Below, in pieces: positions 1 through 64,000 of a DNA stretch of 64,000 bases. Position 1 is the stretch's first letter, and each line of letters starts with the position of its first letter. The translations under genes were made by a program, and so were the position numbers. Source of the DNA: Anaerolineaceae bacterium oral taxon 439 (lineage in GTDB: Bacteria; Chloroflexota; Anaerolineae; Anaerolineales; Anaerolineaceae). The stretch lies in NCBI GenBank assembly GCA_001717545.1, contig CP017039.1, positions 558,001 through 622,000 of the forward strand. The letters are read 5' to 3'. The notes below the pieces were generated by a model, which saw only the letters and a program-made list of their open reading frames with translations, was not told where the DNA came from and did no database searches.

Positions 1-2
1 CG

Positions 3-1373
3 CGGTACGGGCTGACCGATATTCAGGCGCAGGCAATCCTGGACCTGCAGCTGCGCCGGCTTTCCGCGCTGGAACAGCAGAAAATCGAAGACGAGCTCGC
101 CGAAATCCGGAACAGGATCGCGTATCTTGAATCGGTCTTAGCCGATCCAAAGCTGCAGCTGGGGATCGTCGAGACGGAAACCCGCGAAATTCGCGAGAAA
201 TACGCCGACGAGCGGCGGACGACGATCGATCTGGACGCGACCGACGCGCTGGACGATCTGGACATGGTTGAAGATCGCTCGGTTTTCGTTTCTCTGACGA
301 AGCGCGGCTATATCAAGCGTGTCAACTCCGATACTTATCGGACGTATAACCGCGGCGCGATGGGGATCGCGGGTCATGCGCTCAAGGATGAAGACCATGC
401 GCTCAAGCTCGTTCACGCCAATACGCTGGATAAGATGCTCTTCTTTACGGATCGCGGGAAGGTTTACGCCGAATACGTCTTCCGGATCGCCGAGGGCGGG
501 CGGACGGATAAAGGGACGCCGGCGATCAATATTATCAATCTTGAGGCGGACGAGAAAATTACCGAGATGGTCTGCGTTCATGAGTTCTCGCCGGCGAAAT
601 ACCTGCTGATGGGGACCGCGAACGGGAAGGTCAAGCGGACGCCGCTCTCCGATTTCGCGAATATCCGCTCCTCCGGGATTATCGCGATGGGGATGGAGGA
701 AGGCGACGAGCTGCTTTGGGCGAAGATTACCGGCGGGAACGACGACGTCGTCATCGTCAGTCGCAACGGCAAGGGGCTCCGCTTCGGCGAAAAGAAAATT
801 CGCGCGATCGGCAGGACGGGTTCCGGCGTTCGCGCGATGAAATTAGCGGAGGGCGACCGCGTCGCCTCGATGGCGGTCTGCCGCCCGGAAGAAAAGCTGT
901 TGATTATCAGCGAGCGCGGGATCGGGAAACGGATCCTCGTTTCTTCGCTGACGCCGCATGGCCGCGGAACGGGCGGCGTGATGGTGACCAGCGCACGGTG
1001 TCTGGATATCTGCGGCCGGATCGTTTCGGCAATCGTTATCGCCGACGACGAGGACGCGACCTTCCTGACGAGCGTTGGGAATATTATCCGACTCCGCGGC
1101 GATAAGATCCCGGTTCAGGGGCGCGCTGCGCGCGGGGTCCGCGTCATCCGGCTCGGCGAGGACGCGGCGATCGTGTCCGTCGTCGCCAGCGAGCATGACG
1201 AAACGGCGGGAGAAGCGGACGTCGTTCTTGACGGCGAGACCGGCGAAGCGATCAGCCCGGCGGACGAACTCGACGAGCTCGATCGCGAACTCGCGGAGGA
1301 CGATCTCGACGAACCGGAAGAAGAGGAACTCGACGAGGACGCCGGGGATGAGGATGAAGACGGAGAAGTATGA
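3..1373 (+). CDS. gyrA: DNA gyrase subunit A, C-terminal part (5' end outside window)
   Basis: The reading frame is open from base 3, so the gene enters from the left edge. The first residues (RYGLTDIQAQAILDLQLRRL) are the conserved end of the GyrA/ParC breakage-reunion domain and its coiled coil. The six-bladed C-terminal beta-propeller follows, with repeats such as GKGLRFGEKKI and GNIIRLRGDKI. With GyrB, gyrase introduces negative supercoils in the cytoplasm. The protein ends in a strongly acidic tail of about 36 residues. The first blade lacks a canonical GyrA box: bases 345-365 read YNRGAMG where QRRGGKG is expected. A ParC-like role therefore cannot be fully excluded. The stop codon overlaps the next start (ATGA). 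Confidence 0.93.
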   Translation, partial: RYGLTDIQAQAILDLQLRRLSALEQQKIEDELAEIRNRIAYLESVLADPKLQLGIVETETREIREKYADERRTTIDLDATDALDDLDMVEDRSVFVSLTKRGYIKRVNSDTYRTYNRGAMGIAGHALKDEDHALKLVHANTLDKMLFFTDRGKVYAEYVFRIAEGGRTDKGTPAINIINLEADEKITEMVCVHEFSPAKYLLMGTANGKVKRTPLSDFANIRSSGIIAMGMEEGDELLWAKITGGNDDVVIVSRNGKGLRFGEKKIRAIGRTGSGVRAMKLAEGDRVASMAVCRPEEKLLIISERGIGKRILVSSLTPHGRGTGGVMVTSARCLDICGRIVSAIVIADDEDATFLTSVGNIIRLRGDKIPVQGRAARGVRVIRLGEDAAIVSVVASEHDETAGEADVVLDGETGEAISPADELDELDRELAEDDLDEPEEEELDEDAGDEDEDGEV

Positions 1374-2272
1374 ATTCAGATTTAATTAATTCGAGTTTTA
1401 CAATTAAGGATATCGCCGACGTCACGCCGACGCAGCGGATCGCCATGCTGATCGACGGCGACAACGCGCAGCCGTCGCTGATCGATAAAATTCTGGCAGA
1501 GACGACGAAATACGGCCTGATCACGATCCGGCGGATTTACGGGGATTGGACCTCGGCGAATATGGGAGGCTGGAAAGACACGCTTCAGAGCCACGCGATC
1601 CAGCCGATCCAGCAGTTCCGCTACACGGTCGGCAAGAACGCGACCGATTCGGCGATGATTATCGACGCGATGGATATCTTTTATTCGGGAACGGTAGACG
1701 CGTTCTGCCTCGTTTCGAGCGACAGCGATTATACGCGCCTGGCGACCCGGATCCGCGAACAGGGTATCTTCGTCATGGGGATCGGCAAGAAAATTACGCC
1801 GCGCGCGTTCGTAAACGCCTGCGATGTGTTCGTGTATACTGAAAACCTCGTCCCCGCGGATCAGCTTCGTTCCGCCCCCGCGTCGGGGAGCGGTTCTGGA
1901 AATGGGAACGGGGGTTCGCATAAGCGCAAAACGGCTAAAGCGTCCGCGGCGCAAAATACGGCTCCGTCGGCGCCGGCCGTCACGGACCCGACGCTCGAAC
2001 TCGACAGCGCTTCGAACGATCCGCTGCCGCTGCTGCGTTCCGCGTTCGATTTAGCGGCGAGCGATAACGGCTGGGCGTTTCTCGGAACGCTGGGGCATCA
2101 CCTGCGTCAGCTCGACCCCGGTTTCGATTCGCGGACCTTCGGTTATCGTCAGCTGTCGCTGATGATCCAGGCGTATCCGGACGTAATCGAGACGAAGGAA
2201 GTCAAGGGGACGGACGGGACGGCGGCGATTTACGCGCGGCTCCGGACGCCGGATCCGATGAAAGCGAAATAA
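1370..2272 (+). CDS. NYN-domain (PIN-like) ribonuclease with C-terminal OST-HTH/LOTUS domain
   Basis: Residues ~20-160 form a NYN domain of the LabA/DUF88 type. It has the early LIDGDNA acid motif, a central DSAMIIDAMD and a SSDSDYTRL strand that together supply the metal-binding aspartates of PIN-like nucleases. A low-complexity linker rich in Ser, Gly and Ala (~165-210) leads to a C-terminal ~80-residue segment resembling an OST-HTH/LOTUS RNA-binding domain (LLRSAFDLAASDNGWAFLG). The likely role is RNA cleavage or RNA binding, by family knowledge. The start overlaps the gyrA stop by 4 bases, so the two genes are translationally coupled. The substrate is unknown. Confidence 0.85.
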   Translation: MNSDLINSSFTIKDIADVTPTQRIAMLIDGDNAQPSLIDKILAETTKYGLITIRRIYGDWTSANMGGWKDTLQSHAIQPIQQFRYTVGKNATDSAMIIDAMDIFYSGTVDAFCLVSSDSDYTRLATRIREQGIFVMGIGKKITPRAFVNACDVFVYTENLVPADQLRSAPASGSGSGNGNGGSHKRKTAKASAAQNTAPSAPAVTDPTLELDSASNDPLPLLRSAFDLAASDNGWAFLGTLGHHLRQLDPGFDSRTFGYRQLSLMIQAYPDVIETKEVKGTDGTAAIYARLRTPDPMKAK

Positions 2273-2274
2273 CG

Positions 2275-2814
2275 ATGGCGACGCCGGAGTATCTGATGGA
2301 CCGCCTGACTTCGGCGCTTTCAGCGGCGAAGGAAATGGGGTCGGTTTGGGTCTGGGCGACCGGATTGGGGCCGCTCCGGAACGCGTTCCCCGATCTTTTC
2401 GGACGCGAGCTGATCCTTGTATTTTCCGACGGCGCGGCGAAGGAAGGCTGCTTCTGTTTTGAGAAAAATGGCGCGCTTTACGCGCTGATCCATGGTTCGA
2501 AGAGCGCGGAGGCCGAACGGCGGATCCTTTCCGGTTCGATCGTTCAGCTTTGGTCCGACGACGGCTGGTTCAGCGCTGAAGCGCGGATGCTTCCCGGCGA
2601 GGAAGCGGAAGCGGTCCTGGCCGGAATCCACGAGCGGGAGCTTTACGGGGCGATCGGCGCACGCGCGATGGCCGGGCGGGCGATTTCCCGCGTGATTCAG
2701 CTGCGGCGGATCGCCGCCTGCACGGGAAAAAAAGGGCCGGGCCAGTATGCCTGGATCTGGGCGCTTTTTTCTTTCTATCTTTTAATCCGATCGCTTTTCC
2801 GACCGAAAAAATAA
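2275..2814 (+). CDS. hypothetical protein with C-terminal membrane anchor
   Basis: A 179-residue protein starting 2 bases after the NYN gene stop, so probably in the same transcript. I do not recognise a family with confidence. The middle part (ELILVFSDGAAKEGCFCF, then ALYALIHGSKSAEAERR) alternates like a small beta-barrel and faintly recalls deazaflavin/FMN split-barrel proteins, but no diagnostic motif is present. The C-terminus has one hydrophobic helix (WIWALFSFYLLIRSLF) followed by basic residues, consistent with a tail anchor facing the cytoplasm. Codon use matches the GC-rich neighbours. Confidence 0.6.
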   Translation: MATPEYLMDRLTSALSAAKEMGSVWVWATGLGPLRNAFPDLFGRELILVFSDGAAKEGCFCFEKNGALYALIHGSKSAEAERRILSGSIVQLWSDDGWFSAEARMLPGEEAEAVLAGIHERELYGAIGARAMAGRAISRVIQLRRIAACTGKKGPGQYAWIWALFSFYLLIRSLFRPKK

Positions 2815-2833
2815 CGGGAGGAGCTTTACGAAG

Positions 2834-4087
2834 ATGAATTCATACGCTGATATCACCCCGCCGCGCCGGCCGCGGAAATCGCGGCGATCCTGCGGCGAAA
2901 TAATCCTGCTGGCGATCGCCGCGCTGGCGTTCTCGTTCCTCGGCGCGGGCGTATTCGCGCTGATTCAGGGCGGGCTCGACGAATCGCCGGCGAACAGCGG
3001 CGAGATCGAGTCGCTTCGGAACGAAATCCGCGCGCTCCAGACGCAGGCGGCGTCAGCGCCGCTGCGCGCGCTGACGAAGGAGACGATCCGCGAAGTCAGC
3101 GTCGACAGCGAGGTCACGCGCGTCGTAGAGTCGGTCGGGCCGGCCGTCGTCACGATTACCGCCGAGAAGCCGATCGACGCCGGAAGCTACGGCTACTGGG
3201 GCTTCTTTATGCGCCCGCAGGGGTCGAGTACCAGCATGGGGTCGGGCGTCATTATTCATCCGGATGGTTACGTGCTGACGAATAATCATGTCGTCGACGG
3301 GGCTTCGTCGTTTACGATCGAGCTCGCGACCGGCGAGACGATCCCCGCCGAGCTGATCAGCAGCGACCAATTCAGCGATCTGGCGGTTCTGAAGATGAAT
3401 GGGGTGGTTCCAGCGGTCGCGGAGCTCGGCGATTCCGATTCGCTGAAATCCGGCGAAACCGTTATCGCGATCGGGTCGCCGCTGGGAAGCTTTAAAAATA
3501 CGGTCACGACCGGCGTCGTTTCCGCGACCGGCCGCTTCCTTCCGACCGATGACGGGTACTATATGGAGAACCTGATCCAGACCGACGCGGCGATTAATCA
3601 GGGGAACTCCGGCGGGCCGCTGATGAATCTTGACGGAAAGGTTATCGGGATTAACGTCATGATCGTTCGCGGGTCGTCGTCGAGCTCGGCCGGCGCCGAA
3701 GGGCTGGGGTTCGCGATCCCGTCGAATACGGCTAAGCTCATCGCCGATCAGATGATCGCGAACGGCGATTTCCAGCGGCCTTACCTCGGGATCCAATGGC
3801 AGGACCTGACGCCGCGGCTGGCGTACCGGTTCGACCTCCCGGTCAGCTATGGGACGTACGTTTATGAAGTGATCGCGGGCGGCCCGGCGGATCAGGCGGG
3901 AATCCGCGCCGGGGATATCCTGACGAAGATCGGATCGCGCTCGATCGACGCCGACGGCTCTTTCTATAACGCGCTCTTCGCGTATGGTCCGGGCGAACGA
4001 GTCAGCGTTGAGCTGATCCGTGGTTCGGAGCGTATGACAGTCGACGTGACGCTGGGCGGCGGTGCGGCTTCTTCGACGGGGCTGTAA
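2834..4087 (+). CDS. HtrA/DegP-family trypsin-like serine protease with PDZ domain
   Basis: A basic N-terminus and one transmembrane helix (~residues 23-46) anchor the protein, and the catalytic domain faces outside. The chymotrypsin-fold triad is visible: His in TNNHVVDG (~152), Asp in DLAVLKM (~183) and Ser in GNSGGPL (~258). A C-terminal PDZ domain (~310-405) contains YLGIQW and GGPADQAGIRAGD. Function by family: degradation of misfolded envelope proteins. The 417-residue length is normal for single-PDZ HtrA proteins. The start is supported by a GGAGGAG ribosome-binding site 11 bases upstream. Confidence 0.93.
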   Translation: MNSYADITPPRRPRKSRRSCGEIILLAIAALAFSFLGAGVFALIQGGLDESPANSGEIESLRNEIRALQTQAASAPLRALTKETIREVSVDSEVTRVVESVGPAVVTITAEKPIDAGSYGYWGFFMRPQGSSTSMGSGVIIHPDGYVLTNNHVVDGASSFTIELATGETIPAELISSDQFSDLAVLKMNGVVPAVAELGDSDSLKSGETVIAIGSPLGSFKNTVTTGVVSATGRFLPTDDGYYMENLIQTDAAINQGNSGGPLMNLDGKVIGINVMIVRGSSSSSAGAEGLGFAIPSNTAKLIADQMIANGDFQRPYLGIQWQDLTPRLAYRFDLPVSYGTYVYEVIAGGPADQAGIRAGDILTKIGSRSIDADGSFYNALFAYGPGERVSVELIRGSERMTVDVTLGGGAASSTGL

Positions 4088-4093
4088 ACGGCG

Positions 4094-5785
4094 ATGATAA
4101 CCGAAGGGAGACTTCGCGCCGCGCTCCGCGCTTCGGCGTGGGCCGCGCTTCTTGCCGTTGGCTGGACGCTGGGAACACGGTCCGAAGCGTCTTCGGCCGT
4201 TCTTTTCGGTTACTCGCCGCTGCGGCTCGCGCTGGCGGGCGGACTGATACTCGCCGCAGTGCTGATTTTTCTATTAATTCGGAAATCGGCCGTTTTGAGC
4301 GCATGGCTGACCGGATTTTTCGTGGTACGCGAACGCGTCTATCGGGCGTTGCTGTTGCTCTGGGTTGCGCTTGGCGTTTTGTTGTGGTGCTTCCTGTTCA
4401 GCTGGCTTTTCGTTCCGGCGAATTTGCGTCCGGCGCTGCTCTGGCTGATCTGGACGTTGGGGCTTGCGATTGCGCTCCTTCGGGTTGGGTACCGCGGCGT
4501 TTTTCGCGCGGAGCCTTTCCGCTCCCATTTCCGAATCTTCCCGCGCTGGGAGGCGATCGCCCCGGTTCAGAAAAAAACAATGGGGATCCTGCTGATCCTT
4601 TCGCTCCTGTACCTGGCGATCCTGATTCCGTCGAACCTGAACGGGACGGCGGACCTGGAAGCTTTTTCGCGGTATGGCGGCGACGAATTCGTGATTTATC
4701 CGATCCTGATGGACGTTATGAAGCCCGGGGAGACGTTCGGCGCGACGCTTTATCACCTGTTTATTTACGAGGACTATCATTACGGCTATCCCTTTTACGC
4801 CGTTTCGACGCTGCTGCTGACGCCGGTCAGGCTGATGACCGGGGCGGCGTTCCCCGATCGGGTTGACCTGAATCTGCCGATCCTCCGGATGGGGGTGTCG
4901 GTCGTCCCGCTCGTTCTCGCCGCCTGGGCGATCGTATACCTGTTTACCCGTTTCCGGCGTCCGCTCGTTTCGGCGCTGACGCTCGTTTTTCTCCTGTTCG
5001 CGCCCGGCTCGCTTCAAAATAATCAGGGCTTCTGGCATCCCGACGGACTGAACCTGTTGTTTGTCTGCCTTTCGCTCGTTTTTATCCGGCGCGACGACGA
5101 GCGTTTGGGGCGGAATTTCTACGCGGCGGCTGTCTGCGTCGGGCTGTCGATTGCGACGCGGCTTTACGGCTTTTTCTTCGCGCCGGCGATTGCGGTTTAC
5201 CTGACCGGCGCCGTGCTGCGGAAAAAGGCGACCTGGCTGCGCGCGGTTCGGGCGGGAACGATCTTCATTCTGGTCATGACGCTGACGGTCGCGCTGTCGT
5301 CGCCGTATCTTTTCCGCGCGGACGCCCGCGGACGCATGATCGAGATTCTCAGCGAAAAATCCGGCGAAATGGCGCATGGCTACGAAGGAGATTTCGATCC
5401 GCGGAACGATTACCGCCCCGGCTGGGCGGCCTGGCGCCCTGCCTTCGAGGATCATTACGTCAGGATGTTCTGCTTCGCGTTCCTCTGGGGCTCGCTCCTG
5501 ACCGGCGCGTTTCTGGGAAGCGAGCGGCTGACTTACCGGACGGTCGCGCTGTGGTCGCTGACGATTACCGCTTATCTCGTCTTTTTCGTGGCGGTTAAAT
5601 CGACCCAGTACGTCCTGCCGGCGCTGCTGCCGCTGATGGGGGCGATATTCGCGCTGCCGCTGACGATCGAGGACGCGGGGATCTTCTCGAAACGAACCCG
5701 AACGGTCGCCTGGCTCGCGAGCGGAGCCGTTTTCGCCGCGCAGCTTGTTTTGAACCTGATCCGGATCCGCCCGCGCTTTTTCTGA
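4094..5785 (+). CDS. polytopic membrane protein, GT-C glycosyltransferase-like
   Basis: 563 residues with about 10-12 predicted hydrophobic helices spread over the whole length. An acidic first large loop near residue ~195 (YGGDEFVIYP) and later helix-loop segments (LLFAPGSLQNNQGFWHPD, ATRLYGFFFAPAIAVYLTG) resemble GT-C lipid-linked-sugar glycosyltransferases of the PMT/GT39 superfamily. These move a sugar from a polyprenyl carrier to protein or glycan outside the membrane. The donor and acceptor cannot be read from the sequence. The gene starts 6 bases after the htrA stop, so co-transcription is likely. It could also be a DUF2029- or DUF2723-type protein of the same fold. Confidence 0.7.
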   Translation: MITEGRLRAALRASAWAALLAVGWTLGTRSEASSAVLFGYSPLRLALAGGLILAAVLIFLLIRKSAVLSAWLTGFFVVRERVYRALLLLWVALGVLLWCFLFSWLFVPANLRPALLWLIWTLGLAIALLRVGYRGVFRAEPFRSHFRIFPRWEAIAPVQKKTMGILLILSLLYLAILIPSNLNGTADLEAFSRYGGDEFVIYPILMDVMKPGETFGATLYHLFIYEDYHYGYPFYAVSTLLLTPVRLMTGAAFPDRVDLNLPILRMGVSVVPLVLAAWAIVYLFTRFRRPLVSALTLVFLLFAPGSLQNNQGFWHPDGLNLLFVCLSLVFIRRDDERLGRNFYAAAVCVGLSIATRLYGFFFAPAIAVYLTGAVLRKKATWLRAVRAGTIFILVMTLTVALSSPYLFRADARGRMIEILSEKSGEMAHGYEGDFDPRNDYRPGWAAWRPAFEDHYVRMFCFAFLWGSLLTGAFLGSERLTYRTVALWSLTITAYLVFFVAVKSTQYVLPALLPLMGAIFALPLTIEDAGIFSKRTRTVAWLASGAVFAAQLVLNLIRIRPRFF

Positions 5786-5811
5786 TCTTCTGAATTTGAA
5801 TCCGGATAAGC

Positions 5812-5937
5812 TGTGGATAGCCGGAACGTATCCACAGCTTATGCACAGCGTTGTCCGCAACGCTGTGAGCGGATCGGGCGTGGAAAACGTGTAGATAAAT
5901 GGCGGGATGCGGCTTACGGTGGATAACCCGTGGATAA
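5812..5937. other. cluster of DnaA-box-like 9-mers (candidate DnaA-binding region or replication origin)
   Basis: Six 9-mers match the DnaA box TTATNCACA/TGTGNATAA with at most one mismatch in 126 bases. They lie at 5812-5820 (TGTGGATAG), 5828-5836 (GTATCCACA), 5839-5847 (TTATGCACA, a full match), 5890-5898 (TGTAGATAA), 5918-5926 (GGTGGATAA) and 5929-5937 (CGTGGATAA). The stretch lies between convergent genes and has no coding signal. Upstream gyrA is compatible with an origin neighbourhood. However, no dnaA, dnaN or rpmH is visible and gene direction does not diverge here, so the origin role is inference. Confidence 0.45.
5844..5867. repeat. perfect 10-bp inverted repeat inside the DnaA-box cluster
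   Basis: CACAGCGTTG and CAACGCTGTG are exact reverse complements separated by four bases. The hairpin lies between the third and fourth DnaA-box-like sites. No T-run follows on either strand, so it is not a standard terminator. Confidence 0.6.
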
Positions 5938-5947
5938 GTTGGCGGCT

Positions 5948-6157
5948 TTACCAGGCGTGACGCCCGGTCGTCAGCAGGCTGTCAATATCTTCGAACGCGT
6001 TTTCGAGGCGTTCCTGATGATACGTTTCATAGTTGTTAAAAATCCGCTGCGTGACGCCCCGTTCGTCCCATTCGCGCAGCACATCGCCGGTGAGCCTGTC
6101 TTTCGCCGCCGCGTACCGTTCGATCAGGAAAAGGAAAAACTTCATCTCGTTGGTCAT
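5948..6157 (-). CDS. DUF3791-type small protein
   Basis: 69 residues (MTNEMKFFLFLIERYA...), matching the usual pattern of DUF3791 proteins: an N-terminal hydrophobic/aromatic helix, a WDERGVTQRI turn, then YETYHQERLENAFEDIDSLL. It is the last gene of a four-gene minus-strand operon. Its ATG overlaps the preceding stop by 4 bases. Proteins of this family are commonly found next to DUF3990 genes. The biochemical role is unknown, and a partner or antidote role for the DUF3990 protein is inference from context only. Confidence 0.7.
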   Translation of the reverse strand: MTNEMKFFLFLIERYAAAKDRLTGDVLREWDERGVTQRIFNNYETYHQERLENAFEDIDSLLTTGRHAW

Positions 6158-6402
6158 TCGTCTACCCGTATATGTTCAGAGTTTCGCGGGTCGCCGGTTA
6201 TTTTCTCGACTTCCCATATTTCGAAGATGAACCTTTCCGCGAATTCCCACATGGCCAGATCTGCGTTCTCCAGCATCGCGTGCGTTTTCGATTGCAGAAA
6301 TTCGCGCGCCGCGTCCATCTCGGTCATCGCGTATTTGTCGACGATCCGCTGGACGACGCTTTTGTTATAGTAGTCTAACGAAGTTTTTTGAAGCTTATTC
6401 AC
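6154..6402 (-). CDS. DUF3791-like small protein (GTG start)
   Basis: 82 residues from a GTG at 6402 with an AGGAGG ribosome-binding site 9 bases upstream. A longer in-frame TTG at 6426 has no such site, so I prefer GTG. The sequence SVVQRIVDKYAMTEMDAA... then LWxF-like MWEFAERFIFEIWEVEK is characteristic of the small proteins accompanying DUF3990. It overlaps the DUF3990 gene by 8 bases and the next gene by 4, so expression is tightly coupled. No enzymatic motif is seen. Confidence 0.7.
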   Translation of the reverse strand: MNKLQKTSLDYYNKSVVQRIVDKYAMTEMDAAREFLQSKTHAMLENADLAMWEFAERFIFEIWEVEKITGDPRNSEHIRVDE

Positions 6403-6877
6403 AGAGGATCGCCTCCTTCCATTCAAGCAATTGAATCGCGGTATTTGTCTTAAACGTGATCTGATCTTTTAATTTTTGTGGCAGGAGCCTACGAATCGCC
6501 TCATCCTCGTCATACATTCCGTCTAAAAACAGGTCGATGACCGATGCCGTCAGGTCGTTTGCGACAGGACCGATAATCAGATCCCATGAATCGAGGATCG
6601 GCAAGCCTTTTCGGTTTGCGACGATGAATCGTAGCCAGCCCTGATCTGGAATTTTGAATCGAAGCGTACGCAGATCGAGAATCTGATCATCGCGTAATTC
6701 GTAGACTGATACGACTGAATTTGGCTCTCCCAACCGCCAGGACGTTCTCTTCGCCCAACGGACCGCCTGATTCAGGTCGCTCGTTGTATAAAAACCAGCG
6801 CCGAAATCGAGTTGTCGCTGCTTTTTGAGAAGCTTGGGCCTCCGAACCTCTACGTTGCTGCCATGATACAGAATCAA
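6395..6877 (-). CDS. DUF3990 protein, ADP-ribosyltransferase-like fold (candidate toxin)
   Basis: 160 residues starting at a TTG (6877-6875) with GAGGG upstream. That TTG overlaps the TGA of the antitoxin gene. The N-terminus ILYHGSNVEVRRPKLL followed by DFGAGFYTTSDLNQAVRWAK is the DUF3990 signature. The family is related to ADP-ribosyltransferases, where YHG and FYTT motifs line the NAD site. Position directly after a Phd/YefM gene suggests the toxin of a toxin-antitoxin operon. That role is inferred from context; target and activity are unknown. Confidence 0.75.
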   Translation of the reverse strand: MILYHGSNVEVRRPKLLKKQRQLDFGAGFYTTSDLNQAVRWAKRTSWRLGEPNSVVSVYELRDDQILDLRTLRFKIPDQGWLRFIVANRKGLPILDSWDLIIGPVANDLTASVIDLFLDGMYDEDEAIRRLLPQKLKDQITFKTNTAIQLLEWKEAILCE

Positions 6878-7110
6878 GCCAACCCTCTTTCAGACGCATC
6901 CTCCTGTCGGGAACTTAAAATGCTGTCGACCATCCCCGGGATTGAATTCAGGTACAGCGTCTCCTGAATTGCGTTCCAATCCTGTTCGGACAGCAGAACT
7001 GCGTTCTTTCCCTTGCTGTTTGTTATCGTGATGGGCGAAGAATATTCGTTGACATCCATGATCAATCGATACAGGTTCTTTTGTGCGGCGGATAGGTTTA
7101 CGCTATGCAT
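6874..7110 (-). CDS. Phd/YefM-family antitoxin
   Basis: 78 residues. The N-terminal part (VNLSAAQKNLYRLIMDVNEY, then PITITNSKGKNAVLLSEQDWNAIQETLYL) is the Phd/YefM DNA-binding fold with its conserved LSEQDW motif. Such antitoxins bind their own promoter and neutralise a cognate toxin through the C-terminus. No YoeB/RelE toxin follows. Instead the next gene is DUF3990, so the C-terminal tail may be adapted to a different toxin. This gene leads the operon. A TATAAT lies 24 bases upstream of the start. Confidence 0.85.
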   Translation of the reverse strand: MHSVNLSAAQKNLYRLIMDVNEYSSPITITNSKGKNAVLLSEQDWNAIQETLYLNSIPGMVDSILSSRQEDASERGLA

Positions 7111-7133
7111 CTTTCACTTCCCTTTTCTGATTA

Positions 7134-7139
7134 ATTATA
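7134..7139 (-). promoter_or_regulatory. -10 element of the antitoxin operon
   Basis: TATAAT on the minus strand, 24 bases upstream of the Phd/YefM ATG. No good -35 hexamer is seen at 16-18 bases, so promoter strength is uncertain. Confidence 0.4.
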
Positions 7140-7215
7140 TCCTGCGTTGCCTTGCCGGTTTGTACGGATATGGAGGCGGAGGCTTTCGATTTCCCGCCTG
7201 TTCCTAATGTGCGGT

Positions 7216-8055
7216 TTAGTTAAAATAGACGCTGACCACCTGTGTTTTAATAAAATGATCTGCGACGAAAGACATAATTTTATTAAATAAGGTGATATTC
7301 CGCCCCCGCAGCGGCCCGTATCCGGTCATGTACTTTTTCGAGACCACGCGCATTTTATTGGCCCAGGGCGCAATTTCGCGCGCTGCGTCGCTGACCGAGA
7401 AAAACGTACCGACGTCTTTAATTCCAGATTTCTTGATAAACGTCTTTAGCATCATCTTGCAGCCGGTCTCGTTGCAGATATCGAACGTCAGCTTTCCGTT
7501 GGGGAACTGCTGGCTCATGTGGATCAGCAGGCTTTTGACGTCCGCCGTTTTCAGGTAGTAAAAAACGCCGGGCGCGATGAAAACGGTCCCATTGCGATTT
7601 GGAATCGCGTCCATCCATTCGTGATTCGTCAGATCGCAGGGAATATTCGTCTCCCGTTCTCCCGCCGGGAGCATGGCGGTCCGCGCCGCGATGACGTCGG
7701 GAAGATCGACGTTGTAAAATGCGCAGCTGCCATTGTCGCATTGCTTCGGCGTTTCATCGAGGCCGCAGCCCAGATTGACGACGGAAGCCCGCGGATAATC
7801 CTTCAGGTAATCGTTGATTTCGATGATCATGTCGGCGCAGCGTTTCGCGGCTTCCAGATACCCGAACCGGTAAAAAGCCGATTCCGCCGCTTTGTCATGC
7901 TTTGAAAAGTCGTAATCCAATCGCTGGATCAGGCGTTCCGCCGCCGGATCGGCGCAGATATCGGGGTACATCTCTGCGCTTTTCATTCTTCCGTAAAGCG
8001 GGATGATCAGCGTTTCCTGTACCGAATTCTCTTCGATATGAATTTTCTCTTCCAT
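7216..8055 (-). CDS. class I SAM-dependent methyltransferase, leucine carboxyl methyltransferase (PPM1/TcmP) family
   Basis: 279 residues. The SAM-binding motif reads SVVNLGCGLDETPKQ (~90-104), typical of the LCM family, followed by YNVDLPDVI and the acidic CDLTNHEWMDAI. A later VFIAPGVFYYLKTADVKSLL matches the family pattern. TcmP-like members methylate polyketide carboxyl groups, but many bacterial members have no known substrate, so no substrate is assigned. The ATG is preceded by AGGAG. It is the last gene before a >100-base minus-strand leader and shows no operon partner. Confidence 0.83.
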   Translation of the reverse strand: MEEKIHIEENSVQETLIIPLYGRMKSAEMYPDICADPAAERLIQRLDYDFSKHDKAAESAFYRFGYLEAAKRCADMIIEINDYLKDYPRASVVNLGCGLDETPKQCDNGSCAFYNVDLPDVIAARTAMLPAGERETNIPCDLTNHEWMDAIPNRNGTVFIAPGVFYYLKTADVKSLLIHMSQQFPNGKLTFDICNETGCKMMLKTFIKKSGIKDVGTFFSVSDAAREIAPWANKMRVVSKKYMTGYGPLRGRNITLFNKIMSFVADHFIKTQVVSVYFN

Positions 8056-8175
8056 AGTAGGAGGCTCCTGAATCTTATTTTTTCTTACGGCGCCCGCCGC
8101 TTTTCTAAATTTTTAAAGTAGTTAGCTTATTGTAACTCTGATTCGCTGGATCAATCCGGTTTCAGCGGGACAATC

Positions 8176-8208
8176 AAAAAAGGCCGCCCCATTTATTTTG
8201 GGGCAGCC
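8176..8208 (-). terminator. Rho-independent terminator of metK
   Basis: On the minus strand, GGCTGCCCC pairs with GGGGCGGCC (one G-U pair) and is followed by a run of six T. It lies 22 bases after the metK stop codon. Confidence 0.9.
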
Positions 8209-8229
8209 CTCTCTTTATCAATATCAGTT

Positions 8230-9435
8230 CTATAATCCGGCGGCTTTCCGAAGCGTCTCCGCCATGTCGGTCTTTTCCCAGGTGAAATCTGCGTCCTCGC
8301 GTCCGAAATGGCCCCAGTAGGCGGTTTTTCGGAAGATCGGCCGGCGCAGCCCTAACCGCTCGATAATCGCGCCCGGGCGCAGGTCAAAATTTTCGCCGAC
8401 GATCGCGGCAATTTTTTCATCGGCGATTTTTCCGGTCCCGAACGTTTCAACGTTGATCGAGAGCGGCTTCGCGACGCCAATCGCGTAGGAAAGCTGGATT
8501 TCGCAGCGGTCCGCGATCCCGGCGGCGACGATATTTTTCGCGACCCAGCGCGCGGCGTAAGCGGCCGAACGGTCGACCTTGGTCGCGTCTTTTCCGCTGA
8601 ACGCGCCGCCGCCATGCCGGCCCATCCCGCCGTACGTATCGACAATAATCTTTCGCCCGGTCAGCCCGGAGTCGCCGAGCGGTCCGCCGATGACGAATTC
8701 GCCGGTCGGGTTCACGAAGACCTTGAGCTCGCTGTCGACGAGCGCTGGCGGCAGCACCGGATCGATGACATGTTTCCGGATCGCGGCTTCGATTTCGTCA
8801 TGCTTCCCGCGCATGGAAGCGGCGTGCTGAGTGGAGATTACGACGGCTTCGATCCGTTTCGGCTTCCCGAAGCTGTACTCGACCGTGACCTGGCTTTTCC
8901 CGTCGGGATAGACCCAGGGGAGCGTCCCGTTTTTCCGAACCTCTTCGAGCTTCTCGACGAGCCGATGCGCCAGGTAGATCGGCGTCGGCATTAACGTTTC
9001 CGTTTCGTTGCAGGCGAACCCGAACATCATTCCCTGATCGCCGGCTCCGGTACTGAAATCGGCGTCCGTTCCCTTTTTCGCTTCAAGCGACTTATCGACG
9101 CCGAGGGCGATATCCGCGGATTGGGTCGAGATCGCGGACAACACGGCGCAGGTATTTCCGTCGAAGCATTTTTCGCTCGAATCGTAGCCGATTTCCTTAA
9201 TGACGTCGCGGACGAGGATATCGAAATTAACGAACGCGGCGGTCGTAATTTCGCCGAAAACCATCGCGAAACCGGTCTTTACCGCCGTTTCGCAGGCGAC
9301 GCGCGAATTCGGATCCTGCTCCAGGCAGGCGTCGAGGATCGCGTCGCTGATCTGGTCGCAGACTTTATCCGAATGTCCCGCGGTGACGGATTCGGACGTG
9401 AAGTAGAACCTGGGTGAGTTCATGAACGTTGACAT
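8230..9435 (-). CDS. metK: S-adenosylmethionine synthetase
   Basis: 401 residues from the ATG at 9435 ([20 protein letters not shown]), which has GGAGG 8 bases upstream. Conserved motifs: [20 protein letters not shown] at the N-terminus, [12 protein letters not shown] (ATP-binding hexapeptide region), and [19 protein letters not shown] near residue 260 (phosphate loop). It makes SAM from methionine and ATP in the cytoplasm. Transcription is controlled by the SAM-I riboswitch upstream. The length equals the bacterial norm and no anomaly is seen. Confidence 0.98.
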
Positions 9436-9446
9436 GTGGTTTCCTC

Positions 9447-9479
9447 CAAAAAATGAACCCCTCGGCAATTGAGGGGTTT
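9447..9479 (-). terminator. terminator hairpin of the metK SAM riboswitch expression platform
   Basis: On the minus strand, AACCCCTCAATTGCCGAGGG folds into a 7-9-bp stem followed by six T. The T-run directly abuts the GGAGG ribosome-binding site of metK. A GAGGG just downstream of the aptamer 3' strand can pair with CCCTC of the terminator and form an antiterminator. Confidence 0.85.
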
Positions 9480-9495
9480 GAAAGTTTATCGTTCC

Positions 9496-9595
<100 letters not shown>

Positions 9596-9768
9596 CGCCT
9601 TTCGGCGGTTCTTTATATTTAGCGGTATTTAATCATGCGCCTCCGGATCCGTCAATAGAAGCCGCGAAAAATGATGATTCGACGATGAATTCAGGATGAA
9701 TGTCATATGTTTAGAGGTTTGTGCATGCATACGGTAGAGTTAATTATGACTAATACCGCTTGACACAC

Positions 9769-9774
9769 TATAAT
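9769..9774 (+). promoter_or_regulatory. -10 element upstream of hydCBA
   Basis: TATAAT lies 36 bases before the hydC start in the intergenic region divergent from metK. A TTGACA at 9760-9765 is only 3 bases upstream and cannot be its -35 partner. No other convincing -35 is seen. Confidence 0.4.
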
Positions 9775-9810
9775 TATAAAAGGTCTCACGAACAGGAAAG
9801 GATACAGGCT

Positions 9811-10305
9811 ATGCAAGTTCCGATCGATCCGGCAAAGTACGAAGCTTTGAAGTTATTTCTTTCGACGGTTGAACCGTCTGAAAAATCGTTAATTGCCTCG
9901 CTGCATAAGACGCAGACGCTTTTCGGTTATATTCCGCGCGAGGCGCAGCTCATGATCGCGAAGGCGCTTCATCTTCCGGCCGCGAAGGTTTACGGCGTCG
10001 TGACCTTCTACTCATATTTTACGGAAATCCCGCGTGGAAAATATCAGATCAGCGTCTGTCTCGGGACGGCGTGTTACGTGAAAGGGGCTCAGGCCGTCCT
10101 TAAGGCGTTCGAGGACGAGCTGAAAATACATGCCGGAGAGACGACGGACGACCTGATGTTCTCGATTTGCCAATCGCGCTGTCTGGGCGACTGCTCCAAT
10201 GCGCCGGTCGTCATGATCAACGACGAAATCTATCCGCAGGTCCACGCGGACGAAGTTCCGGCGATTTTACTGAATATTCGGGAGGCGGAGAAGAACCATG
10301 CTTAA
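9811..10305 (+). CDS. hydC: NuoE-like [2Fe-2S] subunit of bifurcating [FeFe] hydrogenase
   Basis: 164 residues from the ATG at 9811, preceded by AGGAAAGGA. The N-terminal helical part is followed by a thioredoxin-like fold. Four Cys ligands of the [2Fe-2S] cluster are visible as CLGTAC (C-x4-C) and CQSRC (C-x3-C). It passes electrons between the flavin subunit and the hydrogenase subunit in the cytoplasm. The stop overlaps the hydB start by 8 bases. It is also annotatable as nuoE; context with hydA, not with membrane Nuo genes, decides for hydrogenase. Confidence 0.93.
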
Positions 10306-11887
10306 CTACGACGCTTTACGAAGCCTGAAAGCGGAAGCTTATCCGAAACTTTGCGCCCGGCTCGATACGGTTCCGACCGTTTTCCGGGATGGGGACGGGA
10401 ATTATAAGCTCCGGGGCGACTATTTTGAGAAACAGACGCGGATCGTATTGAAAAACTGCGAGGTTATCGATCCTGAGAACATTGAAGAATATATTGCGCT
10501 CGGCGGATATCAGGCGCTGGCCGGTCTTCTCGAACGGAAAGCGACGGGACGGGAGATCGTCGACGAAATGACCCGGTCCGGGCTGCGCGGGCGCGGCGGG
10601 GCGGGCTTTCCGACCGGGCGGAAATGGGCGGAAGCGCTGAAGCATGACGCCGATCATAAATATGTTATCTGCAACGCGGACGAAGGCGATCCGGGCGCGT
10701 ATATGGATCGGTCGGTCCTTGAAAACGATCCGCATTCCGTCCTGGAGGGCATGGCGATCGCCGGGCTGGGGATTGGCGCGGATCACGGTTACGTTTACGT
10801 CCGCGCGGAATATCCGAACGCGGTAAAGCGGCTGAATATCGCGATCGCCGCGGCGAAGGAGCTGGGCCTGTTGGGAGAAAATATCCTCGGATCCGGCTTC
10901 TCGTTCAATATCGAGCTGCGGTTGGGCGCGGGAGCGTTCGTCTGCGGCGAGGGAACGGCCCTGATGGAGTCGATCGAGGGACGGCGCGGGATGCCGCGGA
11001 ATAAGATTTACCGGACGGCGGAACGCGGGCTTTTCGATAAGCCGACGATTATCAACAACGTTGAAACGCTTGCCAACGTGCATCATATCTATCTCCATGG
11101 CGCGGACTGGTTCGCCGGGATTGGAACCTCGAAGTCGACCGGGACGAAGGTCTTTTCGGTCGTCGGGAAGGTCAAGAACGCCGGGCTGGTAGAAGTCCCG
11201 ATGGGAACGTCGCTGACCGAGATCATTTACGATATTTCCGGCGGGATCAGGAACGATCGCAGGATTAAAGCGGTTCAGACCGGCGGGCCCTCCGGCGGCT
11301 GTATCCCCGCGGAGCTGGTCCCGACGACGAACGTCGATTTCGAGTCGCTGGCGGCGATTGGCTCGATTATGGGATCGGGCGGGCTCGTCGTCATGGACGA
11401 AACCGACTGCATGGTCGATATTTCGCGCTTTTTCATGGACTTCACCGTCGAGGAATCCTGCGGGAAATGCACCCCCTGCCGAATCGGGAACAAGCGCGTT
11501 TTGGAGATGCTGGAAAAGTTTATCGCCGGGAAAGGCGAGATGCGCGATCTGGCAAGGCTTCAGGAGCTTTGCGAGATGATTCGCGATACGTCGCTCTGCG
11601 GACTGGGGCAGGCGGCGCCGAATCCGGTGTTGTCCACGCTGAAATATTTCCGGGACGAATACGTTTCGCATGTCCGGGATAAACGCTGTCCGGCGGGCGT
11701 CTGCAAGAAGCTGATGACGTATGTCATCCTTGACGGCTGCGTCGGCTGTGGAAAGTGCAAGATTAATTGTCCGGTCTCCTGTATTACGGGCGAACGGAAA
11801 CAGAAGCATTTTATCGATCCGACCGTCTGTATCCGTTGCGGTTTGTGCGCCGCAAAGTGCCCGGTGCATGCGATCGAACTGGCGTAA
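10298..11887 (+). CDS. hydB: NuoF-like flavoprotein subunit of bifurcating [FeFe] hydrogenase
   Basis: 529 residues. FMN/NAD(H)-binding Rossmann-like core: [13 protein letters not shown] (~97-109) and [15 protein letters not shown] (~122-136). An N3-type [4Fe-4S] motif SCGKCTPCR lies near 387-395 with its fourth Cys in DTSLCGLG. The C-terminus is a 2x[4Fe-4S] ferredoxin domain ([12 protein letters not shown] ~480, [12 protein letters not shown] ~511). Compared with longer homologues such as Thermotoga HydB, the N-terminal thioredoxin-like [2Fe-2S] domain is missing. The subunit bifurcates electrons between NAD(P)H, ferredoxin and hydrogen together with HydA and HydC. Confidence 0.94.
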
Positions 11888-11917
11888 GGAAGAAGCGGGA
11901 GAAAGGCATTTGACGTT

Positions 11918-13648
11918 ATGATCACTTTTAAAATTAACGATCAGGAAGTTACCGTTCCGGAAGGAACGACGATTTTAAACGCCGCGAATTCGGTGGGCAT
12001 CAAGATCCCGACGCTCTGTTTCCTCAAGGAGCAGCAGGGGATCGAATTCCAGAGCGCTTCCTGCCGCGTCTGCATGGTCGAGGAACCGGGACGGCAGAAG
12101 ATGTTGGCGGCCTGCTCGACGAAGGCCTGGAACGGGCTCCAGGTCCGGACCGATACGCCGCGCGTGATTAAAACGCGGCGGGCGATGATCGAGCTGCTCC
12201 TCTCGAATCATCCGAAAGACTGCCTGATCTGCCATAAAAACGGCGACTGCGAGCTGCAGAACCTGGCGGCGGAATGCGGCGTGCGCGAGGTTCCGTTCCA
12301 GGGCGAGATGAACAAGTGCAGAATTGATCATTCTTCGCTCTCAATTGTCCGCGACATGAATAAATGCATCCTTTGCAAGCGCTGTCAGGAGGTTTGCACC
12401 AACGTGCAGTCGGTCGGCTGTCTGACCGACGTCGGCCGCGGCTTCCATACCGTCGTCGGAACGGCGTTCGATATGCCGATGATCGATACGACGTGTACCT
12501 TCTGCGGCCAGTGTCTGGCGGTCTGCCCAACCGGAGCGCTGGCGGAGGTCGATAACACGTCGAAGGTCTGGGACGCGCTCGTTTCCGGGAAAACAGTCGT
12601 CGTTCAGACCGCGCCGGCGGTCCGGGTCGCGCTGGGCGAAATGTTCGGGATGGAGCCCGGCGAAGTCGTGACCGGGAAAATGGTCGGGGCGCTGCGGATG
12701 CTGGGGTTCGACTATGTTTACGATACGAACTTTGCCGCCGACGTGACGATTATGGAAGAGGCCGCCGAGCTGGTTCATCGCCTGAAGCATGGCGGCGTGC
12801 TGCCGATCCTGACGTCCTGCTGCCCGTCCTGGATCAAATTCATCGAGCATAATTTCGGCGACATGCTGGAAATTCCGTCGAGCTGCAAGTCGCCGCACGA
12901 GATGTTCGGGGCGTTGGCGAAGACATATCTGGCGGATCGGCTGAAAATCGATCGCGAGGACATGGTTGTCGTCTCGGTCATGCCCTGCGTCGCGAAGAAG
13001 TACGAATCGGCGCGGCCGGAGCTGTCGGTTGACGGCGCGTCCGACGTCGATATCGTGATTTCAACGCGCGAACTGGGGCACATGCTCAGGGAGATCGGCG
13101 TCCGGTTCGATGCGGTCCCGGACAGCGAGTTTGACGATTTCATGGGCGAGTCGTCCGGCGCGGGAACGATTTTCGGCGTCACCGGCGGCGTTCTGGAAGC
13201 GACGCTGCGGACGGCGTACGAATGGATCACTGGCGAAACGCTCGATCAGGTCGTTTTTGAGGATCTTCGCGGGTATCGGAACGTCAAGTCGGCGACGATC
13301 GATATTCAGGGGAAACCGTTCCGCGTTGCTTCGGCGAGCGGGCTGAAAAACGCGCGGATGCTGCTGAACCAGATTCGGTCCGGCGAGGAAAAATTCGATG
13401 CGATCGAGATTATGGCGTGTCCGGGCGGCTGTATCGCGGGCGGCGGTCAGCCATCGGTTCATCAGGATTACACGATTCTCGAAAAGCGCATGGCGGCGAT
13501 TTACAGGATCGACGAACGCAAGGTCATCCGCCAGTCCCATAAGAACCCGAGCGTGATCCGGCTGTACGACGAATTTATCGGCGAGCCCTACGGCGAAAAA
13601 GCGCATGCGCTGCTGCATACGGAATTCAAGATGCGGACGAAGATGTAG
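11918..13648 (+). CDS. hydA: [FeFe]-hydrogenase catalytic subunit (group A, trimeric bifurcating type)
   Basis: 576 residues. N-terminal [2Fe-2S] ferredoxin (SCRVCMVEEPG), a His-ligated [4Fe-4S] cluster (HPKDCLICHKNGDC), and two [4Fe-4S] clusters (CILCKRCQEVC, CTFCGQCLAVCP). The H-cluster motifs are L1 TSCCPSWIKF (~298), L2 MPCVAKKYE (~354) and L3 MACPGGCIAGGGQP (~498), so it should be active. It lacks the extra C-terminal [2Fe-2S] domain of Thermotoga HydA. With HydB and HydC it couples NADH plus reduced ferredoxin to H2 release, or the reverse. A terminator follows at 13787. Confidence 0.96.
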   Translation: MITFKINDQEVTVPEGTTILNAANSVGIKIPTLCFLKEQQGIEFQSASCRVCMVEEPGRQKMLAACSTKAWNGLQVRTDTPRVIKTRRAMIELLLSNHPKDCLICHKNGDCELQNLAAECGVREVPFQGEMNKCRIDHSSLSIVRDMNKCILCKRCQEVCTNVQSVGCLTDVGRGFHTVVGTAFDMPMIDTTCTFCGQCLAVCPTGALAEVDNTSKVWDALVSGKTVVVQTAPAVRVALGEMFGMEPGEVVTGKMVGALRMLGFDYVYDTNFAADVTIMEEAAELVHRLKHGGVLPILTSCCPSWIKFIEHNFGDMLEIPSSCKSPHEMFGALAKTYLADRLKIDREDMVVVSVMPCVAKKYESARPELSVDGASDVDIVISTRELGHMLREIGVRFDAVPDSEFDDFMGESSGAGTIFGVTGGVLEATLRTAYEWITGETLDQVVFEDLRGYRNVKSATIDIQGKPFRVASASGLKNARMLLNQIRSGEEKFDAIEIMACPGGCIAGGGQPSVHQDYTILEKRMAAIYRIDERKVIRQSHKNPSVIRLYDEFIGEPYGEKAHALLHTEFKMRTKM

Positions 13649-13786
13649 ACCGGTTGAGGGGAGGGGAATGAAGCTGACGTTTCTCCCCTCCCATGCGTTG
13701 TCTGGATCCCGCGCAGGCGGATTCGGAAAATTCTTTCGCGGTACGCTCAGAGTTTTTCCTGAAATTATTAAATGATCGTCTGAATC

Positions 13787-13817
13787 GCTGATCCTATAGC
13801 GGGATCAGCGGTTTTCT
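13787..13817 (+). terminator. Rho-independent terminator after hydCBA
   Basis: CGCTGATCC and GGATCAGCG form a 9-bp stem with a short loop, followed by GTTTTCTATT. It lies about 140 bases after hydA and 40 bases before the restriction gene. Confidence 0.75.
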
Positions 13818-13856
13818 ATTAAACTTCTACTAATTACAGCGGAGGGCAGGGAGAGA

Positions 13857-14588
13857 ATGACCAGGATTATAATGCCGGACGATTTTGACCAGAAAGTTTT
13901 TTATGCTGTTGAATCATTTTGGAAAACACGCAGCAGGCAAAAAAATCGTCAGGGACCAGGCGGGCTTGCCGGGCAGGGAAATCGAAGCGCTGTTACAGGT
14001 GGAAAGCAATTGGATAGCTTTGTTAAATTGTTTTGCGATCTCCTGATTCTGAATAGGGTGCCGGAGAAAAGTATTTTTACTGACTTTTCTTTAGAATTGC
14101 CCGGCTTTTATCGTCCGAATAAAAAATGGGATTTGTTGGTTGTAGATCGCGGAAGGCTTATTATCGCGATTGAGTTTAAAAGCCAGATCGGGCCATCATT
14201 TGGCAATAACTTTAATAATCGGACGGAAGAGGCGATCGGAAGCGCTCTGGACCTTTGGACCGCTTATCGGGAAGGCGTTTTTGGATCATATAAAGCGCCA
14301 TGGCTCGGTTATTTTCTTTTGCTGGAGGATTGTAAGAAATCGAATGACCCTATTAAGGCGAATTCTCCGCATTTTCCAGTGCTGGATGAATTTATTGGTG
14401 CGTCCTATAAAAAAAGGTATGAAGTTTTCTGTGGTAAATTGCTTTTAGAGCGTCAATATAACGCAGCATGTTTCATGGTAAGTAAAGGATTGCCGGATGG
14501 TATCGATTACGAATATCCTCGGCCGGATCTTTCCTGCCGGGACTTCGCTGTTTCAATGATTTGTGCGGCGGGTTCTTATTTTGCTTGA
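13857..14588 (+). CDS. type II restriction endonuclease, PaeR7I/XhoI family
   Basis: 243 residues. The sequence closely follows PaeR7I: AVTGGKQLDSFVKL, LPGFYRPNKKWDLLVVDRGR, and the PD-(D/E)xK-type core WDLLV...IAIEFKSQIGPSFG with catalytic acid and Glu-x-Lys. NNFNNRTEEAIGSALD, LLLEDC and SPHFPVLDEFIGASYKKRYE also match. The family cleaves CTCGAG, so this specificity is likely but not proven. The A+T content and codon use differ from the flanking genes, indicating horizontal transfer. The methyltransferase gene starts 7 bases after the stop. Confidence 0.93.
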   Translation: MTRIIMPDDFDQKVFYAVESFWKTRSRQKNRQGPGGLAGQGNRSAVTGGKQLDSFVKLFCDLLILNRVPEKSIFTDFSLELPGFYRPNKKWDLLVVDRGRLIIAIEFKSQIGPSFGNNFNNRTEEAIGSALDLWTAYREGVFGSYKAPWLGYFLLLEDCKKSNDPIKANSPHFPVLDEFIGASYKKRYEVFCGKLLLERQYNAACFMVSKGLPDGIDYEYPRPDLSCRDFAVSMICAAGSYFA

Positions 14589-14595
14589 AGGCGGT

Positions 14596-15450
14596 ATGCA
14601 CATGACGGAACATCTTCTGTACCATGCGGACGCCCGTGATTTGAGCTATATCGAAGATGACAGCGTGCATTTGGTTTTGACGTCTCCTCCGTATTTTAAT
14701 CTGAAAGCGTATCAGCGAGGAGAAAACCAGCTTGGCCTGATTGAAGATTATCAGCAGTTTGTTGATGAATTAGAAAAAGTCTGGCGGGAATGCTATCGGA
14801 TTCTGGTAAGCGGCGGGCGTGTTGTCTGCGTTGTCGGAGACGTTTGTCTTTCCAGACGGAAATATGGACGGCATGCTGTTTTACCGCTGCATTCGGACAT
14901 CGCTGTCTCTTGCAGGAAGATTGGCTTTGATAATCTGAATCCCATTTTGTGGCATAAAATTTCCAACGCTTCTTTTGAAGCGAATACAAGCAGTTCTATT
15001 TTAGGAAAACCGTATGAGCCTAACGCAATTATCAAGAATGATTTGGAATATATTTTAATGGAGAGGAAACCCGGCGGTTACAGGAAGCCGACGGATCAGC
15101 AAAGAATCGAAAGTCGGATCAACGAATCTGATTTTCAAAAATGGTTCAGGCAGATATGGAACATGCCGGGTGCGTCGACCCGAAATGGTCATCCAGCGCC
15201 GTTCCCATTAGAACTTGCGGCACGATTGATTCGAATGTTCTCCTTTGTCGGCGATACGGTCGTCGATCCGTTTTGCGGAAGCGGAACGACCATGCTCGCG
15301 GCGATTCAAACGAAGCGGAACAGTATTGGAATTGAAGTTGAAAGGGACTATTGCCAATCTACGGTTGAGCGTTTGGAGTATGGGCGGACGATGCTGGACG
15401 AATTTTCATTAAGGTACGAAGACCTTTGCGGTGTGAAAAATTCAGCCTGA
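14596..15450 (+). CDS. DNA methyltransferase (class beta order) of the restriction-modification system
   Basis: 284 residues from ATG 14596 (an alternative ATG lies two codons later). Catalytic motif IV TSPPYFNLKAY comes first (~residue 30), and the SAM-binding motif DPFCGSGTTMLAA comes last (~238). This is the permuted class-beta order of N6-adenine or N4-cytosine methyltransferases. It should protect the host from the adjacent PaeR7I-like nuclease. The M enzymes known to pair with PaeR7I/XhoI are, from memory, larger gamma-type NPPY enzymes, so this pairing may be a reassortment. AT-rich codon use is the same as in the nuclease gene. Confidence 0.9.
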   Translation: MHMTEHLLYHADARDLSYIEDDSVHLVLTSPPYFNLKAYQRGENQLGLIEDYQQFVDELEKVWRECYRILVSGGRVVCVVGDVCLSRRKYGRHAVLPLHSDIAVSCRKIGFDNLNPILWHKISNASFEANTSSSILGKPYEPNAIIKNDLEYILMERKPGGYRKPTDQQRIESRINESDFQKWFRQIWNMPGASTRNGHPAPFPLELAARLIRMFSFVGDTVVDPFCGSGTTMLAAIQTKRNSIGIEVERDYCQSTVERLEYGRTMLDEFSLRYEDLCGVKNSA

Positions 15451-15513
15451 CCGAAGGTTCGATCCGCGGATCAAATCGATGCCGCTTAAATATGAACACA
15501 TGTTTTATCCGTT

Positions 15514-15542
15514 TCGACAAACGCAGCGAAACGTGATATGCT
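15514..15542 (+). promoter_or_regulatory. sigma70-type promoter giving a near-leaderless mRNA
   Basis: TCGACA (15514-15519) and TATGCT (15537-15542) are separated by 17 bases. The ATG at 15550 begins 8 bases after the -10, so transcription would start at or next to the start codon, and no Shine-Dalgarno sequence is present. Confidence 0.55.
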
Positions 15543-15549
15543 TTTCGCT

Positions 15550-15804
15550 ATGCAGAGCGGAGAACGAAAACGGCGGATTCAGGCCTCGGAGCTGGGGACG
15601 TATCTTTATTGCGCGCGGGCGCTGGGATACCGGCGCGCCGGGGCCCCGTCGGAAAACCGGGCGCAGATGGAAGCCGGGGAGCTCGACCACGACCGGCTCA
15701 GCCGGTCGGCGCGGCGGATCCGCGGCTCGGTATCCCTGTTGGCGGCACTTCTCGTTCTCGCTGCGCTGACGCTTTGGATGATCCTGCGATCGGAGGGCGG
15801 ATGA
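15550..15804 (+). CDS. Cas4-like N-terminal fragment protein with membrane helix
   Basis: 84 residues. RRIQASELGTYLYCARALGY closely resembles the N-terminal start of Cas4/AddB-type PD-(D/E)xK nucleases, where the first Fe-S cysteine sits in a helix of this kind. A C-terminal transmembrane helix follows (SLLAALLVLAALTLWMIL). The next gene carries the nuclease core and the remaining cysteines and overlaps by 4 bases (ATGA). The two look like one Cas4-like enzyme split into two anchored polypeptides. An upstream ATG at 15538 exists but would fall inside the -10 element. Confidence 0.65.
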   Translation: MQSGERKRRIQASELGTYLYCARALGYRRAGAPSENRAQMEAGELDHDRLSRSARRIRGSVSLLAALLVLAALTLWMILRSEGG

Positions 15805-16331
15805 ACCGGTCATGGCTGGTCCCGATCCTGATCGCGTTGATCGCCGCCTTCGCCGCGGCGCTGATCGCGCTGATCGTCGCAGGCCGACGCGGACGGATCC
15901 CCTGGCGGCGGGTCCGTTACGACGACGCGGCGCGGCGCGGGCGGAAACCGGAGCGGACTTATTATGACGCGGAGACGGGGCTCAGCGGGAAACCGGATTT
16001 TATTATCGACGGCTGGGGGACGTCGACGCCGATTGAGGTTAAAAGCGGACGGACGCCGGATTCGCCATACCCGAGCCACGTGATGCAGTTGGCGGCGTAC
16101 TGTTACCTGATTGAGCGCTGCGACGGGCGGAGCGTTCGCCGGGGAATTTTACGTTATCCTGAGACCTCTTTCGAAATTTCGTATACAATTGAGTTGCGCC
16201 GCCGCTTGCTGGCGACGCTGGAGGCGCTCCGGAAGGCGGAAGCGGAAGGCTATCCCCGGACGCATCGCGATTTTACGAAGTGCCGCGGCTGCGGGTACCG
16301 ATCGCACTGCGACGAGAGGTTAGGAAGCTGA
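15801..16331 (+). CDS. Cas4-like PD-(D/E)xK nuclease core with N-terminal membrane helix
   Basis: 176 residues. A transmembrane helix (~4-27: WLVPILIALIAAFAAALIAL) is followed by the nuclease core. It has GLSGKPDFIID (metal-binding Asp), PIEVKSGRTPDS (E-x-K catalytic pair) and HVMQLAAYCYLIE, the usual QLxxY motif. The C-terminal cysteines CRGCGYRSHC are the Fe-S ligands of Cas4. No cas genes are near; the CRISPR locus is 33 kb away and has its own Cas4. The role is unknown. A membrane-attached DNA repair or uptake nuclease is speculation. nadK follows after one base. Confidence 0.8.
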   Translation: MNRSWLVPILIALIAAFAAALIALIVAGRRGRIPWRRVRYDDAARRGRKPERTYYDAETGLSGKPDFIIDGWGTSTPIEVKSGRTPDSPYPSHVMQLAAYCYLIERCDGRSVRRGILRYPETSFEISYTIELRRRLLATLEALRKAEAEGYPRTHRDFTKCRGCGYRSHCDERLGS

Positions 16332-16332
16332 G

Positions 16333-17226
16333 ATGAAATCTCCGACCCGAAAACCGAGGAATATCGCTGTCGTCTGGCATGGCAGTATTGAAGGCGCGGA
16401 AAGCGTCGCGCGCGAGATCGCCGCGGCGATCGAAACGGACAGCTCCGGCCGGGCTTCGGCGGAATGTTCCCCGCTTCATGACGAAGCGTTCCGGATGCGG
16501 CTGAAACAATATACGTATGATCTGGTCATAACGCTGGGCGGAGATGGAACGATGCTGCGGACCGGACGGCTCTGTGCTCCGCTGAAGGTCCCGATCTGCG
16601 GCGTGAACCTGGGGAGCTTCGGTTTCATGATGGAGCTGCCGAAAAACGGCTGGCGGGAGGCGATTCCGGCGCTGATCGACGGAAGGTTCCGGATCGAGAC
16701 GCGGATGATGATTCATGTCGACGTGATCCGTCCTTCCGGGCTGACGGTCAGCCGCGACGTCTTAAACGACGCGGTCATTGCGCGGGGAATGGACGTGCGT
16801 CCGGTTCGGACCGTCGTTCGCGTCAACGGGAATTTCCTGACGGAATATGTTTCCGATGGATTGATCGCGTCGACGGCGACCGGTTCAACCGCATATGCGA
16901 TGGCGGTTGGCGGGCCGATTATCGAACCGGAGATGCGGACGATCCTGCTGATTCCGATCGCGCCGCATCTGTCGCTGAACCACGGCCTGATTCTCCAGCC
17001 GCACGATGTGATTGAATGCACCTGCCGGAGCCGCGACGTGACGGTTTTATCGCTGGACGGGGGGCCCTCGATTCAGGTCGCGGAAGAGGATAAAATCCGG
17101 ATCACCGCTTCCGATGATTCGGCTTATTTCGTTCGGATCAGCTCGGATGGCTTTTTCTACCGGAACTTTATTCAGTACATGCAGCGGAACCCGAGCGCGG
17201 TTCAGTCGCGGACGCCGCCCGCTTAA
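16333..17226 (+). CDS. nadK: NAD kinase
   Basis: 297 residues. The diagnostic GGDGT motif lies in ITLGGDGTMLRTGRL (~60), with VNLGSFGFMMEL after it. The substrate-binding block is SDGLIASTATGSTAYAMAVG (~175-194), and GGPIIEP follows. It phosphorylates NAD+ to NADP+ in the cytoplasm. The length agrees with bacterial NadK. The start is 1 base after the Cas4-like gene stop, with AGGA upstream, so the genes share a transcript. Confidence 0.96.
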   Translation: MKSPTRKPRNIAVVWHGSIEGAESVAREIAAAIETDSSGRASAECSPLHDEAFRMRLKQYTYDLVITLGGDGTMLRTGRLCAPLKVPICGVNLGSFGFMMELPKNGWREAIPALIDGRFRIETRMMIHVDVIRPSGLTVSRDVLNDAVIARGMDVRPVRTVVRVNGNFLTEYVSDGLIASTATGSTAYAMAVGGPIIEPEMRTILLIPIAPHLSLNHGLILQPHDVIECTCRSRDVTVLSLDGGPSIQVAEEDKIRITASDDSAYFVRISSDGFFYRNFIQYMQRNPSAVQSRTPPA

Positions 17227-17265
17227 GCCGTTCCGCAGATTGGCAGAGACCACAGAAGGAATGAT

Positions 17266-17811
17266 ATGACGGAAAACTTTGATTCACCCGATAACCTCAG
17301 CGTGACCGCGGATATGACCTGCTACAGGCATCCCGACCGGGTCACCGCGTTGCGCTGCCATTCGTGCCTGAACCCGATCTGTCCGGATTGCGCGCGGACG
17401 TCGCCGACCGGGTATATCTGCCCGGATTGTCTTGAGCGGGGGCGGAAGCGTTTTGAAACGACGCAGGGGCGGGACTATCCGATCGCGGGCGTGGTCTCGT
17501 TCGTTTTGGGCCTGGTCGGCTATTGGCTGATGGCGCAGCTTCCCTTCGGCGGTATCTGGATTTCGTTGATCGGCGGATGGTTGGTCGGGATGGCGATTGC
17601 GAAAGTCGTCCGTGTCGTAACTGAGAAGCGGCGGTCGCCGAAGCTGGTTTGGACGATTGTGGGGAGCGCCGGGCTCGGCGCGCTGATTTTCGCACTGCCG
17701 GGAATCTGGGTCGGGGGCTGGTACGGAGCGATTCAATTGGTGCTGTTTATCGCGGCGGCGGGGCGGGCGATTGCGCTCGGGTACGGAATCGGGCTGCGGA
17801 TTAGAAAGTAA
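17266..17811 (+). CDS. B-box zinc-finger membrane protein
   Basis: 181 residues. The N-terminal part carries a B-box-type zinc-binding site: CYRHPDR, CHSCLNPICPDC and CPDC (~19-60). The rest is hydrophobic with four probable transmembrane helices, including VVSFVLGLVGYWLMA and LIGGWLVGMAIAKVV. Proteins of this architecture are common in Chloroflexota and related to rhomboid-adjacent or TM2-like proteins, but no function is established. It stands between nadK and recN, all on one strand. Confidence 0.75.
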   Translation: MTENFDSPDNLSVTADMTCYRHPDRVTALRCHSCLNPICPDCARTSPTGYICPDCLERGRKRFETTQGRDYPIAGVVSFVLGLVGYWLMAQLPFGGIWISLIGGWLVGMAIAKVVRVVTEKRRSPKLVWTIVGSAGLGALIFALPGIWVGGWYGAIQLVLFIAAAGRAIALGYGIGLRIRK

Positions 17812-17881
17812 GAACGGGTTTTCCGGGTAGCCTTCGGGCTGGGAATTTTCGGGGAACCTGGAGAAGAAGGCGGATACAGAC

Positions 17882-19618
17882 GTGTTAAAGAGATTGACGA
17901 TCCGGAATTTCGCGCTGATATCGTCGTTGGACGTATCGTTCTGCGATGGATTGAACGTACTGACCGGCGAGACCGGGGCGGGAAAATCGATCGTTCTGGA
18001 CGCGCTGTCGGCGGTGCTTGGCGGAAAGGCCGACGCTGAAATGATCCGCGTCGGAGAGAACCGCGCGGTTATCGAAGCGACGTTTCAATATACGCCGATC
18101 CGCGCCGCGATGAACGACTATCTCGACGCGGGCGATTTGCTGGACGAGCCGGAGGACGACGAAATCGTCCTGAGCCGCGAGATTCGGACGACCGGGAGGA
18201 GCAGCGCGCGGGTTAACGGGCGCGCGGTCACGCAGGCAATTTTACGCGAGATCGGCGGCTTCCTCGTCGATATCCACGGCCAGTCGGATCATCTATCGCT
18301 CCTGAACCCGGGGGCGCATCTGGCGCTGATCGATCGTTTCGCGGATAACGCGCAGTCGCTCAGCGATTACCGCGCGCAGCTTAAAGCTTATCGTGAAGCG
18401 CAGTCCGAGCTTCAGGCGCTCGCGGGGAGCGACGCGGAAAAGGAGCGCCGCCGCGAGATGATCCTCTATCAGCTCGACGAAATCGACGGCGCGAAGCTGA
18501 AGCGCGGGGAAGAAGAGCCGCTGACGCTCGAACGGGACCGGATCGGAAACGCCGAAACGCTGAATCGCTATCTTTCAAAAGGCTTTGACCTGTTAGAGGG
18601 GCGCGGCGAACGCCAGCCGGGAGTCGTCGACCAGCTGAACGCGCTTCAGGGCTGTCTGGATCGGATCGCGCGGCTGGACGCGGACCGGGGCGAATGGACC
18701 GAGATCGTTCTGAACCTGCTCGACGAGAGCGCGAACCTGCTCGACGCGTTCCGCGCTTACCGCGAGGAAATCGATTATGATCCGAACCGGCTGACGGAGG
18801 TTGAAGACAGGCTCCACCTGATCCATAGTCTGGAACGGAAGTACGGCGCGACGATCGACGACGTTTTAGCGTTCGCGGAGCGGATCCGCGCGGAGCTGGA
18901 GACGATCGAAAACGCCGATGAGCGGATTCGCGTTCTCGCGGCCGAGGCGGTGAAACGGAAGGAAGCGCTTTCCGGAATCGCGGAACGCCTTTCGCTTCGG
19001 CGGCGTGAGGTCGCCGGGCGAATCGCGGAGCGGGTCGAGGCGGAACTGGCGGATTTATCGATGGGGACCGCGACGTTCGAAATCAGCATGAAGCTGGAGG
19101 AGGACGCGGACGGGCTCCGGTTCTCGGACGGGCGCGCCTACGCGTTCAATTCGTCCGGAAGCGACCGGGCGGAATTCATGATCGCGCCGAATCGCGGCGA
19201 AGGCGTTAAACCGCTGGTGAAGATCGCTTCCGGCGGCGAAACCTCGCGCCTGATGCTGGCGCTGAAGAATACGCTCGCGGAGGCGGACGAGATCCCGACG
19301 ATGGTCTTCGACGAAATCGACACGGGGATCAGCGGGCGCGTCGGGGCTGCGGTCGGCGAGAAGCTTTGGCGCTTGTCAAGGAATCATCAGGTCATTTGTG
19401 TGACGCACCTGCCGCAGCTGGCCGCGTTCCGCGACGCGCATTTCAGCGTTACCAAGATCGTTCTGAACGACCGGACGGAAACCGGGCTCCGGCTCCTGAA
19501 CGAGGAGGAATCGGCGCGCGAAATCGCGATGGTTCTCGGCGGCGCTGGTGCTGAAAATCTTCAGGCGGCAAAGGCGATGATCGCGGAAGCCGAGAGGACG
19601 AAACGGAAAAATGGATGA
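17882..19618 (+). CDS. recN: DNA repair protein RecN
   Basis: 578 residues from a GTG start. SMC-like ATPase: Walker A GETGAGKSIVLDAL (~30-43), a long coiled-coil middle, the ABC signature region KIASGGETSRLMLALK (~445-460), and Walker B TMVFDEIDTGISG (~475). NHQVICVTHLPQLAAF supplies the H-loop. It acts in double-strand-break repair. The reading frame overlaps the first codons of a possible upstream start of the next gene. No truncation is seen. Confidence 0.97.
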   Translation: MLKRLTIRNFALISSLDVSFCDGLNVLTGETGAGKSIVLDALSAVLGGKADAEMIRVGENRAVIEATFQYTPIRAAMNDYLDAGDLLDEPEDDEIVLSREIRTTGRSSARVNGRAVTQAILREIGGFLVDIHGQSDHLSLLNPGAHLALIDRFADNAQSLSDYRAQLKAYREAQSELQALAGSDAEKERRREMILYQLDEIDGAKLKRGEEEPLTLERDRIGNAETLNRYLSKGFDLLEGRGERQPGVVDQLNALQGCLDRIARLDADRGEWTEIVLNLLDESANLLDAFRAYREEIDYDPNRLTEVEDRLHLIHSLERKYGATIDDVLAFAERIRAELETIENADERIRVLAAEAVKRKEALSGIAERLSLRRREVAGRIAERVEAELADLSMGTATFEISMKLEEDADGLRFSDGRAYAFNSSGSDRAEFMIAPNRGEGVKPLVKIASGGETSRLMLALKNTLAEADEIPTMVFDEIDTGISGRVGAAVGEKLWRLSRNHQVICVTHLPQLAAFRDAHFSVTKIVLNDRTETGLRLLNEEESAREIAMVLGGAGAENLQAAKAMIAEAERTKRKNG

Positions 19619-19624
19619 TATAAT
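19619..19624 (+). promoter_or_regulatory. -10 element of a leaderless LysM-protein mRNA
   Basis: TATAAT directly after the recN stop, ending 7 bases before the ATG at 19632. No ribosome-binding site precedes that ATG, so the mRNA is predicted to begin at the start codon. Confidence 0.55.
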
Positions 19625-19631
19625 TTATACG

Positions 19632-20417
19632 ATGAAGAAATTTCCAGCTTTCCCAAATTTCATCCCGCTGCTTTTGGCGCTGACGCTGCTTTTCGCCGCC
19701 GTGCCGACGGCTCTCGGGCAGGCGCTCGTTTCTCCCACGCCGGATTTTGACGGCAATATTTATTACATGGTTCAGGGGAACGATACCTGTTTGAGTATTT
19801 CGTTAAAAATGGGGGTCGAAATCGAAACATTGCGGCAGCTGAACGATCTGGATATCGACTGCTCGCTGATCGCGGATACGCGGCTCTTATTGGGGCGGGT
19901 ATTGACGGCGACGCCAACGTCGGGGCCGACGCCGACGCCGACGCCCGTCTTACCGACGCCGACGCCCTACGATGGGAACGCCTCCGTCTGTATTTACCTG
20001 TTCGACGACTTAAACGGGAATTCGACGGTTCAGGGCGGTGAAAACGGAATCGCGGGCGGCGCGGTCAGCGTAACCAAGCGCGACGGTGTTGAGAATTTTA
20101 CCGGCCTGACAACCGGGATTGAAGATCTCTGTTTCCCGGAGGTTCCGGAGGGAAGATACGTTATCAGCATCGCTCTCCCGAACGAATATAATCCGACGAC
20201 GGCGATGAATTACGAGATGGAAATTAACGCCGGCGACCGGGTCCAGGTTAACTTCGGCGCGCAGAAGCAAGCCGTCCTGGAGCAGAAGCTTCAAAGCGAA
20301 GCTCAGCAGGCGATTACCGAAACGCGTTCCCCGCTTTTAGGGATTATCGGCGGCGGATTGATCGCGTTGGCGATCGGCGTGGCGGTTCTTTACGGGGTTA
20401 TTTCCCGGAGAGATTAG
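19632..20417 (+). CDS. secreted LysM-domain protein with SdrD-like B domain and C-terminal anchor
   Basis: 261 residues. Signal peptide MKKFPAFPNFIPLLLALTLL ending in GQA, then a LysM domain (~38-85: YMVQGNDTCLSISLKMGVEI) for peptidoglycan binding. A TPTPTPVLPTPTP linker follows. A prealbumin/SdrD-B-like beta-sandwich comes next (ASVCIYLFDDLNGNSTVQGG, GRYVISIALP). The protein ends with a transmembrane helix (LLGIIGGGLIALAIGVAVL) and a basic tail. It is probably an envelope protein. I choose ATG 19632 because the signal peptide begins there and a TATAAT sits 7 bases upstream. Confidence 0.82.
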   Translation: MKKFPAFPNFIPLLLALTLLFAAVPTALGQALVSPTPDFDGNIYYMVQGNDTCLSISLKMGVEIETLRQLNDLDIDCSLIADTRLLLGRVLTATPTSGPTPTPTPVLPTPTPYDGNASVCIYLFDDLNGNSTVQGGENGIAGGAVSVTKRDGVENFTGLTTGIEDLCFPEVPEGRYVISIALPNEYNPTTAMNYEMEINAGDRVQVNFGAQKQAVLEQKLQSEAQQAITETRSPLLGIIGGGLIALAIGVAVLYGVISRRD

Positions 20418-20461
20418 ACCTCGCCTTCTTTAGAATTGATGAACCCCGTAAGGAATTTGAA

Positions 20462-21418
20462 TTGCCTTTTGTTCGTCTTGCCGTTCCCTTCGATGCGTTT
20501 TTTTTCCTCCGACCTGAAACGAAAACGGATCTTTTTTTTAACCCGGAACGTTTTACCGGGGTTCGTACGTCTTTAATTACGAAGGGCGTTCTTGCTTTGA
20601 ATCTGGAGCCGGACCGGCTGACGACAGTTCTGAAAAACGAGCGCGTCTGGACGCGGGCGGCGCTCCGGATCCGGTTCGATCCGGAAAAGAAGGCGGCGTG
20701 GATCGATTCGCTGTACCGCGCCGAGGGAGCGACAGCTGCGGATTGGGAGGCGTTGATCGACGACGCGGCGGTTCGAGCTGGCGAAGCAGGGATGTTCAGC
20801 TGCGCCGTGACGCTCGACGACGGGAGCGAACCGGTCGAATCGTTTCTTCGCGCGGGGTTTATCCGCCGGCGGCGGCAGTCCGTTTACGTCGGGCCCGCGG
20901 CCAGCCTTCCGGCGGCGGACGTCCGCTGTTATCGCTGGATCCCGGTCAGCCGCTCCGTTCCTGACCCGTTTATCCGTTTTCGGAGCAGGGAGCTTAAGGA
21001 GAATCAGGCGGCCATTTTTGATTGTGGCCGGCGAAAATTTTACGGACTTCGCGAGGGGAATCGGGTTATCGGCTGCGCCGCGGCTGCGAAAGGATCGCAG
21101 TCGCTCTACCTGGAGCCCTGCCTGTCGGTCGCCGGTCCCGCGGAAGCGGCGGAGGCGCTTGCCGCGCTCGCGGAGCGCTGCGGCGCGGAAGAACGGACGC
21201 GGATCGCGGTCTGCGTTGACGAAACGCAGCGGCTGGTTGGGGGGTGTCTTAAAAACCGGTTTGAACTCGCGGCGGCGCAGGGAATTTACGTGAAATGCCT
21301 GACGCGGTCGGTACGGCATCGCGAACCCCGCCCCGTCGAATCCTTTCCGAACCTGAGCGTTGCGACGGTTCAAAAAGCAGAATCAAAACCGATAGAAACC
21401 TATGAGCCAGATTTTTGA
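20462..21418 (+). CDS. hypothetical protein, possibly GNAT-like
   Basis: 318 residues from a TTG with AAGGAA upstream. No family is recognised with certainty. The C-terminal half (KFYGLREGNRVIGCAAAAKG, then YLEPCLSVAGPAEAAEALAAL) has the strand-turn-strand and following helix seen in GNAT acyltransferases, but the acetyl-CoA loop is not convincing. It overlaps the next gene (Ycf45-like ATPase) by 17 bases, so the two are co-translated. Related proteins are often paired with that ATPase or tmk only by position. Confidence 0.6.
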   Translation: MPFVRLAVPFDAFFFLRPETKTDLFFNPERFTGVRTSLITKGVLALNLEPDRLTTVLKNERVWTRAALRIRFDPEKKAAWIDSLYRAEGATAADWEALIDDAAVRAGEAGMFSCAVTLDDGSEPVESFLRAGFIRRRRQSVYVGPAASLPAADVRCYRWIPVSRSVPDPFIRFRSRELKENQAAIFDCGRRKFYGLREGNRVIGCAAAAKGSQSLYLEPCLSVAGPAEAAEALAALAERCGAEERTRIAVCVDETQRLVGGCLKNRFELAAAQGIYVKCLTRSVRHREPRPVESFPNLSVATVQKAESKPIETYEPDF

Positions 21419-23153
21419 AAACCAGAATAATTCAGAAGATACCGGGCGGCTGTTGAAAATACTGCCGTCCGATTTAGCGGCGCGCGTCGAATCGTCCGGC
21501 GACCTTTCCGCGCTGACGGAGATCGTTTTAGACGTTGGTCGGGAGCCGTTGGCGCGATTTGGGGACCGGGAGGCGCCGCTGGCGGATACGGAGGCTGATT
21601 ATGACCTGATCGATCGGATCAGCGCCAACGTCGGCGAATTCGACCTCGATAATCGCGCCGGCATGATCCGCACGCTGCACCGTATTTCCGCGATCCGTAA
21701 CCGTAAGGGACGGATTATCGGGCTGACGATCCGGATCGGGCGCGCGATATTCGGAACGGCCGAGATTCTTCGCGACCTGATCGACGCGAACCGGTCGATC
21801 CTGATCCTGGGGAAGCCGGGGATCGGGAAGACGACGATTTTACGCGAGGCGGCGCGGATTCTTTCCGAACGGAAGCGCGTCGTTATCGTCGATACCTCGA
21901 ACGAGATCGGCGGCGACGGGGACATCCCGCACCCGGCGATCGGACGTTCTCGGCGGCTCCAGGTCGCGAAGCCGGCTCTCCAGCATGAGGTCATGATCGA
22001 GGCGGTCGAGAACCATAATCCGGAAGTGATCGTTATTGACGAGATTGGCCGTGAAATCGAGGCTCAGGCGGCGCGGACGATTGCTGAGCGCGGCGTTCAG
22101 CTCATCGGGACGGCGCATGGTCAGACGATCAATAATCTGCTGATGAACCCGACGCTGTCCGACCTGATCGGCGGGATCGAGTCGGTAACCCTCTCCGACG
22201 AAGAGGCGAAGCGCAGGGGAACGCAGAAGACGGTTCTCGAACGGCGTTCGCCGCCGACGTTTAATACGCTCGTCGAAATCGTTGCCCGCAACCATATGGT
22301 CGTGTACGCGGATATCGCGGCGGCGGTCGACGCGCTCGTCCGCGGCGTCGCGCTTCAGCCGGAAGCGCGCCAGCTCGACGAGCGCGGTCAGATCGTTCGG
22401 TCGAAAGCGGCCGCGCCGGTTCTCGAAAGCCGGTCCGGCGTTCTCCAACCGGGCGGTTCGGAAAAGAACGGCGCCGTCAACCGAAATACCGTCAACCGCA
22501 ATATTTATCAGATCAGCGGGCATACGCGCCGCGACCGCGCCTGGGACGGGGCGCGTTCCTCCCGGTTCACGGATCCGATTCTCCTGAGCCCGGAGCGCGA
22601 CGGTTTTCAGTGCGGTCCTGGCGCGCCGGCGGAGGCTGCGGCGGCCGGATCGGAAAACGGACGGAACGGACGGAGAGCGCGGAAAATCTTTTTGCATGGC
22701 GTCGCGCGTAACCGTTTCCAGCGCGCCTCGGAGCGGTTAGGCGTCCGGGCGCTGATTGCGAACCGGATCGAGGAAGCGGACGCGCTGATGACGCTGCGTC
22801 CGTATTATCGCGACCGGCAGTCGGTTATCGTCGACGCGGAGGAGCGCGGCGTTCCGGTTTACGTCCTGCGGTCGAATACGATAAACCAGATCGAATCCGG
22901 GCTTTCCTCGCTCTTTGAGGTCCCGATCCGGAAACGCGAGACGAACCGGGACCGCGCTGAGGACGAGACGGTTCAGGCGATCGAAACGATCCTGGCCGGG
23001 ACGATGGACTGGATCGACCTGCCGCCAGCGGACGCGCAGCTGCGCGCGCTGGAGCATGAGCTGATCGAGAAGCATGGGCTTTTCGCGCAGTCGATCGGGA
23101 AAGAGCCGAAGCGGTTTATCCGCGTTTATCGCCTGGAAACGGAAGAGGAATAA
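21402..23153 (+). CDS. Ycf45/SpoIIIAA-like AAA ATPase with C-terminal R3H nucleic-acid-binding domain
   Basis: 583 residues. Walker A is LILGKPGIGKTTILREAARI (~130-149), Walker B EVIVIDEIGRE (~207). The VIVDTSNEIGGDGDIPHPAIG and ERGVQLIGTAHGQ segments are typical of the SpoIIIAA/Ycf45 family. A low-complexity linker (~340-430) precedes a conserved C-terminal region that ends in an R3H-like motif (LRALEHELIEKHGLFAQSIG). It is probably a cytoplasmic ssDNA- or RNA-binding ATPase; the exact process is unknown. tmk starts 3 bases later. Confidence 0.85.
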   Translation: MSQIFENQNNSEDTGRLLKILPSDLAARVESSGDLSALTEIVLDVGREPLARFGDREAPLADTEADYDLIDRISANVGEFDLDNRAGMIRTLHRISAIRNRKGRIIGLTIRIGRAIFGTAEILRDLIDANRSILILGKPGIGKTTILREAARILSERKRVVIVDTSNEIGGDGDIPHPAIGRSRRLQVAKPALQHEVMIEAVENHNPEVIVIDEIGREIEAQAARTIAERGVQLIGTAHGQTINNLLMNPTLSDLIGGIESVTLSDEEAKRRGTQKTVLERRSPPTFNTLVEIVARNHMVVYADIAAAVDALVRGVALQPEARQLDERGQIVRSKAAAPVLESRSGVLQPGGSEKNGAVNRNTVNRNIYQISGHTRRDRAWDGARSSRFTDPILLSPERDGFQCGPGAPAEAAAAGSENGRNGRRARKIFLHGVARNRFQRASERLGVRALIANRIEEADALMTLRPYYRDRQSVIVDAEERGVPVYVLRSNTINQIESGLSSLFEVPIRKRETNRDRAEDETVQAIETILAGTMDWIDLPPADAQLRALEHELIEKHGLFAQSIGKEPKRFIRVYRLETEEE

Positions 23154-23156
23154 GGC

Positions 23157-23813
23157 ATGTTTATTACGTTCGAGGGTCCGGATGGGGCAGGGAAGACGAC
23201 GCAGCTCCGTCGGATCGAAAAGCTTTTCACGCGGTTGGGCGTTCCGCTGATGGTCACGCGCGAACCGGGCGGAACCGAGATCGGGGACCAGGTCCGCGAG
23301 GTGATCATGAACATGAGAAACCGCTCGATGCGCCCGCGGACGGAGATCCTGCTCTTTAACGCCGCACGGGCGCAGCTCGTCGAAGAATCGCTTCGTCCGG
23401 CGCTCGCGAACGGCGTCGTCGTTGTTTCCGACCGTTTTGCCGATTCGACGCTGGCTTATCAGGGATACGGCTATGAAGCGGATCTGGCGCCGCTGCGCGC
23501 GCTGCTCGCGTTCGCGACGGGCGGCCTGGTTCCGGACCTGACGCTGCTTTTTGACGTTCCTGCCGGAATCGGACTGCGCCGGCGAATCGACAATCATGAA
23601 GAATGGAACCGGCTTGACGATTACAACGTCCAATTTCATCGCCGTGTCCGCGAGGGATATCTGGCGTTGGCGGCGGCTGAACCCGACCGCTGGCTGGTGA
23701 TCGATGCGGCGGCTGGCATGGACGACGTGACGCGGGTGGTGATCGATTGCCTGGCCGACCGCGGCGTTTTGCCTCCGGGCGCGCGGGAGGTTCCGCTTGC
23801 GGAGATCGCTTGA
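23157..23813 (+). CDS. tmk: thymidylate kinase
   Basis: 218 residues. The P-loop is FEGPDGAGKTTQLRRIEKLF at the N-terminus, REPGGTEIGDQVRE is the dTMP-binding DRX-like region, and DRFADSTLAYQGYGY is the second signature. The LID part is RRRIDNHEEWNRLDDYNVQF. It phosphorylates dTMP to dTDP for DNA synthesis. The length is normal. It is co-transcribed with the upstream ATPase gene. Confidence 0.97.
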   Translation: MFITFEGPDGAGKTTQLRRIEKLFTRLGVPLMVTREPGGTEIGDQVREVIMNMRNRSMRPRTEILLFNAARAQLVEESLRPALANGVVVVSDRFADSTLAYQGYGYEADLAPLRALLAFATGGLVPDLTLLFDVPAGIGLRRRIDNHEEWNRLDDYNVQFHRRVREGYLALAAAEPDRWLVIDAAAGMDDVTRVVIDCLADRGVLPPGAREVPLAEIA

Positions 23814-23892
23814 ATTTTCTATTAAATTTTAAGATCAGATTGAGACGAAGTGCGATAGAATCGAATCAGTCAAGATGAAAGGTTTATATGCT

Positions 23893-25194
23893 ATGAAAAA
23901 ATATCGAATCTTGCCGTTGTTCAGCGCAGCGTTGGCGCTGGTTACCGTCGTTACAGGGGCTTTCGCTGAATCCTGGAAAGAGGCGGACGTCGCGCCGATC
24001 GGAAACGATCGAATGGAAGGGACGATTTTCGTGGGGATTCAGCCAAACGCCTCGATCGTCGAGCGTCTGGGCGAAATCAGCGACGCCGACTGGGCGATCG
24101 GTCCGGAGGACGCGCCGCTGACGATCCTGATGTACTCGGATTTTCAATGTCCATACTGTTCGTTAGCCGGGCTGGCGCTGCTGGAGTATCAGGCGGCGCA
24201 CGCGGACGAGGTCCGGTACGTCTATCGTCATTTCCCGCTTCCGTACCATGCGAAAGCGCCGGCCGCGGCGTACGCCGCCAACGCCGCCGGGAAACAGGAC
24301 GAAGCGCTGTTTTTTGAGGTTGAACATCTTCTCTACGAAGAACAGGCGGCCTGGGCACAGCTGGAGACGGACGAGGAATTCGAAGCCTGGATCAGGGAAA
24401 AGATTCAGGCGATCGATTCGATCGACTATGAACAGTGGGAAAAGGATTTCAATGATGAAACGATGCGGGCGGAGCTGGCGGCTGCGTTCGATGAAGCTTC
24501 GGCGACAGGCCTGATCGAAGGGACGCCGACGTTGTTTTTGAATATGAATTCGTTTAAGGGCGGCTGGGAAGCGGCGACGCTCGATAAATATTTATCGTAT
24601 TTTAAGCTTCAGCGCGAATTTTATACCGAGCTCCCGCCGATTGTAATCGACGCAGAGAAGGATTATCGGGCGGTCGTCGAAACGACGAAGGGAACGCTGA
24701 CGATCGATTTATTGGAAAGCGACGCTCCTGCGGCCGTGAATAATTTCGTTTTTCTGGCGAGCGAGGGCTGGTACGACGGGAATCCGTTTTATCGCGTCGA
24801 ACCGGGGTTTATCGCCGAGACCGGCGATAAGGCCGGAAGCGGGCTGGGGAACCCGGGGTACTATTTTGCCGGCGATGAGAACGACCTGCTGTATGGGGAA
24901 ATCGGGATGGTTGGAATGGTCAACGGCGGGGAAGACAAAAACGGATCGAAATTCTTCCTGAGCGACGATCTGACCGCTTATTACACGGGCAAGATTACGG
25001 CGCTGAACGAGTCGTCGAAGGAAGAAAACCGGATCAGCGAGGACCAGATTTCCATGGAAGTTGAAAAAGAGCTGGCGAAGCTCTCCGCTGCGTATCCGAT
25101 TTTCGGGCGCGTCGTCGAAGGCGCGGAGCTGATCCCGGAGCTGACGACCGACGATTCGATCGTTTCCGTACGAATTGAAGTAAAATCCGAATAG
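23893..25194 (+). CDS. secreted DsbA-like thioredoxin fused to cyclophilin-type peptidyl-prolyl isomerase
   Basis: 433 residues from ATG 23893, chosen because AAAGG lies 11 bases upstream and the signal peptide (MKKYRILPLFSAALALVTVV) starts there; an ATG at 23875 is possible. Residues ~75-240 form a DsbA/DSBA-oxidoreductase fold with the active site FQCPYCSLA and cis-Pro region EGTPTLFLN. Residues ~255-430 form a cyclophilin with TTKGTLTIDLLESDAPAAVN, NFVFLASEGWYDG and GEDKNGSKFF. Both domains fold extracytoplasmic proteins, by disulfide exchange and prolyl isomerisation. This fusion is uncommon to my knowledge. Confidence 0.88.
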   Translation: MKKYRILPLFSAALALVTVVTGAFAESWKEADVAPIGNDRMEGTIFVGIQPNASIVERLGEISDADWAIGPEDAPLTILMYSDFQCPYCSLAGLALLEYQAAHADEVRYVYRHFPLPYHAKAPAAAYAANAAGKQDEALFFEVEHLLYEEQAAWAQLETDEEFEAWIREKIQAIDSIDYEQWEKDFNDETMRAELAAAFDEASATGLIEGTPTLFLNMNSFKGGWEAATLDKYLSYFKLQREFYTELPPIVIDAEKDYRAVVETTKGTLTIDLLESDAPAAVNNFVFLASEGWYDGNPFYRVEPGFIAETGDKAGSGLGNPGYYFAGDENDLLYGEIGMVGMVNGGEDKNGSKFFLSDDLTAYYTGKITALNESSKEENRISEDQISMEVEKELAKLSAAYPIFGRVVEGAELIPELTTDDSIVSVRIEVKSE

Positions 25195-25206
25195 GTTTAT
25201 TATAAT

Positions 25207-25233
25207 AACCGATGGGGATCCTCCCCATCGGTT
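25207..25233. terminator. strong hairpin terminator after the DsbA-cyclophilin gene
   Basis: AACCGATGGGGA and TCCCCATCGGTT are perfect 12-bp reverse complements around a 3-base loop, 13 bases after the stop codon. The T-run on the plus strand is poor, so efficiency is uncertain. Confidence 0.65.
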
Positions 25234-25306
25234 TCAAAACCGCCGAAAGACTGAGCGCGGATTCTCGCGCGGATTTCTTTTCTTTCGGAACGGGACGGAG
25301 GATAGA

Positions 25307-26017
25307 TTGAATCGTGTAACGCTGTTCAGGATTGTCGAGAAATTATATCGGGCCTTAAGCCGGGTCACGGTCGAGAACGAGGATTTATTGCCCGCCGAAG
25401 GGCCGGTTCTGATCGTCATGAACCATATCAGTTTTTGGGATTTTCCGGCGCTGACGCTGCAGCGGCGGCGCGATGACTGGAACGTTTTTATCGCTTCGTC
25501 GTATAAGAATCATCCGGTCTTCAGTCGGATCGCGAATTCGGTCCAGCTGGTCTGGATCGATCGGGGAAAGGCCGATTTCACGGCCATTAAGCAGGCGTAC
25601 GGCTGGCTTCAAAACGGCGGCGCTTTTTCGCTCTCGCCGGAGGGGACCCGATCGCGTTCGAAAGCGCTGCTGCGGGCGAAGGAAGGCGTTGCGATGATCG
25701 CGCTGAAGGCGAGCGTCCCGATCGTTCCGGTCGGGATCGTCGGGTCGGATCGTATCTTCGCGGATCTTTTGAAGCTGCGCCGCGCGAAGGTCACGATGCG
25801 TTTCGGCCCGCCGGAGTCATATCCGCCGATCGATCCGGAACGCCGGAGCGAGTCGCTGCGCGAGATGACCGACGATATCATGTGCCGGATCGGCGCGCTG
25901 CTGCCTGACGCGATGCATGGGTTTTACGCGGGGAACCCTGCGATCGAACGAATTCGCGCGGAATGGCGCGGTCGCTATCCGGGTATGAGCCTTCCGGATT
26001 CGGATAGAACTGCCTGA
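25307..26017 (+). CDS. plsC: 1-acyl-sn-glycerol-3-phosphate acyltransferase
   Basis: 236 residues from a TTG with GGAGG 8 bases upstream. The acyltransferase motif I reads NHISFWDFPAL (H-x4-D), and motif III is LSPEGTRSRSKAL. VSVPIVPVGIVGSDRIF matches motif IV. It acylates lysophosphatidic acid to phosphatidic acid at the membrane. Adjacent genes do not clarify a more special role, so a lyso-lipid acyltransferase of the broader PlsC family remains possible. Confidence 0.9.
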   Translation: MNRVTLFRIVEKLYRALSRVTVENEDLLPAEGPVLIVMNHISFWDFPALTLQRRRDDWNVFIASSYKNHPVFSRIANSVQLVWIDRGKADFTAIKQAYGWLQNGGAFSLSPEGTRSRSKALLRAKEGVAMIALKASVPIVPVGIVGSDRIFADLLKLRRAKVTMRFGPPESYPPIDPERRSESLREMTDDIMCRIGALLPDAMHGFYAGNPAIERIRAEWRGRYPGMSLPDSDRTA

Positions 26018-26027
26018 TTAATGGTGT

Positions 26028-26033
26028 TATAAT
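26028..26033 (+). promoter_or_regulatory. -10 element of the rho leader transcript
   Basis: TATAAT ending 7 bases before an ATG at 26041, the same spacing as at 19619. Transcription is predicted to begin at this ATG and run through a 200-base leader into rho. Confidence 0.5.
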
Positions 26034-26040
26034 CTCGAAT

Positions 26041-26115
26041 ATGAAGTGTACTGAATCCGGCGTGACGAAGGCCCGAAACCGCCGAATTTCAGTAGAATCC
26101 GCATGGCGTACTTAA
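26041..26115 (+). CDS. possible leaderless 24-codon leader peptide upstream of rho
   Basis: An open frame MKCTESGVTKARNRRISVES... of 24 codons followed by TAA. It starts exactly where the transcript from the TATAAT at 26028 should begin. The content is rich in Arg and Ser. No homology is recognised, and the frame may be chance. If translated, it could link ribosome movement to folding of the downstream hairpin and so to rho expression. Confidence 0.35.
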   Translation: MKCTESGVTKARNRRISVESAWRT

Positions 26116-26156
26116 TTTAAACGATTATGAAAAAAGAAGCCGGCCCTGTGCGCCCG

Positions 26157-26198
26157 GATGAATTTCCAGGAGCGCCTGGTCGCTCCGCGTTCATCCGA
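26157..26198 (+). promoter_or_regulatory. structured hairpin in the rho mRNA leader
   Basis: CGGATGAA pairs with TTCATCCG (8 bp), and inside it GGAGCG pairs with CGCTCC around a CCTGGT loop. No T-run follows. It lies 45 bases before the rho start and may be a target of autoregulation. Rho autoregulates its leader in other bacteria; application here is inference. Confidence 0.5.
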
Positions 26199-26242
26199 TT
26201 CCGACGCTGCGAACGGGACAGGATGCGGGAGGAATCCACGAA

Positions 26243-27526
26243 ATGGAAAAAAATATGAGAGCCGAAGAATTATTAAATTTACCGTTAGCCGAATTGCGTA
26301 AGATTGCCGTTGATCTGGAAGTTCCGAACGCGCAGCGTTTGAAAAAAGATACCCTGATCGTAAAAATCCGGCAGGCGGAAGGCGAACGCGAGGGCGTCGA
26401 TATCCGCGGCGGGATTTTAGAGATTCAGAACGAAGGAATCGGTTTCCTGAGGACGAATTACCAGGTCGGAAAAGAAGACGTCTACGTTTCCCAGGCGCAG
26501 CTTCGTCGCTACGATTTACGCAACGGCGATCAGATTATCGGTTTCGTTCGTCAGCCGCGCGAATCCGAGCGGCATTACGGCCTGCTCCGGATCGAGTCGA
26601 TCAACGGGCAGGCGCCGGAACAGGCGAAAAAGCGCAAAAGCTTTGAGTCGATGACGCCGATTTTCCCGAATCATCAGTTCAATCTCGAATACGAACCGTC
26701 CGGGATGGCGACGCGCATGATCAACCTGATCGCGCCGATCGGACGAGGTCAGCGCGGCATGATCGTTTCGCCGCCGAAGGCCGGGAAGACGACGATCCTG
26801 AAACAGGTCGCGAACGCGATTTCGGCGCGTTATCCCGATGTTCACCTGATTATCGCGCTGATTGGAGAACGGCCGGAGGAGGTTACCGATATGGACCGCT
26901 CGGTCGACGCCGAAGTCGTCGCGTCGACATTCGACGAACCGGTCAACCAGCATGTCCGGACTTCGGAAATTACGCTCGAACGGGCGAAGCGGCTCGTTGA
27001 GATCGGGAAGGACGTCGTCATCCTGCTGGATTCGCTGACGCGGTTGGCGCGCGCTTATAACATGGTCGTCAATCCGTCCGGCCGGACGTTGTCGGGCGGG
27101 ATGGACCCGTCGGCGATGTACCCGCCGAAGCGGTTTTTCGGCGCGGCGCGCAACCTCGAAGAAGGCGGATCGCTGACGATCCTGGCGACCGCGCTCGTCG
27201 ATACCGGGTCGCGTTTGGACGACGTCGTTTACGAAGAGTTTAAGGGAACGGGGAACATGGAGCTGCATCTGTCCCGGAAGCTTCAGGAACGGCGAATTTA
27301 TCCGGCGATCGATATTGAAAAATCGGGTACGCGCCGCGAAGATCTCCTGATCGGGCAGGATCTCCCGCGCGTCTGGCTGATGCGCCGGATGTACATGCAG
27401 ATGATTTCGCAGCCGCCGCAGGGCGCGGGGATGGATACCGCGGTTGCGACCGAGGCGATTATTCAGCGCATGCAGCGTGCGAAGACGAACGCTGAGTTCC
27501 TCGAGAACCTGACGGAGAATTCATGA
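26243..27526 (+). CDS. rho: transcription termination factor Rho
   Basis: 427 residues. N-terminal helical domain and RNA-binding OB-fold (GILEIQNEGIGFLRTNYQ). ATPase motifs: Walker A PPKAGKTTILKQ (~178-189), Walker B VVILLDSLTRLARAYN (~260). The Q/R-loop region GNMELHLSRKLQERRIYPAI is conserved. It is a hexameric RNA helicase that ends transcription. The start has GGGAGG upstream. The last codon overlaps the next gene by 4 bases (ATGA). Confidence 0.98.
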   Translation: MEKNMRAEELLNLPLAELRKIAVDLEVPNAQRLKKDTLIVKIRQAEGEREGVDIRGGILEIQNEGIGFLRTNYQVGKEDVYVSQAQLRRYDLRNGDQIIGFVRQPRESERHYGLLRIESINGQAPEQAKKRKSFESMTPIFPNHQFNLEYEPSGMATRMINLIAPIGRGQRGMIVSPPKAGKTTILKQVANAISARYPDVHLIIALIGERPEEVTDMDRSVDAEVVASTFDEPVNQHVRTSEITLERAKRLVEIGKDVVILLDSLTRLARAYNMVVNPSGRTLSGGMDPSAMYPPKRFFGAARNLEEGGSLTILATALVDTGSRLDDVVYEEFKGTGNMELHLSRKLQERRIYPAIDIEKSGTRREDLLIGQDLPRVWLMRRMYMQMISQPPQGAGMDTAVATEAIIQRMQRAKTNAEFLENLTENS

Positions 27527-28620
27527 AATCCTTTTCCAGCTCGCCGACGGAGCGAACGGTTCCGCTTTGGGTCGTTCTGGCGTTATGGCTGGTCGCTTTT
27601 GCCGCAATGTTCTTCATGGGCGTCGTTATCGCTCAGCGGACGCCGGTTATCCGCGGCTCGGTCGATCAGGCCGAGCGCAGCGCCGAAATTGGCGCCGGAT
27701 ATCAGGAGCGCGTCGAATCGAACGCGTCGCTCCCGAGTCAGATCCCGCCGTATACTCCGGATTCGGACCGGTCGATCAGGCGTTCTTCGATCCTGATCAC
27801 TGATAAGCCGGAGTCGGCGACGACCGAAGCGACGAAGTACACGATTGCGGCCGGCGACTCGATTTACAGTATCGCCAGTCGGTTCAACCTGGAGCCGGAG
27901 ACGATCCTCTGGTCAAATTATGACGTTCTTCATGACGACGCGCATAATATTTCCATTGGCGACGAGCTGATTATTCCTCCCTCAGACGGGATTTATTATC
28001 TTTGGAAGGAGAACGACGTACTGCAGCGGGTCGCGGATAAATATCATGTCGATCCTAAGGCGATCCTGCTCGATCCGGCGAACAGGCTGGATATTACGTC
28101 GCCGAAGATTAAGGCTGGGGAATATGTGATGCTTCCCGGCGGGTACCGCGCGACGGCGGTGATCAGTCCGGTGGTTTTCGAGTATTCGAAGGATTCCGGC
28201 GTTAAGAAGAAAATTTCCGGGCCCGGCGGCTGTGACTGGGATTATGCGGGATATGGGAACGGCTCGTTTGTCTGGCCTTCGGCGACGCATTCGGTGTCCG
28301 GAAATGATTTCTGGTCCGGGCATATGGGATTGGATATCGCGTCGGTTCTGGGCGGTCCGATTTACGCCGCTGACGGCGGGACAGTGATTTATTCGGGGCC
28401 GATCAGCGGTGGTTATGGGATCATGATCATGATCGACCATGGCAACGGCTACCAGACGCTGTATGCGCATTTGTCTTCTGTTTCGGTGGGCTGCGGTCAG
28501 GGGGTGTCGCAGGGTCAGGTTATCGGCGCTGGGGGAAGTACCGGGAACTCGACCGGCCCGCATCTGCATTTCGAGGTGCGTTACGGCGGCGGGTACGTAA
28601 ATCCGTGGAACGTGCTTTAG
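27523..28620 (+). CDS. M23 metallopeptidase with LysM domain, membrane anchored
   Basis: 365 residues. One N-terminal transmembrane helix (~14-36), a LysM domain (~105-155: YTIAAGDSIYSIASRFNL), a second LysM-like region (~160-205), then an M23/LytM domain (~250-365). The zinc ligands are in GHMGLDIA (H-x3-D) and HLHFEV. It is predicted to cut peptidoglycan cross-links outside the membrane in growth or division. It is translationally coupled to rho; coupling to rho is positional only. Confidence 0.93.
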   Translation: MKSFSSSPTERTVPLWVVLALWLVAFAAMFFMGVVIAQRTPVIRGSVDQAERSAEIGAGYQERVESNASLPSQIPPYTPDSDRSIRRSSILITDKPESATTEATKYTIAAGDSIYSIASRFNLEPETILWSNYDVLHDDAHNISIGDELIIPPSDGIYYLWKENDVLQRVADKYHVDPKAILLDPANRLDITSPKIKAGEYVMLPGGYRATAVISPVVFEYSKDSGVKKKISGPGGCDWDYAGYGNGSFVWPSATHSVSGNDFWSGHMGLDIASVLGGPIYAADGGTVIYSGPISGGYGIMIMIDHGNGYQTLYAHLSSVSVGCGQGVSQGQVIGAGGSTGNSTGPHLHFEVRYGGGYVNPWNVL

Positions 28621-28652
28621 GCGCGCATCGCCGCTGGTGGATGGAAATCGGG

Positions 28653-28682
28653 ACCTCCCGGGGAAGAGCCGGGAGGTTTTTG
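28653..28682 (+). terminator. Rho-independent terminator of the rho-M23 operon
   Basis: CCTCCCGG and CCGGGAGG form a perfect 8-bp stem around a short loop, followed by TTTTTG. It lies 33 bases after the stop. Confidence 0.92.
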
Positions 28683-28700
28683 ATTCACCGCGCTTTCTGA

Positions 28701-28706
28701 TAAAAT
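28701..28706 (+). promoter_or_regulatory. -10 element of a near-leaderless mRNA
   Basis: TAAAAT ends 11 bases before the ATG at 28718, giving a predicted 5' UTR of about 5 bases. The -35 region overlaps the T-run of the preceding terminator. Confidence 0.45.
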
Positions 28707-28717
28707 CATATTCAATC

Positions 28718-29356
28718 ATGAGCAGCCGAAGAGGGTTCTGGTTCGTTATCGTCATCCTGGTTGGGTTCGGTGTCGGGCTGTATTTCGCCTGGATGGTTTA
28801 TCCGATTCATATCGTCGATTCCACGTACCACGACCTACGTCAGGATTACAAGACGGATTATGTCCTGATGGTCGCCGAGGTTTATCAGAAGGACCGCCGC
28901 CGTTTTGACGCGATTATCCGGCTGGACAGGCTCGAAGAGGAGTCGACCGAGGCGGCGATTCTGCGCGCGATCGAGAACGCTGAAAAGTTAGGGTACCCTG
29001 ATTCGGATATCGATATACTTTATGCGCTGAACGCCGCGATCAGCGGCAACGCGGAGGATAATTTACGGCCGGAAGACGTGTATATCGATTTTAACCCGCT
29101 GCAGGCGACGCCGACGTCGACCGCCGAGCCGGCGCCGATCCTCGAAATTGGCGGCGATCCGCCCGTGCCCGCCGCGGCGACGGCCTCGCCGCTCCCGACC
29201 GGAACGGCGGCGGATCCGTTTGGAACGGACGCCGAGCCGCAGAATCCTTTTCAGACCGGGACGGATTTCTTCAGCGTTTTCCCGACCGGAGAATCGTTCC
29301 TGACGCCGCTGGACGCGGTCCCGACGCCGGCGGGCGAGCCGTTTGACTGGAATTAA
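28718..29356 (+). CDS. membrane-anchored protein of unknown function (paralogue 1)
   Basis: 212 residues. N-terminal transmembrane helix (~8-30), then a conserved block YPIHIVDSTYHDLRQDYKTD followed by YVLMVAEVYQ, a helical segment, and a C-terminal Thr/Pro-rich low-complexity region (~125-212). The following gene has the same layout and a matching block. No enzyme motif is seen. This pattern of a short outside domain with disordered tail suggests an envelope-associated scaffold, but function is unknown. Confidence 0.7.
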   Translation: MSSRRGFWFVIVILVGFGVGLYFAWMVYPIHIVDSTYHDLRQDYKTDYVLMVAEVYQKDRRRFDAIIRLDRLEEESTEAAILRAIENAEKLGYPDSDIDILYALNAAISGNAEDNLRPEDVYIDFNPLQATPTSTAEPAPILEIGGDPPVPAAATASPLPTGTAADPFGTDAEPQNPFQTGTDFFSVFPTGESFLTPLDAVPTPAGEPFDWN

Positions 29357-29377
29357 GCGAAGACAGGGGAGGAATAC

Positions 29378-29866
29378 ATGGTCAAATCTGGGAAGGGCAG
29401 TCGGCTCTACCTCCTGACCGGGCTGGTGATCGGCTATGTGCTGGCGTATATTGCCAGCTGCACGGTCCTTCCGCTCGAATACTACGATATCAATCCCGCT
29501 TCGCTGCACCATGACTTGAAGATGGATTATTTCGTCTTGATTGCGGACGCGTTTGCGTCGAACGAAGATATCGGCCGCGCGGCCGCGCGGATCAACGCGC
29601 TTCTGGACAATCCGGATATGAACGATCTGCGCATTTTGCAGTTTGAAATTGAATCGGACGATCGTTATATCGAGTCCGGCGAGGCAGTCCGCAGTCTTGT
29701 CAACCACATGGACGTATTTCTTCAGGCGATCGGCGGCGGCGCGGTCCCAGCCGAGACCCCGGCGCCGGGCCCGGACGCGCCGGCCGAATTCATTCCGACC
29801 GCGGTCCCGGACGAGGACCCGTTCAGCTCGCACCCCGGCGGCGAAGCTCGTTCGTTTTACGGGTAG
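29378..29866 (+). CDS. membrane-anchored protein of unknown function (paralogue 2)
   Basis: 162 residues, a paralogue of the preceding protein. A transmembrane helix (~10-32) is followed by LPLEYYDINPASLHHDLKMD and YFVLIADAFA, aligning with the block in paralogue 1. The C-terminal Pro/Ala/Glu-rich tail (~120-162) is shorter. It starts 21 bases after paralogue 1. Both are probably envelope proteins of one operon. The ribosome-binding site is GGGGAGG. Confidence 0.7.
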   Translation: MVKSGKGSRLYLLTGLVIGYVLAYIASCTVLPLEYYDINPASLHHDLKMDYFVLIADAFASNEDIGRAAARINALLDNPDMNDLRILQFEIESDDRYIESGEAVRSLVNHMDVFLQAIGGGAVPAETPAPGPDAPAEFIPTAVPDEDPFSSHPGGEARSFYG

Positions 29867-29886
29867 AAAGATTACCATGGAAAAGG

Positions 29887-29931
29887 TATAATAGGTTCTG
29901 TCGGCAGGCGCGGAAAACCGGAGCAGCCGAC
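29887..29931 (+). promoter_or_regulatory. promoter -10 and stem-loop in the frr leader
   Basis: TATAAT at 29887-29892 is followed at 29900-29931 by an inverted repeat GTCGGC...GCCGAC. The leader to frr is about 95 bases. No -35 hexamer of good quality is seen. Confidence 0.4.
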
Positions 29932-29994
29932 GGCTGAGCCTGAGGACGATCAGGAGAATCAAGGCAAATCATCAGGAAAGGATAAGGAGTTTTT

Positions 29995-30552
29995 ATGATC
30001 CAGGAGATTTTAACCGATGCTGAAACGCGAATGAAGGGCGCGTTAACCGTTTTGAAAAGCGATTTAGATGGGATCCGGACCGGGCGGGCGACCCCGGCGT
30101 TGGTTGAAAGGTTGGACGTTGAATATTACGGCTCCCAGACGCCGTTCAATCAGGTCGCGACGATCAGCTGCCCGGACGCGCGAACGATCATGATCCGCCC
30201 GTTCGAGAGTTCGCTGATTCGCGCGATGGAAAAAGTGATTCAGGCTTCTGAATTGGGGCTGACGCCGAGCAATGACGGGAAGTCGATTCGCCTGATGCTC
30301 CCCCCGTTGACGGAACAGCGGCGTAAAGAGCTCGTCAAGGTCGTCGGCAGCCGCCTCGAAGATACGCGCGTCGCGATCCGGAACGTCCGCCGCGATGCCG
30401 CCCGCGATATTAAGGACGCGGAGAAGGAGAAACTGATTTCCGAGGATGAGATGAAAAAGGGAGAAGAGAAACTTCAGAAGCTGACCGATAAGCAGATCGC
30501 CGAGATCGAAGTTATCGGGAAGAAAAAAGAAGCCGAGATCATGGAGGTCTGA
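29995..30552 (+). CDS. frr: ribosome recycling factor
   Basis: 185 residues. Typical RRF sequence: LKSDLDGIRTGRATPALVER, YGSQTPFNQVATISCPDART, LMLPPLTEQRRKELVK and a C-terminal long helix. With EF-G it splits post-termination ribosomes in the cytoplasm. The start has AAGGAG upstream. In many bacteria pyrH precedes frr; here it does not. uppS and cdsA follow, a common arrangement. Confidence 0.98.
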   Translation: MIQEILTDAETRMKGALTVLKSDLDGIRTGRATPALVERLDVEYYGSQTPFNQVATISCPDARTIMIRPFESSLIRAMEKVIQASELGLTPSNDGKSIRLMLPPLTEQRRKELVKVVGSRLEDTRVAIRNVRRDAARDIKDAEKEKLISEDEMKKGEEKLQKLTDKQIAEIEVIGKKKEAEIMEV

Positions 30553-30561
30553 GGGAGGCTC

Positions 30562-31293
30562 ATGACGGAGACCGTTTTAAACGTTCCGGCGGAGCGTGTC
30601 CCGCGGCATATCGCGGTGATCATGGACGGGAACGGTCGCTGGGCGAAGAAGCGCGGACTTCCGCGTCTCTTGGGTCATCGGCAGGGGACGGAAAATTTGC
30701 GCCGGATTATTAAGGCCTGCGTCAGGGCGGGGGTCCGCTACCTGACGATTTACGCGTTTTCTACCGAGAACTGGGGCAGGCCGCAGGATGAGCTGAAAGG
30801 CCTGATGCAGATTTTTAACGATGCGTTCGTCAACGAGATCAGCGAGCTGGTCCGTGAGGGCGTCCGCATCCTGCATATCGGCCAGCGGGAGGGTATCCCG
30901 GCCGACCTGCTGAATAAAATTGATCAGGCGGTCGAACGCTCTGAAGATAACGGCCGACTGATTCTGTCGGTGGGGCTGAACTACGGCGGGCGGAACGAGA
31001 TCATGCATGCGGTTCGGAAAATCGTCGCTTCCGGCGTCGCGCCGGAGGAGGTTACCGAATCGCTGATTTCGGAGAACCTGTTTACCGCGGGAACGCCTGA
31101 CCCGGACCTGGTTATTCGAACCAGCGGCGAATACCGCATATCCAATTTCCTGCTTTGGCAGTCGGCTTATGCGGAATGGGATTTCCCTGAGACGCTTTGG
31201 CCCGATTTTGGCGTGGAAGAACTTTATGCGTCGATTGAACGGTACGCGAAACGCGACCGCCGTTTTGGAAAATTGTCGGCGAATGACGGCTAA
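30562..31293 (+). CDS. uppS: isoprenyl transferase (undecaprenyl diphosphate synthase)
   Basis: 243 residues. Catalytic Asp in IAVIMDGNGRWAKKRGLPRL (~20-35), then GHRQGTENLRRI and YLTIYAFSTENWGRP. C-terminal DPDLVIRTSGEYRISNFLLW is the second signature. It makes the C55 lipid carrier for peptidoglycan and glycan synthesis. The ribosome-binding site GGGAGG is 3-4 bases before the ATG. It overlaps cdsA by 11 bases. Confidence 0.97.
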   Translation: MTETVLNVPAERVPRHIAVIMDGNGRWAKKRGLPRLLGHRQGTENLRRIIKACVRAGVRYLTIYAFSTENWGRPQDELKGLMQIFNDAFVNEISELVREGVRILHIGQREGIPADLLNKIDQAVERSEDNGRLILSVGLNYGGRNEIMHAVRKIVASGVAPEEVTESLISENLFTAGTPDPDLVIRTSGEYRISNFLLWQSAYAEWDFPETLWPDFGVEELYASIERYAKRDRRFGKLSANDG

Positions 31294-32113
31294 GCTGACG
31301 AATTTGCAGCAGCGGATCCTGACCGCGGCGGTTTTACTGCCGCTGGTTTGTTTTCTGATTTATGCCGGCGGAATGGTTTTCCTGATTGGCGTGGTCGTTT
31401 TTCTCGGGCTTGGCGCCTGGGAATTTCATCATATTTATCTCAATAAGCCGGATAACCGGACGTCGACGATTTTCATGGTCGCGATGGTCGTGATTATGTG
31501 CCTCTGCCGTTATTTTTTCGGGTTCAACTGGAGTTGGAGGCTGTTTACGCTGTGTTTCATGCTGTCGATGGTTTTCAGCGTCGTTTCGTATGAGCTGGGC
31601 GACGACGCGGCGGCGAACGGCTTCTCGACGCTCGTTACCGGAGTTGTCTATTTAGGTTGGCTCGGGTCGTACCTTGTCGCGCTGAGGCAGCTTGACGATG
31701 GTTTGGTCTGGGTTGCCTTTACCGTTTTGTTGGCGATATCCGCCGATTTGGGCGCGTTCATTTTCGGACGTCTTTTCGGGCGGCGTCATATGTTCACGCG
31801 TGTCAGCCCGAAAAAGACCTGGGAAGGCTATTTCGGCGGGATCGCCTTTACGATCGGCGTTGCCGCGCTGGCGCATGCCGTTATTCAGGGCGTTCAGGGC
31901 CTGATGTCGCTGAAGCTGGTTCTGGCGTTTGCGGTCGCGGTCGCGGTTGTCTGCCCGTTCGGCGATTTTGGCGAGAGCATGATCAAGCGATCGTTTGGCG
32001 TCAAGGATTCTTCCAACCTGATCCCGGGGCATGGCGGCGTACTTGACCGCCTGGACTCGATTCTGTTTTCCATGCCGATCGCGTTCTGGTTCTATGAGAT
32101 CGTCAACCGCTAA
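31283..32113 (+). CDS. cdsA: phosphatidate cytidylyltransferase
   Basis: 276 residues from the ATG at 31283 inside the uppS end. Seven to eight transmembrane helices. The cytidylyltransferase signature is present: SPKKTWEGYFGG (~174) and SMIKRSFGVKDSSNLIPGHG followed by GVLDRLDSI near the C-terminus. It makes CDP-diacylglycerol from CTP and phosphatidic acid in the membrane. The last 4 bases overlap the end of the convergent LiaF-like gene. Confidence 0.95.
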   Translation: MTAKLTNLQQRILTAAVLLPLVCFLIYAGGMVFLIGVVVFLGLGAWEFHHIYLNKPDNRTSTIFMVAMVVIMCLCRYFFGFNWSWRLFTLCFMLSMVFSVVSYELGDDAAANGFSTLVTGVVYLGWLGSYLVALRQLDDGLVWVAFTVLLAISADLGAFIFGRLFGRRHMFTRVSPKKTWEGYFGGIAFTIGVAALAHAVIQGVQGLMSLKLVLAFAVAVAVVCPFGDFGESMIKRSFGVKDSSNLIPGHGGVLDRLDSILFSMPIAFWFYEIVNR

Positions 32114-33273
32114 TTTTCCGACAGTTTTATTTCGATCGTTCCGTTGGGCGCGGCCGCGTCAACGTTGACTTGATACGCGTCGCCGACGTTCAGGATTTCG
32201 CCGTTGGGGTAAATTTGCCCGCCGTTCCGCGTATAAGCCGCCGGGTATATGGCTTCCGCTTCGGGCGGGAGCGTGATAAACGCGTTGACTCCCTTGGGGA
32301 CGTAAATCCGCAGGTTCCCGTTCTGACAATCGAAACGGAGGGCTTGTTGCGCCTGATAGGGAAGAAGGACGTCGATATTACCGCGGCGTGAAGTAACTGA
32401 CGCCGAATGCAGCGCGACGCGCGACAGGTTGAGCAGCTGGTACCCGTTGTTCATCGTCGTCTCCAGCGTCAGCGGCAGGCTCTGGTCGACTTCCAGCTTC
32501 CAAAGCGCGTCGGTTTGCTGTTCCTGTCCGAATTCGAGCGTTCCGTCGGTTTCGGTCGCTTCCGCCGATAATTCATAGCGCATCAGCGCGCCCGATCCGT
32601 CCGCGCTTTCGCTGAACGTTTCGCCGTTTGCGAGACGGACGCTCCCGGTCAGCGCACTGGCCCCGAGCGCGTTTCCGCGGAGGTCGATCTGTCCTGACGG
32701 CGCGTGAATTATCAGCGAGGCCGCGTTATGATCCGGGTAGGGGTAGGCGATCGTCTGTTGCGAAGCGCGCGAGGGAAGCGCGTACGGCGTTTGGTTGATT
32801 GTGACGCTTTTCGGCAGCGTGATATTCGGGATCGTCAGTAGTCCGTTCGAGACAAAAATCGTGATCAGGATTGCTCCACCGACGAAAACGAACGAAACGA
32901 TTGCGCCGATGACCCGCGATCGGAGGAGAATATCGATGCCAACCGCGACGAGGAGGAGGGGCCAGAAGCGGTTGAAGATTTCGCGGAGGCCGCCGGCGTC
33001 CCCGCTGCCGAAGTTCAGCACCAGGACGACGCCTCCGAGCAGCGTCAGGACCGCGCCGCTGATGAAGCGCTTCTGAACTATGAGGAAATCGAGGCCCGCC
33101 GCGACGATGACGATCGCCCAGGCGCGCTCTAAGAAAGCTGGATCCGGCGCGCCGCCGAGCCCCGATGCGTAAAGCTGGAGAAGCGTTCCGCCGATAATCA
33201 GGATAAGCGGAAGGACGCTGCCGCGGCGCGGCTGCGGCGTTGGCGCGAAGGAGGGATCGAGGTCTTGGTTCAT
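32110..33273 (-). CDS. LiaF-like / DUF5668 membrane protein with C-terminal beta-helical adhesin-like domain
   Basis: 387 residues from ATG 33273. The N-terminus holds hydrophobic helices typical of the LiaI-LiaF-like region (GSVLPLILIIGGTLLQLYAS, WPLLLVAVGIDILLRSRVIG). The C-terminal half is rich in beta strands (ASLIIHAPSGQIDLRGNALG, SARRGNIDVLLPYQ-like) like DUF4097/LiaF-C. Such proteins act in cell-envelope stress sensing, but no LiaRS pair is adjacent. The stop overlaps cdsA's stop region by 4 bases in opposite orientation. Confidence 0.75.
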   Translation of the reverse strand: MNQDLDPSFAPTPQPRRGSVLPLILIIGGTLLQLYASGLGGAPDPAFLERAWAIVIVAAGLDFLIVQKRFISGAVLTLLGGVVLVLNFGSGDAGGLREIFNRFWPLLLVAVGIDILLRSRVIGAIVSFVFVGGAILITIFVSNGLLTIPNITLPKSVTINQTPYALPSRASQQTIAYPYPDHNAASLIIHAPSGQIDLRGNALGASALTGSVRLANGETFSESADGSGALMRYELSAEATETDGTLEFGQEQQTDALWKLEVDQSLPLTLETTMNNGYQLLNLSRVALHSASVTSRRGNIDVLLPYQAQQALRFDCQNGNLRIYVPKGVNAFITLPPEAEAIYPAAYTRNGGQIYPNGEILNVGDAYQVNVDAAAPNGTIEIKLSEN

Positions 33274-33413
33274 GCCTTTTCCCGTGCAATTAGTATGCCT
33301 TCGATCGTCAGGGAAACGGGCGATGGGAAGCGTCCGGCTTTTTCTCGCGGTCCGGGTTAGCGGCGAACGATCGCGGATTCGATAGCGGCGTTTCCCGCCC
33401 CCGATCTTTTCGC

Positions 33414-34541
33414 TTAAGCTGGTTTTCGCAGGAGGAGCGTCATGATCAGTCCCAGAACGCTGAGCCCGATCAGGCCCCACGCCAGAGCCGGCTTGAACGC
33501 TTCGATTTTCATGAAAAAATCGTTGATGTAGCCCCCTGGCTCGCGGTTCTCCTCGGAGGCAGGATTCGCCGCGGCATTGGTCGGATCCGCGGTATAGGTC
33601 GGGCGCGGGGTCCGGGTTGGCGGGATCGGCGTCTTCGTAATCGTCGGCGTAACCGTGTCGGTAAATCTGGGCTGGATGAGAATCGTGTCGCCCTCGTAGA
33701 TAACCGGGTTCTCAGGATCGAGGCTGTTCAGGAGCGCAAGCCCGTTCCATCCGATATCGTACGCGGCCGCGATTTCGGAGAGCGTCTGGTCCTTCAGCAC
33801 GACATGCGCGACCGAGCCGTCCGACGCCGGCGTCGAAGTCACGACCGGATTTTCGTCCGGAAGCTCCGTCTCAGACCATGGAGCGTCGGCAGGGGGCGGA
33901 GTTGCGTTTTCGATCGTCGGAAGCGGCGTATAAGTCAGCGAGCCGTCGGCGAGCTTTCCGGTGATCAGCGCGACAAAGCGGCGGTTATTGATGACGATTG
34001 TCGCGATTCCGGCGTGAAGGTAATCGGCGCTCAGGAGCTTCGCGCGTTCGCCGACCGTTGAGAACCAGATCTTCTCGATAATATATTCCGGCGGTGTCGT
34101 CCGCCAGACCATCGCGGAATTCTGATGAAGCGAGAAAGCGGCTCCCCCGGCGTACTGGTATTCCTGCGCTACCGACTTGAGCGACCGGTTGTCTTTCGAG
34201 CGCTCGCTGAGTCGGTTCAGCCTGGCGAAGACGCTGACCTGCGCTGCGGCGACTTTTTCCAGCGCTGCGTCCGGAATCAGTTCCGGACGGTCATATTCGG
34301 CGCGCAGCCGGTTAATTTCCGTCAGGAGCGCTTCGACGTAGGCTTCGTTTTCGCGAAATTCGCGTTCTTCGGCTGACAGTTCGCGGGTTTGCGTTGGCGA
34401 TGGGGCCAGCGACGGCGTTGTGGAGGCGGACGCCGTTTCCCGGGCGGTTGGCGTTGGGGTCGTCGTGGCGTTAGCCCTTCCGGAAAGAATCAGGAGGTAT
34501 CCGAGGATCAGGAAACTTGAAAACGTCCGCCGGCGATTCAT
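33414..34541 (-). CDS. secreted CAP-like/LysM protein with C-terminal membrane anchor
   Basis: 375 residues. Signal peptide MNRRRTFSSFLILGYLLILS, a Thr/Pro/Ser-rich stretch (~26-50), a CAP/SCP-like helical domain (~65-195: YVEALLTEINRLRAEYDRPE), a LysM domain (~240-285: HVVLKDQTLSEIAAAYDIG), another TP-rich linker, and a C-terminal transmembrane helix (AWGLIGLSVLGLIMTLLL). It is probably a cell-wall-binding envelope protein. It is a distant paralogue of the upstream gene, from which it is separated by 3 bases. Confidence 0.8.
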   Translation of the reverse strand: MNRRRTFSSFLILGYLLILSGRANATTTPTPTARETASASTTPSLAPSPTQTRELSAEEREFRENEAYVEALLTEINRLRAEYDRPELIPDAALEKVAAAQVSVFARLNRLSERSKDNRSLKSVAQEYQYAGGAAFSLHQNSAMVWRTTPPEYIIEKIWFSTVGERAKLLSADYLHAGIATIVINNRRFVALITGKLADGSLTYTPLPTIENATPPPADAPWSETELPDENPVVTSTPASDGSVAHVVLKDQTLSEIAAAYDIGWNGLALLNSLDPENPVIYEGDTILIQPRFTDTVTPTITKTPIPPTRTPRPTYTADPTNAAANPASEENREPGGYINDFFMKIEAFKPALAWGLIGLSVLGLIMTLLLRKPA

Positions 34542-34544
34542 GTC

Positions 34545-35573
34545 CTATTTTTCGCGCAGGAACCCGAAGACCCAGGTCAGGATCAGCCCGATTCCGCAGG
34601 CGATTACCAGGAAAATGCCCAGCGTTCGCGCTCCCGGTTCGTCGAAAAAGGAAATATATTTGATAAGCGGGCCCGGCGTTGGCGTCATTGTAATCGTCGG
34701 CGTCGGCGAATCGAGCGGCGCGAGCGTTGGGGTAATCGTCGAGGTTGGGCGCGGCGTGTTGGTTGACGGCGGCGGCGTGACCGTCGGCGTCAGCGTATCG
34801 GCGACCGGCGTTCCCCCGTAGTGAATCAGGATGCGCTGTCCGGCTGTAACCGAGGTGTCCTCCGCGCTCATGTTATTCATCGCCTGGATCTGAGCGATTG
34901 TCGTTCCGTAGTTGATCGCGATCGTCCAAAGCGTTTCGTTGGCTTGAACGATATGGAAAATCGAGCCGTCCGGCTGTGCCGTGCTGGTCGCGAATTCGCC
35001 CGGCTGAACCGGGGCGGCTAAAATATCGACATCGGCGTTTCCGGCGTTGAGGTTGGCGGCGACCTGCGCGCCGCTTCCGCCCGCCGCAGCGGTGGGCACG
35101 CCCACTTTGTCGAGACCCGTGTCCGCGCCCTGGCTGTTGACGAGGAGTGTATAATACGCCGCGCCGCCGGCCGAGAGCGCGTAACCCGCGCCGACCGTTC
35201 CCGAATCCATCCCGATCATCGTGTACAGGTGCAGCTCGTCCGTCCACATCGAACTGACGCACCAGGAGGCGGTTACGCCCGCCCCGCCGCAGACGTTTTC
35301 CGACCGCGCAGGGATTTGCGACCCGTCGGCGCGGTTATGCGTTGTTTCGCCGATCGAAGCCTGATATTCGCTTTGGGCCTGCGCGGCGGCGTTGAGCCCG
35401 CCGTCGACGGCGTACGGTTCGAGCCCGTTCTGTGCCCGGAGCGCGTTGACGGCCTGTATGAGCGCGTCGGCGCTCTGCGTGCGGGCTGGCTGGTGAATAA
35501 GGAGAAAAACCGCGAGGATCAGCGCGAACGCGGGGACGATTTTGTGGAAAAGCGTCGAGTTCCGATTGTTCAT
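34545..35573 (-). CDS. secreted CAP-domain/LysM protein with C-terminal membrane anchor
   Basis: 342 residues. Signal peptide (~1-34), CAP domain (~36-165) with VNALRAQNGLEPYAVDGGLN, SENVCGGAGV and NSQGADTG, then LysM (~207-255: HIVQANETLWTIAINYGTTI), a TPT-rich linker and a terminal helix (TLGIFLVIACGIGLILTWVF) with basic tail. CAP domains often bind sterols, lipids or peptides, so a cell-wall role is inferred. It is the first gene of a two-gene minus-strand operon. Confidence 0.85.
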   Translation of the reverse strand: MNNRNSTLFHKIVPAFALILAVFLLIHQPARTQSADALIQAVNALRAQNGLEPYAVDGGLNAAAQAQSEYQASIGETTHNRADGSQIPARSENVCGGAGVTASWCVSSMWTDELHLYTMIGMDSGTVGAGYALSAGGAAYYTLLVNSQGADTGLDKVGVPTAAAGGSGAQVAANLNAGNADVDILAAPVQPGEFATSTAQPDGSIFHIVQANETLWTIAINYGTTIAQIQAMNNMSAEDTSVTAGQRILIHYGGTPVADTLTPTVTPPPSTNTPRPTSTITPTLAPLDSPTPTITMTPTPGPLIKYISFFDEPGARTLGIFLVIACGIGLILTWVFGFLREK

Positions 35574-35666
35574 GGAAGGAAATTATACTCGAATTCTGTT
35601 ACGTCCATGCGCCGCGCCGTCCGGAGGAGCTTTCCCATATCGGTGGCCGGCTTCCCGTTCCTGCAG

Positions 35667-36375
35667 GGCGGTCAAATTTTCGGAACGTAGCCATGATCTG
35701 CACGCAAATGACCGACACTAAAGTCAGTCCAGACACCCTCGGACGGGATGTTTATCGGGTTGGCGGTCGAATCGCGGAATTTGGACCCATTCCATATCAA
35801 AAAGGCCATTCGTTCTGCCTGTGGCGATGCCATCGATCTGAAACCTGTGTTTACGGCTCTTTTCTCTGAAGGCTTCGACGCCGTTTCCGACAGACTTCTG
35901 CCTCTGAATTTCACTGGAAAACTTACCACCCGAGGAGAAAGGCAACGTTGTTTTGATGATCTCAAGCGTCATGAGGATGAGATCCTGCCGCTCGATCAGC
36001 GTTCGCTTCCCTATTGCCCATTTTTCTTCAATGGGCTGTATCGAAGCAAATGTCGGTAAACTGATTGCACTGCTCATGAAATCCCGTGGCTGCAGCTGGT
36101 TGAGAGCCGGCGCTCAGGCTATGGCTACCATTCTTTCCCTATCTTCCTGAACTGGAAGCCCAATGTGTTCACTTATGCCATCCGAATGACTCCGAAAATC
36201 ATCCTGTTCGGTCGGCCTCTGAACGCAAAGACGCGCACAGCCTTTAATGAATCATGCTGCTTCTTTCCTGATTCTTAAGAGCGGAAAAATGTCTTCCCCC
36301 TGTTATTCGCTTTTCAAGAGTATAATCTATGGCAGCGACCTTCTTTAAAATCCCATAGAAATTTGAAACAGACTC
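35667..36375 (+). mobile_element. decayed ISLre2/UPF0236-like insertion sequence, left copy
   Basis: Nucleotide homology to 47225-47690 in inverted orientation marks this as an IS remnant. Shared landmarks are CATGATCTGCACGCAAAT near 35690, FHIKKAIRSACGDAIDL in the transposase frame, and the end TTGAAACAGACTC at 36363-36375. The two copies differ by scattered substitutions and a ~260-base internal deletion in the right copy. The left copy has several frameshifts and cannot transpose on its own. Confidence 0.75.
35748..36150 (+). pseudogene. UPF0236/ISLre2-type transposase fragment, frameshifted
   Basis: Frame starting at 35748 encodes DPFHIKKAIRSACGDAIDLK..., the segment following the catalytic Asp in UPF0236/ISLre2 transposases. 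After a frameshift around 35950-36060 a second frame gives LMKSRGCSWLRAGAQAMATI, resembling the family C-terminus (RMKSRGMSW-type motif). The N-terminal half of the gene is missing. Non-functional. Confidence 0.65.
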
Positions 36376-36462
36376 TGGACACGTGCTGAAACGTGGCGGT
36401 CCTGTCTGGAATTGGCTTTTTCAGGTCTACCGACCAGTGCAGCATACTGAAAATTTGGAACA

Positions 36463-37365
36463 CTACATAAAAAAATCATCAGTACGCTGGTGTAGATAGT
36501 CAACAAATAGAAGTTCACGTTGATTCAAGGGCTGATAATGATTCTTTATCATGCAGATTATAAATTTTTCTGTATCCGGAATAACCCGACAAACACACCC
36601 CACTATCTTTGCTTCAGATTCAGGAATCTTCAGCCCGATAGAGAAAAACATTCCTGATCTGATCGCGTCATAAGTTATTCCTTTGTCGTTGGCAAACAGG
36701 ATCTTATTTCGATCATGTAATCCTAATATACCTAAGGTATCCTCCGGTGTAATTTGCGCGTCTGCAACAAATGCATATTTCTCTAAATCCGCTTTTTTTA
36801 TGTTTTTCATTCTTGCTAATGGGTGCTGTCTGGACACTGCGATGCAGGCAGGAATGTTATCCCGCAAAATTCGAAAATCAAGAGCATACTGTTCCGCAAT
36901 CTGCTGATAATATTCGGTTCTGCTTTCAAACATGCTTAGTAGTCCGATTCGACATTGCTGCGCAACAATGCTTCGTATATTTTCTACGATTCCGGCGCAT
37001 AAAAAAGAATCATGCGCAATTGAGCAAGGATACGCATGGCGAAAATCAAAAAAACATCGCGAGAAAAAAGCAGCGCGAGCAGCGATCACCGACAAACTAT
37101 TATTGTCCGGGAGTATATTTGGAATGTTTTGAATATTCCTTCTCTCGTTGACGATTCGTTCAGCGGAAAGCATGAATTTTATGCCGGCGGGGGTTGCTGT
37201 GATTCCCGATTTCGAACGTAAAAAGATCGGGAACCCAATTTCGTTTTCCACGTTTTTTATAATGTTGCTGAGGTTTGATTGCGAGATGTAGCAGTTTTTA
37301 GCGGCCTGATTAACAGATCCGCATTTATATGTTTCGATGATGTAAACAAGGTGGTTAATGTTCAT
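36463..37365 (-). CDS. LysR-family transcriptional regulator of the flavin/ABC island
   Basis: 300 residues. N-terminal winged helix-turn-helix: SVNQAAKNCYISQSNLSNII followed by ENEIGFPIFLRSKSGITATP. The rest resembles a LysR co-inducer-binding domain but is divergent. It is transcribed divergently from the first FMN_bind-like gene, so it most likely controls that gene and the downstream ABC operon in response to a small ligand. AT-rich codon use is shared with the island and unlike the flanking chromosome. Confidence 0.88.
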   Translation of the reverse strand: MNINHLVYIIETYKCGSVNQAAKNCYISQSNLSNIIKNVENEIGFPIFLRSKSGITATPAGIKFMLSAERIVNERRNIQNIPNILPDNNSLSVIAARAAFFSRCFFDFRHAYPCSIAHDSFLCAGIVENIRSIVAQQCRIGLLSMFESRTEYYQQIAEQYALDFRILRDNIPACIAVSRQHPLARMKNIKKADLEKYAFVADAQITPEDTLGILGLHDRNKILFANDKGITYDAIRSGMFFSIGLKIPESEAKIVGCVCRVIPDTEKFIICMIKNHYQPLNQRELLFVDYLHQRTDDFFM

Positions 37366-37404
37366 GACGATTCTTTTCGGTTAAAAAGTCCTGACATTAT
37401 ATGC

Positions 37405-37414
37405 ATTGCGCAAT
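37405..37414. promoter_or_regulatory. candidate LysR operator palindrome
   Basis: Perfect palindrome ATTGCGCAAT in the divergent intergenic region, 40 bases from the LysR start. LysR regulators usually bind such dyads next to their own gene; binding here is inferred from position. Confidence 0.4.
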
Positions 37415-37563
37415 AATGTAGCGCTTGCCTGATTATACATGTTTGTTACGTTCACAGAATTCGCTACCCTATCTTTCTTTCAGATATCAGAAGGGATATG
37501 GTATATGCTAAGATCATTTTACCAGAACCATTAAAACGTATGTCCATTCTCAGGAAGGGCTCC

Positions 37564-38406
37564 ATGGAAAGACACAGCAAACGGGAAAAAACGGTTAATA
37601 TTTTGGATAAGTTATATTGGACTGTTCAACCACCAATTGGTGTCATTCTCGGTGATTATTTTCGGGAAGAAAACTGGTTTGCGCCTCATTTTGCTGGCGA
37701 TCAGGGATATCATGGCATTCTTGAAGTCGTCAGAGACCAGGAACGTATTGTTTGGATCCGATTTAACGAGATAAATAATCCTACTTACTATATAAAGAAA
37801 TATCAGGGCGTTTCAAAGCGCTTGTCGGATTATTGCTTTTTTCAGGCGACGAAAGAACGAACAGAAAAAACAGGAGTTGTGCTGACAAATGGGCTTGTTC
37901 ATCTTGAGAATCAGATGATTGCTGAAAATCGACTTACAGGCAGTTTTGATGTGTTATGCGGCGCCTCGAACAGTATCAAGCGATCGATGCTTCCCTTGGC
38001 CGAAAAGATTTCTGGTCGTCTCCTGTCAAAGGCCGACGGTAAATATTATGGAATTGCTGAGTCTCTTGGCGGAGGCGTTACGGGTCATCTTCAGGTTGTA
38101 ATCAATAACGGATCTATTATTCAATGTTTCTATGATGAAATTTTTGCTGATCGGGAGGAAGAAATCGATGATCCCGAATTGAAGCCGTATTATCGGCAGT
38201 CGAAATATCATTGTCTTGATTACGTTTCTACCCTTGGAATAGGATTTAACATTTTTTCCGAGATGATAAGCGCCCGGGTTCAGGCGACACAGAATTTGTT
38301 GGATTTGGACGGGCTTCCTTTTTCTAATGAAATTGGCTGCGCGGTTGAATGGGATAACTATATTCGTCTGGCGACTAAATTAAATGTATGTATTAATCAG
38401 ATATAA
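37564..38406 (+). CDS. two-domain FMN_bind-like protein, paralogue 1
   Basis: 280 residues from ATG 37564, which has AGGAAGGG 6 bases upstream; an in-frame ATG at 37498 lacks a good site. No signal peptide, so cytosolic. Two tandem beta-rich domains: the N-half has GYHGILEVVRDQERIVWIRF and the C-half has GHLQVVINNGSIIQCFYDEI, which repeat the FMN_bind pattern of strand, turn, charged residue, strand. A flavinylation-like motif DVLCGAS (D129, C132, S135) deviates from D-x-x-[ST]-G-A-[ST] by Cys. It is paralogous to the genes at 43951 and 44962. Its enzyme or carrier role is unknown. Confidence 0.7.
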   Translation: MERHSKREKTVNILDKLYWTVQPPIGVILGDYFREENWFAPHFAGDQGYHGILEVVRDQERIVWIRFNEINNPTYYIKKYQGVSKRLSDYCFFQATKERTEKTGVVLTNGLVHLENQMIAENRLTGSFDVLCGASNSIKRSMLPLAEKISGRLLSKADGKYYGIAESLGGGVTGHLQVVINNGSIIQCFYDEIFADREEEIDDPELKPYYRQSKYHCLDYVSTLGIGFNIFSEMISARVQATQNLLDLDGLPFSNEIGCAVEWDNYIRLATKLNVCINQI

Positions 38407-38538
38407 ATTATTCAATAAAAAGGAGGCCAGTCCCTTGCCCTCATATGAAGGTAAAGAATAAATATCCTTATTTGTAAGATTAAAAATCTAGGTTATCGAT
38501 GGCCTTGATTTAAAAACGTTCATTAAAAAGGAGAAGAA

Positions 38539-40053
38539 ATGAAAAGGAAGTTGTTGGTTGTTGTTCTGGTTGTTGTCGCGCTTTTAACAGTTTCAGCGCT
38601 CGTTTTCGGCGCGCCGTCTCCGAACAAGGACGATGGTACGTTGATTGTTGCTGTCCCTGACGCGCCTTCCTACATGGATCCCCAGGTTCAGGCTTCCATT
38701 GGTACTTATCGCGTGACGACACAGATTTTCGATAGGCTTGTGTCAATGGATACTGAAATGAATTTAGTCCCCGGACTTGCGGAGTCCTGGGATGTTGAAG
38801 ATGAAAAAACAACGGTTTTTCATCTCCGGAAAGGCGTAAAGTTTCATAATGGCGAGGAAATGACTTCTGAAGATGTGAAATACAGTCTTGAGCGGTGTAT
38901 TGCTTCAAGCGGCGTGAACTACAATTATTTAATTATCGACAATATAGAAATAATAGATAATTATACTATCAAGATAATCACAAAAGAACCTTTCAATGCC
39001 CTGCTTTATCGGTTAACTCTGGATGCGGCTTCGATTGTTTCAAAGAAAGCAGCTACTAGTTCCGAAGAATTTAATAAGCATCCGGTTGGTGCAGGCCCAT
39101 TCAAATTTGTTTCATGGGAGATGGGCGGAGATGTGGTTCTTGAAGCGAATGAAGATTATTATAAAGGCGCTCCAAAAATTAAAAAACTGATCTTTCGGCA
39201 GATCCCCGAAGCGTTGAATCGCGCAATTGGCCTTGAAACGGCGGAAATTGACCTTGCTTATGATCTCGCTATCACGGATCTGGATATGTTGATGGAAAAT
39301 GAGATGATTACGGTTGAAACCGTTCCGAGCACGACCGTATGGTACCTTGGTTTCAATGTTCAAAAGGAACCTCTTGATAATGTTCTGGTGCGCCAAGCTG
39401 TCGCTTATGGACTGAATACGCAGGATGTAATTGATATTGTCTATAATGGTGTTGCCTCGCCAGCGCATAATACAATGCTTCCCCCCAGATTATTCGGGTA
39501 TGCTCCGGACACAGTTGAGTATCCATATAGTATTGAGAAGGCTAAAGAGGTTTTGGCTGAGGCTGGTTATCCGGATGGTTTTGCCACAACGCTCTGGTGT
39601 TCCGACAGTCAGGTAATGCGGGATATTGCGGTTGTTGTTCAGGAACAGCTGCGAGTGATTGGTATTTCAGCAGAAATCAAGACGGTTGAGGCCGGAAATT
39701 ATTATGCTGCGACTGGCGCTGGGGAGCAGGATCTATTTATCCTTTCAAAAACTTCCATAGATCCGGATTCGATGCTCAGAGCGATGTATCATACGGAGGC
39801 TTTCGGCCTTTCCGGGAATCGTTCGTTTTGGGCGACGCCAGAAACAGACGAGAAGATAAATCAGGCTTCGATTACTCTGGAACCCCAAAAAGCGCAGGAG
39901 CTCTATCGGGAAATTCAAACGATTGTTGCGCAGCAGCTCCCATTGATACCTCTTATGATTGAAAACCTGAATGCAGGCATGCAGTCCAATGTTAAGGGGT
40001 TTGAATTGTATCCTGGAAAGTCCCATTATATCTATGGAACCTGGTTCGAATAG
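38539..40053 (+). CDS. extracellular solute-binding protein of a peptide/nickel-type ABC importer (SBP family 5)
   Basis: 504 residues. Signal peptide MKRKLLVVVLVVVALLTVSA ending in GAPS; no lipobox cysteine, so anchoring is unclear. The mature part has the family landmarks: VPDAPSYMDPQVQASIGTYR, GLAESWDVEDEKTTVFHLRK and GVKFHNGEEMTSEDVKYSLE. It captures a peptide-like or other small ligand outside the cell for the DppBCDF transporter that follows. The substrate cannot be predicted. A terminator-like hairpin after the gene should raise its expression over the permeases. Confidence 0.92.
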   Translation: MKRKLLVVVLVVVALLTVSALVFGAPSPNKDDGTLIVAVPDAPSYMDPQVQASIGTYRVTTQIFDRLVSMDTEMNLVPGLAESWDVEDEKTTVFHLRKGVKFHNGEEMTSEDVKYSLERCIASSGVNYNYLIIDNIEIIDNYTIKIITKEPFNALLYRLTLDAASIVSKKAATSSEEFNKHPVGAGPFKFVSWEMGGDVVLEANEDYYKGAPKIKKLIFRQIPEALNRAIGLETAEIDLAYDLAITDLDMLMENEMITVETVPSTTVWYLGFNVQKEPLDNVLVRQAVAYGLNTQDVIDIVYNGVASPAHNTMLPPRLFGYAPDTVEYPYSIEKAKEVLAEAGYPDGFATTLWCSDSQVMRDIAVVVQEQLRVIGISAEIKTVEAGNYYAATGAGEQDLFILSKTSIDPDSMLRAMYHTEAFGLSGNRSFWATPETDEKINQASITLEPQKAQELYREIQTIVAQQLPLIPLMIENLNAGMQSNVKGFELYPGKSHYIYGTWFE

Positions 40054-40068
40054 AGCCTAATGACAGTG

Positions 40069-40107
40069 CGACTGTACATCTTTCGGATGTACAGTCGTTT
40101 TGTTTCG
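40069..40107 (+). terminator. attenuating hairpin between the binding-protein gene and permease genes
   Basis: GACTGTACATC and GATGTACAGTC form an 11-12-bp stem with loop TTTCG, followed by GTTTTGTTTC. Partial termination here would explain high binding-protein and lower permease levels, a common pattern in such operons. Confidence 0.75.
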
Positions 40108-40137
40108 GGGCAAATTACAAGCCAAGGAGAACAATTC

Positions 40138-41073
40138 ATGTGCAGATTTATTACTCGAAGGCTTATCTTATTGATCCCGGTTTTACTGGGCGTCAGCTTC
40201 ATCGTTTTTTCAATCCTTAGTCTTACGCCAGGCGATCCCGTGCAGATACGTCTGGGGGATAATTACACCCCTGAATCATATGCTTCAATGAAGCATGAGA
40301 TGGGATTGGATCAGCCTTATATCCTCCGTTACCTATCGTATATCTGGAATGTGATTCGGGGGGATTTTGGAAAATCGTATACGACGAATAACCCGGTCGT
40401 AAGTGAAATAATGGCGAGATTCCCGAATACGCTGCTCCTTTCATTTTGCGCAATGCTGTTCGCCATTGTTATTGGCGTATCGCTTGGTGTGATTTCAGCA
40501 ACTCGACAATATTCATTTCTGGATAGTACGTCTATGGTTGCTGCGTTGATCGGCGTATCTATGCCAAATTTCTGGTTAGGTTTGATGTTAATCCTGGTAT
40601 TCGCCGCCAGACTTGGCTGGTTCCCTTCCGCCGGATTTAAAACCTTCAGATCGTTAGTATTGCCTGCGTTAACGTTGAGCGCTAACTCGTTGGCAATCAT
40701 TACCAGGATGACGCGATCCTCAATGCTGGAAACGGTTCGCATGGACTATATCCGTACAGCGCGCGCTAAAGGTGTAAATGAAAACACTGTCATTCTGAAA
40801 CATGCGCTCCGGAATGCATTGATGCCTGTCGTTACAACTATAGGGTTACAGTTCGGTTTTTCTATCGGCGGCGCTGTCCTGGTTGAAACGGTTTATTCCT
40901 GGCCTGGGTTAGGACGATTGTTAGTTGAAGCAATTAAATATAAAGACACGCCGTTGGTTACGGCGATTGTGATAATTTTAGCGACAATGTTCACTGTGAT
41001 CAATTTATTTGTTGATGTCCTTTATGCCGCTTTAGATCCGCGAATCCGCGCACAATACAAAGGAAAAGGATAG
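40138..41073 (+). CDS. ABC importer permease, DppB/OppB type
   Basis: 311 residues from ATG 40138, preceded by AAGGAG. Six transmembrane helices; starts RFITRRLILLIPVLLGVSFI. LTPGDPVQIRLGD is the family N-terminal loop and the EAA loop lies around DYIRTARAKGVNENTVILKH. It pairs with the DppC-like protein to form the membrane channel. Length and order in the operon (SBP, B, C, D, F) match the peptide/opine/nickel importer family. Confidence 0.93.
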   Translation: MCRFITRRLILLIPVLLGVSFIVFSILSLTPGDPVQIRLGDNYTPESYASMKHEMGLDQPYILRYLSYIWNVIRGDFGKSYTTNNPVVSEIMARFPNTLLLSFCAMLFAIVIGVSLGVISATRQYSFLDSTSMVAALIGVSMPNFWLGLMLILVFAARLGWFPSAGFKTFRSLVLPALTLSANSLAIITRMTRSSMLETVRMDYIRTARAKGVNENTVILKHALRNALMPVVTTIGLQFGFSIGGAVLVETVYSWPGLGRLLVEAIKYKDTPLVTAIVIILATMFTVINLFVDVLYAALDPRIRAQYKGKG

Positions 41074-41077
41074 GCGC

Positions 41078-41959
41078 ATGATCATTCATCCTCAGATTAA
41101 AAGCAGGAAAAAATCGCAGCTTTCCGCGGTTTGGAGGCGACTTATCAAGAACAGGATGGCCGTTGTTGGGTTGGTAATTTTATGTCTTATTATATTAGCC
41201 GCCCTGTTTGCGGGTGTCTTATTTGATTACGAAAAAATGGTCATTCAGCAAAGCGCTTCCTTACGGTTAAAGGGTCCTTCCACTGAGCATTGGTTCGGAA
41301 CGGACGAAGTCGGAAGAGATATCCTCGCCCGTATCATTTATGGCGCGCGCGTGTCTTTGCCGGTTGCGTTTGCAACGATTGCGATTGCATCGGTCATAGG
41401 AGGACTTCTTGGTGCGATCGCTGGGTATGGAAGTAAACGTGTTGACAATATTATTATGCGGATCATGGATATTTTCTTAGCTATTCCCAGTGTATTACTT
41501 TCAATTACGTTAGTTTCGGCGCTGGGCGCAAGTATGGGCAATTTGCTGTTGGCAATCAGCATATCGAATATTCCTCCGTTTGCCCGGATCGTCCGTTCCT
41601 CCGTTCTGACAATCCGTAATGAAGAATATATTGAAGCGGCTCAAGCGATTGGGGGCGGAGATATACGAATTATTACCAAGCATATCATCCCAAATTGCAT
41701 GGCCCCATTGATTGTTCAGGCAACCCTCAGTGTTGCGGGATCTATTTTAGCAATTTCAAGCCTGAGTTTTCTGGGGCTTGGAATTCAGCCGCCAACGCCT
41801 GAATGGGGATCTATGTTGTCAAGCGGGCGTCAATATATTCGTTATGCCTGGTGGGTTTGCGCTTTTCCTGGTATAGCGATCATGTTGATTATTCTCTCGC
41901 TCAATTTATTAGGTGATGGCCTTCGGGACGCGCTTGACCCGAAGTTGAAAAATCGATGA
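41078..41959 (+). CDS. ABC importer permease, DppC/OppC type
   Basis: 293 residues. The N-terminal part has the DppC landmark [20 protein letters not shown] and [20 protein letters not shown]. Six transmembrane helices follow, with the EAA-loop region [20 protein letters not shown]. It forms the second half of the translocation pore. It starts 4 bases after dppB, with AAAGGA upstream. Confidence 0.93.
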
Positions 41960-41972
41960 GGACGATAGCATC

Positions 41973-42983
41973 ATGAATCAACAAGTCCTATTGGATATAA
42001 AAAATCTCTGTGTCGAATATCGTTCGGATGAAGAGACTGTCTTCGCTGTCAACTCGTTAAATTTGCGATTAAATCGAGGCGAAAGTCTTGGTTTAGTCGG
42101 CGAGACCGGGGCCGGAAAAACGACGACGGCTTTAAGTATTCTGAATCTGGTATGTGATCCTCCGGGAAAGATTGTGAATGGGGAGATCTTCTTTGAAGGA
42201 GCGGATCTGTTGAAAATGAAGATGAATGAAATACGCGACATACGTGTGCAGAAGATTTCTATTATTTTTCAAGATCCAATGACTAGTCTGAATCCTGTTT
42301 ATTCCGTCGGCGATCAAATTGCAGAAGTTATTATTTTGCATGAAAAATGCAACAAGCATGAGGCGCGACAAAAGGCTGGCGATATGCTCGAAAGAGTGGG
42401 TATTCCGCGAGAACGCTATGATGAATATCCACATCAATTTTCCGGCGGAATGAAGCAACGCGTAGTTATCGCAATGAGTATCGCCTGCGCTCCCGAATTA
42501 ATTCTGGCTGATGAGCCGACGACAGCTTTGGACGTGACAATTCAAGCTCAGGTTCTTGAATTGATGTCTGATCTGAAAGAAAAAATGAATACATCGCTGT
42601 TGCTCATTACTCATGATCTGGGCGTAGTTGCGCAAATTTGCGATCGGGTCGCTATTATGTATGCAGGGAAAATTGTTGAAAATGGCACGATTGAGGAAGT
42701 CTTTGATCACCCAAGGCATCCATATACGATTGGATTATTTGGATCAATCCCAACATTAGATGATTGTGTTGAAAAGCTGAAGCCGATTAAGGGCGAAACA
42801 CCTGATCCGACGAATTTGCCGCCCGGATGTTCTTTTCATCCCCGTTGTCAGTATGCGAATGAATGCTGTTCAAAAGATAGGCCACAGAAAACCATATTGA
42901 ATGGAACTCATATGGTTCGATGTCTGGCGTATGAAGGGAAGTTCGAAGCAGATGGATTGGCAGAGGAGCTCAGGTATGACTGA
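41973..42983 (+). CDS. ABC importer ATPase, DppD/OppD type
   Basis: 336 residues. Walker [16 protein letters not shown] (~45), Q-loop [12 protein letters not shown], signature [18 protein letters not shown] (~155), Walker [15 protein letters not shown], and H-loop [11 protein letters not shown]. The C-terminal oligopeptide-transport extension with [14 protein letters not shown] (Cys-rich, as in OppD) is present. It powers import. The stop overlaps the dppF start by 8 bases. Confidence 0.95.
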
Positions 42984-43950
42984 TGAAATTCTGATAATCA
43001 GGAATCTGAAAAAGTATTTTGAGACCAGGTTAGGAACCTTGCATGCGGTTGACGACGTTTCCTTCAAAATTAAACGCGGTGAGACGCTGGGTTTGGTTGG
43101 CGAATCCGGATGCGGGAAATCGACAATAGGACGTTTGATTTTGGGATTGCAAACCGCAACCAGTGGCGAAATATTGTTTAATGGGAAAGATGTTTGCAAA
43201 ATGAGCAAACAGGAACTGAAAAACGTTCGTAAAGATCTTCAAATTATTTTTCAAGATCCTTTTTCGTCATTGAATCCCAGAATGTCGGTAAGCGAAATAA
43301 TTCGCGAACCATTGCAAATCCATAATCTTGTTCGCGGGAGAGCTGAATCAGACAAGGAAGTTTTTCGTTTAATGAATATCGTTGGACTCAGTCAACGGTT
43401 GCTCAATGCCTATCCACATGAATTGGACGGAGGCCGGAGGCAGCGCGTTGGAATCGCAAGGGCTTTAGCTTTGCAGCCACAATTTATTGTCTGTGACGAA
43501 CCCGTTTCGTCTCTTGACGTTTCAATTCAGGCTCAGGTTTTGAATTTGCTGAAGGATCTGCAAAAAGAACTTGGATTAACTTATTTATTTATTACGCACG
43601 ATCTTTCCGTTGTCAAGTTTTTTTCTGACAATATTGCCGTAATGTATTTAGGTCAGTTAGTGGAAACCGCAAAATCTGACGAGTTATTTCAACAACCATT
43701 GCATCCGTATTCTCAAGCGTTGCTATCCGCGATTCCGGTACCTGACTGCCATAAAAAAATGCGTCGAGTAAAGCTGATTGGCGAAATCCAGAGTCCGGTT
43801 AATCCGCTTCCAGGGTGCAGGTTTGCAAAACGCTGCTTATATCAGGATGAAGCTTGTACAATGCAGGATCTTGAATTGAAACCATATGGCGATGCGCATT
43901 ATTGCGCATGCTGCAAAGTTGGTCAAATTAATATTGCAAAGGAAATATAG
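42976..43950 (+). CDS. ABC importer ATPase, DppF/OppF type
   Basis: 324 residues from ATG 42976, with GAGGAG upstream. Walker [17 protein letters not shown]-loop [12 protein letters not shown], Walker [15 protein letters not shown] and H-loop [11 protein letters not shown]. The signature region reads [16 protein letters not shown], where the usual LSGG is LDGG. C-terminal oligopeptide extension [15 protein letters not shown]. It is the second ATPase of the importer. The next FMN_bind-like gene begins at the very next base. Confidence 0.94.
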
Positions 43951-44946
43951 ATGATAGACAAGACGAGATGGTTAGGACTGGGTCCATGGCACGAGGATAA
44001 TGAATCAGAATTGATCGATTGGACTGTGCAACCGCAATATCAGGGGATCCTGAAGGGTAATTACTATCATGCTGAGCTACGTTATAGCGGGCGTTGGGGA
44101 GATTCGGGTCATTTAGGAGAACTTGACGTTGTTACAGACCCTGAAGACAGGGTGATTTTCGCGGAATTTAATGAAACAACAATGAGGAACTATTATGTCC
44201 GTCATTTTCAGAACGTCAGCAAAAGAAGGACAGAATTCCAGTTCTTTCAAGATTTTCATGATAAGCGGCGTAGCGTTTCTTACGGTAAGGTTCTGGCAAA
44301 TGGCTTTAAATACGTGGAAGATCAAATTCTCGCTGCAAAAAATCTGAACTGTGATTTTGACTTATTAACCGGCGCGTCTTTTTCTATGAAGAACATGATC
44401 GGGCTTACGAAAAAGATCGGCGAGGAAATTCAGGATTCTACGCATGAGAAACAAGACTATTATGGGTATGCAGAGAATTTCGGATATGGTTTAACCGGAT
44501 GGCTTCAAGTTGTACTGGAAAAAGGAAGGATTGTTAAATGCTTTTATGATGAGATTTTCGCTGATCATACAGATGAAATCCTCTATGACGAGCTGAAACA
44601 GTTCTATCGCCAATCTAAATATTATTCGACGACTTATGAAGATCCGTTTCCTTCAGGGTGGGATCGACATGCATGGCTGGTTTGCTTTAAAGACTTAAGT
44701 GACCAGTTAAATAAAAAGGTCTGCGAAACGCAGGATATGCTTGACATTACCGGACTCCCATGCGTTGATGGCCCTGATCTGGGCGTCGTCTGGGACAGGC
44801 CGCATAAAGATGATATCCCTTTGATTTCGAACAACGACGCTACCACGCGTTCAGTTACGCGTCCGCGCTCTCCAGTGTGGAATAATTATCTCAGGATGGC
44901 AAAAATTCTTTTGGATGAAATCAATAAGGATAAGAAATTTCAGTAA
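43951..44946 (+). CDS. two-domain FMN_bind-like protein, paralogue 2 (complete flavinylation motif)
   Basis: 331 residues, start directly after the dppF stop with AAAGGA upstream. No signal peptide. N-domain HLGELDVVTDPEDRVIFAEF and C-domain GWLQVVLEKGRIVKCFYDEI repeat the FMN_bind strand pattern. The N-domain contains DLLTGAS (D137, T140-G-A-S143), which fits the ApbE motif D-x-x-[ST]-G-A-[ST]; Ser143 would carry FMN. A C-terminal MLDITGLP segment occurs in all three paralogues. A covalent flavoprotein acting in the cytosol is inferred; the redox partner is unknown. Confidence 0.78.
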   Translation: MIDKTRWLGLGPWHEDNESELIDWTVQPQYQGILKGNYYHAELRYSGRWGDSGHLGELDVVTDPEDRVIFAEFNETTMRNYYVRHFQNVSKRRTEFQFFQDFHDKRRSVSYGKVLANGFKYVEDQILAAKNLNCDFDLLTGASFSMKNMIGLTKKIGEEIQDSTHEKQDYYGYAENFGYGLTGWLQVVLEKGRIVKCFYDEIFADHTDEILYDELKQFYRQSKYYSTTYEDPFPSGWDRHAWLVCFKDLSDQLNKKVCETQDMLDITGLPCVDGPDLGVVWDRPHKDDIPLISNNDATTRSVTRPRSPVWNNYLRMAKILLDEINKDKKFQ

Positions 44947-44961
44947 AGGGAATGGCATACG

Positions 44962-45930
44962 ATGGATAATGCAGGGAATTCGCCCGTTTGGTCGGTTCAG
45001 CCGCCACAAGGGTTGATTAAAGGAGATTATTACCATTTGGAAGAGCGTTTCCCGCCCTATTATCATGGCGTTGAAGGTCAGTTTCCAGATGACCCCGGGC
45101 ATCTGGGAATTGTCGATGTGATCAAGTCGGATGGGCGGATGGTATTTATTGAATTGAATGAAATCACCGCTCCATCTTACTATAATCATCTTTACAGGAA
45201 TATTTCCAAGAGACGTTCCGATTATAGTTTTTGGCAGTACACCAAAGATCGTATGAAAAAAGCGGGTTCCGTTCTTACGATGGGCCTGGAATATGTGGAA
45301 GATCAGATGCTTAAGGAGCAGCGGCTGACTGGGGAATTTGATCTTCTCTCCAGCGCATCCGGTAGCGTGAAAAAATTGCTCAAAATTGCGGATAAACTTG
45401 AGGCAGAAATAAACAAACCATCTTCGAAGAAGATGTATAGTTATAGCGAAAAGTATGGCTATGGCCTGACAGGATGGTTGCGAGTTGTCATTGAAAATGG
45501 GAAGATTGTCAGTTGTCGATTTGACGAGATATTTGCTGACAATCAGGAGGATATCGTTTGCCCTGAGCTTAAGCGATACTATCGCCAGTCAAAATATGAC
45601 TGCGCATATTATGAGGATCCGTTTCCGCCAGGGTGGGATCGCCATGCTTTTCTGGTAGGTTTCAGAACTCAAATGGATAACCTGAACGCGAAAGTTGTTG
45701 CTACGCAGGACATGCTTGACTTGACGGGACTTCCACACACCGTTGGCATTAATCTGGGCCCGATTTGGGATAAACCTCTTAACGAGAAAGCGGAGTTAAA
45801 TATGAAGGAACGTCCGGTTTATCCTGCGTGGAAAAATTACCTGCGCATGGCGAAAATCGTTTTGGCTGAGATGAAAAAGGATCATGTTTTGCAGTCGTTT
45901 ATTCGTTCAGGCGTGGGTTTGGAAGGGTAG
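44962..45930 (+). CDS. two-domain FMN_bind-like protein, paralogue 3
   Basis: 322 residues, 15 bases after paralogue 2, with AAAGGGAA upstream. It shares the two tandem domains: GHLGIVDVIKSDGRMVFIEL and TGWLRVVIENGKIVSCRFDE. The candidate FMN site reads DLLSSAS (D127, S130-S-A-S133), with Gly replaced by Ser, so flavinylation is doubtful. LKRYYRQSKYDC and DMLDLTGLP are conserved with paralogues 1 and 2. It may be a partner subunit of paralogue 2 or an enzyme with bound but not covalent flavin. Confidence 0.75.
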   Translation: MDNAGNSPVWSVQPPQGLIKGDYYHLEERFPPYYHGVEGQFPDDPGHLGIVDVIKSDGRMVFIELNEITAPSYYNHLYRNISKRRSDYSFWQYTKDRMKKAGSVLTMGLEYVEDQMLKEQRLTGEFDLLSSASGSVKKLLKIADKLEAEINKPSSKKMYSYSEKYGYGLTGWLRVVIENGKIVSCRFDEIFADNQEDIVCPELKRYYRQSKYDCAYYEDPFPPGWDRHAFLVGFRTQMDNLNAKVVATQDMLDLTGLPHTVGINLGPIWDKPLNEKAELNMKERPVYPAWKNYLRMAKIVLAEMKKDHVLQSFIRSGVGLEG

Positions 45931-45935
45931 CGAGA

Positions 45936-46913
45936 ATGCAAAAACATGAATGGACACAAGGCATCGATTTTTTTGCGTTTGACACGTTATGTAGTATCCG
46001 TATTATGCCTTATTCCAGATCGGCGGCCGCTCCAATTTTAAAAGATGCGTGGGAAACTGCGCATCTCGTTGAACAAACATTGAATATGTTTGACGAAACC
46101 TCAGAGTTATCTTGTCTGTGCAATAACTATGCGATTTCTTTTCCTTTTCAAGCTTCTGCGATGTTATATTCATTTATCGAGGATAATCTTCGTATCGCAG
46201 CTCTGACAGATGGGCAATTTGATTTTACGGTAGGGGCATTGATAAAATTATGGGACTTCTTGGCGGACAACCCGGAAGTCCCTGCAAAAGAAAAAATCGC
46301 AGATCTTCTTCAAAGCGTCGGGTACCAGCATCTTTCGCTTCTTCCGGAAAGAAGGAGTGTTGTCATAGACTGTAAAGGGATTCAACTTGATCCGGGCGCT
46401 TCAGGAAAAGGCTTTGCGTTAGATAAAGTATCCGTGCGTCTTCGTCAACATCATGTTCAACACGCTGTTTTAGATTTTGGCGGGAATATCTTTACGATTG
46501 GCGGAAAATGGGACGCCGTTGGCTCTCCTGGCGGACGTCCCTGGATTACCGCGCTCCGCAATCCGACGGATCCAGGCTCTGTTATCGGGAGCGTTCCGCT
46601 TGTTGATGCGGGTATTGCCACGTCTTCATGGTATGAACATTGTTTTAAGAAAGATGGGGAAGTTTATTATCATATATTAAATCCTTATACTGGATTCCCT
46701 TTGCCTATGGAGTTGAAGAGTATGACGATCATTTCTCCTTCTGCGCTTTATTCGGATATTTTATCAACGGCCTTTTTCGTTCTTGGCCTGGAAAAAGGAA
46801 TGCGGTTGGCTGAGGCGCTGAAAGAGGATATAGGGACTATTGAATATGTTGCAGTAACGAAGGATGATCGTATCCTGAGTTCCCCAGGTGCCGGTTTCAA
46901 CTCTGCCGCTTAG
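45936..46913 (+). CDS. apbE: FAD:protein FMN transferase (cytosolic ApbE)
   Basis: 325 residues. Family motifs: MFDETSELSCLCN (~50), LDPGASGKGFALDKV (FAD-binding Gly-rich loop, ~150), VLDFGGNIFTIGGKWD, TSSWYEHCF, and HILNPYTGFP. An Asp in YSDILSTAFFVLG supplies a metal ligand. It has no signal peptide or lipobox, unlike exported ApbE. It transfers FMN from FAD to Ser or Thr in D-x-x-[ST]-G-A-[ST] motifs. Its operon neighbour at 43951 carries exactly such a motif and is the predicted substrate. Confidence 0.9.
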   Translation: MQKHEWTQGIDFFAFDTLCSIRIMPYSRSAAAPILKDAWETAHLVEQTLNMFDETSELSCLCNNYAISFPFQASAMLYSFIEDNLRIAALTDGQFDFTVGALIKLWDFLADNPEVPAKEKIADLLQSVGYQHLSLLPERRSVVIDCKGIQLDPGASGKGFALDKVSVRLRQHHVQHAVLDFGGNIFTIGGKWDAVGSPGGRPWITALRNPTDPGSVIGSVPLVDAGIATSSWYEHCFKKDGEVYYHILNPYTGFPLPMELKSMTIISPSALYSDILSTAFFVLGLEKGMRLAEALKEDIGTIEYVAVTKDDRILSSPGAGFNSAA

Positions 46914-47041
46914 ATTGACGCGGGGAGTTCGCTTTTCCTGCGGCGTAAGTTGGAAAAGGTGAATTGAAAAGTCAAACGCAGCCATGGGCAGCAGAAAGCT
47001 GAAGTTCGGTTCCATTTACCTTGACAACTGACTAAAATGTA

Positions 47042-47082
47042 ACGATTGTCATACGAAACTATTGACACAGAATGACAATCGT
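47042..47082. promoter_or_regulatory. 11-bp inverted repeat overlapping the sRNA promoter (candidate operator)
   Basis: ACGATTGTCAT (47042-47052) and ATGACAATCGT (47072-47082) are perfect reverse complements spaced by 19 bases. The second arm sits between the -35 and -10 of the promoter at 47062-47089, so a bound protein would block it. The binding protein is unknown. Confidence 0.6.
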
Positions 47083-47089
47083 CTATAAT
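47062..47089 (+). promoter_or_regulatory. strong sigma70-type promoter
   Basis: TTGACA (47062-47067) and TATAAT (47084-47089), both perfect consensus, with a 16-base spacer. The transcript would begin near 47096 and run into the terminator at 47177-47209. Confidence 0.8.
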
Positions 47090-47095
47090 CAGTCG

Positions 47096-47209
47096 TGAAC
47101 AGCAAAACTAAATTCTTCTTTTTATCTGTTTCAGCTGTTGATGTTCCTCCTTTCATCAGCAGCACTCCTTTTTCTGAAAAAAAGCCTGTCCTCCTTTCGG
47201 GCTTTTTTT
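47096..47209 (+). ncRNA. predicted small RNA with anti-Shine-Dalgarno loops
   Basis: Between a consensus promoter and a T-rich terminator lies a ~115-nt transcript without a plausible coding frame. Stem 1 pairs 47134-47143 with 47154-47163 (10 bp, one G-U) and displays TTCCTCCTTT in its loop. The terminator stem pairs AAAAAAAGCC (47177-47186) with GGCTTTTTTT (47200-47209) and displays GTCCTCCTTT in its loop. A third, single-stranded ACTCCTTTTT lies between. UCCUCCUUU is complementary to AAAGGAGGA Shine-Dalgarno sequences, a design known from other bacterial sRNAs. Function is inferred. Confidence 0.6.
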
Positions 47210-47224
47210 CGTTTAGATGGAGGT

Positions 47225-47690
47225 GAGTCTGTTTCAAATTCCCATGGAATTAAAGAAGTTCGGTGTCATGGATTATACGCTTGAAAAGTGAATAATAGAG
47301 GGAAGACATTTTTTCGCTTTTATGAATCGGGGAAGAAGCGGCAGGCTCTCATCCTCCTGGCGCTTGAAATCATCAAAACAACGCTGCCTTTCTCTTTGGG
47401 TGGTAAGTTTTCCGGTGGCATTCAGGTGCAGAAGTCTGTTGAAAATGGCGTTGAAACCTTCAGAGAAAAGAATCGTAAAAACAGGTTCCAGATCGATGGC
47501 ATCGCCATAGGCGGAACGAATGGCCTTTTTGATATGGAATAGGTCCAAAACGCGCTCAATCCATTTGGCGGAACACAGGTTAAACATAACCCCAGCCTAG
47601 GCTCCGCCGACAGCCAACAGCCTGATCGAAGGTGGCTGAACTGACTTTAGCGTCGGTTATTTGCGTGCAGATCATGGCTGCCTTCCGGAA
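47225..47690 (-). mobile_element. decayed ISLre2/UPF0236-like insertion sequence, right copy (inverted)
   Basis: Inverted and partly deleted homologue of 35667-36375. It ends at 47225-47238 with GAGTCTGTTTCAA, the reverse complement of the left copy's inner end. The transposase fragment (reading on the minus strand at 47273-47587: AKWIERVLDLFHIKKAIRSA, then EPVFTILFSEGFNAIF) keeps a part of the N-terminal catalytic region that the left copy has lost. Not functional. Confidence 0.75.
47273..47587 (-). pseudogene. UPF0236/ISLre2-type transposase fragment
   Basis: 104 codons on the minus strand encode AKWIERVLDLFHIKKAIRSA and later GKLTTQRERQRCFDDFKRQE, aligned with the left copy. The reading then jumps to unrelated residues (KAKKCLPS) at the ~260-base deletion. 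The gene is a remnant lacking both ends. Confidence 0.65.
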
Positions 47691-47819
47691 ATTTGACTGC
47701 GCGGCGAGGATATTTTCGATTTCCTGCACGCGTTGGTCCCGTCGAATGTACGGTTCTAAGCTCCTTCTGGTTGGTCTAAAACTTATTACAGGAACTTCCT
47801 ATTATTTTATCAAATAATT
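47691..47819. other. intergenic stretch between IS remnant and CRISPR array
   Basis: No coding potential or recognised element is seen in this 129-base piece. It is AT-rich toward the array. Confidence 0.5.
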
Positions 47820-49782
<1,963 letters not shown>

Positions 49783-50073
49783 CTAAAAGATTAACGGTCT
49801 GTCAACGTGAATTCCTTTTTCAATACCGATATGCTCAATTTTAGTCTCATATTTATTTCCCAGGTAATAAAACCGGAGGCTATCCGTATTAACATCAATA
49901 ATCTTAGATAGCTCATGTTTCAGCTTTACCGCCTGCGCATTGTCAATAATACATTCAAAAACAGAATTCTGGACCCTTGATCCATAGTTTACACACATTT
50001 TCGCGACTTTACGCAATCTTTTTTTTCCTTCCGCCGTCTCCGTATTGACATCATAGGTAATCAACACTAACAA
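49783..50073 (-). CDS. cas2: CRISPR-associated endonuclease Cas2
   Basis: 96 residues. The ferredoxin-like fold starts MLVLITYDVNTETAEGKKRL, with the conserved Asp8 of the YDV motif; RVQNSVFECIIDNAQ is the second family block. With Cas1 it integrates new spacers at the leader end. It is the last gene of the cas operon, and the array leader begins right after its stop. Confidence 0.97.
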   Translation of the reverse strand: MLVLITYDVNTETAEGKKRLRKVAKMCVNYGSRVQNSVFECIIDNAQAVKLKHELSKIIDVNTDSLRFYYLGNKYETKIEHIGIEKGIHVDRPLIF

Positions 50074-50084
50074 CTTCTTTTATC

Positions 50085-51113
50085 CTATTTCCACAAAAAA
50101 GGAGGGTATGCATCGAGATCGCCGCGTAAATGCCGACTGAGGAGCATCGCCTGCGCAAAAGGGACAAGACCCCATTCCATCTTCTCTTTCAGGAATGGAT
50201 GCTCTAAGGTGTCCTTTTTTCGATTTTGCCACTCTGCAAGAACAGTCCGTCTCGAATCATCTTTCAATAGCACAGCGCCATTTTCTTTCTGAATAAAATC
50301 TTTTCCATTGACGATTCGCTTATTGACGAGCGCCAAGACGAATCGGTCGGCAATCGCCGGGCGCAGCTCTTCCATCAAGTCCAAAGCTAATGAAGCCCTG
50401 CCAGGGCGATCCGTATGCATCATGCCGACGTATGGGTCTAATCCGACCGTCTCAAGCGCTGACGCAACAGAGCTCGTCAGCAGCGAATAGCAGAAAGATA
50501 AAAGTGCGTTGACTTTATCCATTGGCGGACGGCGACTCCTGCCGAGGAAGACAAAATCTTTCTTTTGCTGCAAAATTAATTCATCAAAAATGCCGAAATA
50601 AACTCTGGCGGCTTCGCCCTCTTCCCCTCGGAGCTGCTCTTTGCTTTCCGCTGCCATAACGCGCGTCATCGCCGCTTTTAGAAAAGCGGACGCTTTTTTC
50701 AGCGCTTCAACGTCTACTTGCATTGGATGATCGCGCGTTACGCGTTCTAAAACCCAACGTGCGTTATAAATTTTCCCGAGAATACAATTTTTCGCAATTT
50801 CCAGGCTTTCTGCAGAATCAGCGACTTGATGCTGCTTCCTGCGAAGCAGGACGTTCCCTTTTGTCTTTCCGATAATTCTGGCCAGAAAACGACCCTGCGG
50901 CGTCATAAAACAGAGGGATATATTCCGCTCAGCGCAGGCGCCCATCAGAGCCGGACTCGCTCCGCGATATCCGAAGGAAACGATCTCTTCCAGGTTATGA
51001 AGCGGGACCCTGCCGATTTCTTTATCTCCGTCGATGATAACAACATTTTCCCCGTCAAGGGAAAGATAGCCTCCTTCAGAACTGACATACAGGACATTCA
51101 TCACCTTTCTCAT
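50085..51113 (-). CDS. cas1: CRISPR-associated endonuclease Cas1 (type I-C)
   Basis: 342 residues. The N-terminal beta domain holds LYVSSEGGYLSLDGENVVI. The catalytic helical domain has the metal-binding residues in LRGEEGEAARVYFGIFDELI (Glu), GMMHTDRPGRASLALDLMEE (His) and LRPAIADRFVLALVNKRIV (Asp). It integrates spacers together with Cas2. Its start overlaps the cas4 stop by 4 bases. Confidence 0.97.
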   Translation of the reverse strand: MRKVMNVLYVSSEGGYLSLDGENVVIIDGDKEIGRVPLHNLEEIVSFGYRGASPALMGACAERNISLCFMTPQGRFLARIIGKTKGNVLLRRKQHQVADSAESLEIAKNCILGKIYNARWVLERVTRDHPMQVDVEALKKASAFLKAAMTRVMAAESKEQLRGEEGEAARVYFGIFDELILQQKKDFVFLGRSRRPPMDKVNALLSFCYSLLTSSVASALETVGLDPYVGMMHTDRPGRASLALDLMEELRPAIADRFVLALVNKRIVNGKDFIQKENGAVLLKDDSRRTVLAEWQNRKKDTLEHPFLKEKMEWGLVPFAQAMLLSRHLRGDLDAYPPFLWK

Positions 51114-51784
51114 GAGGCGACTTCTTCCTGAAGCTTATCGTGAATGAATTTATTTACGCTGCTCGCTCTTTCGAGCTCCGGCATGCATAAATCGATCAGT
51201 GAACATCCGCGGCATCTTTTGTGTGTCTTGACCTTGGGCGTATATCCGCGGCTGAAATATTGATGCATTTCAGCAATGACATTTTCAGCTTCCATGCGCA
51301 GCTCATCCGTAATCGGGATTCTCTCTCTCCGTCGCGTCGAACCATAAAAAAGCGCTCCCTCTGAAACCCGGGCGGAAAACATCTCCTCAAGACAGAGCGA
51401 TTGCGCGATCAGCTGCATAACGTCTTCTTTCTCTACTTTGGGTCCACCTTTTTTATACTCAACCGGATAAATCGAATAGGTTCCGCGATGCCCATGGAGA
51501 CGAATTCCGTCCGGCGATTTCTGAAATTCAACCACGTCGCATTCGCCGCTGAGCCCAAGCCGCTTTGAAGAGACTGGCAGCGCACGTATAACAATTGTGT
51601 CATTGCGCTTCTCTGCCAGGTAAGGATCATGTGCGTTTTCATGCATGATTTCGCCCAGAATCGTGTGATAATTTTCTGCCCAGAGTTGTTCCAAGTGGAC
51701 TAATGCCCAACGTCTTCGACAGAACAGGAAATGTCTTATGCCAGAGATCATGAGAAAATCTTCTTCAGCGTATTCCATAGACAA
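51110..51784 (-). CDS. cas4: CRISPR-associated exonuclease Cas4
   Basis: 224 residues. First Cys in GIRHFLFCRRRWALVHLEQL. Nuclease core GECDVVEFQK (metal Asp), YPVEYKKGGPK (E-x-K), then DVMQLIAQSLCLEE. The last three Cys are in CRGCSLIDLC. It trims prespacers and selects PAM-bearing ends for Cas1-Cas2. It starts 24 bases after cas3. The split Cas4-like pair at 15.5-16.3 kb shares the fold but is not part of this locus. Confidence 0.96.
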   Translation of the reverse strand: MSMEYAEEDFLMISGIRHFLFCRRRWALVHLEQLWAENYHTILGEIMHENAHDPYLAEKRNDTIVIRALPVSSKRLGLSGECDVVEFQKSPDGIRLHGHRGTYSIYPVEYKKGGPKVEKEDVMQLIAQSLCLEEMFSARVSEGALFYGSTRRRERIPITDELRMEAENVIAEMHQYFSRGYTPKVKTHKRCRGCSLIDLCMPELERASSVNKFIHDKLQEEVAS

Positions 51785-51808
51785 CTCGCTTGAAAAAAAG
51801 AATAGAAA

Positions 51809-53986
51809 TTAAAAGTCAAGAAAACTGGTTTTGGTTTTTTCCTTCCATAAAACCCCTTTCATGTACCCGAGAAAATCGTCGTAATCAAGCATCCATTGAT
51901 AAATATCCGGAGCGATCATCTTGAGATTCATGTCGGATTCCTTGCCCTTCCGAATATTAAAAGAATGATTCTGGATCAATCGCCAATTCCCTTTGCCGAA
52001 TTGAACGTTGCGAATCAATTCCGGATCAAAAATCGCGACAACCGTATGATCTTCAATCACATTAAATTCTTTCGCTACCGTTTCAAAAGCCATCTCTTTT
52101 TCTTTATCAAGAAAATAATGAACGGTTCTTAAAACGCTGTCATTTTCCGTGATCTGGTCCTCTATGGCTTTTGTACTCAGCGCAGGAGATATTTCTTTGC
52201 CATTGACGAAATACTTTTTCAGAATCTGCGCGGACAGCTCAAACCCCTTATGATTTGGAAAAGAATCGTTATCCTGAAAGGTAAAATCCCATATTTCAGC
52301 GTTTGGATAACGTCCATGCCGATTGACTCTTCCCGATGCTTGAATGAGCGAAAGCAAAGAGGCCGTCTGGCGGAATCCTGTTCGAAACGAGAAATCAACA
52401 CCGGCCTCCACACAGGAAGTTGCTACCAGCGTCCAATCCGTATCTTTTTCATCCTCTAACCGAGCCTTAATACGCCGAACTGTAATGGCTCTGTCCGCCG
52501 CGGTCAGCGCAGTTGACAGATGCTCAATATGGTCTCTCCCATAGCGGCTGCAGAGTTCATCTGCGACAACCGCAGCACACTTGATTGTGTTGACGATGAC
52601 CAAACGTGGGCCGGGAAAAGATTGGGTCCAGTCTATGAATTCATCCAGGCTTAACGGCTGATCGTTTCTCTGAAAAGTGATCCGGTCTTTTTCATATTGC
52701 ATGAGCTGATTTCGCAGCTGCGAGGGTACCAACTCGGGAATTATCGGATGATACTCAGTCAGTCGGTTCAATTTCCAAAATTCAACTAAGGAGCCTGACC
52801 CAAGGACCCAATAGCAGCTCCATTCTTCGGCGAGTTTAACCATCCATTTCCAGGCCAGCGGCAGCAGGGTTAAAGGCAGCGATGCGTGAGATTCGTCGAT
52901 GAAAAACGCGGATCCTGGCAATTCGTGCAGCCGTCGAAGCGTAGACGGATAATTCGACGCCAGCGTTTCGTAAAAAGCCACCGCTGTTGTCACGATGATT
53001 GGCGATCGCCATAAACTGGTTAGATACCGGGTCTCTTTGTCTTCGAAATCCGCTCTGGAATGCAGCTCGGCGACGACCTTTTCAGGGTCCTCCCCGGGCA
53101 GTGTCAGCGCCCGGCGATAAACGTCGACAGATTGTGTAATAATTGTCGTAAACGGAAGGACGACAAATATCCGGCGCAATCCGCGCGAGGAAGCTTGTTT
53201 CAGCAGGTGTGCCATAACGGCCGTTGTTTTTCCGGAACCAACTGGGCTGTCGCAGGATACAAACTGGGAAGCCTGGACAGAATTGCGGCAATTTTCATAC
53301 ATCTGACTTCGCAGATGGCTGCGCGGATCAGAAGTCTCTAACGACTTAACGTACGCGTCAAGTTGTTTCAAACGCTCTTCCGCTTGGAGTTCTGGCATCT
53401 CATCCAACGTTGGGTACTGACCATAATTCTCAGCTGTATTTGTATGATCCGCGTCCGTCAGACAAGATAAAAGCAATCTTATGAAGAGGTTCTGATCGCC
53501 TTCGTAAGATTCCGTTGGATATGTAATTGTAGTGTCATAAATCTGATGATGAATCTCCGCGATTCGATCCAATTCTTTATTCGTCCGCTCGATTACTTCT
53601 GGTTGGGCATCTCGAAACGCGTTCCCTTCGCGATTGAATTCTTTTTGAAAGTCAGGCAGCCCGCGATGATGCGCAAAGACGGAAATTGCGGCATAATTCG
53701 CTTCTTTGTTCAAAAGGTAAGCAACTCCTGCGTCTTCATGATGAATTGGGAGGCGGGCGCTTTTTTTATCGCCGCGTAAAACCTCCTGATTTTCTTCGAG
53801 AAGTTTGCCGAAATCATGGAGACTGGCGCCGGCATCCGTATTTTCGGTCAGAAGGCCCTTCGATTGGGTTGCAAATCGCTCTGCTTCTTGAGCAAAGCGA
53901 TTTGCAAGCCGGTGAACGTTTTCTACATGATCCCGATAAGTTTGCGCCGGAATGTCTCCTTTGGGACTGTGCGCAAAGTATTCCAT
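51809..53986 (-). CDS. cas3: CRISPR-associated helicase-nuclease Cas3
   Basis: 725 residues. N-terminal HD nuclease: HVENVHRLANRF (H20) and the metal site SLHDFGKL (H57-D58), with later His (HHEDAG, FAHHRG). SF2 helicase: Walker A SPVGSGKTTAV (~247-257), motif II FFIDESHASL (DESH ~364-367), and motif VI QASGRVNRHGRYP. Cascade recruits it to unwind and degrade target DNA. It lies between cas7 and cas4 rather than first in the operon, as is usual for type I-C. Confidence 0.97.
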   Translation of the reverse strand: MEYFAHSPKGDIPAQTYRDHVENVHRLANRFAQEAERFATQSKGLLTENTDAGASLHDFGKLLEENQEVLRGDKKSARLPIHHEDAGVAYLLNKEANYAAISVFAHHRGLPDFQKEFNREGNAFRDAQPEVIERTNKELDRIAEIHHQIYDTTITYPTESYEGDQNLFIRLLLSCLTDADHTNTAENYGQYPTLDEMPELQAEERLKQLDAYVKSLETSDPRSHLRSQMYENCRNSVQASQFVSCDSPVGSGKTTAVMAHLLKQASSRGLRRIFVVLPFTTIITQSVDVYRRALTLPGEDPEKVVAELHSRADFEDKETRYLTSLWRSPIIVTTAVAFYETLASNYPSTLRRLHELPGSAFFIDESHASLPLTLLPLAWKWMVKLAEEWSCYWVLGSGSLVEFWKLNRLTEYHPIIPELVPSQLRNQLMQYEKDRITFQRNDQPLSLDEFIDWTQSFPGPRLVIVNTIKCAAVVADELCSRYGRDHIEHLSTALTAADRAITVRRIKARLEDEKDTDWTLVATSCVEAGVDFSFRTGFRQTASLLSLIQASGRVNRHGRYPNAEIWDFTFQDNDSFPNHKGFELSAQILKKYFVNGKEISPALSTKAIEDQITENDSVLRTVHYFLDKEKEMAFETVAKEFNVIEDHTVVAIFDPELIRNVQFGKGNWRLIQNHSFNIRKGKESDMNLKMIAPDIYQWMLDYDDFLGYMKGVLWKEKTKTSFLDF

Positions 53987-53988
53987 TC

Positions 53989-54849
53989 CTACCCCATTAA
54001 GTCGACAACCGAAGCCAGGCGGACCGCGAGGTTTTCAGGAAGCGAAGTCCGATCTTCATAATCTTCCCAGCAGGTTGACGGATCATCTTTATGATCGCGG
54101 CGGATCGGCGTCAGGGCTTCGATTAACAGGTATTCCGGACAGCTGCCCAGAATATTCTTGTGCTCCATGTACCAGGCATGGCGAATCCGAATATCCGGAC
54201 GAATCGCGGAACGGTTCATTTCATACGCATGCGGTATTAATAACTTCAGCAGCTCGATATCATCCTCTGTACAGCCGCTATGATACGCAAAATTCGGATT
54301 CACGTAGAACGGCATGCAGTATACGCCATGTTCAACGAATCGGTAAGCCAAAGGCGCCATACCCGCGTTTTTTCCTTCCTGAACGCCGGCTTTATTGGTA
54401 TTGGTTTGTCGTTGAACGCTGATCGGAGAAATCGATACGCCCATTCCGAATTGAACGACCCCGGTTTTGATGAACCCTTTATCGCCTTCTTTTTCTAAAA
54501 AGGTGTTCCCAAAAACGCGGGCGTCCCAGTATTTTTTGACAAAAGTACTCTGAAGGAAACTCCCGCCGTCTTTCATTTCTGCGGTAATCGAGGCTCGATC
54601 CCGGCCTCGATGTTCCAGGATATAGTACCGGTCTTGATTGTGGAATTTTTCAGGTAGCGTATTGAAAAATGGCGCTGAATGATCGTCGATCAGGTCGCGC
54701 AGTTTTCGTTTGAAAGAAACCGGAGAAATCTCCCCACAGCCATTCGGACGCTGGCGGGGATCGCTCTCGCGATCCGGATCGCCGTTCGGATTCGAGTTGA
54801 CAACTTCAATGACAAGAAAACCAGTAGCACGTTTTATCAATTCGTTCAT
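53989..54849 (-). CDS. cas7c: CRISPR-associated protein Cas7/Csd2 (type I-C backbone)
   Basis: 286 residues. Starts with the Csd2 hallmark GFLVIEVVNSNPNGDPDRES and has VSFKRKLRDLI, then AMTPxY-like HKDDPSTCWEDYEDRTSLP at the end. Multiple copies form the crRNA-binding backbone of the I-C Cascade. It is separated from cas3 by 2 bases. Confidence 0.95.
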   Translation of the reverse strand: MNELIKRATGFLVIEVVNSNPNGDPDRESDPRQRPNGCGEISPVSFKRKLRDLIDDHSAPFFNTLPEKFHNQDRYYILEHRGRDRASITAEMKDGGSFLQSTFVKKYWDARVFGNTFLEKEGDKGFIKTGVVQFGMGVSISPISVQRQTNTNKAGVQEGKNAGMAPLAYRFVEHGVYCMPFYVNPNFAYHSGCTEDDIELLKLLIPHAYEMNRSAIRPDIRIRHAWYMEHKNILGSCPEYLLIEALTPIRRDHKDDPSTCWEDYEDRTSLPENLAVRLASVVDLMG

Positions 54850-54886
54850 TTTGACCTCTTCTCAATCTATTTGATAGGATCGGAAA

Positions 54887-56959
54887 TTATTCCGTTACTT
54901 CTTCCGCAGGTTCCGAATCTGTCGTGCTTTCCCGTTTCGGGAAAGCGGCTAAAAATCCAATAAACAGCTGCGCTTTTTCTGCGTCGTTGAATCGCGTTTC
55001 AGGATTCCAGACTGTGTAAAGTTTGGTCATATTTTTTTCATAAAGGGATATAAGCCATTTCGCTTTCCAGCTTTCCGAACCTTCAGCTGTAACATTCTTG
55101 TACTGATAGGTTTTTGCCCAGGTAATATAGGGGTTCATTCGCTGCGCAAGCACGTTCAGCGTCCGGATCGGCGTTTCAACGGCTGACGGGTAAATACTAC
55201 TTCCGGCTAATTGCGGAGGCAGGTCGCCGTTTCGAACAACCCGGCAATATAAGGCGTGAAGCTCATCAGAGATCTTCAATAATTGCCCGTAAAGATACGG
55301 AAAGTCTTCCATGTAATTTTCCTTTCTGATTCCAATACGATATAGCAAGAGTCCGAACAAAGAAAGCTGGTCGCTTACCTTGTAGATTGCCTTGTCTTCA
55401 TCGGCAGGTTTTTTGGCATTGTCATTTTTTTTGAAAAACCTGATGCCAATATATGGGATTAGATTGATTGAACCCTGAACTGCCATGTGTAAATCCTGGT
55501 CGGTTGGGATTCCTGTGTCCAGAAGCAGTTCCACGCCATGATATTCAGGAACTGGCCGGAACTTATCCGTCACAATCGTTCCATCCAGTTTCCATACGCG
55601 GTTCAGGATGGATGGGACTCTTGCCGGGAAGAGCGTTCTGGGCCTGAGTCGCGCGATCTGTGGAAGATTCTGACACCCCAGCGTCCAGGCTTCGCTTAGT
55701 TTTTCCATTTCAGGTGCATTGCTTACTTTAGAGTAGACGATTTTTGTCCGTGCTCTATCAATCTTTCTGAGAATAAAGAATTGAATCCGATCCGCGTTCG
55801 AATCGGCGCCTGGAACATGTGTCTGTTTTAAATTTGTGATAAACCGTTCTGCCTCTGTTTCGAAAGATGCCTGTTCATCTAATGCAGCTTTGAACATTTT
55901 GGTAAACGAAACCTTGATTTTTGGCAAAGTATGCGGATATGCAAACAGAATGATGTCTTTATCCAGATTTATCCAGGTCTCTTCCTTGTGTTCCGCTCTG
56001 CTGATCCAGTTTAACGCGGTTTGCAAATCAATTCGCATTTCAGGCGAGATTGGATAGGATCCATCATCAATCTTTCCATAACGATATTGACAGTGATGTG
56101 CGTGAAACATCGTCCGCAACGTCGCATCAAACCCGCCGGCAAGTCTTACAGAGGGCATTATTTCAGTAAACGGGCTAAACGCAAGGCCAAACGCGTCTAC
56201 CGAATTTCTGCCCGCCGTCACCCGGTTCCCTGACTCTGCTTGCATGAGTTTCTGATTGAACGATTCGACGAACTGTTCGCTGACGGCTGGGATCCCGGCT
56301 TCGATAAGCCGTTCACAATCAAATGCAACGGAAAGGTTTTCCGGTGCTTCCTTTTTTGATTTGTGATCACCTTCTATTTGAAATAATACATGCAGCGCAA
56401 GATCAATGTCAATTTTCGCCTCCAACTTCTCAAATAACGCTGATTCGAGAGCAGCACGAAACACCTTGGAATCAGAGATCAGATCTGTTTCAGAGATGAG
56501 AATTTCGATCGGTTCAAAGCTGTTTTCGCATGATAACATTTCATGGATCTCTTTTGTAACGTTTATGAGAGATACGCGATATTTTTCTATAAGCCCTCTT
56601 ACCCAGTTATCGTTTTCAGGCACACACCAACTTCGGAGCCTGCCGATTAATTCTGGCGTCAAAGTTTCGGCGTTCAACGATCCGATCGTTTTTTTGGATT
56701 CCGGATCGTTGATTCGATAGAGCGGAGCCAGATTTAAGAATGGATATGTCCCGTTATTCGTTCCATACTTTCGAAGGCCTTTTCCTAATTCAGCGGGAAT
56801 GGATCGAATCTGAGTTATTTTTCCGCTTGACAAAATAAATTGAATGCAGGGAGTTTTCAACGTTATTTTGGGAATAGGCTTGTACTTACGATGATAACTC
56901 GGCGCAATGATATTATGCTTCTTCATCGTGACGGATAATGGGTACAATTCATTAATCAT
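54887..56959 (-). CDS. cas8c: CRISPR-associated protein Cas8c/Csd1 (large subunit)
   Basis: 690 residues. The Csd1 pattern is visible (TPCIQFILSSGKITQIRSIP at the N-terminus; HLNPDNTNPAY-like segments are replaced by variants). It is the large Cascade subunit that recognises the PAM. In many type I-C loci an internal start yields the small subunit Cas11c from this gene; an internal ribosome-binding site was not resolved here. It overlaps cas5 by 8 bases. Longer than the usual ~600 residues. Confidence 0.9.
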   Translation of the reverse strand: MINELYPLSVTMKKHNIIAPSYHRKYKPIPKITLKTPCIQFILSSGKITQIRSIPAELGKGLRKYGTNNGTYPFLNLAPLYRINDPESKKTIGSLNAETLTPELIGRLRSWCVPENDNWVRGLIEKYRVSLINVTKEIHEMLSCENSFEPIEILISETDLISDSKVFRAALESALFEKLEAKIDIDLALHVLFQIEGDHKSKKEAPENLSVAFDCERLIEAGIPAVSEQFVESFNQKLMQAESGNRVTAGRNSVDAFGLAFSPFTEIMPSVRLAGGFDATLRTMFHAHHCQYRYGKIDDGSYPISPEMRIDLQTALNWISRAEHKEETWINLDKDIILFAYPHTLPKIKVSFTKMFKAALDEQASFETEAERFITNLKQTHVPGADSNADRIQFFILRKIDRARTKIVYSKVSNAPEMEKLSEAWTLGCQNLPQIARLRPRTLFPARVPSILNRVWKLDGTIVTDKFRPVPEYHGVELLLDTGIPTDQDLHMAVQGSINLIPYIGIRFFKKNDNAKKPADEDKAIYKVSDQLSLFGLLLYRIGIRKENYMEDFPYLYGQLLKISDELHALYCRVVRNGDLPPQLAGSSIYPSAVETPIRTLNVLAQRMNPYITWAKTYQYKNVTAEGSESWKAKWLISLYEKNMTKLYTVWNPETRFNDAEKAQLFIGFLAAFPKRESTTDSEPAEEVTE

Positions 56960-57626
56960 GAACCGTCTCCTTTCGCTCCGGATATGTTAAGACCCCGTTT
57001 CGAATAAAAATATTCGTGTCGTAAATTGCGTTAAATTCTGATTCGTATCCGTCTGAAAAAACTTCCCGGAGCATCGACGGGATCGGAATATCCGGTAATT
57101 CAGTATGGACTCGCGTATTATCCCGGAATGGGCCAAAATACGATGCTGTAAATTCGCTCCATCCTAAGCATAATGTTCGGAATGATTGCCCCCGTTTTAA
57201 CCTCCGGTTGAATATTTCCTGATAGGCATGTCCCGGGGATGTCGTTCTCCGATCCCAATCCAATGCATTGGCTGGCATCTTACTTTTCCCAGGATTTGGA
57301 ACAACGTCAGCATACAGCCGATAACAGACGTCTAAAAGAACGGTTGCGTACAACTGATAATTATTCCCTTTTGTAAATGCGTCCGGACTCCGTAATGGGC
57401 CGCCATAATTGGTTACGTATGAGTGAAATTGCGGCGGGGAACAGAGTTCAACCTTTCGCGGGATGATTTGAATTGCTGGCCCCCAGAGGATTCCCTCGAA
57501 AAGCGCCTTCGCCGCTGAATAGGTTGGCGCAGGGTAACTGCAAGGGGAATCGCCGCAATCCGGCCGCGTCCACATCGCAGTGGGACCTGCAATTTCGAAA
57601 GAAACTGAATAGCCTTTATAGTTCAC
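56952..57626 (-). CDS. cas5c: CRISPR-associated protein Cas5c (Cas5d, crRNA-processing)
   Basis: 224 residues. Cas5 start GYSVSFEIAGPTAMWTRPDC and PAPTYSAAKALFEGILWGPA, then IQIIPRKVELCSPPQFHSY. In type I-C this subunit also cleaves the pre-crRNA repeat, as Cas6 is absent from such loci; none is visible here. First gene of the cas operon, with a consensus promoter upstream at 57689-57717. Confidence 0.95.
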   Translation of the reverse strand: MNYKGYSVSFEIAGPTAMWTRPDCGDSPCSYPAPTYSAAKALFEGILWGPAIQIIPRKVELCSPPQFHSYVTNYGGPLRSPDAFTKGNNYQLYATVLLDVCYRLYADVVPNPGKSKMPANALDWDRRTTSPGHAYQEIFNRRLKRGQSFRTLCLGWSEFTASYFGPFRDNTRVHTELPDIPIPSMLREVFSDGYESEFNAIYDTNIFIRNGVLTYPERKETVHD

Positions 57627-57688
57627 TGATTAACCTCCTTTTCATTAGTAAACAGGTTAATGGTTTGTAGGGGTGAATTTGTATATTT

Positions 57689-57717
57689 ATTTTATTTTGT
57701 TTTTCTTGGTTTGTCAA
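57689..57717 (-). promoter_or_regulatory. promoter of the cas operon
   Basis: On the minus strand, TTGACA (57712-57717) and TAAAAT (57689-57694) have a 17-base spacer, 63 bases upstream of cas5. An AAGGAGG ribosome-binding site precedes the cas5 start. Confidence 0.75.
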
Positions 57718-57896
57718 CGGCAATTTTATCTCTCGTCTGCAGGCACGGAAAAATGTAATTTGATTTTTTTATTTTTTGAAAATTTCTGTCAATTTGATGG
57801 CAAAACGTTATGTTGCGTTTGGTTGTGGTATATTAACGAATAGTTAAGAAGCGCTTACAAAAAGTCTTAAACATTTCAATTCGAAGGAGTAAGATC

Positions 57897-58505
57897 ATGA
57901 AAAAAATCGTTGTTGTGTTGTTGCTGCTTGTCAGCGTCCTGTCCTTAACCGCCGGGGCCTTCGCCCAGGAGTTTTACGTTTACGAGAATCCGGACGATTC
58001 GGAGGAAACGATTAAGATTCCGGTCGATCAAGCCCATGTCATCGGAACTATCCGATTCTGCGTTGAAGAAGCGCAGCGGCTTCCCGCCGAAATTGACGGC
58101 GCGATCTGCGATGGCGATGACGACGCGTACAATTCCAAGATGGCCGAATTAGCGTCCTATATCGCCCAGGCGAACAGCGCCATGGCGGATACGAAAATGC
58201 CGAATACGCTGAATCTCTGGCGGGTCTACAGTATCCTGAAGGAAAAGAATTGCGGCGTGGGCGCGGCGGCGACGTCTCATGCCGACTGGGCGCGGGAAGA
58301 GCTCGATCGCGTCGGTCAGCGGATCGGTTCGATCGAATTCGATAACTGCCCATATGGCGATCGTGAAGTCTGGAGAGCAGGAACATTTTTTAAGTGGAAT
58401 CCGGCTACGCGCAAATGGGAACGCCAATACTTCGACGGTATTTTTGAGGTTGTCGGTTGCTCCAGATCCGGGCATTTACGGTATGACTTAGTTGAACGGC
58501 GGTAA
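57897..58505 (+). CDS. secreted protein of unknown function
   Basis: 202 residues. Signal peptide MKKIVVVLLLLVSVLSLTAG ending in AFAQ. The mature part is acidic with few cysteines (FCVEEAQ, AICDG, NCGVG, DNCPYG, VGCSRS); no known motif is seen. The C-terminal YDLVERR is short. AAGGAG lies 8 bases before the ATG. GC-rich codon use shows that the host chromosome resumes here, after the cas region. Confidence 0.75.
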   Translation: MKKIVVVLLLLVSVLSLTAGAFAQEFYVYENPDDSEETIKIPVDQAHVIGTIRFCVEEAQRLPAEIDGAICDGDDDAYNSKMAELASYIAQANSAMADTKMPNTLNLWRVYSILKEKNCGVGAAATSHADWAREELDRVGQRIGSIEFDNCPYGDREVWRAGTFFKWNPATRKWERQYFDGIFEVVGCSRSGHLRYDLVERR

Positions 58506-58614
58506 AGAATTCTTATCGAATCTGTAAGCATGAGGAAAATTCAAGCTAAAATAAGCATAATTTAAAAATCTTTACCTGAATTTCTGCGATAGAGGACAGG
58601 TGTCGGATTGATTT

Positions 58615-58652
58615 ACCCCCAAAGGTTGAATGAATTTACAACTTTTGGGGGT
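58615..58652 (+). terminator. hairpin after the secreted-protein gene
   Basis: ACCCCCAAAGGTTG and CAACTTTTGGGGGT form a 14-bp stem (one G-U) with a 10-base loop. The following sequence TGTCATGTC has no T-run, so this may be a pause or a Rho-related structure rather than an intrinsic terminator. It sits 30 bases before the start of the next gene. Confidence 0.5.
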
Positions 58653-58682
58653 TGTCATGTCTTGCAAAGAGGTTATCATTTC

Positions 58683-60905
58683 ATGCATTCTTCACGTCGA
58701 ATCCTGATCATTCTGTATCTTATTCTTTGTCTGGCTATTCTGTACGCCGTTAACGAAGATATTTTTAAGTTTTCCGACACGTATTTTATCAATCATAAAT
58801 TTGATCCATCTATTTATCAAAAGAGCGATTACCTCCTTCAACCGCGGCTGACGTTAAGGAAAGGTTCCTACTGGGTCGCTTTTCAGGTTAACGCGAATGG
58901 AACTGGCAATGGATATTATATTGTTAACCAAACCGGAGAAGTTCTCGTTCGCGACGAATTCCGCCCTGAAATTCATACCGAGATTTTTCAGCTGAAAATC
59001 GACAAACCGTCTGAGCAGGTCCGTTTTGGGATTTCTTTTGACCCTGCGGGTGAGAGGCTTGACGTTTTGGAGTTATTTGTAACGTCCGATTTCGTTATTT
59101 CGCGGGACTCAATCCTTCGTCATTTCGTTACAACGCTGTTTTTAACGACGATCTTCTTGCTCATCGGGTGGCGTATTTTCAGTCCTGCTTCCTGGTTCGG
59201 CCGGCTCGGCCAGCTTTCGTCGCCGGTCAACGAAAGAATCCTTATTGTTCTTTTGGGTCTTTCCGCGATAACGTCTTTCCCGTTCTTCTATAATAAATTT
59301 TATTTGCAGACCGACGATTACATGTTCCACCTGCTTCGGATTGAAGGCATTAAGGTCGGATTGGAAAATGGGATCTTTCCGGTCCGCGTGAATCCATATT
59401 TTTTGCATGGATTCGGCTATGGGGATGGGCTGTTTTATCCGAGTCTGACGCTCGTTTTTCCCGCGGTGCTGCGGATCCTGGGGTTCGATCCGACGACAGT
59501 ATTTAAAATTTTTGTGATCCTGCTGAACTTCTTGTCGATTGGCTGTTTTTATCTCGTGACCTGGAAGATTTCGAAATCACGATACAGCGGGCTGATGGGC
59601 GCGATCTTTTATGCGTTCGCGTCGTACCGGCTGATCGATATTCTATTCCGCTGCGGTTTCGGCGAAGCGCAGTCGTTCCTTTTCACACCGGTGATTATTT
59701 TGGGCCTTTACGAAATATTCAGCGGTCGTCCTGAAAAATGGTATATCTTCGCCGCGGGATTTCTTGGACTGGCCTGTACCCACCTGCTCAGTCTGGTGTT
59801 GGCGATCTGCTTTGTCGGCGTTTTCTGTCTCTTTCGGATTCGCAGGATCCTTTCAGATCGAAGCGTGTTGATGGCGTTGGTAAAATCGGTCCTGCTCGTT
59901 CTGGGGCTGTCCGCGTTCTTTTTTCTCCCGATGGCGGAGCTGGTCCTTACCTCAGCTTCGAAAGCAAATCTTCTGGTGTCCACGAGTCTGGACCTGGAAA
60001 ATTTCATGCATGGGATCATTCCCGGCTCGCACCTGTTGACGCCGATCCCCAGCTGGTATCCGGTGGTCGATCCGAATCTGGGCCTGCCTTTTATCATTCT
60101 GCCGTTTGCATTTTTCATGGTGAAAAAAAGCGATCCACGCCCCATGAAGCGGCTGGCGAGCCTCTGCCTGATTGCGGGCTGCGTCGCGGCTTTTATTTCG
60201 ACGGAATGGTTCCCCTGGGGACTGGCCGCGTGGATTGGGAATCGTTTGCAATTCGCTTGGCGCGTTCTTCTGATCGCCGTACCGCTTTTATCGATGGCGG
60301 GCGGGTTGATCAGCGAATCCATCTTCGATCGGAATCAGAAAAAGCTGGCAATTTTAGGTCTTGCCGCGCTCAGCATGGTTTCAACGGCGCCGATGTTTTT
60401 TAACGCGACGCGGCTCCGTTTAGAGACCCGCTACCCGCTGCACTTGAATTCAGTCGATATCATTGGCGGCGAGTACATGCCGGTAGGATCTGACCTGGAT
60501 TTCATTCTGGATAATGGCGATACGGTCTTATCGAATGATCCTGAATTGACGATATTGAAGCATGACCGGCGGCCGCTGTATTTCAGCTTCGAGTTTGAAA
60601 CGACCTCAAGTCCCGAAAATGGTCTTCAGTTCGAGATTCCACTCTTGTTTTATACGGGGTATGTCGCGGAGTTCGAAGCCCCGGGCGCGGCTCCGGTTGA
60701 ACTGAAGCCCCGTCTTGGGGAACATGGCTTCGTCGCGGTGGATATCCCGAACGTCGCCAAAGGCCGCGTCACCGCGTTTTATCGGACGACGCTTGTTCAG
60801 CGGCTGGGCGATTTTATTACGATCTTAACGCTGGCGGGTTGTATCGGTTTCGGGATCCGCCGCTGGAGGATGAAGCGGAACGGATTGAATGCGGTTTCGA
60901 CTTGA
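58683..60905 (+). CDS. large membrane protein with 6-pyruvoyl-tetrahydropterin synthase-related domain
   Basis: 740 residues from ATG 58683, with AAGAGG upstream. Helices at ~8-26 and ~160-560 make about 12 transmembrane segments. The conserved early loop LQTDDYMFHLLRIEGIKVGL and then PYFLHGFGYGDGLFYPSLTL match the PTPS-related/GT-C-like membrane family. The C-terminal ~130 residues are beta-rich and outside. A lipid-linked sugar transferase or cell-surface polymer role is likely but substrate-blind. Confidence 0.8.
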   Translation: MHSSRRILIILYLILCLAILYAVNEDIFKFSDTYFINHKFDPSIYQKSDYLLQPRLTLRKGSYWVAFQVNANGTGNGYYIVNQTGEVLVRDEFRPEIHTEIFQLKIDKPSEQVRFGISFDPAGERLDVLELFVTSDFVISRDSILRHFVTTLFLTTIFLLIGWRIFSPASWFGRLGQLSSPVNERILIVLLGLSAITSFPFFYNKFYLQTDDYMFHLLRIEGIKVGLENGIFPVRVNPYFLHGFGYGDGLFYPSLTLVFPAVLRILGFDPTTVFKIFVILLNFLSIGCFYLVTWKISKSRYSGLMGAIFYAFASYRLIDILFRCGFGEAQSFLFTPVIILGLYEIFSGRPEKWYIFAAGFLGLACTHLLSLVLAICFVGVFCLFRIRRILSDRSVLMALVKSVLLVLGLSAFFFLPMAELVLTSASKANLLVSTSLDLENFMHGIIPGSHLLTPIPSWYPVVDPNLGLPFIILPFAFFMVKKSDPRPMKRLASLCLIAGCVAAFISTEWFPWGLAAWIGNRLQFAWRVLLIAVPLLSMAGGLISESIFDRNQKKLAILGLAALSMVSTAPMFFNATRLRLETRYPLHLNSVDIIGGEYMPVGSDLDFILDNGDTVLSNDPELTILKHDRRPLYFSFEFETTSSPENGLQFEIPLLFYTGYVAEFEAPGAAPVELKPRLGEHGFVAVDIPNVAKGRVTAFYRTTLVQRLGDFITILTLAGCIGFGIRRWRMKRNGLNAVST

Positions 60906-60932
60906 TGGGTGTGGGGACCTGACGCTTCGCTG

Positions 60933-60963
60933 CTTTATCGAATTGCGCTGACGATCGATAAAG
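60933..60963. repeat. 9-bp inverted repeat in intergenic region
   Basis: CTTTATCGA and TCGATAAAG are perfect reverse complements with a 13-base loop, 28 bases after the preceding stop. There is no T-run, so the role is undetermined. Confidence 0.45.
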
Positions 60964-60989
60964 GCATCCAACGTTCGGCCGTTCCTGAC

Positions 60990-60995
60990 TATAAT
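60990..60995 (+). promoter_or_regulatory. -10 element of the PAP2 gene
   Basis: TATAAT, 37 bases upstream of ATG 61033. No good -35 is seen. Confidence 0.4.
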
Positions 60996-61032
60996 TAAGC
61001 GTGGTAAACACGACGAATTGAGGGTGAAGAAG

Positions 61033-61962
61033 ATGTCGCTTGACGAATCCGTATTGATGATATTCCAGTCGCTCCGTATACCGGCGCTGACGGGGGTCTT
61101 TTTATTTCTGACAGAATTCGGAGCCGAAACGATCCAGCTCCCGTTGATCGCTTATTTATACTGGTGCGGAAAGAAGCGCAGCGCAATCCTGATCGGGATC
61201 AGCTTTTTCTCTGGCATGATCGTCAACCAGCTGCTCAAGATCACGTTCTGCGTTCAGCGTCCATTCCTGCGGTTTGAGAATCTCGCCGCGGTCGCTGAAG
61301 CGCTTCCCGGCGCCAGCGGTTTTTCCTTCCCGAGCGGGCATACGGCGGGAGCGATCAGCGTTTATGGGATGATCGCGGCGCTGACGGAAAAGCGCTGGCT
61401 GAAAATCGTTATGGTTTCCCTGATCGTCGCGGTCGGGATATCGCGTCTGTACCTGGGAGTGCATACGCCGACCGACGTCCTTGCCGCGATCATCGTCGGG
61501 GCGCTGGTCCTGATCGCGGTTTGCGTCGCGTCGCGTGCGCTCGCGGCGGATCCGGCGCTGAAAAACCGTTTCCTTCTTTTCGGTTTCGCGCTCCTGTTGG
61601 TCGGCGCGCTTTATGCCCTGATGAAACCGTATCCGGAAGGAACCGGCGCGTTTCTCCGTTCCGACGTCATGAAGACGATCGGCGCGGCGCTGGGCGGGCT
61701 GATCGGGTTCATGATCGAGGAGACAAAGCTTCGCTTTGAGGCCCCGAAGAGCTGGATCGGGAAAATCCTCGTTTTCATTCCCGGAATTGCGCTGACGATG
61801 GCGCTGCGCGTCTATCTGAAAGCGCCGCTGAACGCGGCGTTCGGCGAACTCGTCGGGAGCCTCGTTCGTTATATTCTGGTAACGTTCTGGATCACCGCGC
61901 TCTATCCGGTTCTTTTCGACTGGGCGCTGCGGCGCGCGAAGCAAACCGTTCCGGAAGCCTGA
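61033..61962 (+). CDS. PAP2-family lipid phosphatase, membrane
   Basis: 309 residues from ATG 61033, with GAGGG 8 bases upstream; an alternative TTG lies 15 bases earlier. The PAP2 motifs are KITFCVQRPFL (K-x6-RP), SFPSGHTAG, and SRLYLGVHTPTDVL (SR-x5-H-x3-D). About eight transmembrane helices; the C-terminal half after ~190 has extra helices. It dephosphorylates a lipid or undecaprenyl pyrophosphate outside the membrane; which one is unknown. Confidence 0.9.
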   Translation: MSLDESVLMIFQSLRIPALTGVFLFLTEFGAETIQLPLIAYLYWCGKKRSAILIGISFFSGMIVNQLLKITFCVQRPFLRFENLAAVAEALPGASGFSFPSGHTAGAISVYGMIAALTEKRWLKIVMVSLIVAVGISRLYLGVHTPTDVLAAIIVGALVLIAVCVASRALAADPALKNRFLLFGFALLLVGALYALMKPYPEGTGAFLRSDVMKTIGAALGGLIGFMIEETKLRFEAPKSWIGKILVFIPGIALTMALRVYLKAPLNAAFGELVGSLVRYILVTFWITALYPVLFDWALRRAKQTVPEA

Positions 61963-61986
61963 TCCAGGCCGGGCCTGCGCTTGACG

Positions 61987-62979
61987 ATGGACTTTACGAC
62001 AGCGAATCCAGGACTTCGTATCCGTAAAATTCTTCCCGGACGCGACAATCTGGCAATCGCCGACCTGATCGAGCGGAGCTTCCGGGAATTCCTCGATCCG
62101 GACGGGAGAGCGTTTATCGAAACGCTGCGAAAAACGGCGCGGATCAACTGGCTGGACCGGCTGTTCCCCGATATCGGCGGCGCGGAAGCTGAAGGGTTTG
62201 TCTGCGTCAATGCGGATGGCAAACCCATCGCAATCCTGCACCTGCTCCCGATTCATCCTCCGGAAGGCGGCGGGTACCTGATCGTCAATGTCTGCGTTGA
62301 CGAAGGATACCGCGGCCGTGGGATCGCGGTGGAATTACTGCGCAAGGCGATCGCTCATGCGCGGAACTATGCCGCTTCGGCCCTGTATCTTCAGGTCCGA
62401 TCGGGGAATCCTTCTGTCGTTCACTTATACGAATCGCAGGGGTTTGAAATCGTTACCGTACGGACAGATTGGCTGAAAGAGAAAATGGACGCGGAGAATC
62501 TGGCGGCGGTCGAACGGCTCCGGACAAGCTGCGTTGAGCCGGAACGCGAGGAGCGGGACGAATTTACCCGCTCAGCTGCGCGGGCCGTCCCGCCAGCCTT
62601 TCGCTGGAATATTGGCTGGGACGATCGGGTATGCTGTTTCTCCAGGCCGCTCCGTTTCCTGAAACGGCTCGCCGGATACCGGGAGGAATTCTGGACGGTC
62701 GTCGATTTAAACGGGGACGCGAACGGGCGGAAAATCGGTTGGATCGCGTTTCAGCCGACGGGAAATTACGCGGACCGGGTCTGGATACTTCCGGCGGAAG
62801 ACAGCGTGGAAGCGGACCGGCTCGTGCTGATGGGAACGGCGCTGCGGAGGTTCCGCTGCGGGAAGCCGATAACCGTGAACATGGGCGCGGAAGACGATTG
62901 TGGCTGCTGCCGCGCGTTCGGATTCAGCGACCGGCGGGAATTGATCTGGATGCGGTTGATCCTGACGGAGCGTGACTGA
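61987..62979 (+). CDS. GNAT-family N-acetyltransferase
   Basis: 330 residues from ATG 61987. The acetyl-CoA-binding motif is VDEGYRGRGIAVELLRKAI (R-G-R-G-I-A, ~103-121), and LYESQGFEIV closes the domain at ~145. The C-terminal half (~160-330) is a second, divergent GNAT-like or unknown domain with NIGWDDRVC. No ribosome-binding site is obvious, so the start is uncertain. The substrate is unknown. Confidence 0.85.
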   Translation: MDFTTANPGLRIRKILPGRDNLAIADLIERSFREFLDPDGRAFIETLRKTARINWLDRLFPDIGGAEAEGFVCVNADGKPIAILHLLPIHPPEGGGYLIVNVCVDEGYRGRGIAVELLRKAIAHARNYAASALYLQVRSGNPSVVHLYESQGFEIVTVRTDWLKEKMDAENLAAVERLRTSCVEPEREERDEFTRSAARAVPPAFRWNIGWDDRVCCFSRPLRFLKRLAGYREEFWTVVDLNGDANGRKIGWIAFQPTGNYADRVWILPAEDSVEADRLVLMGTALRRFRCGKPITVNMGAEDDCGCCRAFGFSDRRELIWMRLILTERD

Positions 62980-63081
62980 GCCGGGCAGTCGCTCCGGCGG
63001 AATGCGCTGTCTCCGGCCGCGCTTATACCCTGAGTTTACGCGCACGCCCTGTTAAAACTTCGTTAGAAACGTCAAAAAAGA

Positions 63082-63110
63082 TTGAAATTCGTTCGCAAAC
63101 CCGATATACT
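63082..63110 (+). promoter_or_regulatory. promoter of the hrcA heat-shock operon
   Basis: TTGAAA (63082-63087) and TATACT (63105-63110) are separated by 17 bases. Transcription would start near 63117, 8 bases before the CIRCE element. Confidence 0.8.
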
Positions 63111-63124
63111 ACAGTCTGAGCGGG

Positions 63125-63151
63125 TTGGCACTCATTTCTACCGAGTGCTAA
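63125..63151 (+). promoter_or_regulatory. CIRCE element (HrcA operator)
   Basis: TTGGCACTC and GAGTGCTAA flank 9 bases. This matches the CIRCE consensus TTAGCACTC-N9-GAGTGCTAA with one mismatch. HrcA binds it to repress its own operon and chaperone genes. Confidence 0.95.
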
Positions 63152-63168
63152 TCCGCGGAGAAGAAGGC

Positions 63169-64000
63169 ATGACGAAGAGAATGAGCGAACGGCAGAGAAT
63201 GATCCTGAGCCTGGTCGTCCATGATTATATTCGGACGGCGACGCCGATCGGATCGAAAAAGCTGGTCGAGCGGTATCGGCTGGAGATCAGCCCGGCGACC
63301 GTTCGCGCCGAGCTGGCGGCGCTCACGGAGCTGGGACTGCTGAATCAGCAGCACACCTCCGCCGGCCGCTCCCCGACCGAGAGCGGCTATCGATACTTCG
63401 TTGGGACTTTAATGAAGCTGCAGGAGCTTCCTGAATCGACCCGCCGCAGGATCGAGCATCAGTTTTATCAGATGCAGTCTGATCAGGGTGTGGACGGCTG
63501 GATGAAGCTGTCGGCGTCGATCCTGGCGTCGGTATCCGGGGCGATTTCGCTGGTTTCCGCGCCCTATTCGAAGGATATCGCCGTGAAGCATATCGCGCTG
63601 GTCGGGTTATCCGAGCGGCAGGCGCTGATGATCGTCGTGACCAATACCAGCCAGGCGCAGCAGCGTTTCGTCTCGCTGGGGCTGCCGATGAATCAGGGAC
63701 GGCTGACGATGATCGAGAATGAATTCAACGAAGCGTTCTCCGGGCTGAACTCGCGTCAGATCCGCGAAAAAATCCTCCAGGGGACGGTAACGCGGGATTC
63801 GGCGGCGAAAGCCGACCTCGCAGGTCAGGTCGCCGCGGCGATCGCCGAAGTTGAGGCGTCGCGGGGCGGCGAAATTTATACCGACGGACTCCACAACGTC
63901 ATCAGCGAGCCCGAGTTTACCGAAACCGGCGAAGCGCATGGCGCGCTGAAGCTTCTCGGGGAGAAAACGGTCCTGCGTTCGATCCTGACGAAAACGGACG
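63169..64000 (+). CDS. hrcA: heat-inducible transcription repressor HrcA (3' end outside window)
   Basis: At least 277 residues, open to the window end. N-terminal winged helix: MILSLVVHDYIRTATPIGSK, then ISPATVRAELAALTELGLLN, and the conserved TSAGRSPTESGYRYFV segment. The effector region follows with HIALVGLSERQALMIVV. HrcA binds CIRCE and is stabilised by GroE. Here it is itself preceded by a CIRCE and a promoter, so it is autoregulated. grpE and dnaK may follow beyond the window. Confidence 0.96.
   Translation, partial: MTKRMSERQRMILSLVVHDYIRTATPIGSKKLVERYRLEISPATVRAELAALTELGLLNQQHTSAGRSPTESGYRYFVGTLMKLQELPESTRRRIEHQFYQMQSDQGVDGWMKLSASILASVSGAISLVSAPYSKDIAVKHIALVGLSERQALMIVVTNTSQAQQRFVSLGLPMNQGRLTMIENEFNEAFSGLNSRQIREKILQGTVTRDSAAKADLAGQVAAAIAEVEASRGGEIYTDGLHNVISEPEFTETGEAHGALKLLGEKTVLRSILTKTD

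Follow-up and report, generated by a model that had tools for sequence, protein, structure and literature searches.

A small RNA family in the genus of Flexilinea flocculi (Chloroflexota) with a 5′ arm predicted to pair with the starts of solute-binding-protein mRNAs

Introduction

In Escherichia coli the trans-acting small RNA (sRNA) GcvB acts as a repressor of ABC-transporter subunit mRNAs, among them dppA and oppA, and contacts oppA at the translation initiation region (PMC9988348). The sRNA described here would share that function, repression of uptake mRNAs, but its proposed pairing arm would lie over both start codon and Lys codons, and it gave no Rfam GcvB match up to E 10. In alpha-proteobacteria, AbcR1 and AbcR2 have ABC-transporter targets, three predicted hairpins and an exposed anti-Shine-Dalgarno sequence, UCCUCCC, and AbcR1 represses livK translation (PMC3712013). 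ABC-transporter targets are predicted here also; however, we found no sequence relation to AbcR, the seed motif is another one, and the longest pairing would be made by the 5′ arm instead of an anti-Shine-Dalgarno loop.

LhrC of Listeria monocytogenes (PMC4132741) carries CU-rich motifs in loop A, the linker and the terminator loop, a layout found within our family only in the copy that we analyse first. This is a likeness in possible action and not membership: the motifs are CUCCC/UCCC in LhrC and UCCUCCUUU here, the loops are absent from 6/7 family members, and LhrC is multicopy whereas the present sRNA is single copy. Streptococcal csRNAs have an unpaired region between two stem-loops that is complementary to the Shine-Dalgarno (SD) sequence and start codon, and their promoters are under one regulator (PMC3091779). 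The layout of our family, with its unpaired linker region between stem-loops, resembles theirs, but the csRNAs are CiaR-driven, occur in several copies and have other sequences, and the promoter dyads here suggest a putative repressor. Lastly, ar14/NfeR1 has several hairpins with differing stem sequences, which present anti-SD motifs where they are unpaired (PMC10746234). Our first copy resembles it in having anti-SD motifs in unpaired parts, yet ar14/NfeR1 features three hairpins each with an ultraconserved CCUCCUCCC, a motif that is absent here, and the loops are unconserved in the family. With no such Rfam match either, the alpha-proteobacterial CCUCCUCCC-loop RNAs, to which a preliminary description of the locus had likened it, do not include this sRNA.

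Anaerolineae are common in anaerobic digesters. In the open-licence literature, judged from listings, we found no report of regulatory sRNAs in this class; PMC2864571, on candidate structured RNAs, names Chloroflexi. Here we analyse a 64,000-nt stretch of the genome of Anaerolineaceae bacterium oral taxon 439 (hereafter the window, in whose numbering positions are given) and related genomes, labelled G000 (the window's genome), G009 (Flexilinea flocculi) and G001, G007, G008, G010 and G011 (the other sRNA bearers). From sequence and predicted pairing we propose, as somewhat more likely than not, that the window encodes a trans-acting sRNA of ~113 nt (about 47097-47209, + strand), controlled by a repressor, which would prevent the translation of uptake-protein mRNAs and would be GcvB/AbcR-like in action but unrelated to GcvB and AbcR.

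Results and Discussion

The sRNA locus in the window

An exact sigma-70-type promoter, TTGACA-16-TATAAT, lies on the + strand at 47062-47089 (12/12 positions), with its −35 hexamer at 47062-47067 and its −10 hexamer at 47084-47089, just as the preliminary description had read it. None of 5000 shuffles of the local 300 nt gave a perfect promoter (spacer of 16-18, same strand). The predicted fold of the + strand of 47096-47211 has −33.7 kcal/mol, where shuffles average −15.6 (z −5.94; 0/200 shuffles equally stable), and the minus strand of the same region gave a z of −2.07. The predicted RNA would begin with a conserved, weakly folded 5′ arm of ~36-38 nt, GAACAGCAAAACTAAATTCTTCTTTTTATCTGTTTC (47097-47132), the predicted pairing arm for solute-binding-protein mRNA starts. 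The arm is succeeded by a hairpin (47134-47163) with a 10-bp stem, which co-varies, and the loop TTCCTCCTTT (= UUCCUCCUUU), the sequence of which is lineage-specific, then by a single-stranded linker, ACTCCTTTT (= ACUCCUUUUU; 47164-47172), and finally by a terminator-like hairpin (47176-47210) with the loop TCCTCCTTT / UCCUCCUUU, all on the + strand.

TCCTCCTTT occurs at 47145-47153 and 47189-47197, both times in a predicted loop, and has no further copy in the whole window. Two copies of it arose in 0/20000 shuffles of the 116 nt, and some repeated 9-mer in 778/5000. With CTCCTTT located in the linker between the hairpins, the two loops and the linker motif pointed out previously are all present in the window fold. 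With 7 A on the 5′ side and 7 T on the 3′ side, the predicted 13-bp terminator stem looks bidirectional, as had also been claimed; a simple terminator scan did not list this hairpin. A coding role for the plus strand was rejected, the 47-aa ORF from the ATG at 47141 having no counterpart in relatives.

A family within one genus

A search of the window's own genome with the 186-nt region gave one match at E 0.001 or better, and each member genome has one accepted copy. BLAST against 61 genomes (own included) matched five other genus members, at E 5.5e-9 to 3.8e-6. Model R1, a covariance model of five relatives with the window left out, scored the window at 51.1 bits (E 5.5e-7) when 147 family genomes were searched, and also found a sixth relative, G008, at 71.7 bits. 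Model R2, built from seven sequences and run against 400 order genomes, had matches in six of them, each a member of this genus; G011, which is not among the matches listed, was either not drawn into the sample or lost by stricter filters. In total there are seven accepted members, which belong without exception to the GTDB genus that includes Flexilinea flocculi (Anaerolineaceae, Chloroflexota), and the 147 family and 400 order genomes gave no accepted member outside that genus.

Weaker candidates were set aside. When the named genome collection was scanned with a degenerate pattern, 16 stretches matched, namely the six relatives and ten judged chance by eye, as was the scan's single viral match. 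The 12 weaker places of R1 (33.6 bits or less) were read in register: one has ACTCC, another TTCTTC and none CAGCAAAA, and several resemble gene-start antisense. A BLAST match at G001:C13 (E 4e-4), which by eye lies before an ABC-permease-like frame of another genome, was not used.

Rfam contains both GcvB and LhrC. It gave no match over the sRNA at gathering score, none to LhrC in the window at gathering, and at E up to 10 in six loci no GcvB, AbcR, LhrC, csRNA or ar14/NfeR1 family. Sub-gathering matches at E up to 10 numbered 15; those over the sRNA, among them mir-278_2 in G000 (E 0.046) and SorX (E 0.055, 24.0 vs 46.6 bits), mir-92 and STnc390 in G011, were taken as chance. On these sequence comparisons we regard the locus as a member of a real sRNA family, conserved in part of the genus; family, promoter and covariation agree on the sRNA gene that the preliminary description had proposed. 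Since there is no Rfam match at gathering and none to the compared families at E up to 10, the family is a new one, with no sign of descent from those families, that would work like a known kind.

The 5′ part of the RNA is near-invariant, G[GA]ACAGCAAAA(G)C..A.ATTCTTCTTTTT(TT)ATCT.TTTC, and ACTCC follows the hairpin in 7/7 members (CACTCCTTTT in six, GACTCCATTT in G008), the linker being identical in 6/7 and reading ACTCCATTT in G008. The window has each of the family features: the 5′ G[GA]ACAGCAAAA...TTCTTCTTTTT arm, the co-varying hairpin and the ACTCC linker. Both-sided changes are seen in 7/8 stem pairs of the hairpin, with 55/56 cells paired (0/500 shuffles), a count that leans in the structure's favour because the alignment was fitted to that same structure. 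In the relatives, most loops are rich in A and U, and TCCTCCTTT is absent from all of them; the two or three UCCUCCUUU loops are therefore, among known members, private to the window's lineage. The preliminary description had taken the TCCTCCTTT loops for the working part and had made its case depend on their conservation. The loops are not kept in relatives and, as 6/7 members lack them, are unsupported as the working part of the family; the linker and the 5′ arm, however, are kept. After the linker, a terminator-like hairpin folds in G000, G001 and G011, and by eye no clear terminator stands just after the linker in G007, G008, G009 or G010. The RNA of F. flocculi would have the 5′ end GGGACAGC (G[GA]ACAGC in the family) and a length of ~90-120 nt.

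On its minus strand, the conserved stretch might instead be read as the gene of a small protein (AAAAAGGAG followed by MEKDKKKNFAFAVP...): there the linker looks like a strong SD, and G007, G009 and G010 read MEKDKKKNFAFAVP. We find this hardly credible: the ATG is present in only 3/7 members; a break interrupts the frame of G001 (LEKDKKEEFCFCCP) and, just upstream of the core, that of G008; in G000 DKKKN stays in frame, with no ATG there; and G011 has no such ORF of 25 aa or more. Moreover, a whole hairpin separates the SD-like sequence from the ATG, and the conserved promoter points the opposite way.

Genomic setting

The sRNA lies just upstream of ssb, on the same strand, in six genomes. 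We found ssb in 12/14 genus genomes. The five ssb-bearing genomes without the sRNA (G004, G005, G006, G012 and G013) form a separate clade in the SSB tree (97/100), in which the branching order among the seven sRNA bearers has no resolution. G002 and G003 are ~80% complete and gave no ssb match, so that sRNA absence there says little. In G000, ssb (at 228,713 in the contig) has no sRNA upstream, and the single sRNA copy (at 605,040) adjoins ApbE, a transposase-like remnant and a CRISPR array. The possible remnant, at 47273-47587 on the minus strand, is one of three fragments in G000 (107-115 aa frames; the others are at G000:C1:593775-594005 and 1531174-1531287), with longer frames of 286, 297 and 192 aa in G009, G002 and G010; its NCBIfam transposase-like match is weak (E 0.021, far below the family cut-off). 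It is perhaps a trace of relocation of the sRNA.

Such a setting, before ssb on the same strand in six genomes and beside a transposase-like remnant in the window, would also be expected of a cis-acting ssb leader or of a mobile hairpin (a piece of an insertion element). Either is very improbable, as promoter and structure persist in the G000 copy, far from ssb, three genomes have a terminator-like hairpin downstream, and no genome has more than one accepted copy.

Promoter dyads and a putative regulator

All seven promoters have a −10 element (TATAAT or CATAAT) 7-9 nt before G[GA]ACAG. At −35, four members (G000, G001, G008 and G011) have TTGACA, and G007, G009 and G010 have TTGCGC or TTGCAT. 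Moreover, all seven contain two TGACA-NN-TGTCA-like dyads, the first upstream of the −35 and the second between the −35 and the −10, at a distance of 33 bp, or of 32 bp in G009 and G010. In the window, the upstream dyad TAACGATTGTCA (47040-47051) and the downstream dyad TGACAATCGTCT (47073-47084) each fit 8/10 consensus positions of TGACA-NN-TGTCA at the 33-bp distance, and the last base of the latter is the first base of the −10. The upstream dyad fits 9-10/10 at the same place in five other members, and that of G008 is weak at 7/10, a score that also arises by chance elsewhere in these regions. Because one dyad sits between the −35 and the −10, the arrangement suggests repression of the sRNA promoter.

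Across the 14 genus genomes the motif ATGACANNTGTCAT is over-represented, with 27 sites vs 3 for the reversed control and zero sites in G000, G008 and G010. The paired-dyad pattern gave 22 rows, comprising 11 at six sRNA promoters, 2 at G007:C439 and 9 single ones, the last being comparable to the 6 rows of the control; the G009 sRNA promoter does not fit this pattern. Read on both strands, paired dyads are found at five sRNA promoters and one other place in the 14 genomes. Downstream of those at G007:C439 there is a possible 24-aa membrane peptide. Dyads of a similar kind stand before two small membrane peptides beside FMN-reductase genes in G009 and G010, and possible 22-39 aa membrane peptides stand behind TGACA-NN-TGTCA dyads, downstream of FMN-reductase genes, in L113 (about 4010-4650; G009), L081 (653-850; G007) and L136 (about 2460-2950; G010). 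These dyad-linked peptides are perhaps a second target of the regulator. As for a guess that the regulator is of the CRP/FNR type, no TGAC[AG]NN[TC]GTCA was found in 30 loci (86 kb) from among the PF13545 matches listed.

Predicted pairing of the 5′ arm

In sequence the 5′ arm is similar to a translation start read in antisense (SD, AUG, Lys codons), and in G007, G009 and G010 its antisense reads like a signal-peptide start, MEKDKKKNFAFAVP. We compared it with gene starts called simply in sampled stretches (645 in G000, 520 in G009 and 542 in G001) by means of RNAduplex energies, which ignore competing structure and accessibility; the arm itself folds weakly. The best partner is a solute-binding start in G009 (−32.3 kcal/mol, rank 1/520; next −25.3) and in G001 (−36.0 kcal/mol, rank 1/542; next −29.4, an amino-acid-kinase gene), both SBP_bac_1 by Pfam. 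The best solute-binding start of G000 is that of the dppA-like gene of the window (38539-40053, + strand; SBP_bac_5), a candidate target with a duplex of −24.9 kcal/mol about −7 to +29 around the start codon, which ranks 2/645, tied best with the start at 25307. A G001 solute-binding start in locus L212 is near-antisense to the arm over about 40 nt. Among the best exported proteins scanned, 5/10 in G000, 3/5 in G009 and 3/4 in G001 were solute-binding by Pfam; as a rough baseline, 94 exported G000 proteins gave 11 Peripla_BP_4, 7 SBP_bac_1, 4 SBP_bac_5 and 4 Bmp, plus others, in families that partly overlap.

Taking the genomes in the order G000, G009, G001, solute-binding starts were preferred over all other starts with Mann-Whitney p of 0.0016, 0.0014 and 0.0009, and held 5, 4 and 3 of the top 20 places against 0.9, 0.5 and 0.6 expected, results that the phmmer labels favour since their ten seeds were chosen among top hits. 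Without the seeds, the mean difference is 1.5-2.2 kcal/mol and p is 0.031, 0.032 and 0.019. Against other exported proteins p is 0.078, 0.0009 and 0.0002, and the rest of the RNA has no solute-binding preference (p 0.97, 0.59 and 0.98). Every solute-binding duplex at −20 or better (14/14) spans the start codon. Shuffled arms reached the best solute-binding energy in 4, 0 and 0 of 300 cases. As for the lowest energy overall, 66, 6 and 0 of 200 shuffles went as low, so that it is ordinary in G000. For the exported class vs others, 0/200 shuffles were as extreme in G000 and 5/200 in G009, and the class is not significant in G001 (21 and 25/200). Predicted arm pairing at solute-binding starts beats most or all shuffles in three genomes, and may reflect GcvB/AbcR-type action.

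The arms of G001, G009 and G008 each put a solute-binding start first in all three genomes, and the G008 arm had played no part in choosing the labels. The G000 arm is weaker on G000 solute-binding starts than the relatives' arms (−24.9 vs about −31 kcal/mol) and thus bears no sign of tuning to its own targets. To judge from its sequence, the arm may derive from a solute-binding gene start that was copied in inverted orientation. One might argue that the sRNA holds a protein, such as an RNA-binding protein preferring CU-rich single strands, instead of pairing with mRNA, which long invariant CU-rich single-stranded stretches combined with variable hairpin sequence would suit. We consider this improbable: complementarity to solute-binding starts over about 35-40 nt would be unexpected, and we know of no partner protein here.

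Loops and linker in the window

The 16S 3′ tail of G000 is GGATCACCTCCTTTCT, and both window loops repeat 9 nt, CCTCCTTTC, shared with it; the loops and linker are anti-SD-like, in keeping with the complementarity to SD sequences already proposed for them. Over 46 window starts the two loops favour gene starts over CDS by −2.67 and −2.29 kcal/mol (3/200 and 0/200 composition-matched shuffles as good). The 5′ arm was no better than its own shuffles at these starts (42/100). As modelled, the pairing of the window loops and linker is general anti-SD behaviour. This raises the reading that the whole RNA is a general anti-SD sRNA in the style of LhrC and the csRNAs, its CU-rich stretches dampening strong-SD mRNAs and its solute-binding preference being a by-product of AAG-rich signal-peptide starts. 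The linker ACUCC is indeed kept in 7/7 members, the UCCUCCUUU loops behave as just described, and the arms, whatever their genome of origin, form good duplexes with the solute-binding starts of each of the three genomes. Yet dinucleotide-matched shuffles of the arm, set against 150 sampled other starts, rarely give the solute-binding preference (8, 0 and 0 of 300 in G000, G009 and G001), and over the 46 window starts the linker (72/200) and the core RNA 47097-47175 (75/100) are no better than their own shuffles. We therefore think a purely general anti-SD role rather unlikely, and retain the trans-acting repressor of uptake-protein mRNAs as the main reading.

The preliminary description had also proposed control of the adjacent flavin operon. 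Ranked among 56 window starts for loop 1, linker and loop 2, the starts on that side are middle to low (43951: 45, 49 and 53; 44962: 34, 26 and 47; ApbE at 45936: 23, 28 and 30), and the location is not common to relatives; specific control of this operon was rejected as unsupported. The genes at 43951-44946 and 44962-45930, between the dpp operon and ApbE, encode similar-looking proteins of 331 and 322 aa. Neither has a Pfam family at E up to 0.001, FMN_bind included, and the FMN_bind label given to them earlier is thus unconfirmed. A duplex check against dpp, also suggested there, had a mixed outcome: dppB is low (40138: 21, 31 and 26; 40060: 50, 42 and 37), but later genes of the operon rank high for one element each (41078 second for the linker, 42976 third for loop 1), and the solute-binding gene at 38539 is the tied best partner of the 5′ arm. 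A conserved target of the linker alone was rejected: AAAAGGAGTGC plus a start gave 12 matches in 14 genomes, the sRNA's own antisense included, and the only recurring sites are a lipoprotein-like start and a site before a 9-aa frame, both in G002 and G011.

Proposed mechanism

We propose that a transcription factor on the two dyads would hold the sRNA promoter off, and that the sRNA would be made on its departure. The 5′ arm would then pair with exported-protein mRNAs, above all those of ABC-transporter solute-binding proteins, from the SD through the start codon to the first Lys codons, and would stop ribosome loading. The ACUCC linker, plus the two added UCCUCCUUU loops in the window's lineage, may give further anti-SD contacts. 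If this is true, the solution embodied by GcvB and AbcR, an sRNA throttling ABC solute-binding proteins, arose again in another phylum, and Flexilinea flocculi, a species in culture, makes its targets and operator sites testable.

More tentatively, and on balance doubtfully, this Chloroflexota sRNA may use the start signature of exported proteins (SD, AUG, Lys codons, signal-peptide start) as an address label by which many uptake proteins are shut down at once. In one lineage the gene would have moved next to a CRISPR locus, its arm would have become weaker and it would have acquired LhrC-like anti-SD loops, and so have turned into a convergent multi-site riboregulator. The family would then illustrate how a lineage can acquire anti-SD loops as its pairing arm loses strength.

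Neighbouring features of the window

The CRISPR array beside the window's sRNA runs from about 47890 to at least 48600, with repeat-like ORFs to about 49500. It is followed on the minus strand by cas genes (49783-57626; Cas1, Cas7 and Cas5 by Pfam), a system that we take to be type I-C. The cas5 start (57626) has a strong SD, AAAAGGAGG, and ranks third for the linker, sixth for loop 1 and 16th for loop 2 among the 56 starts. Elsewhere in the window, a SAM riboswitch lies at 9496-9595 on the minus strand (92.6 bits).
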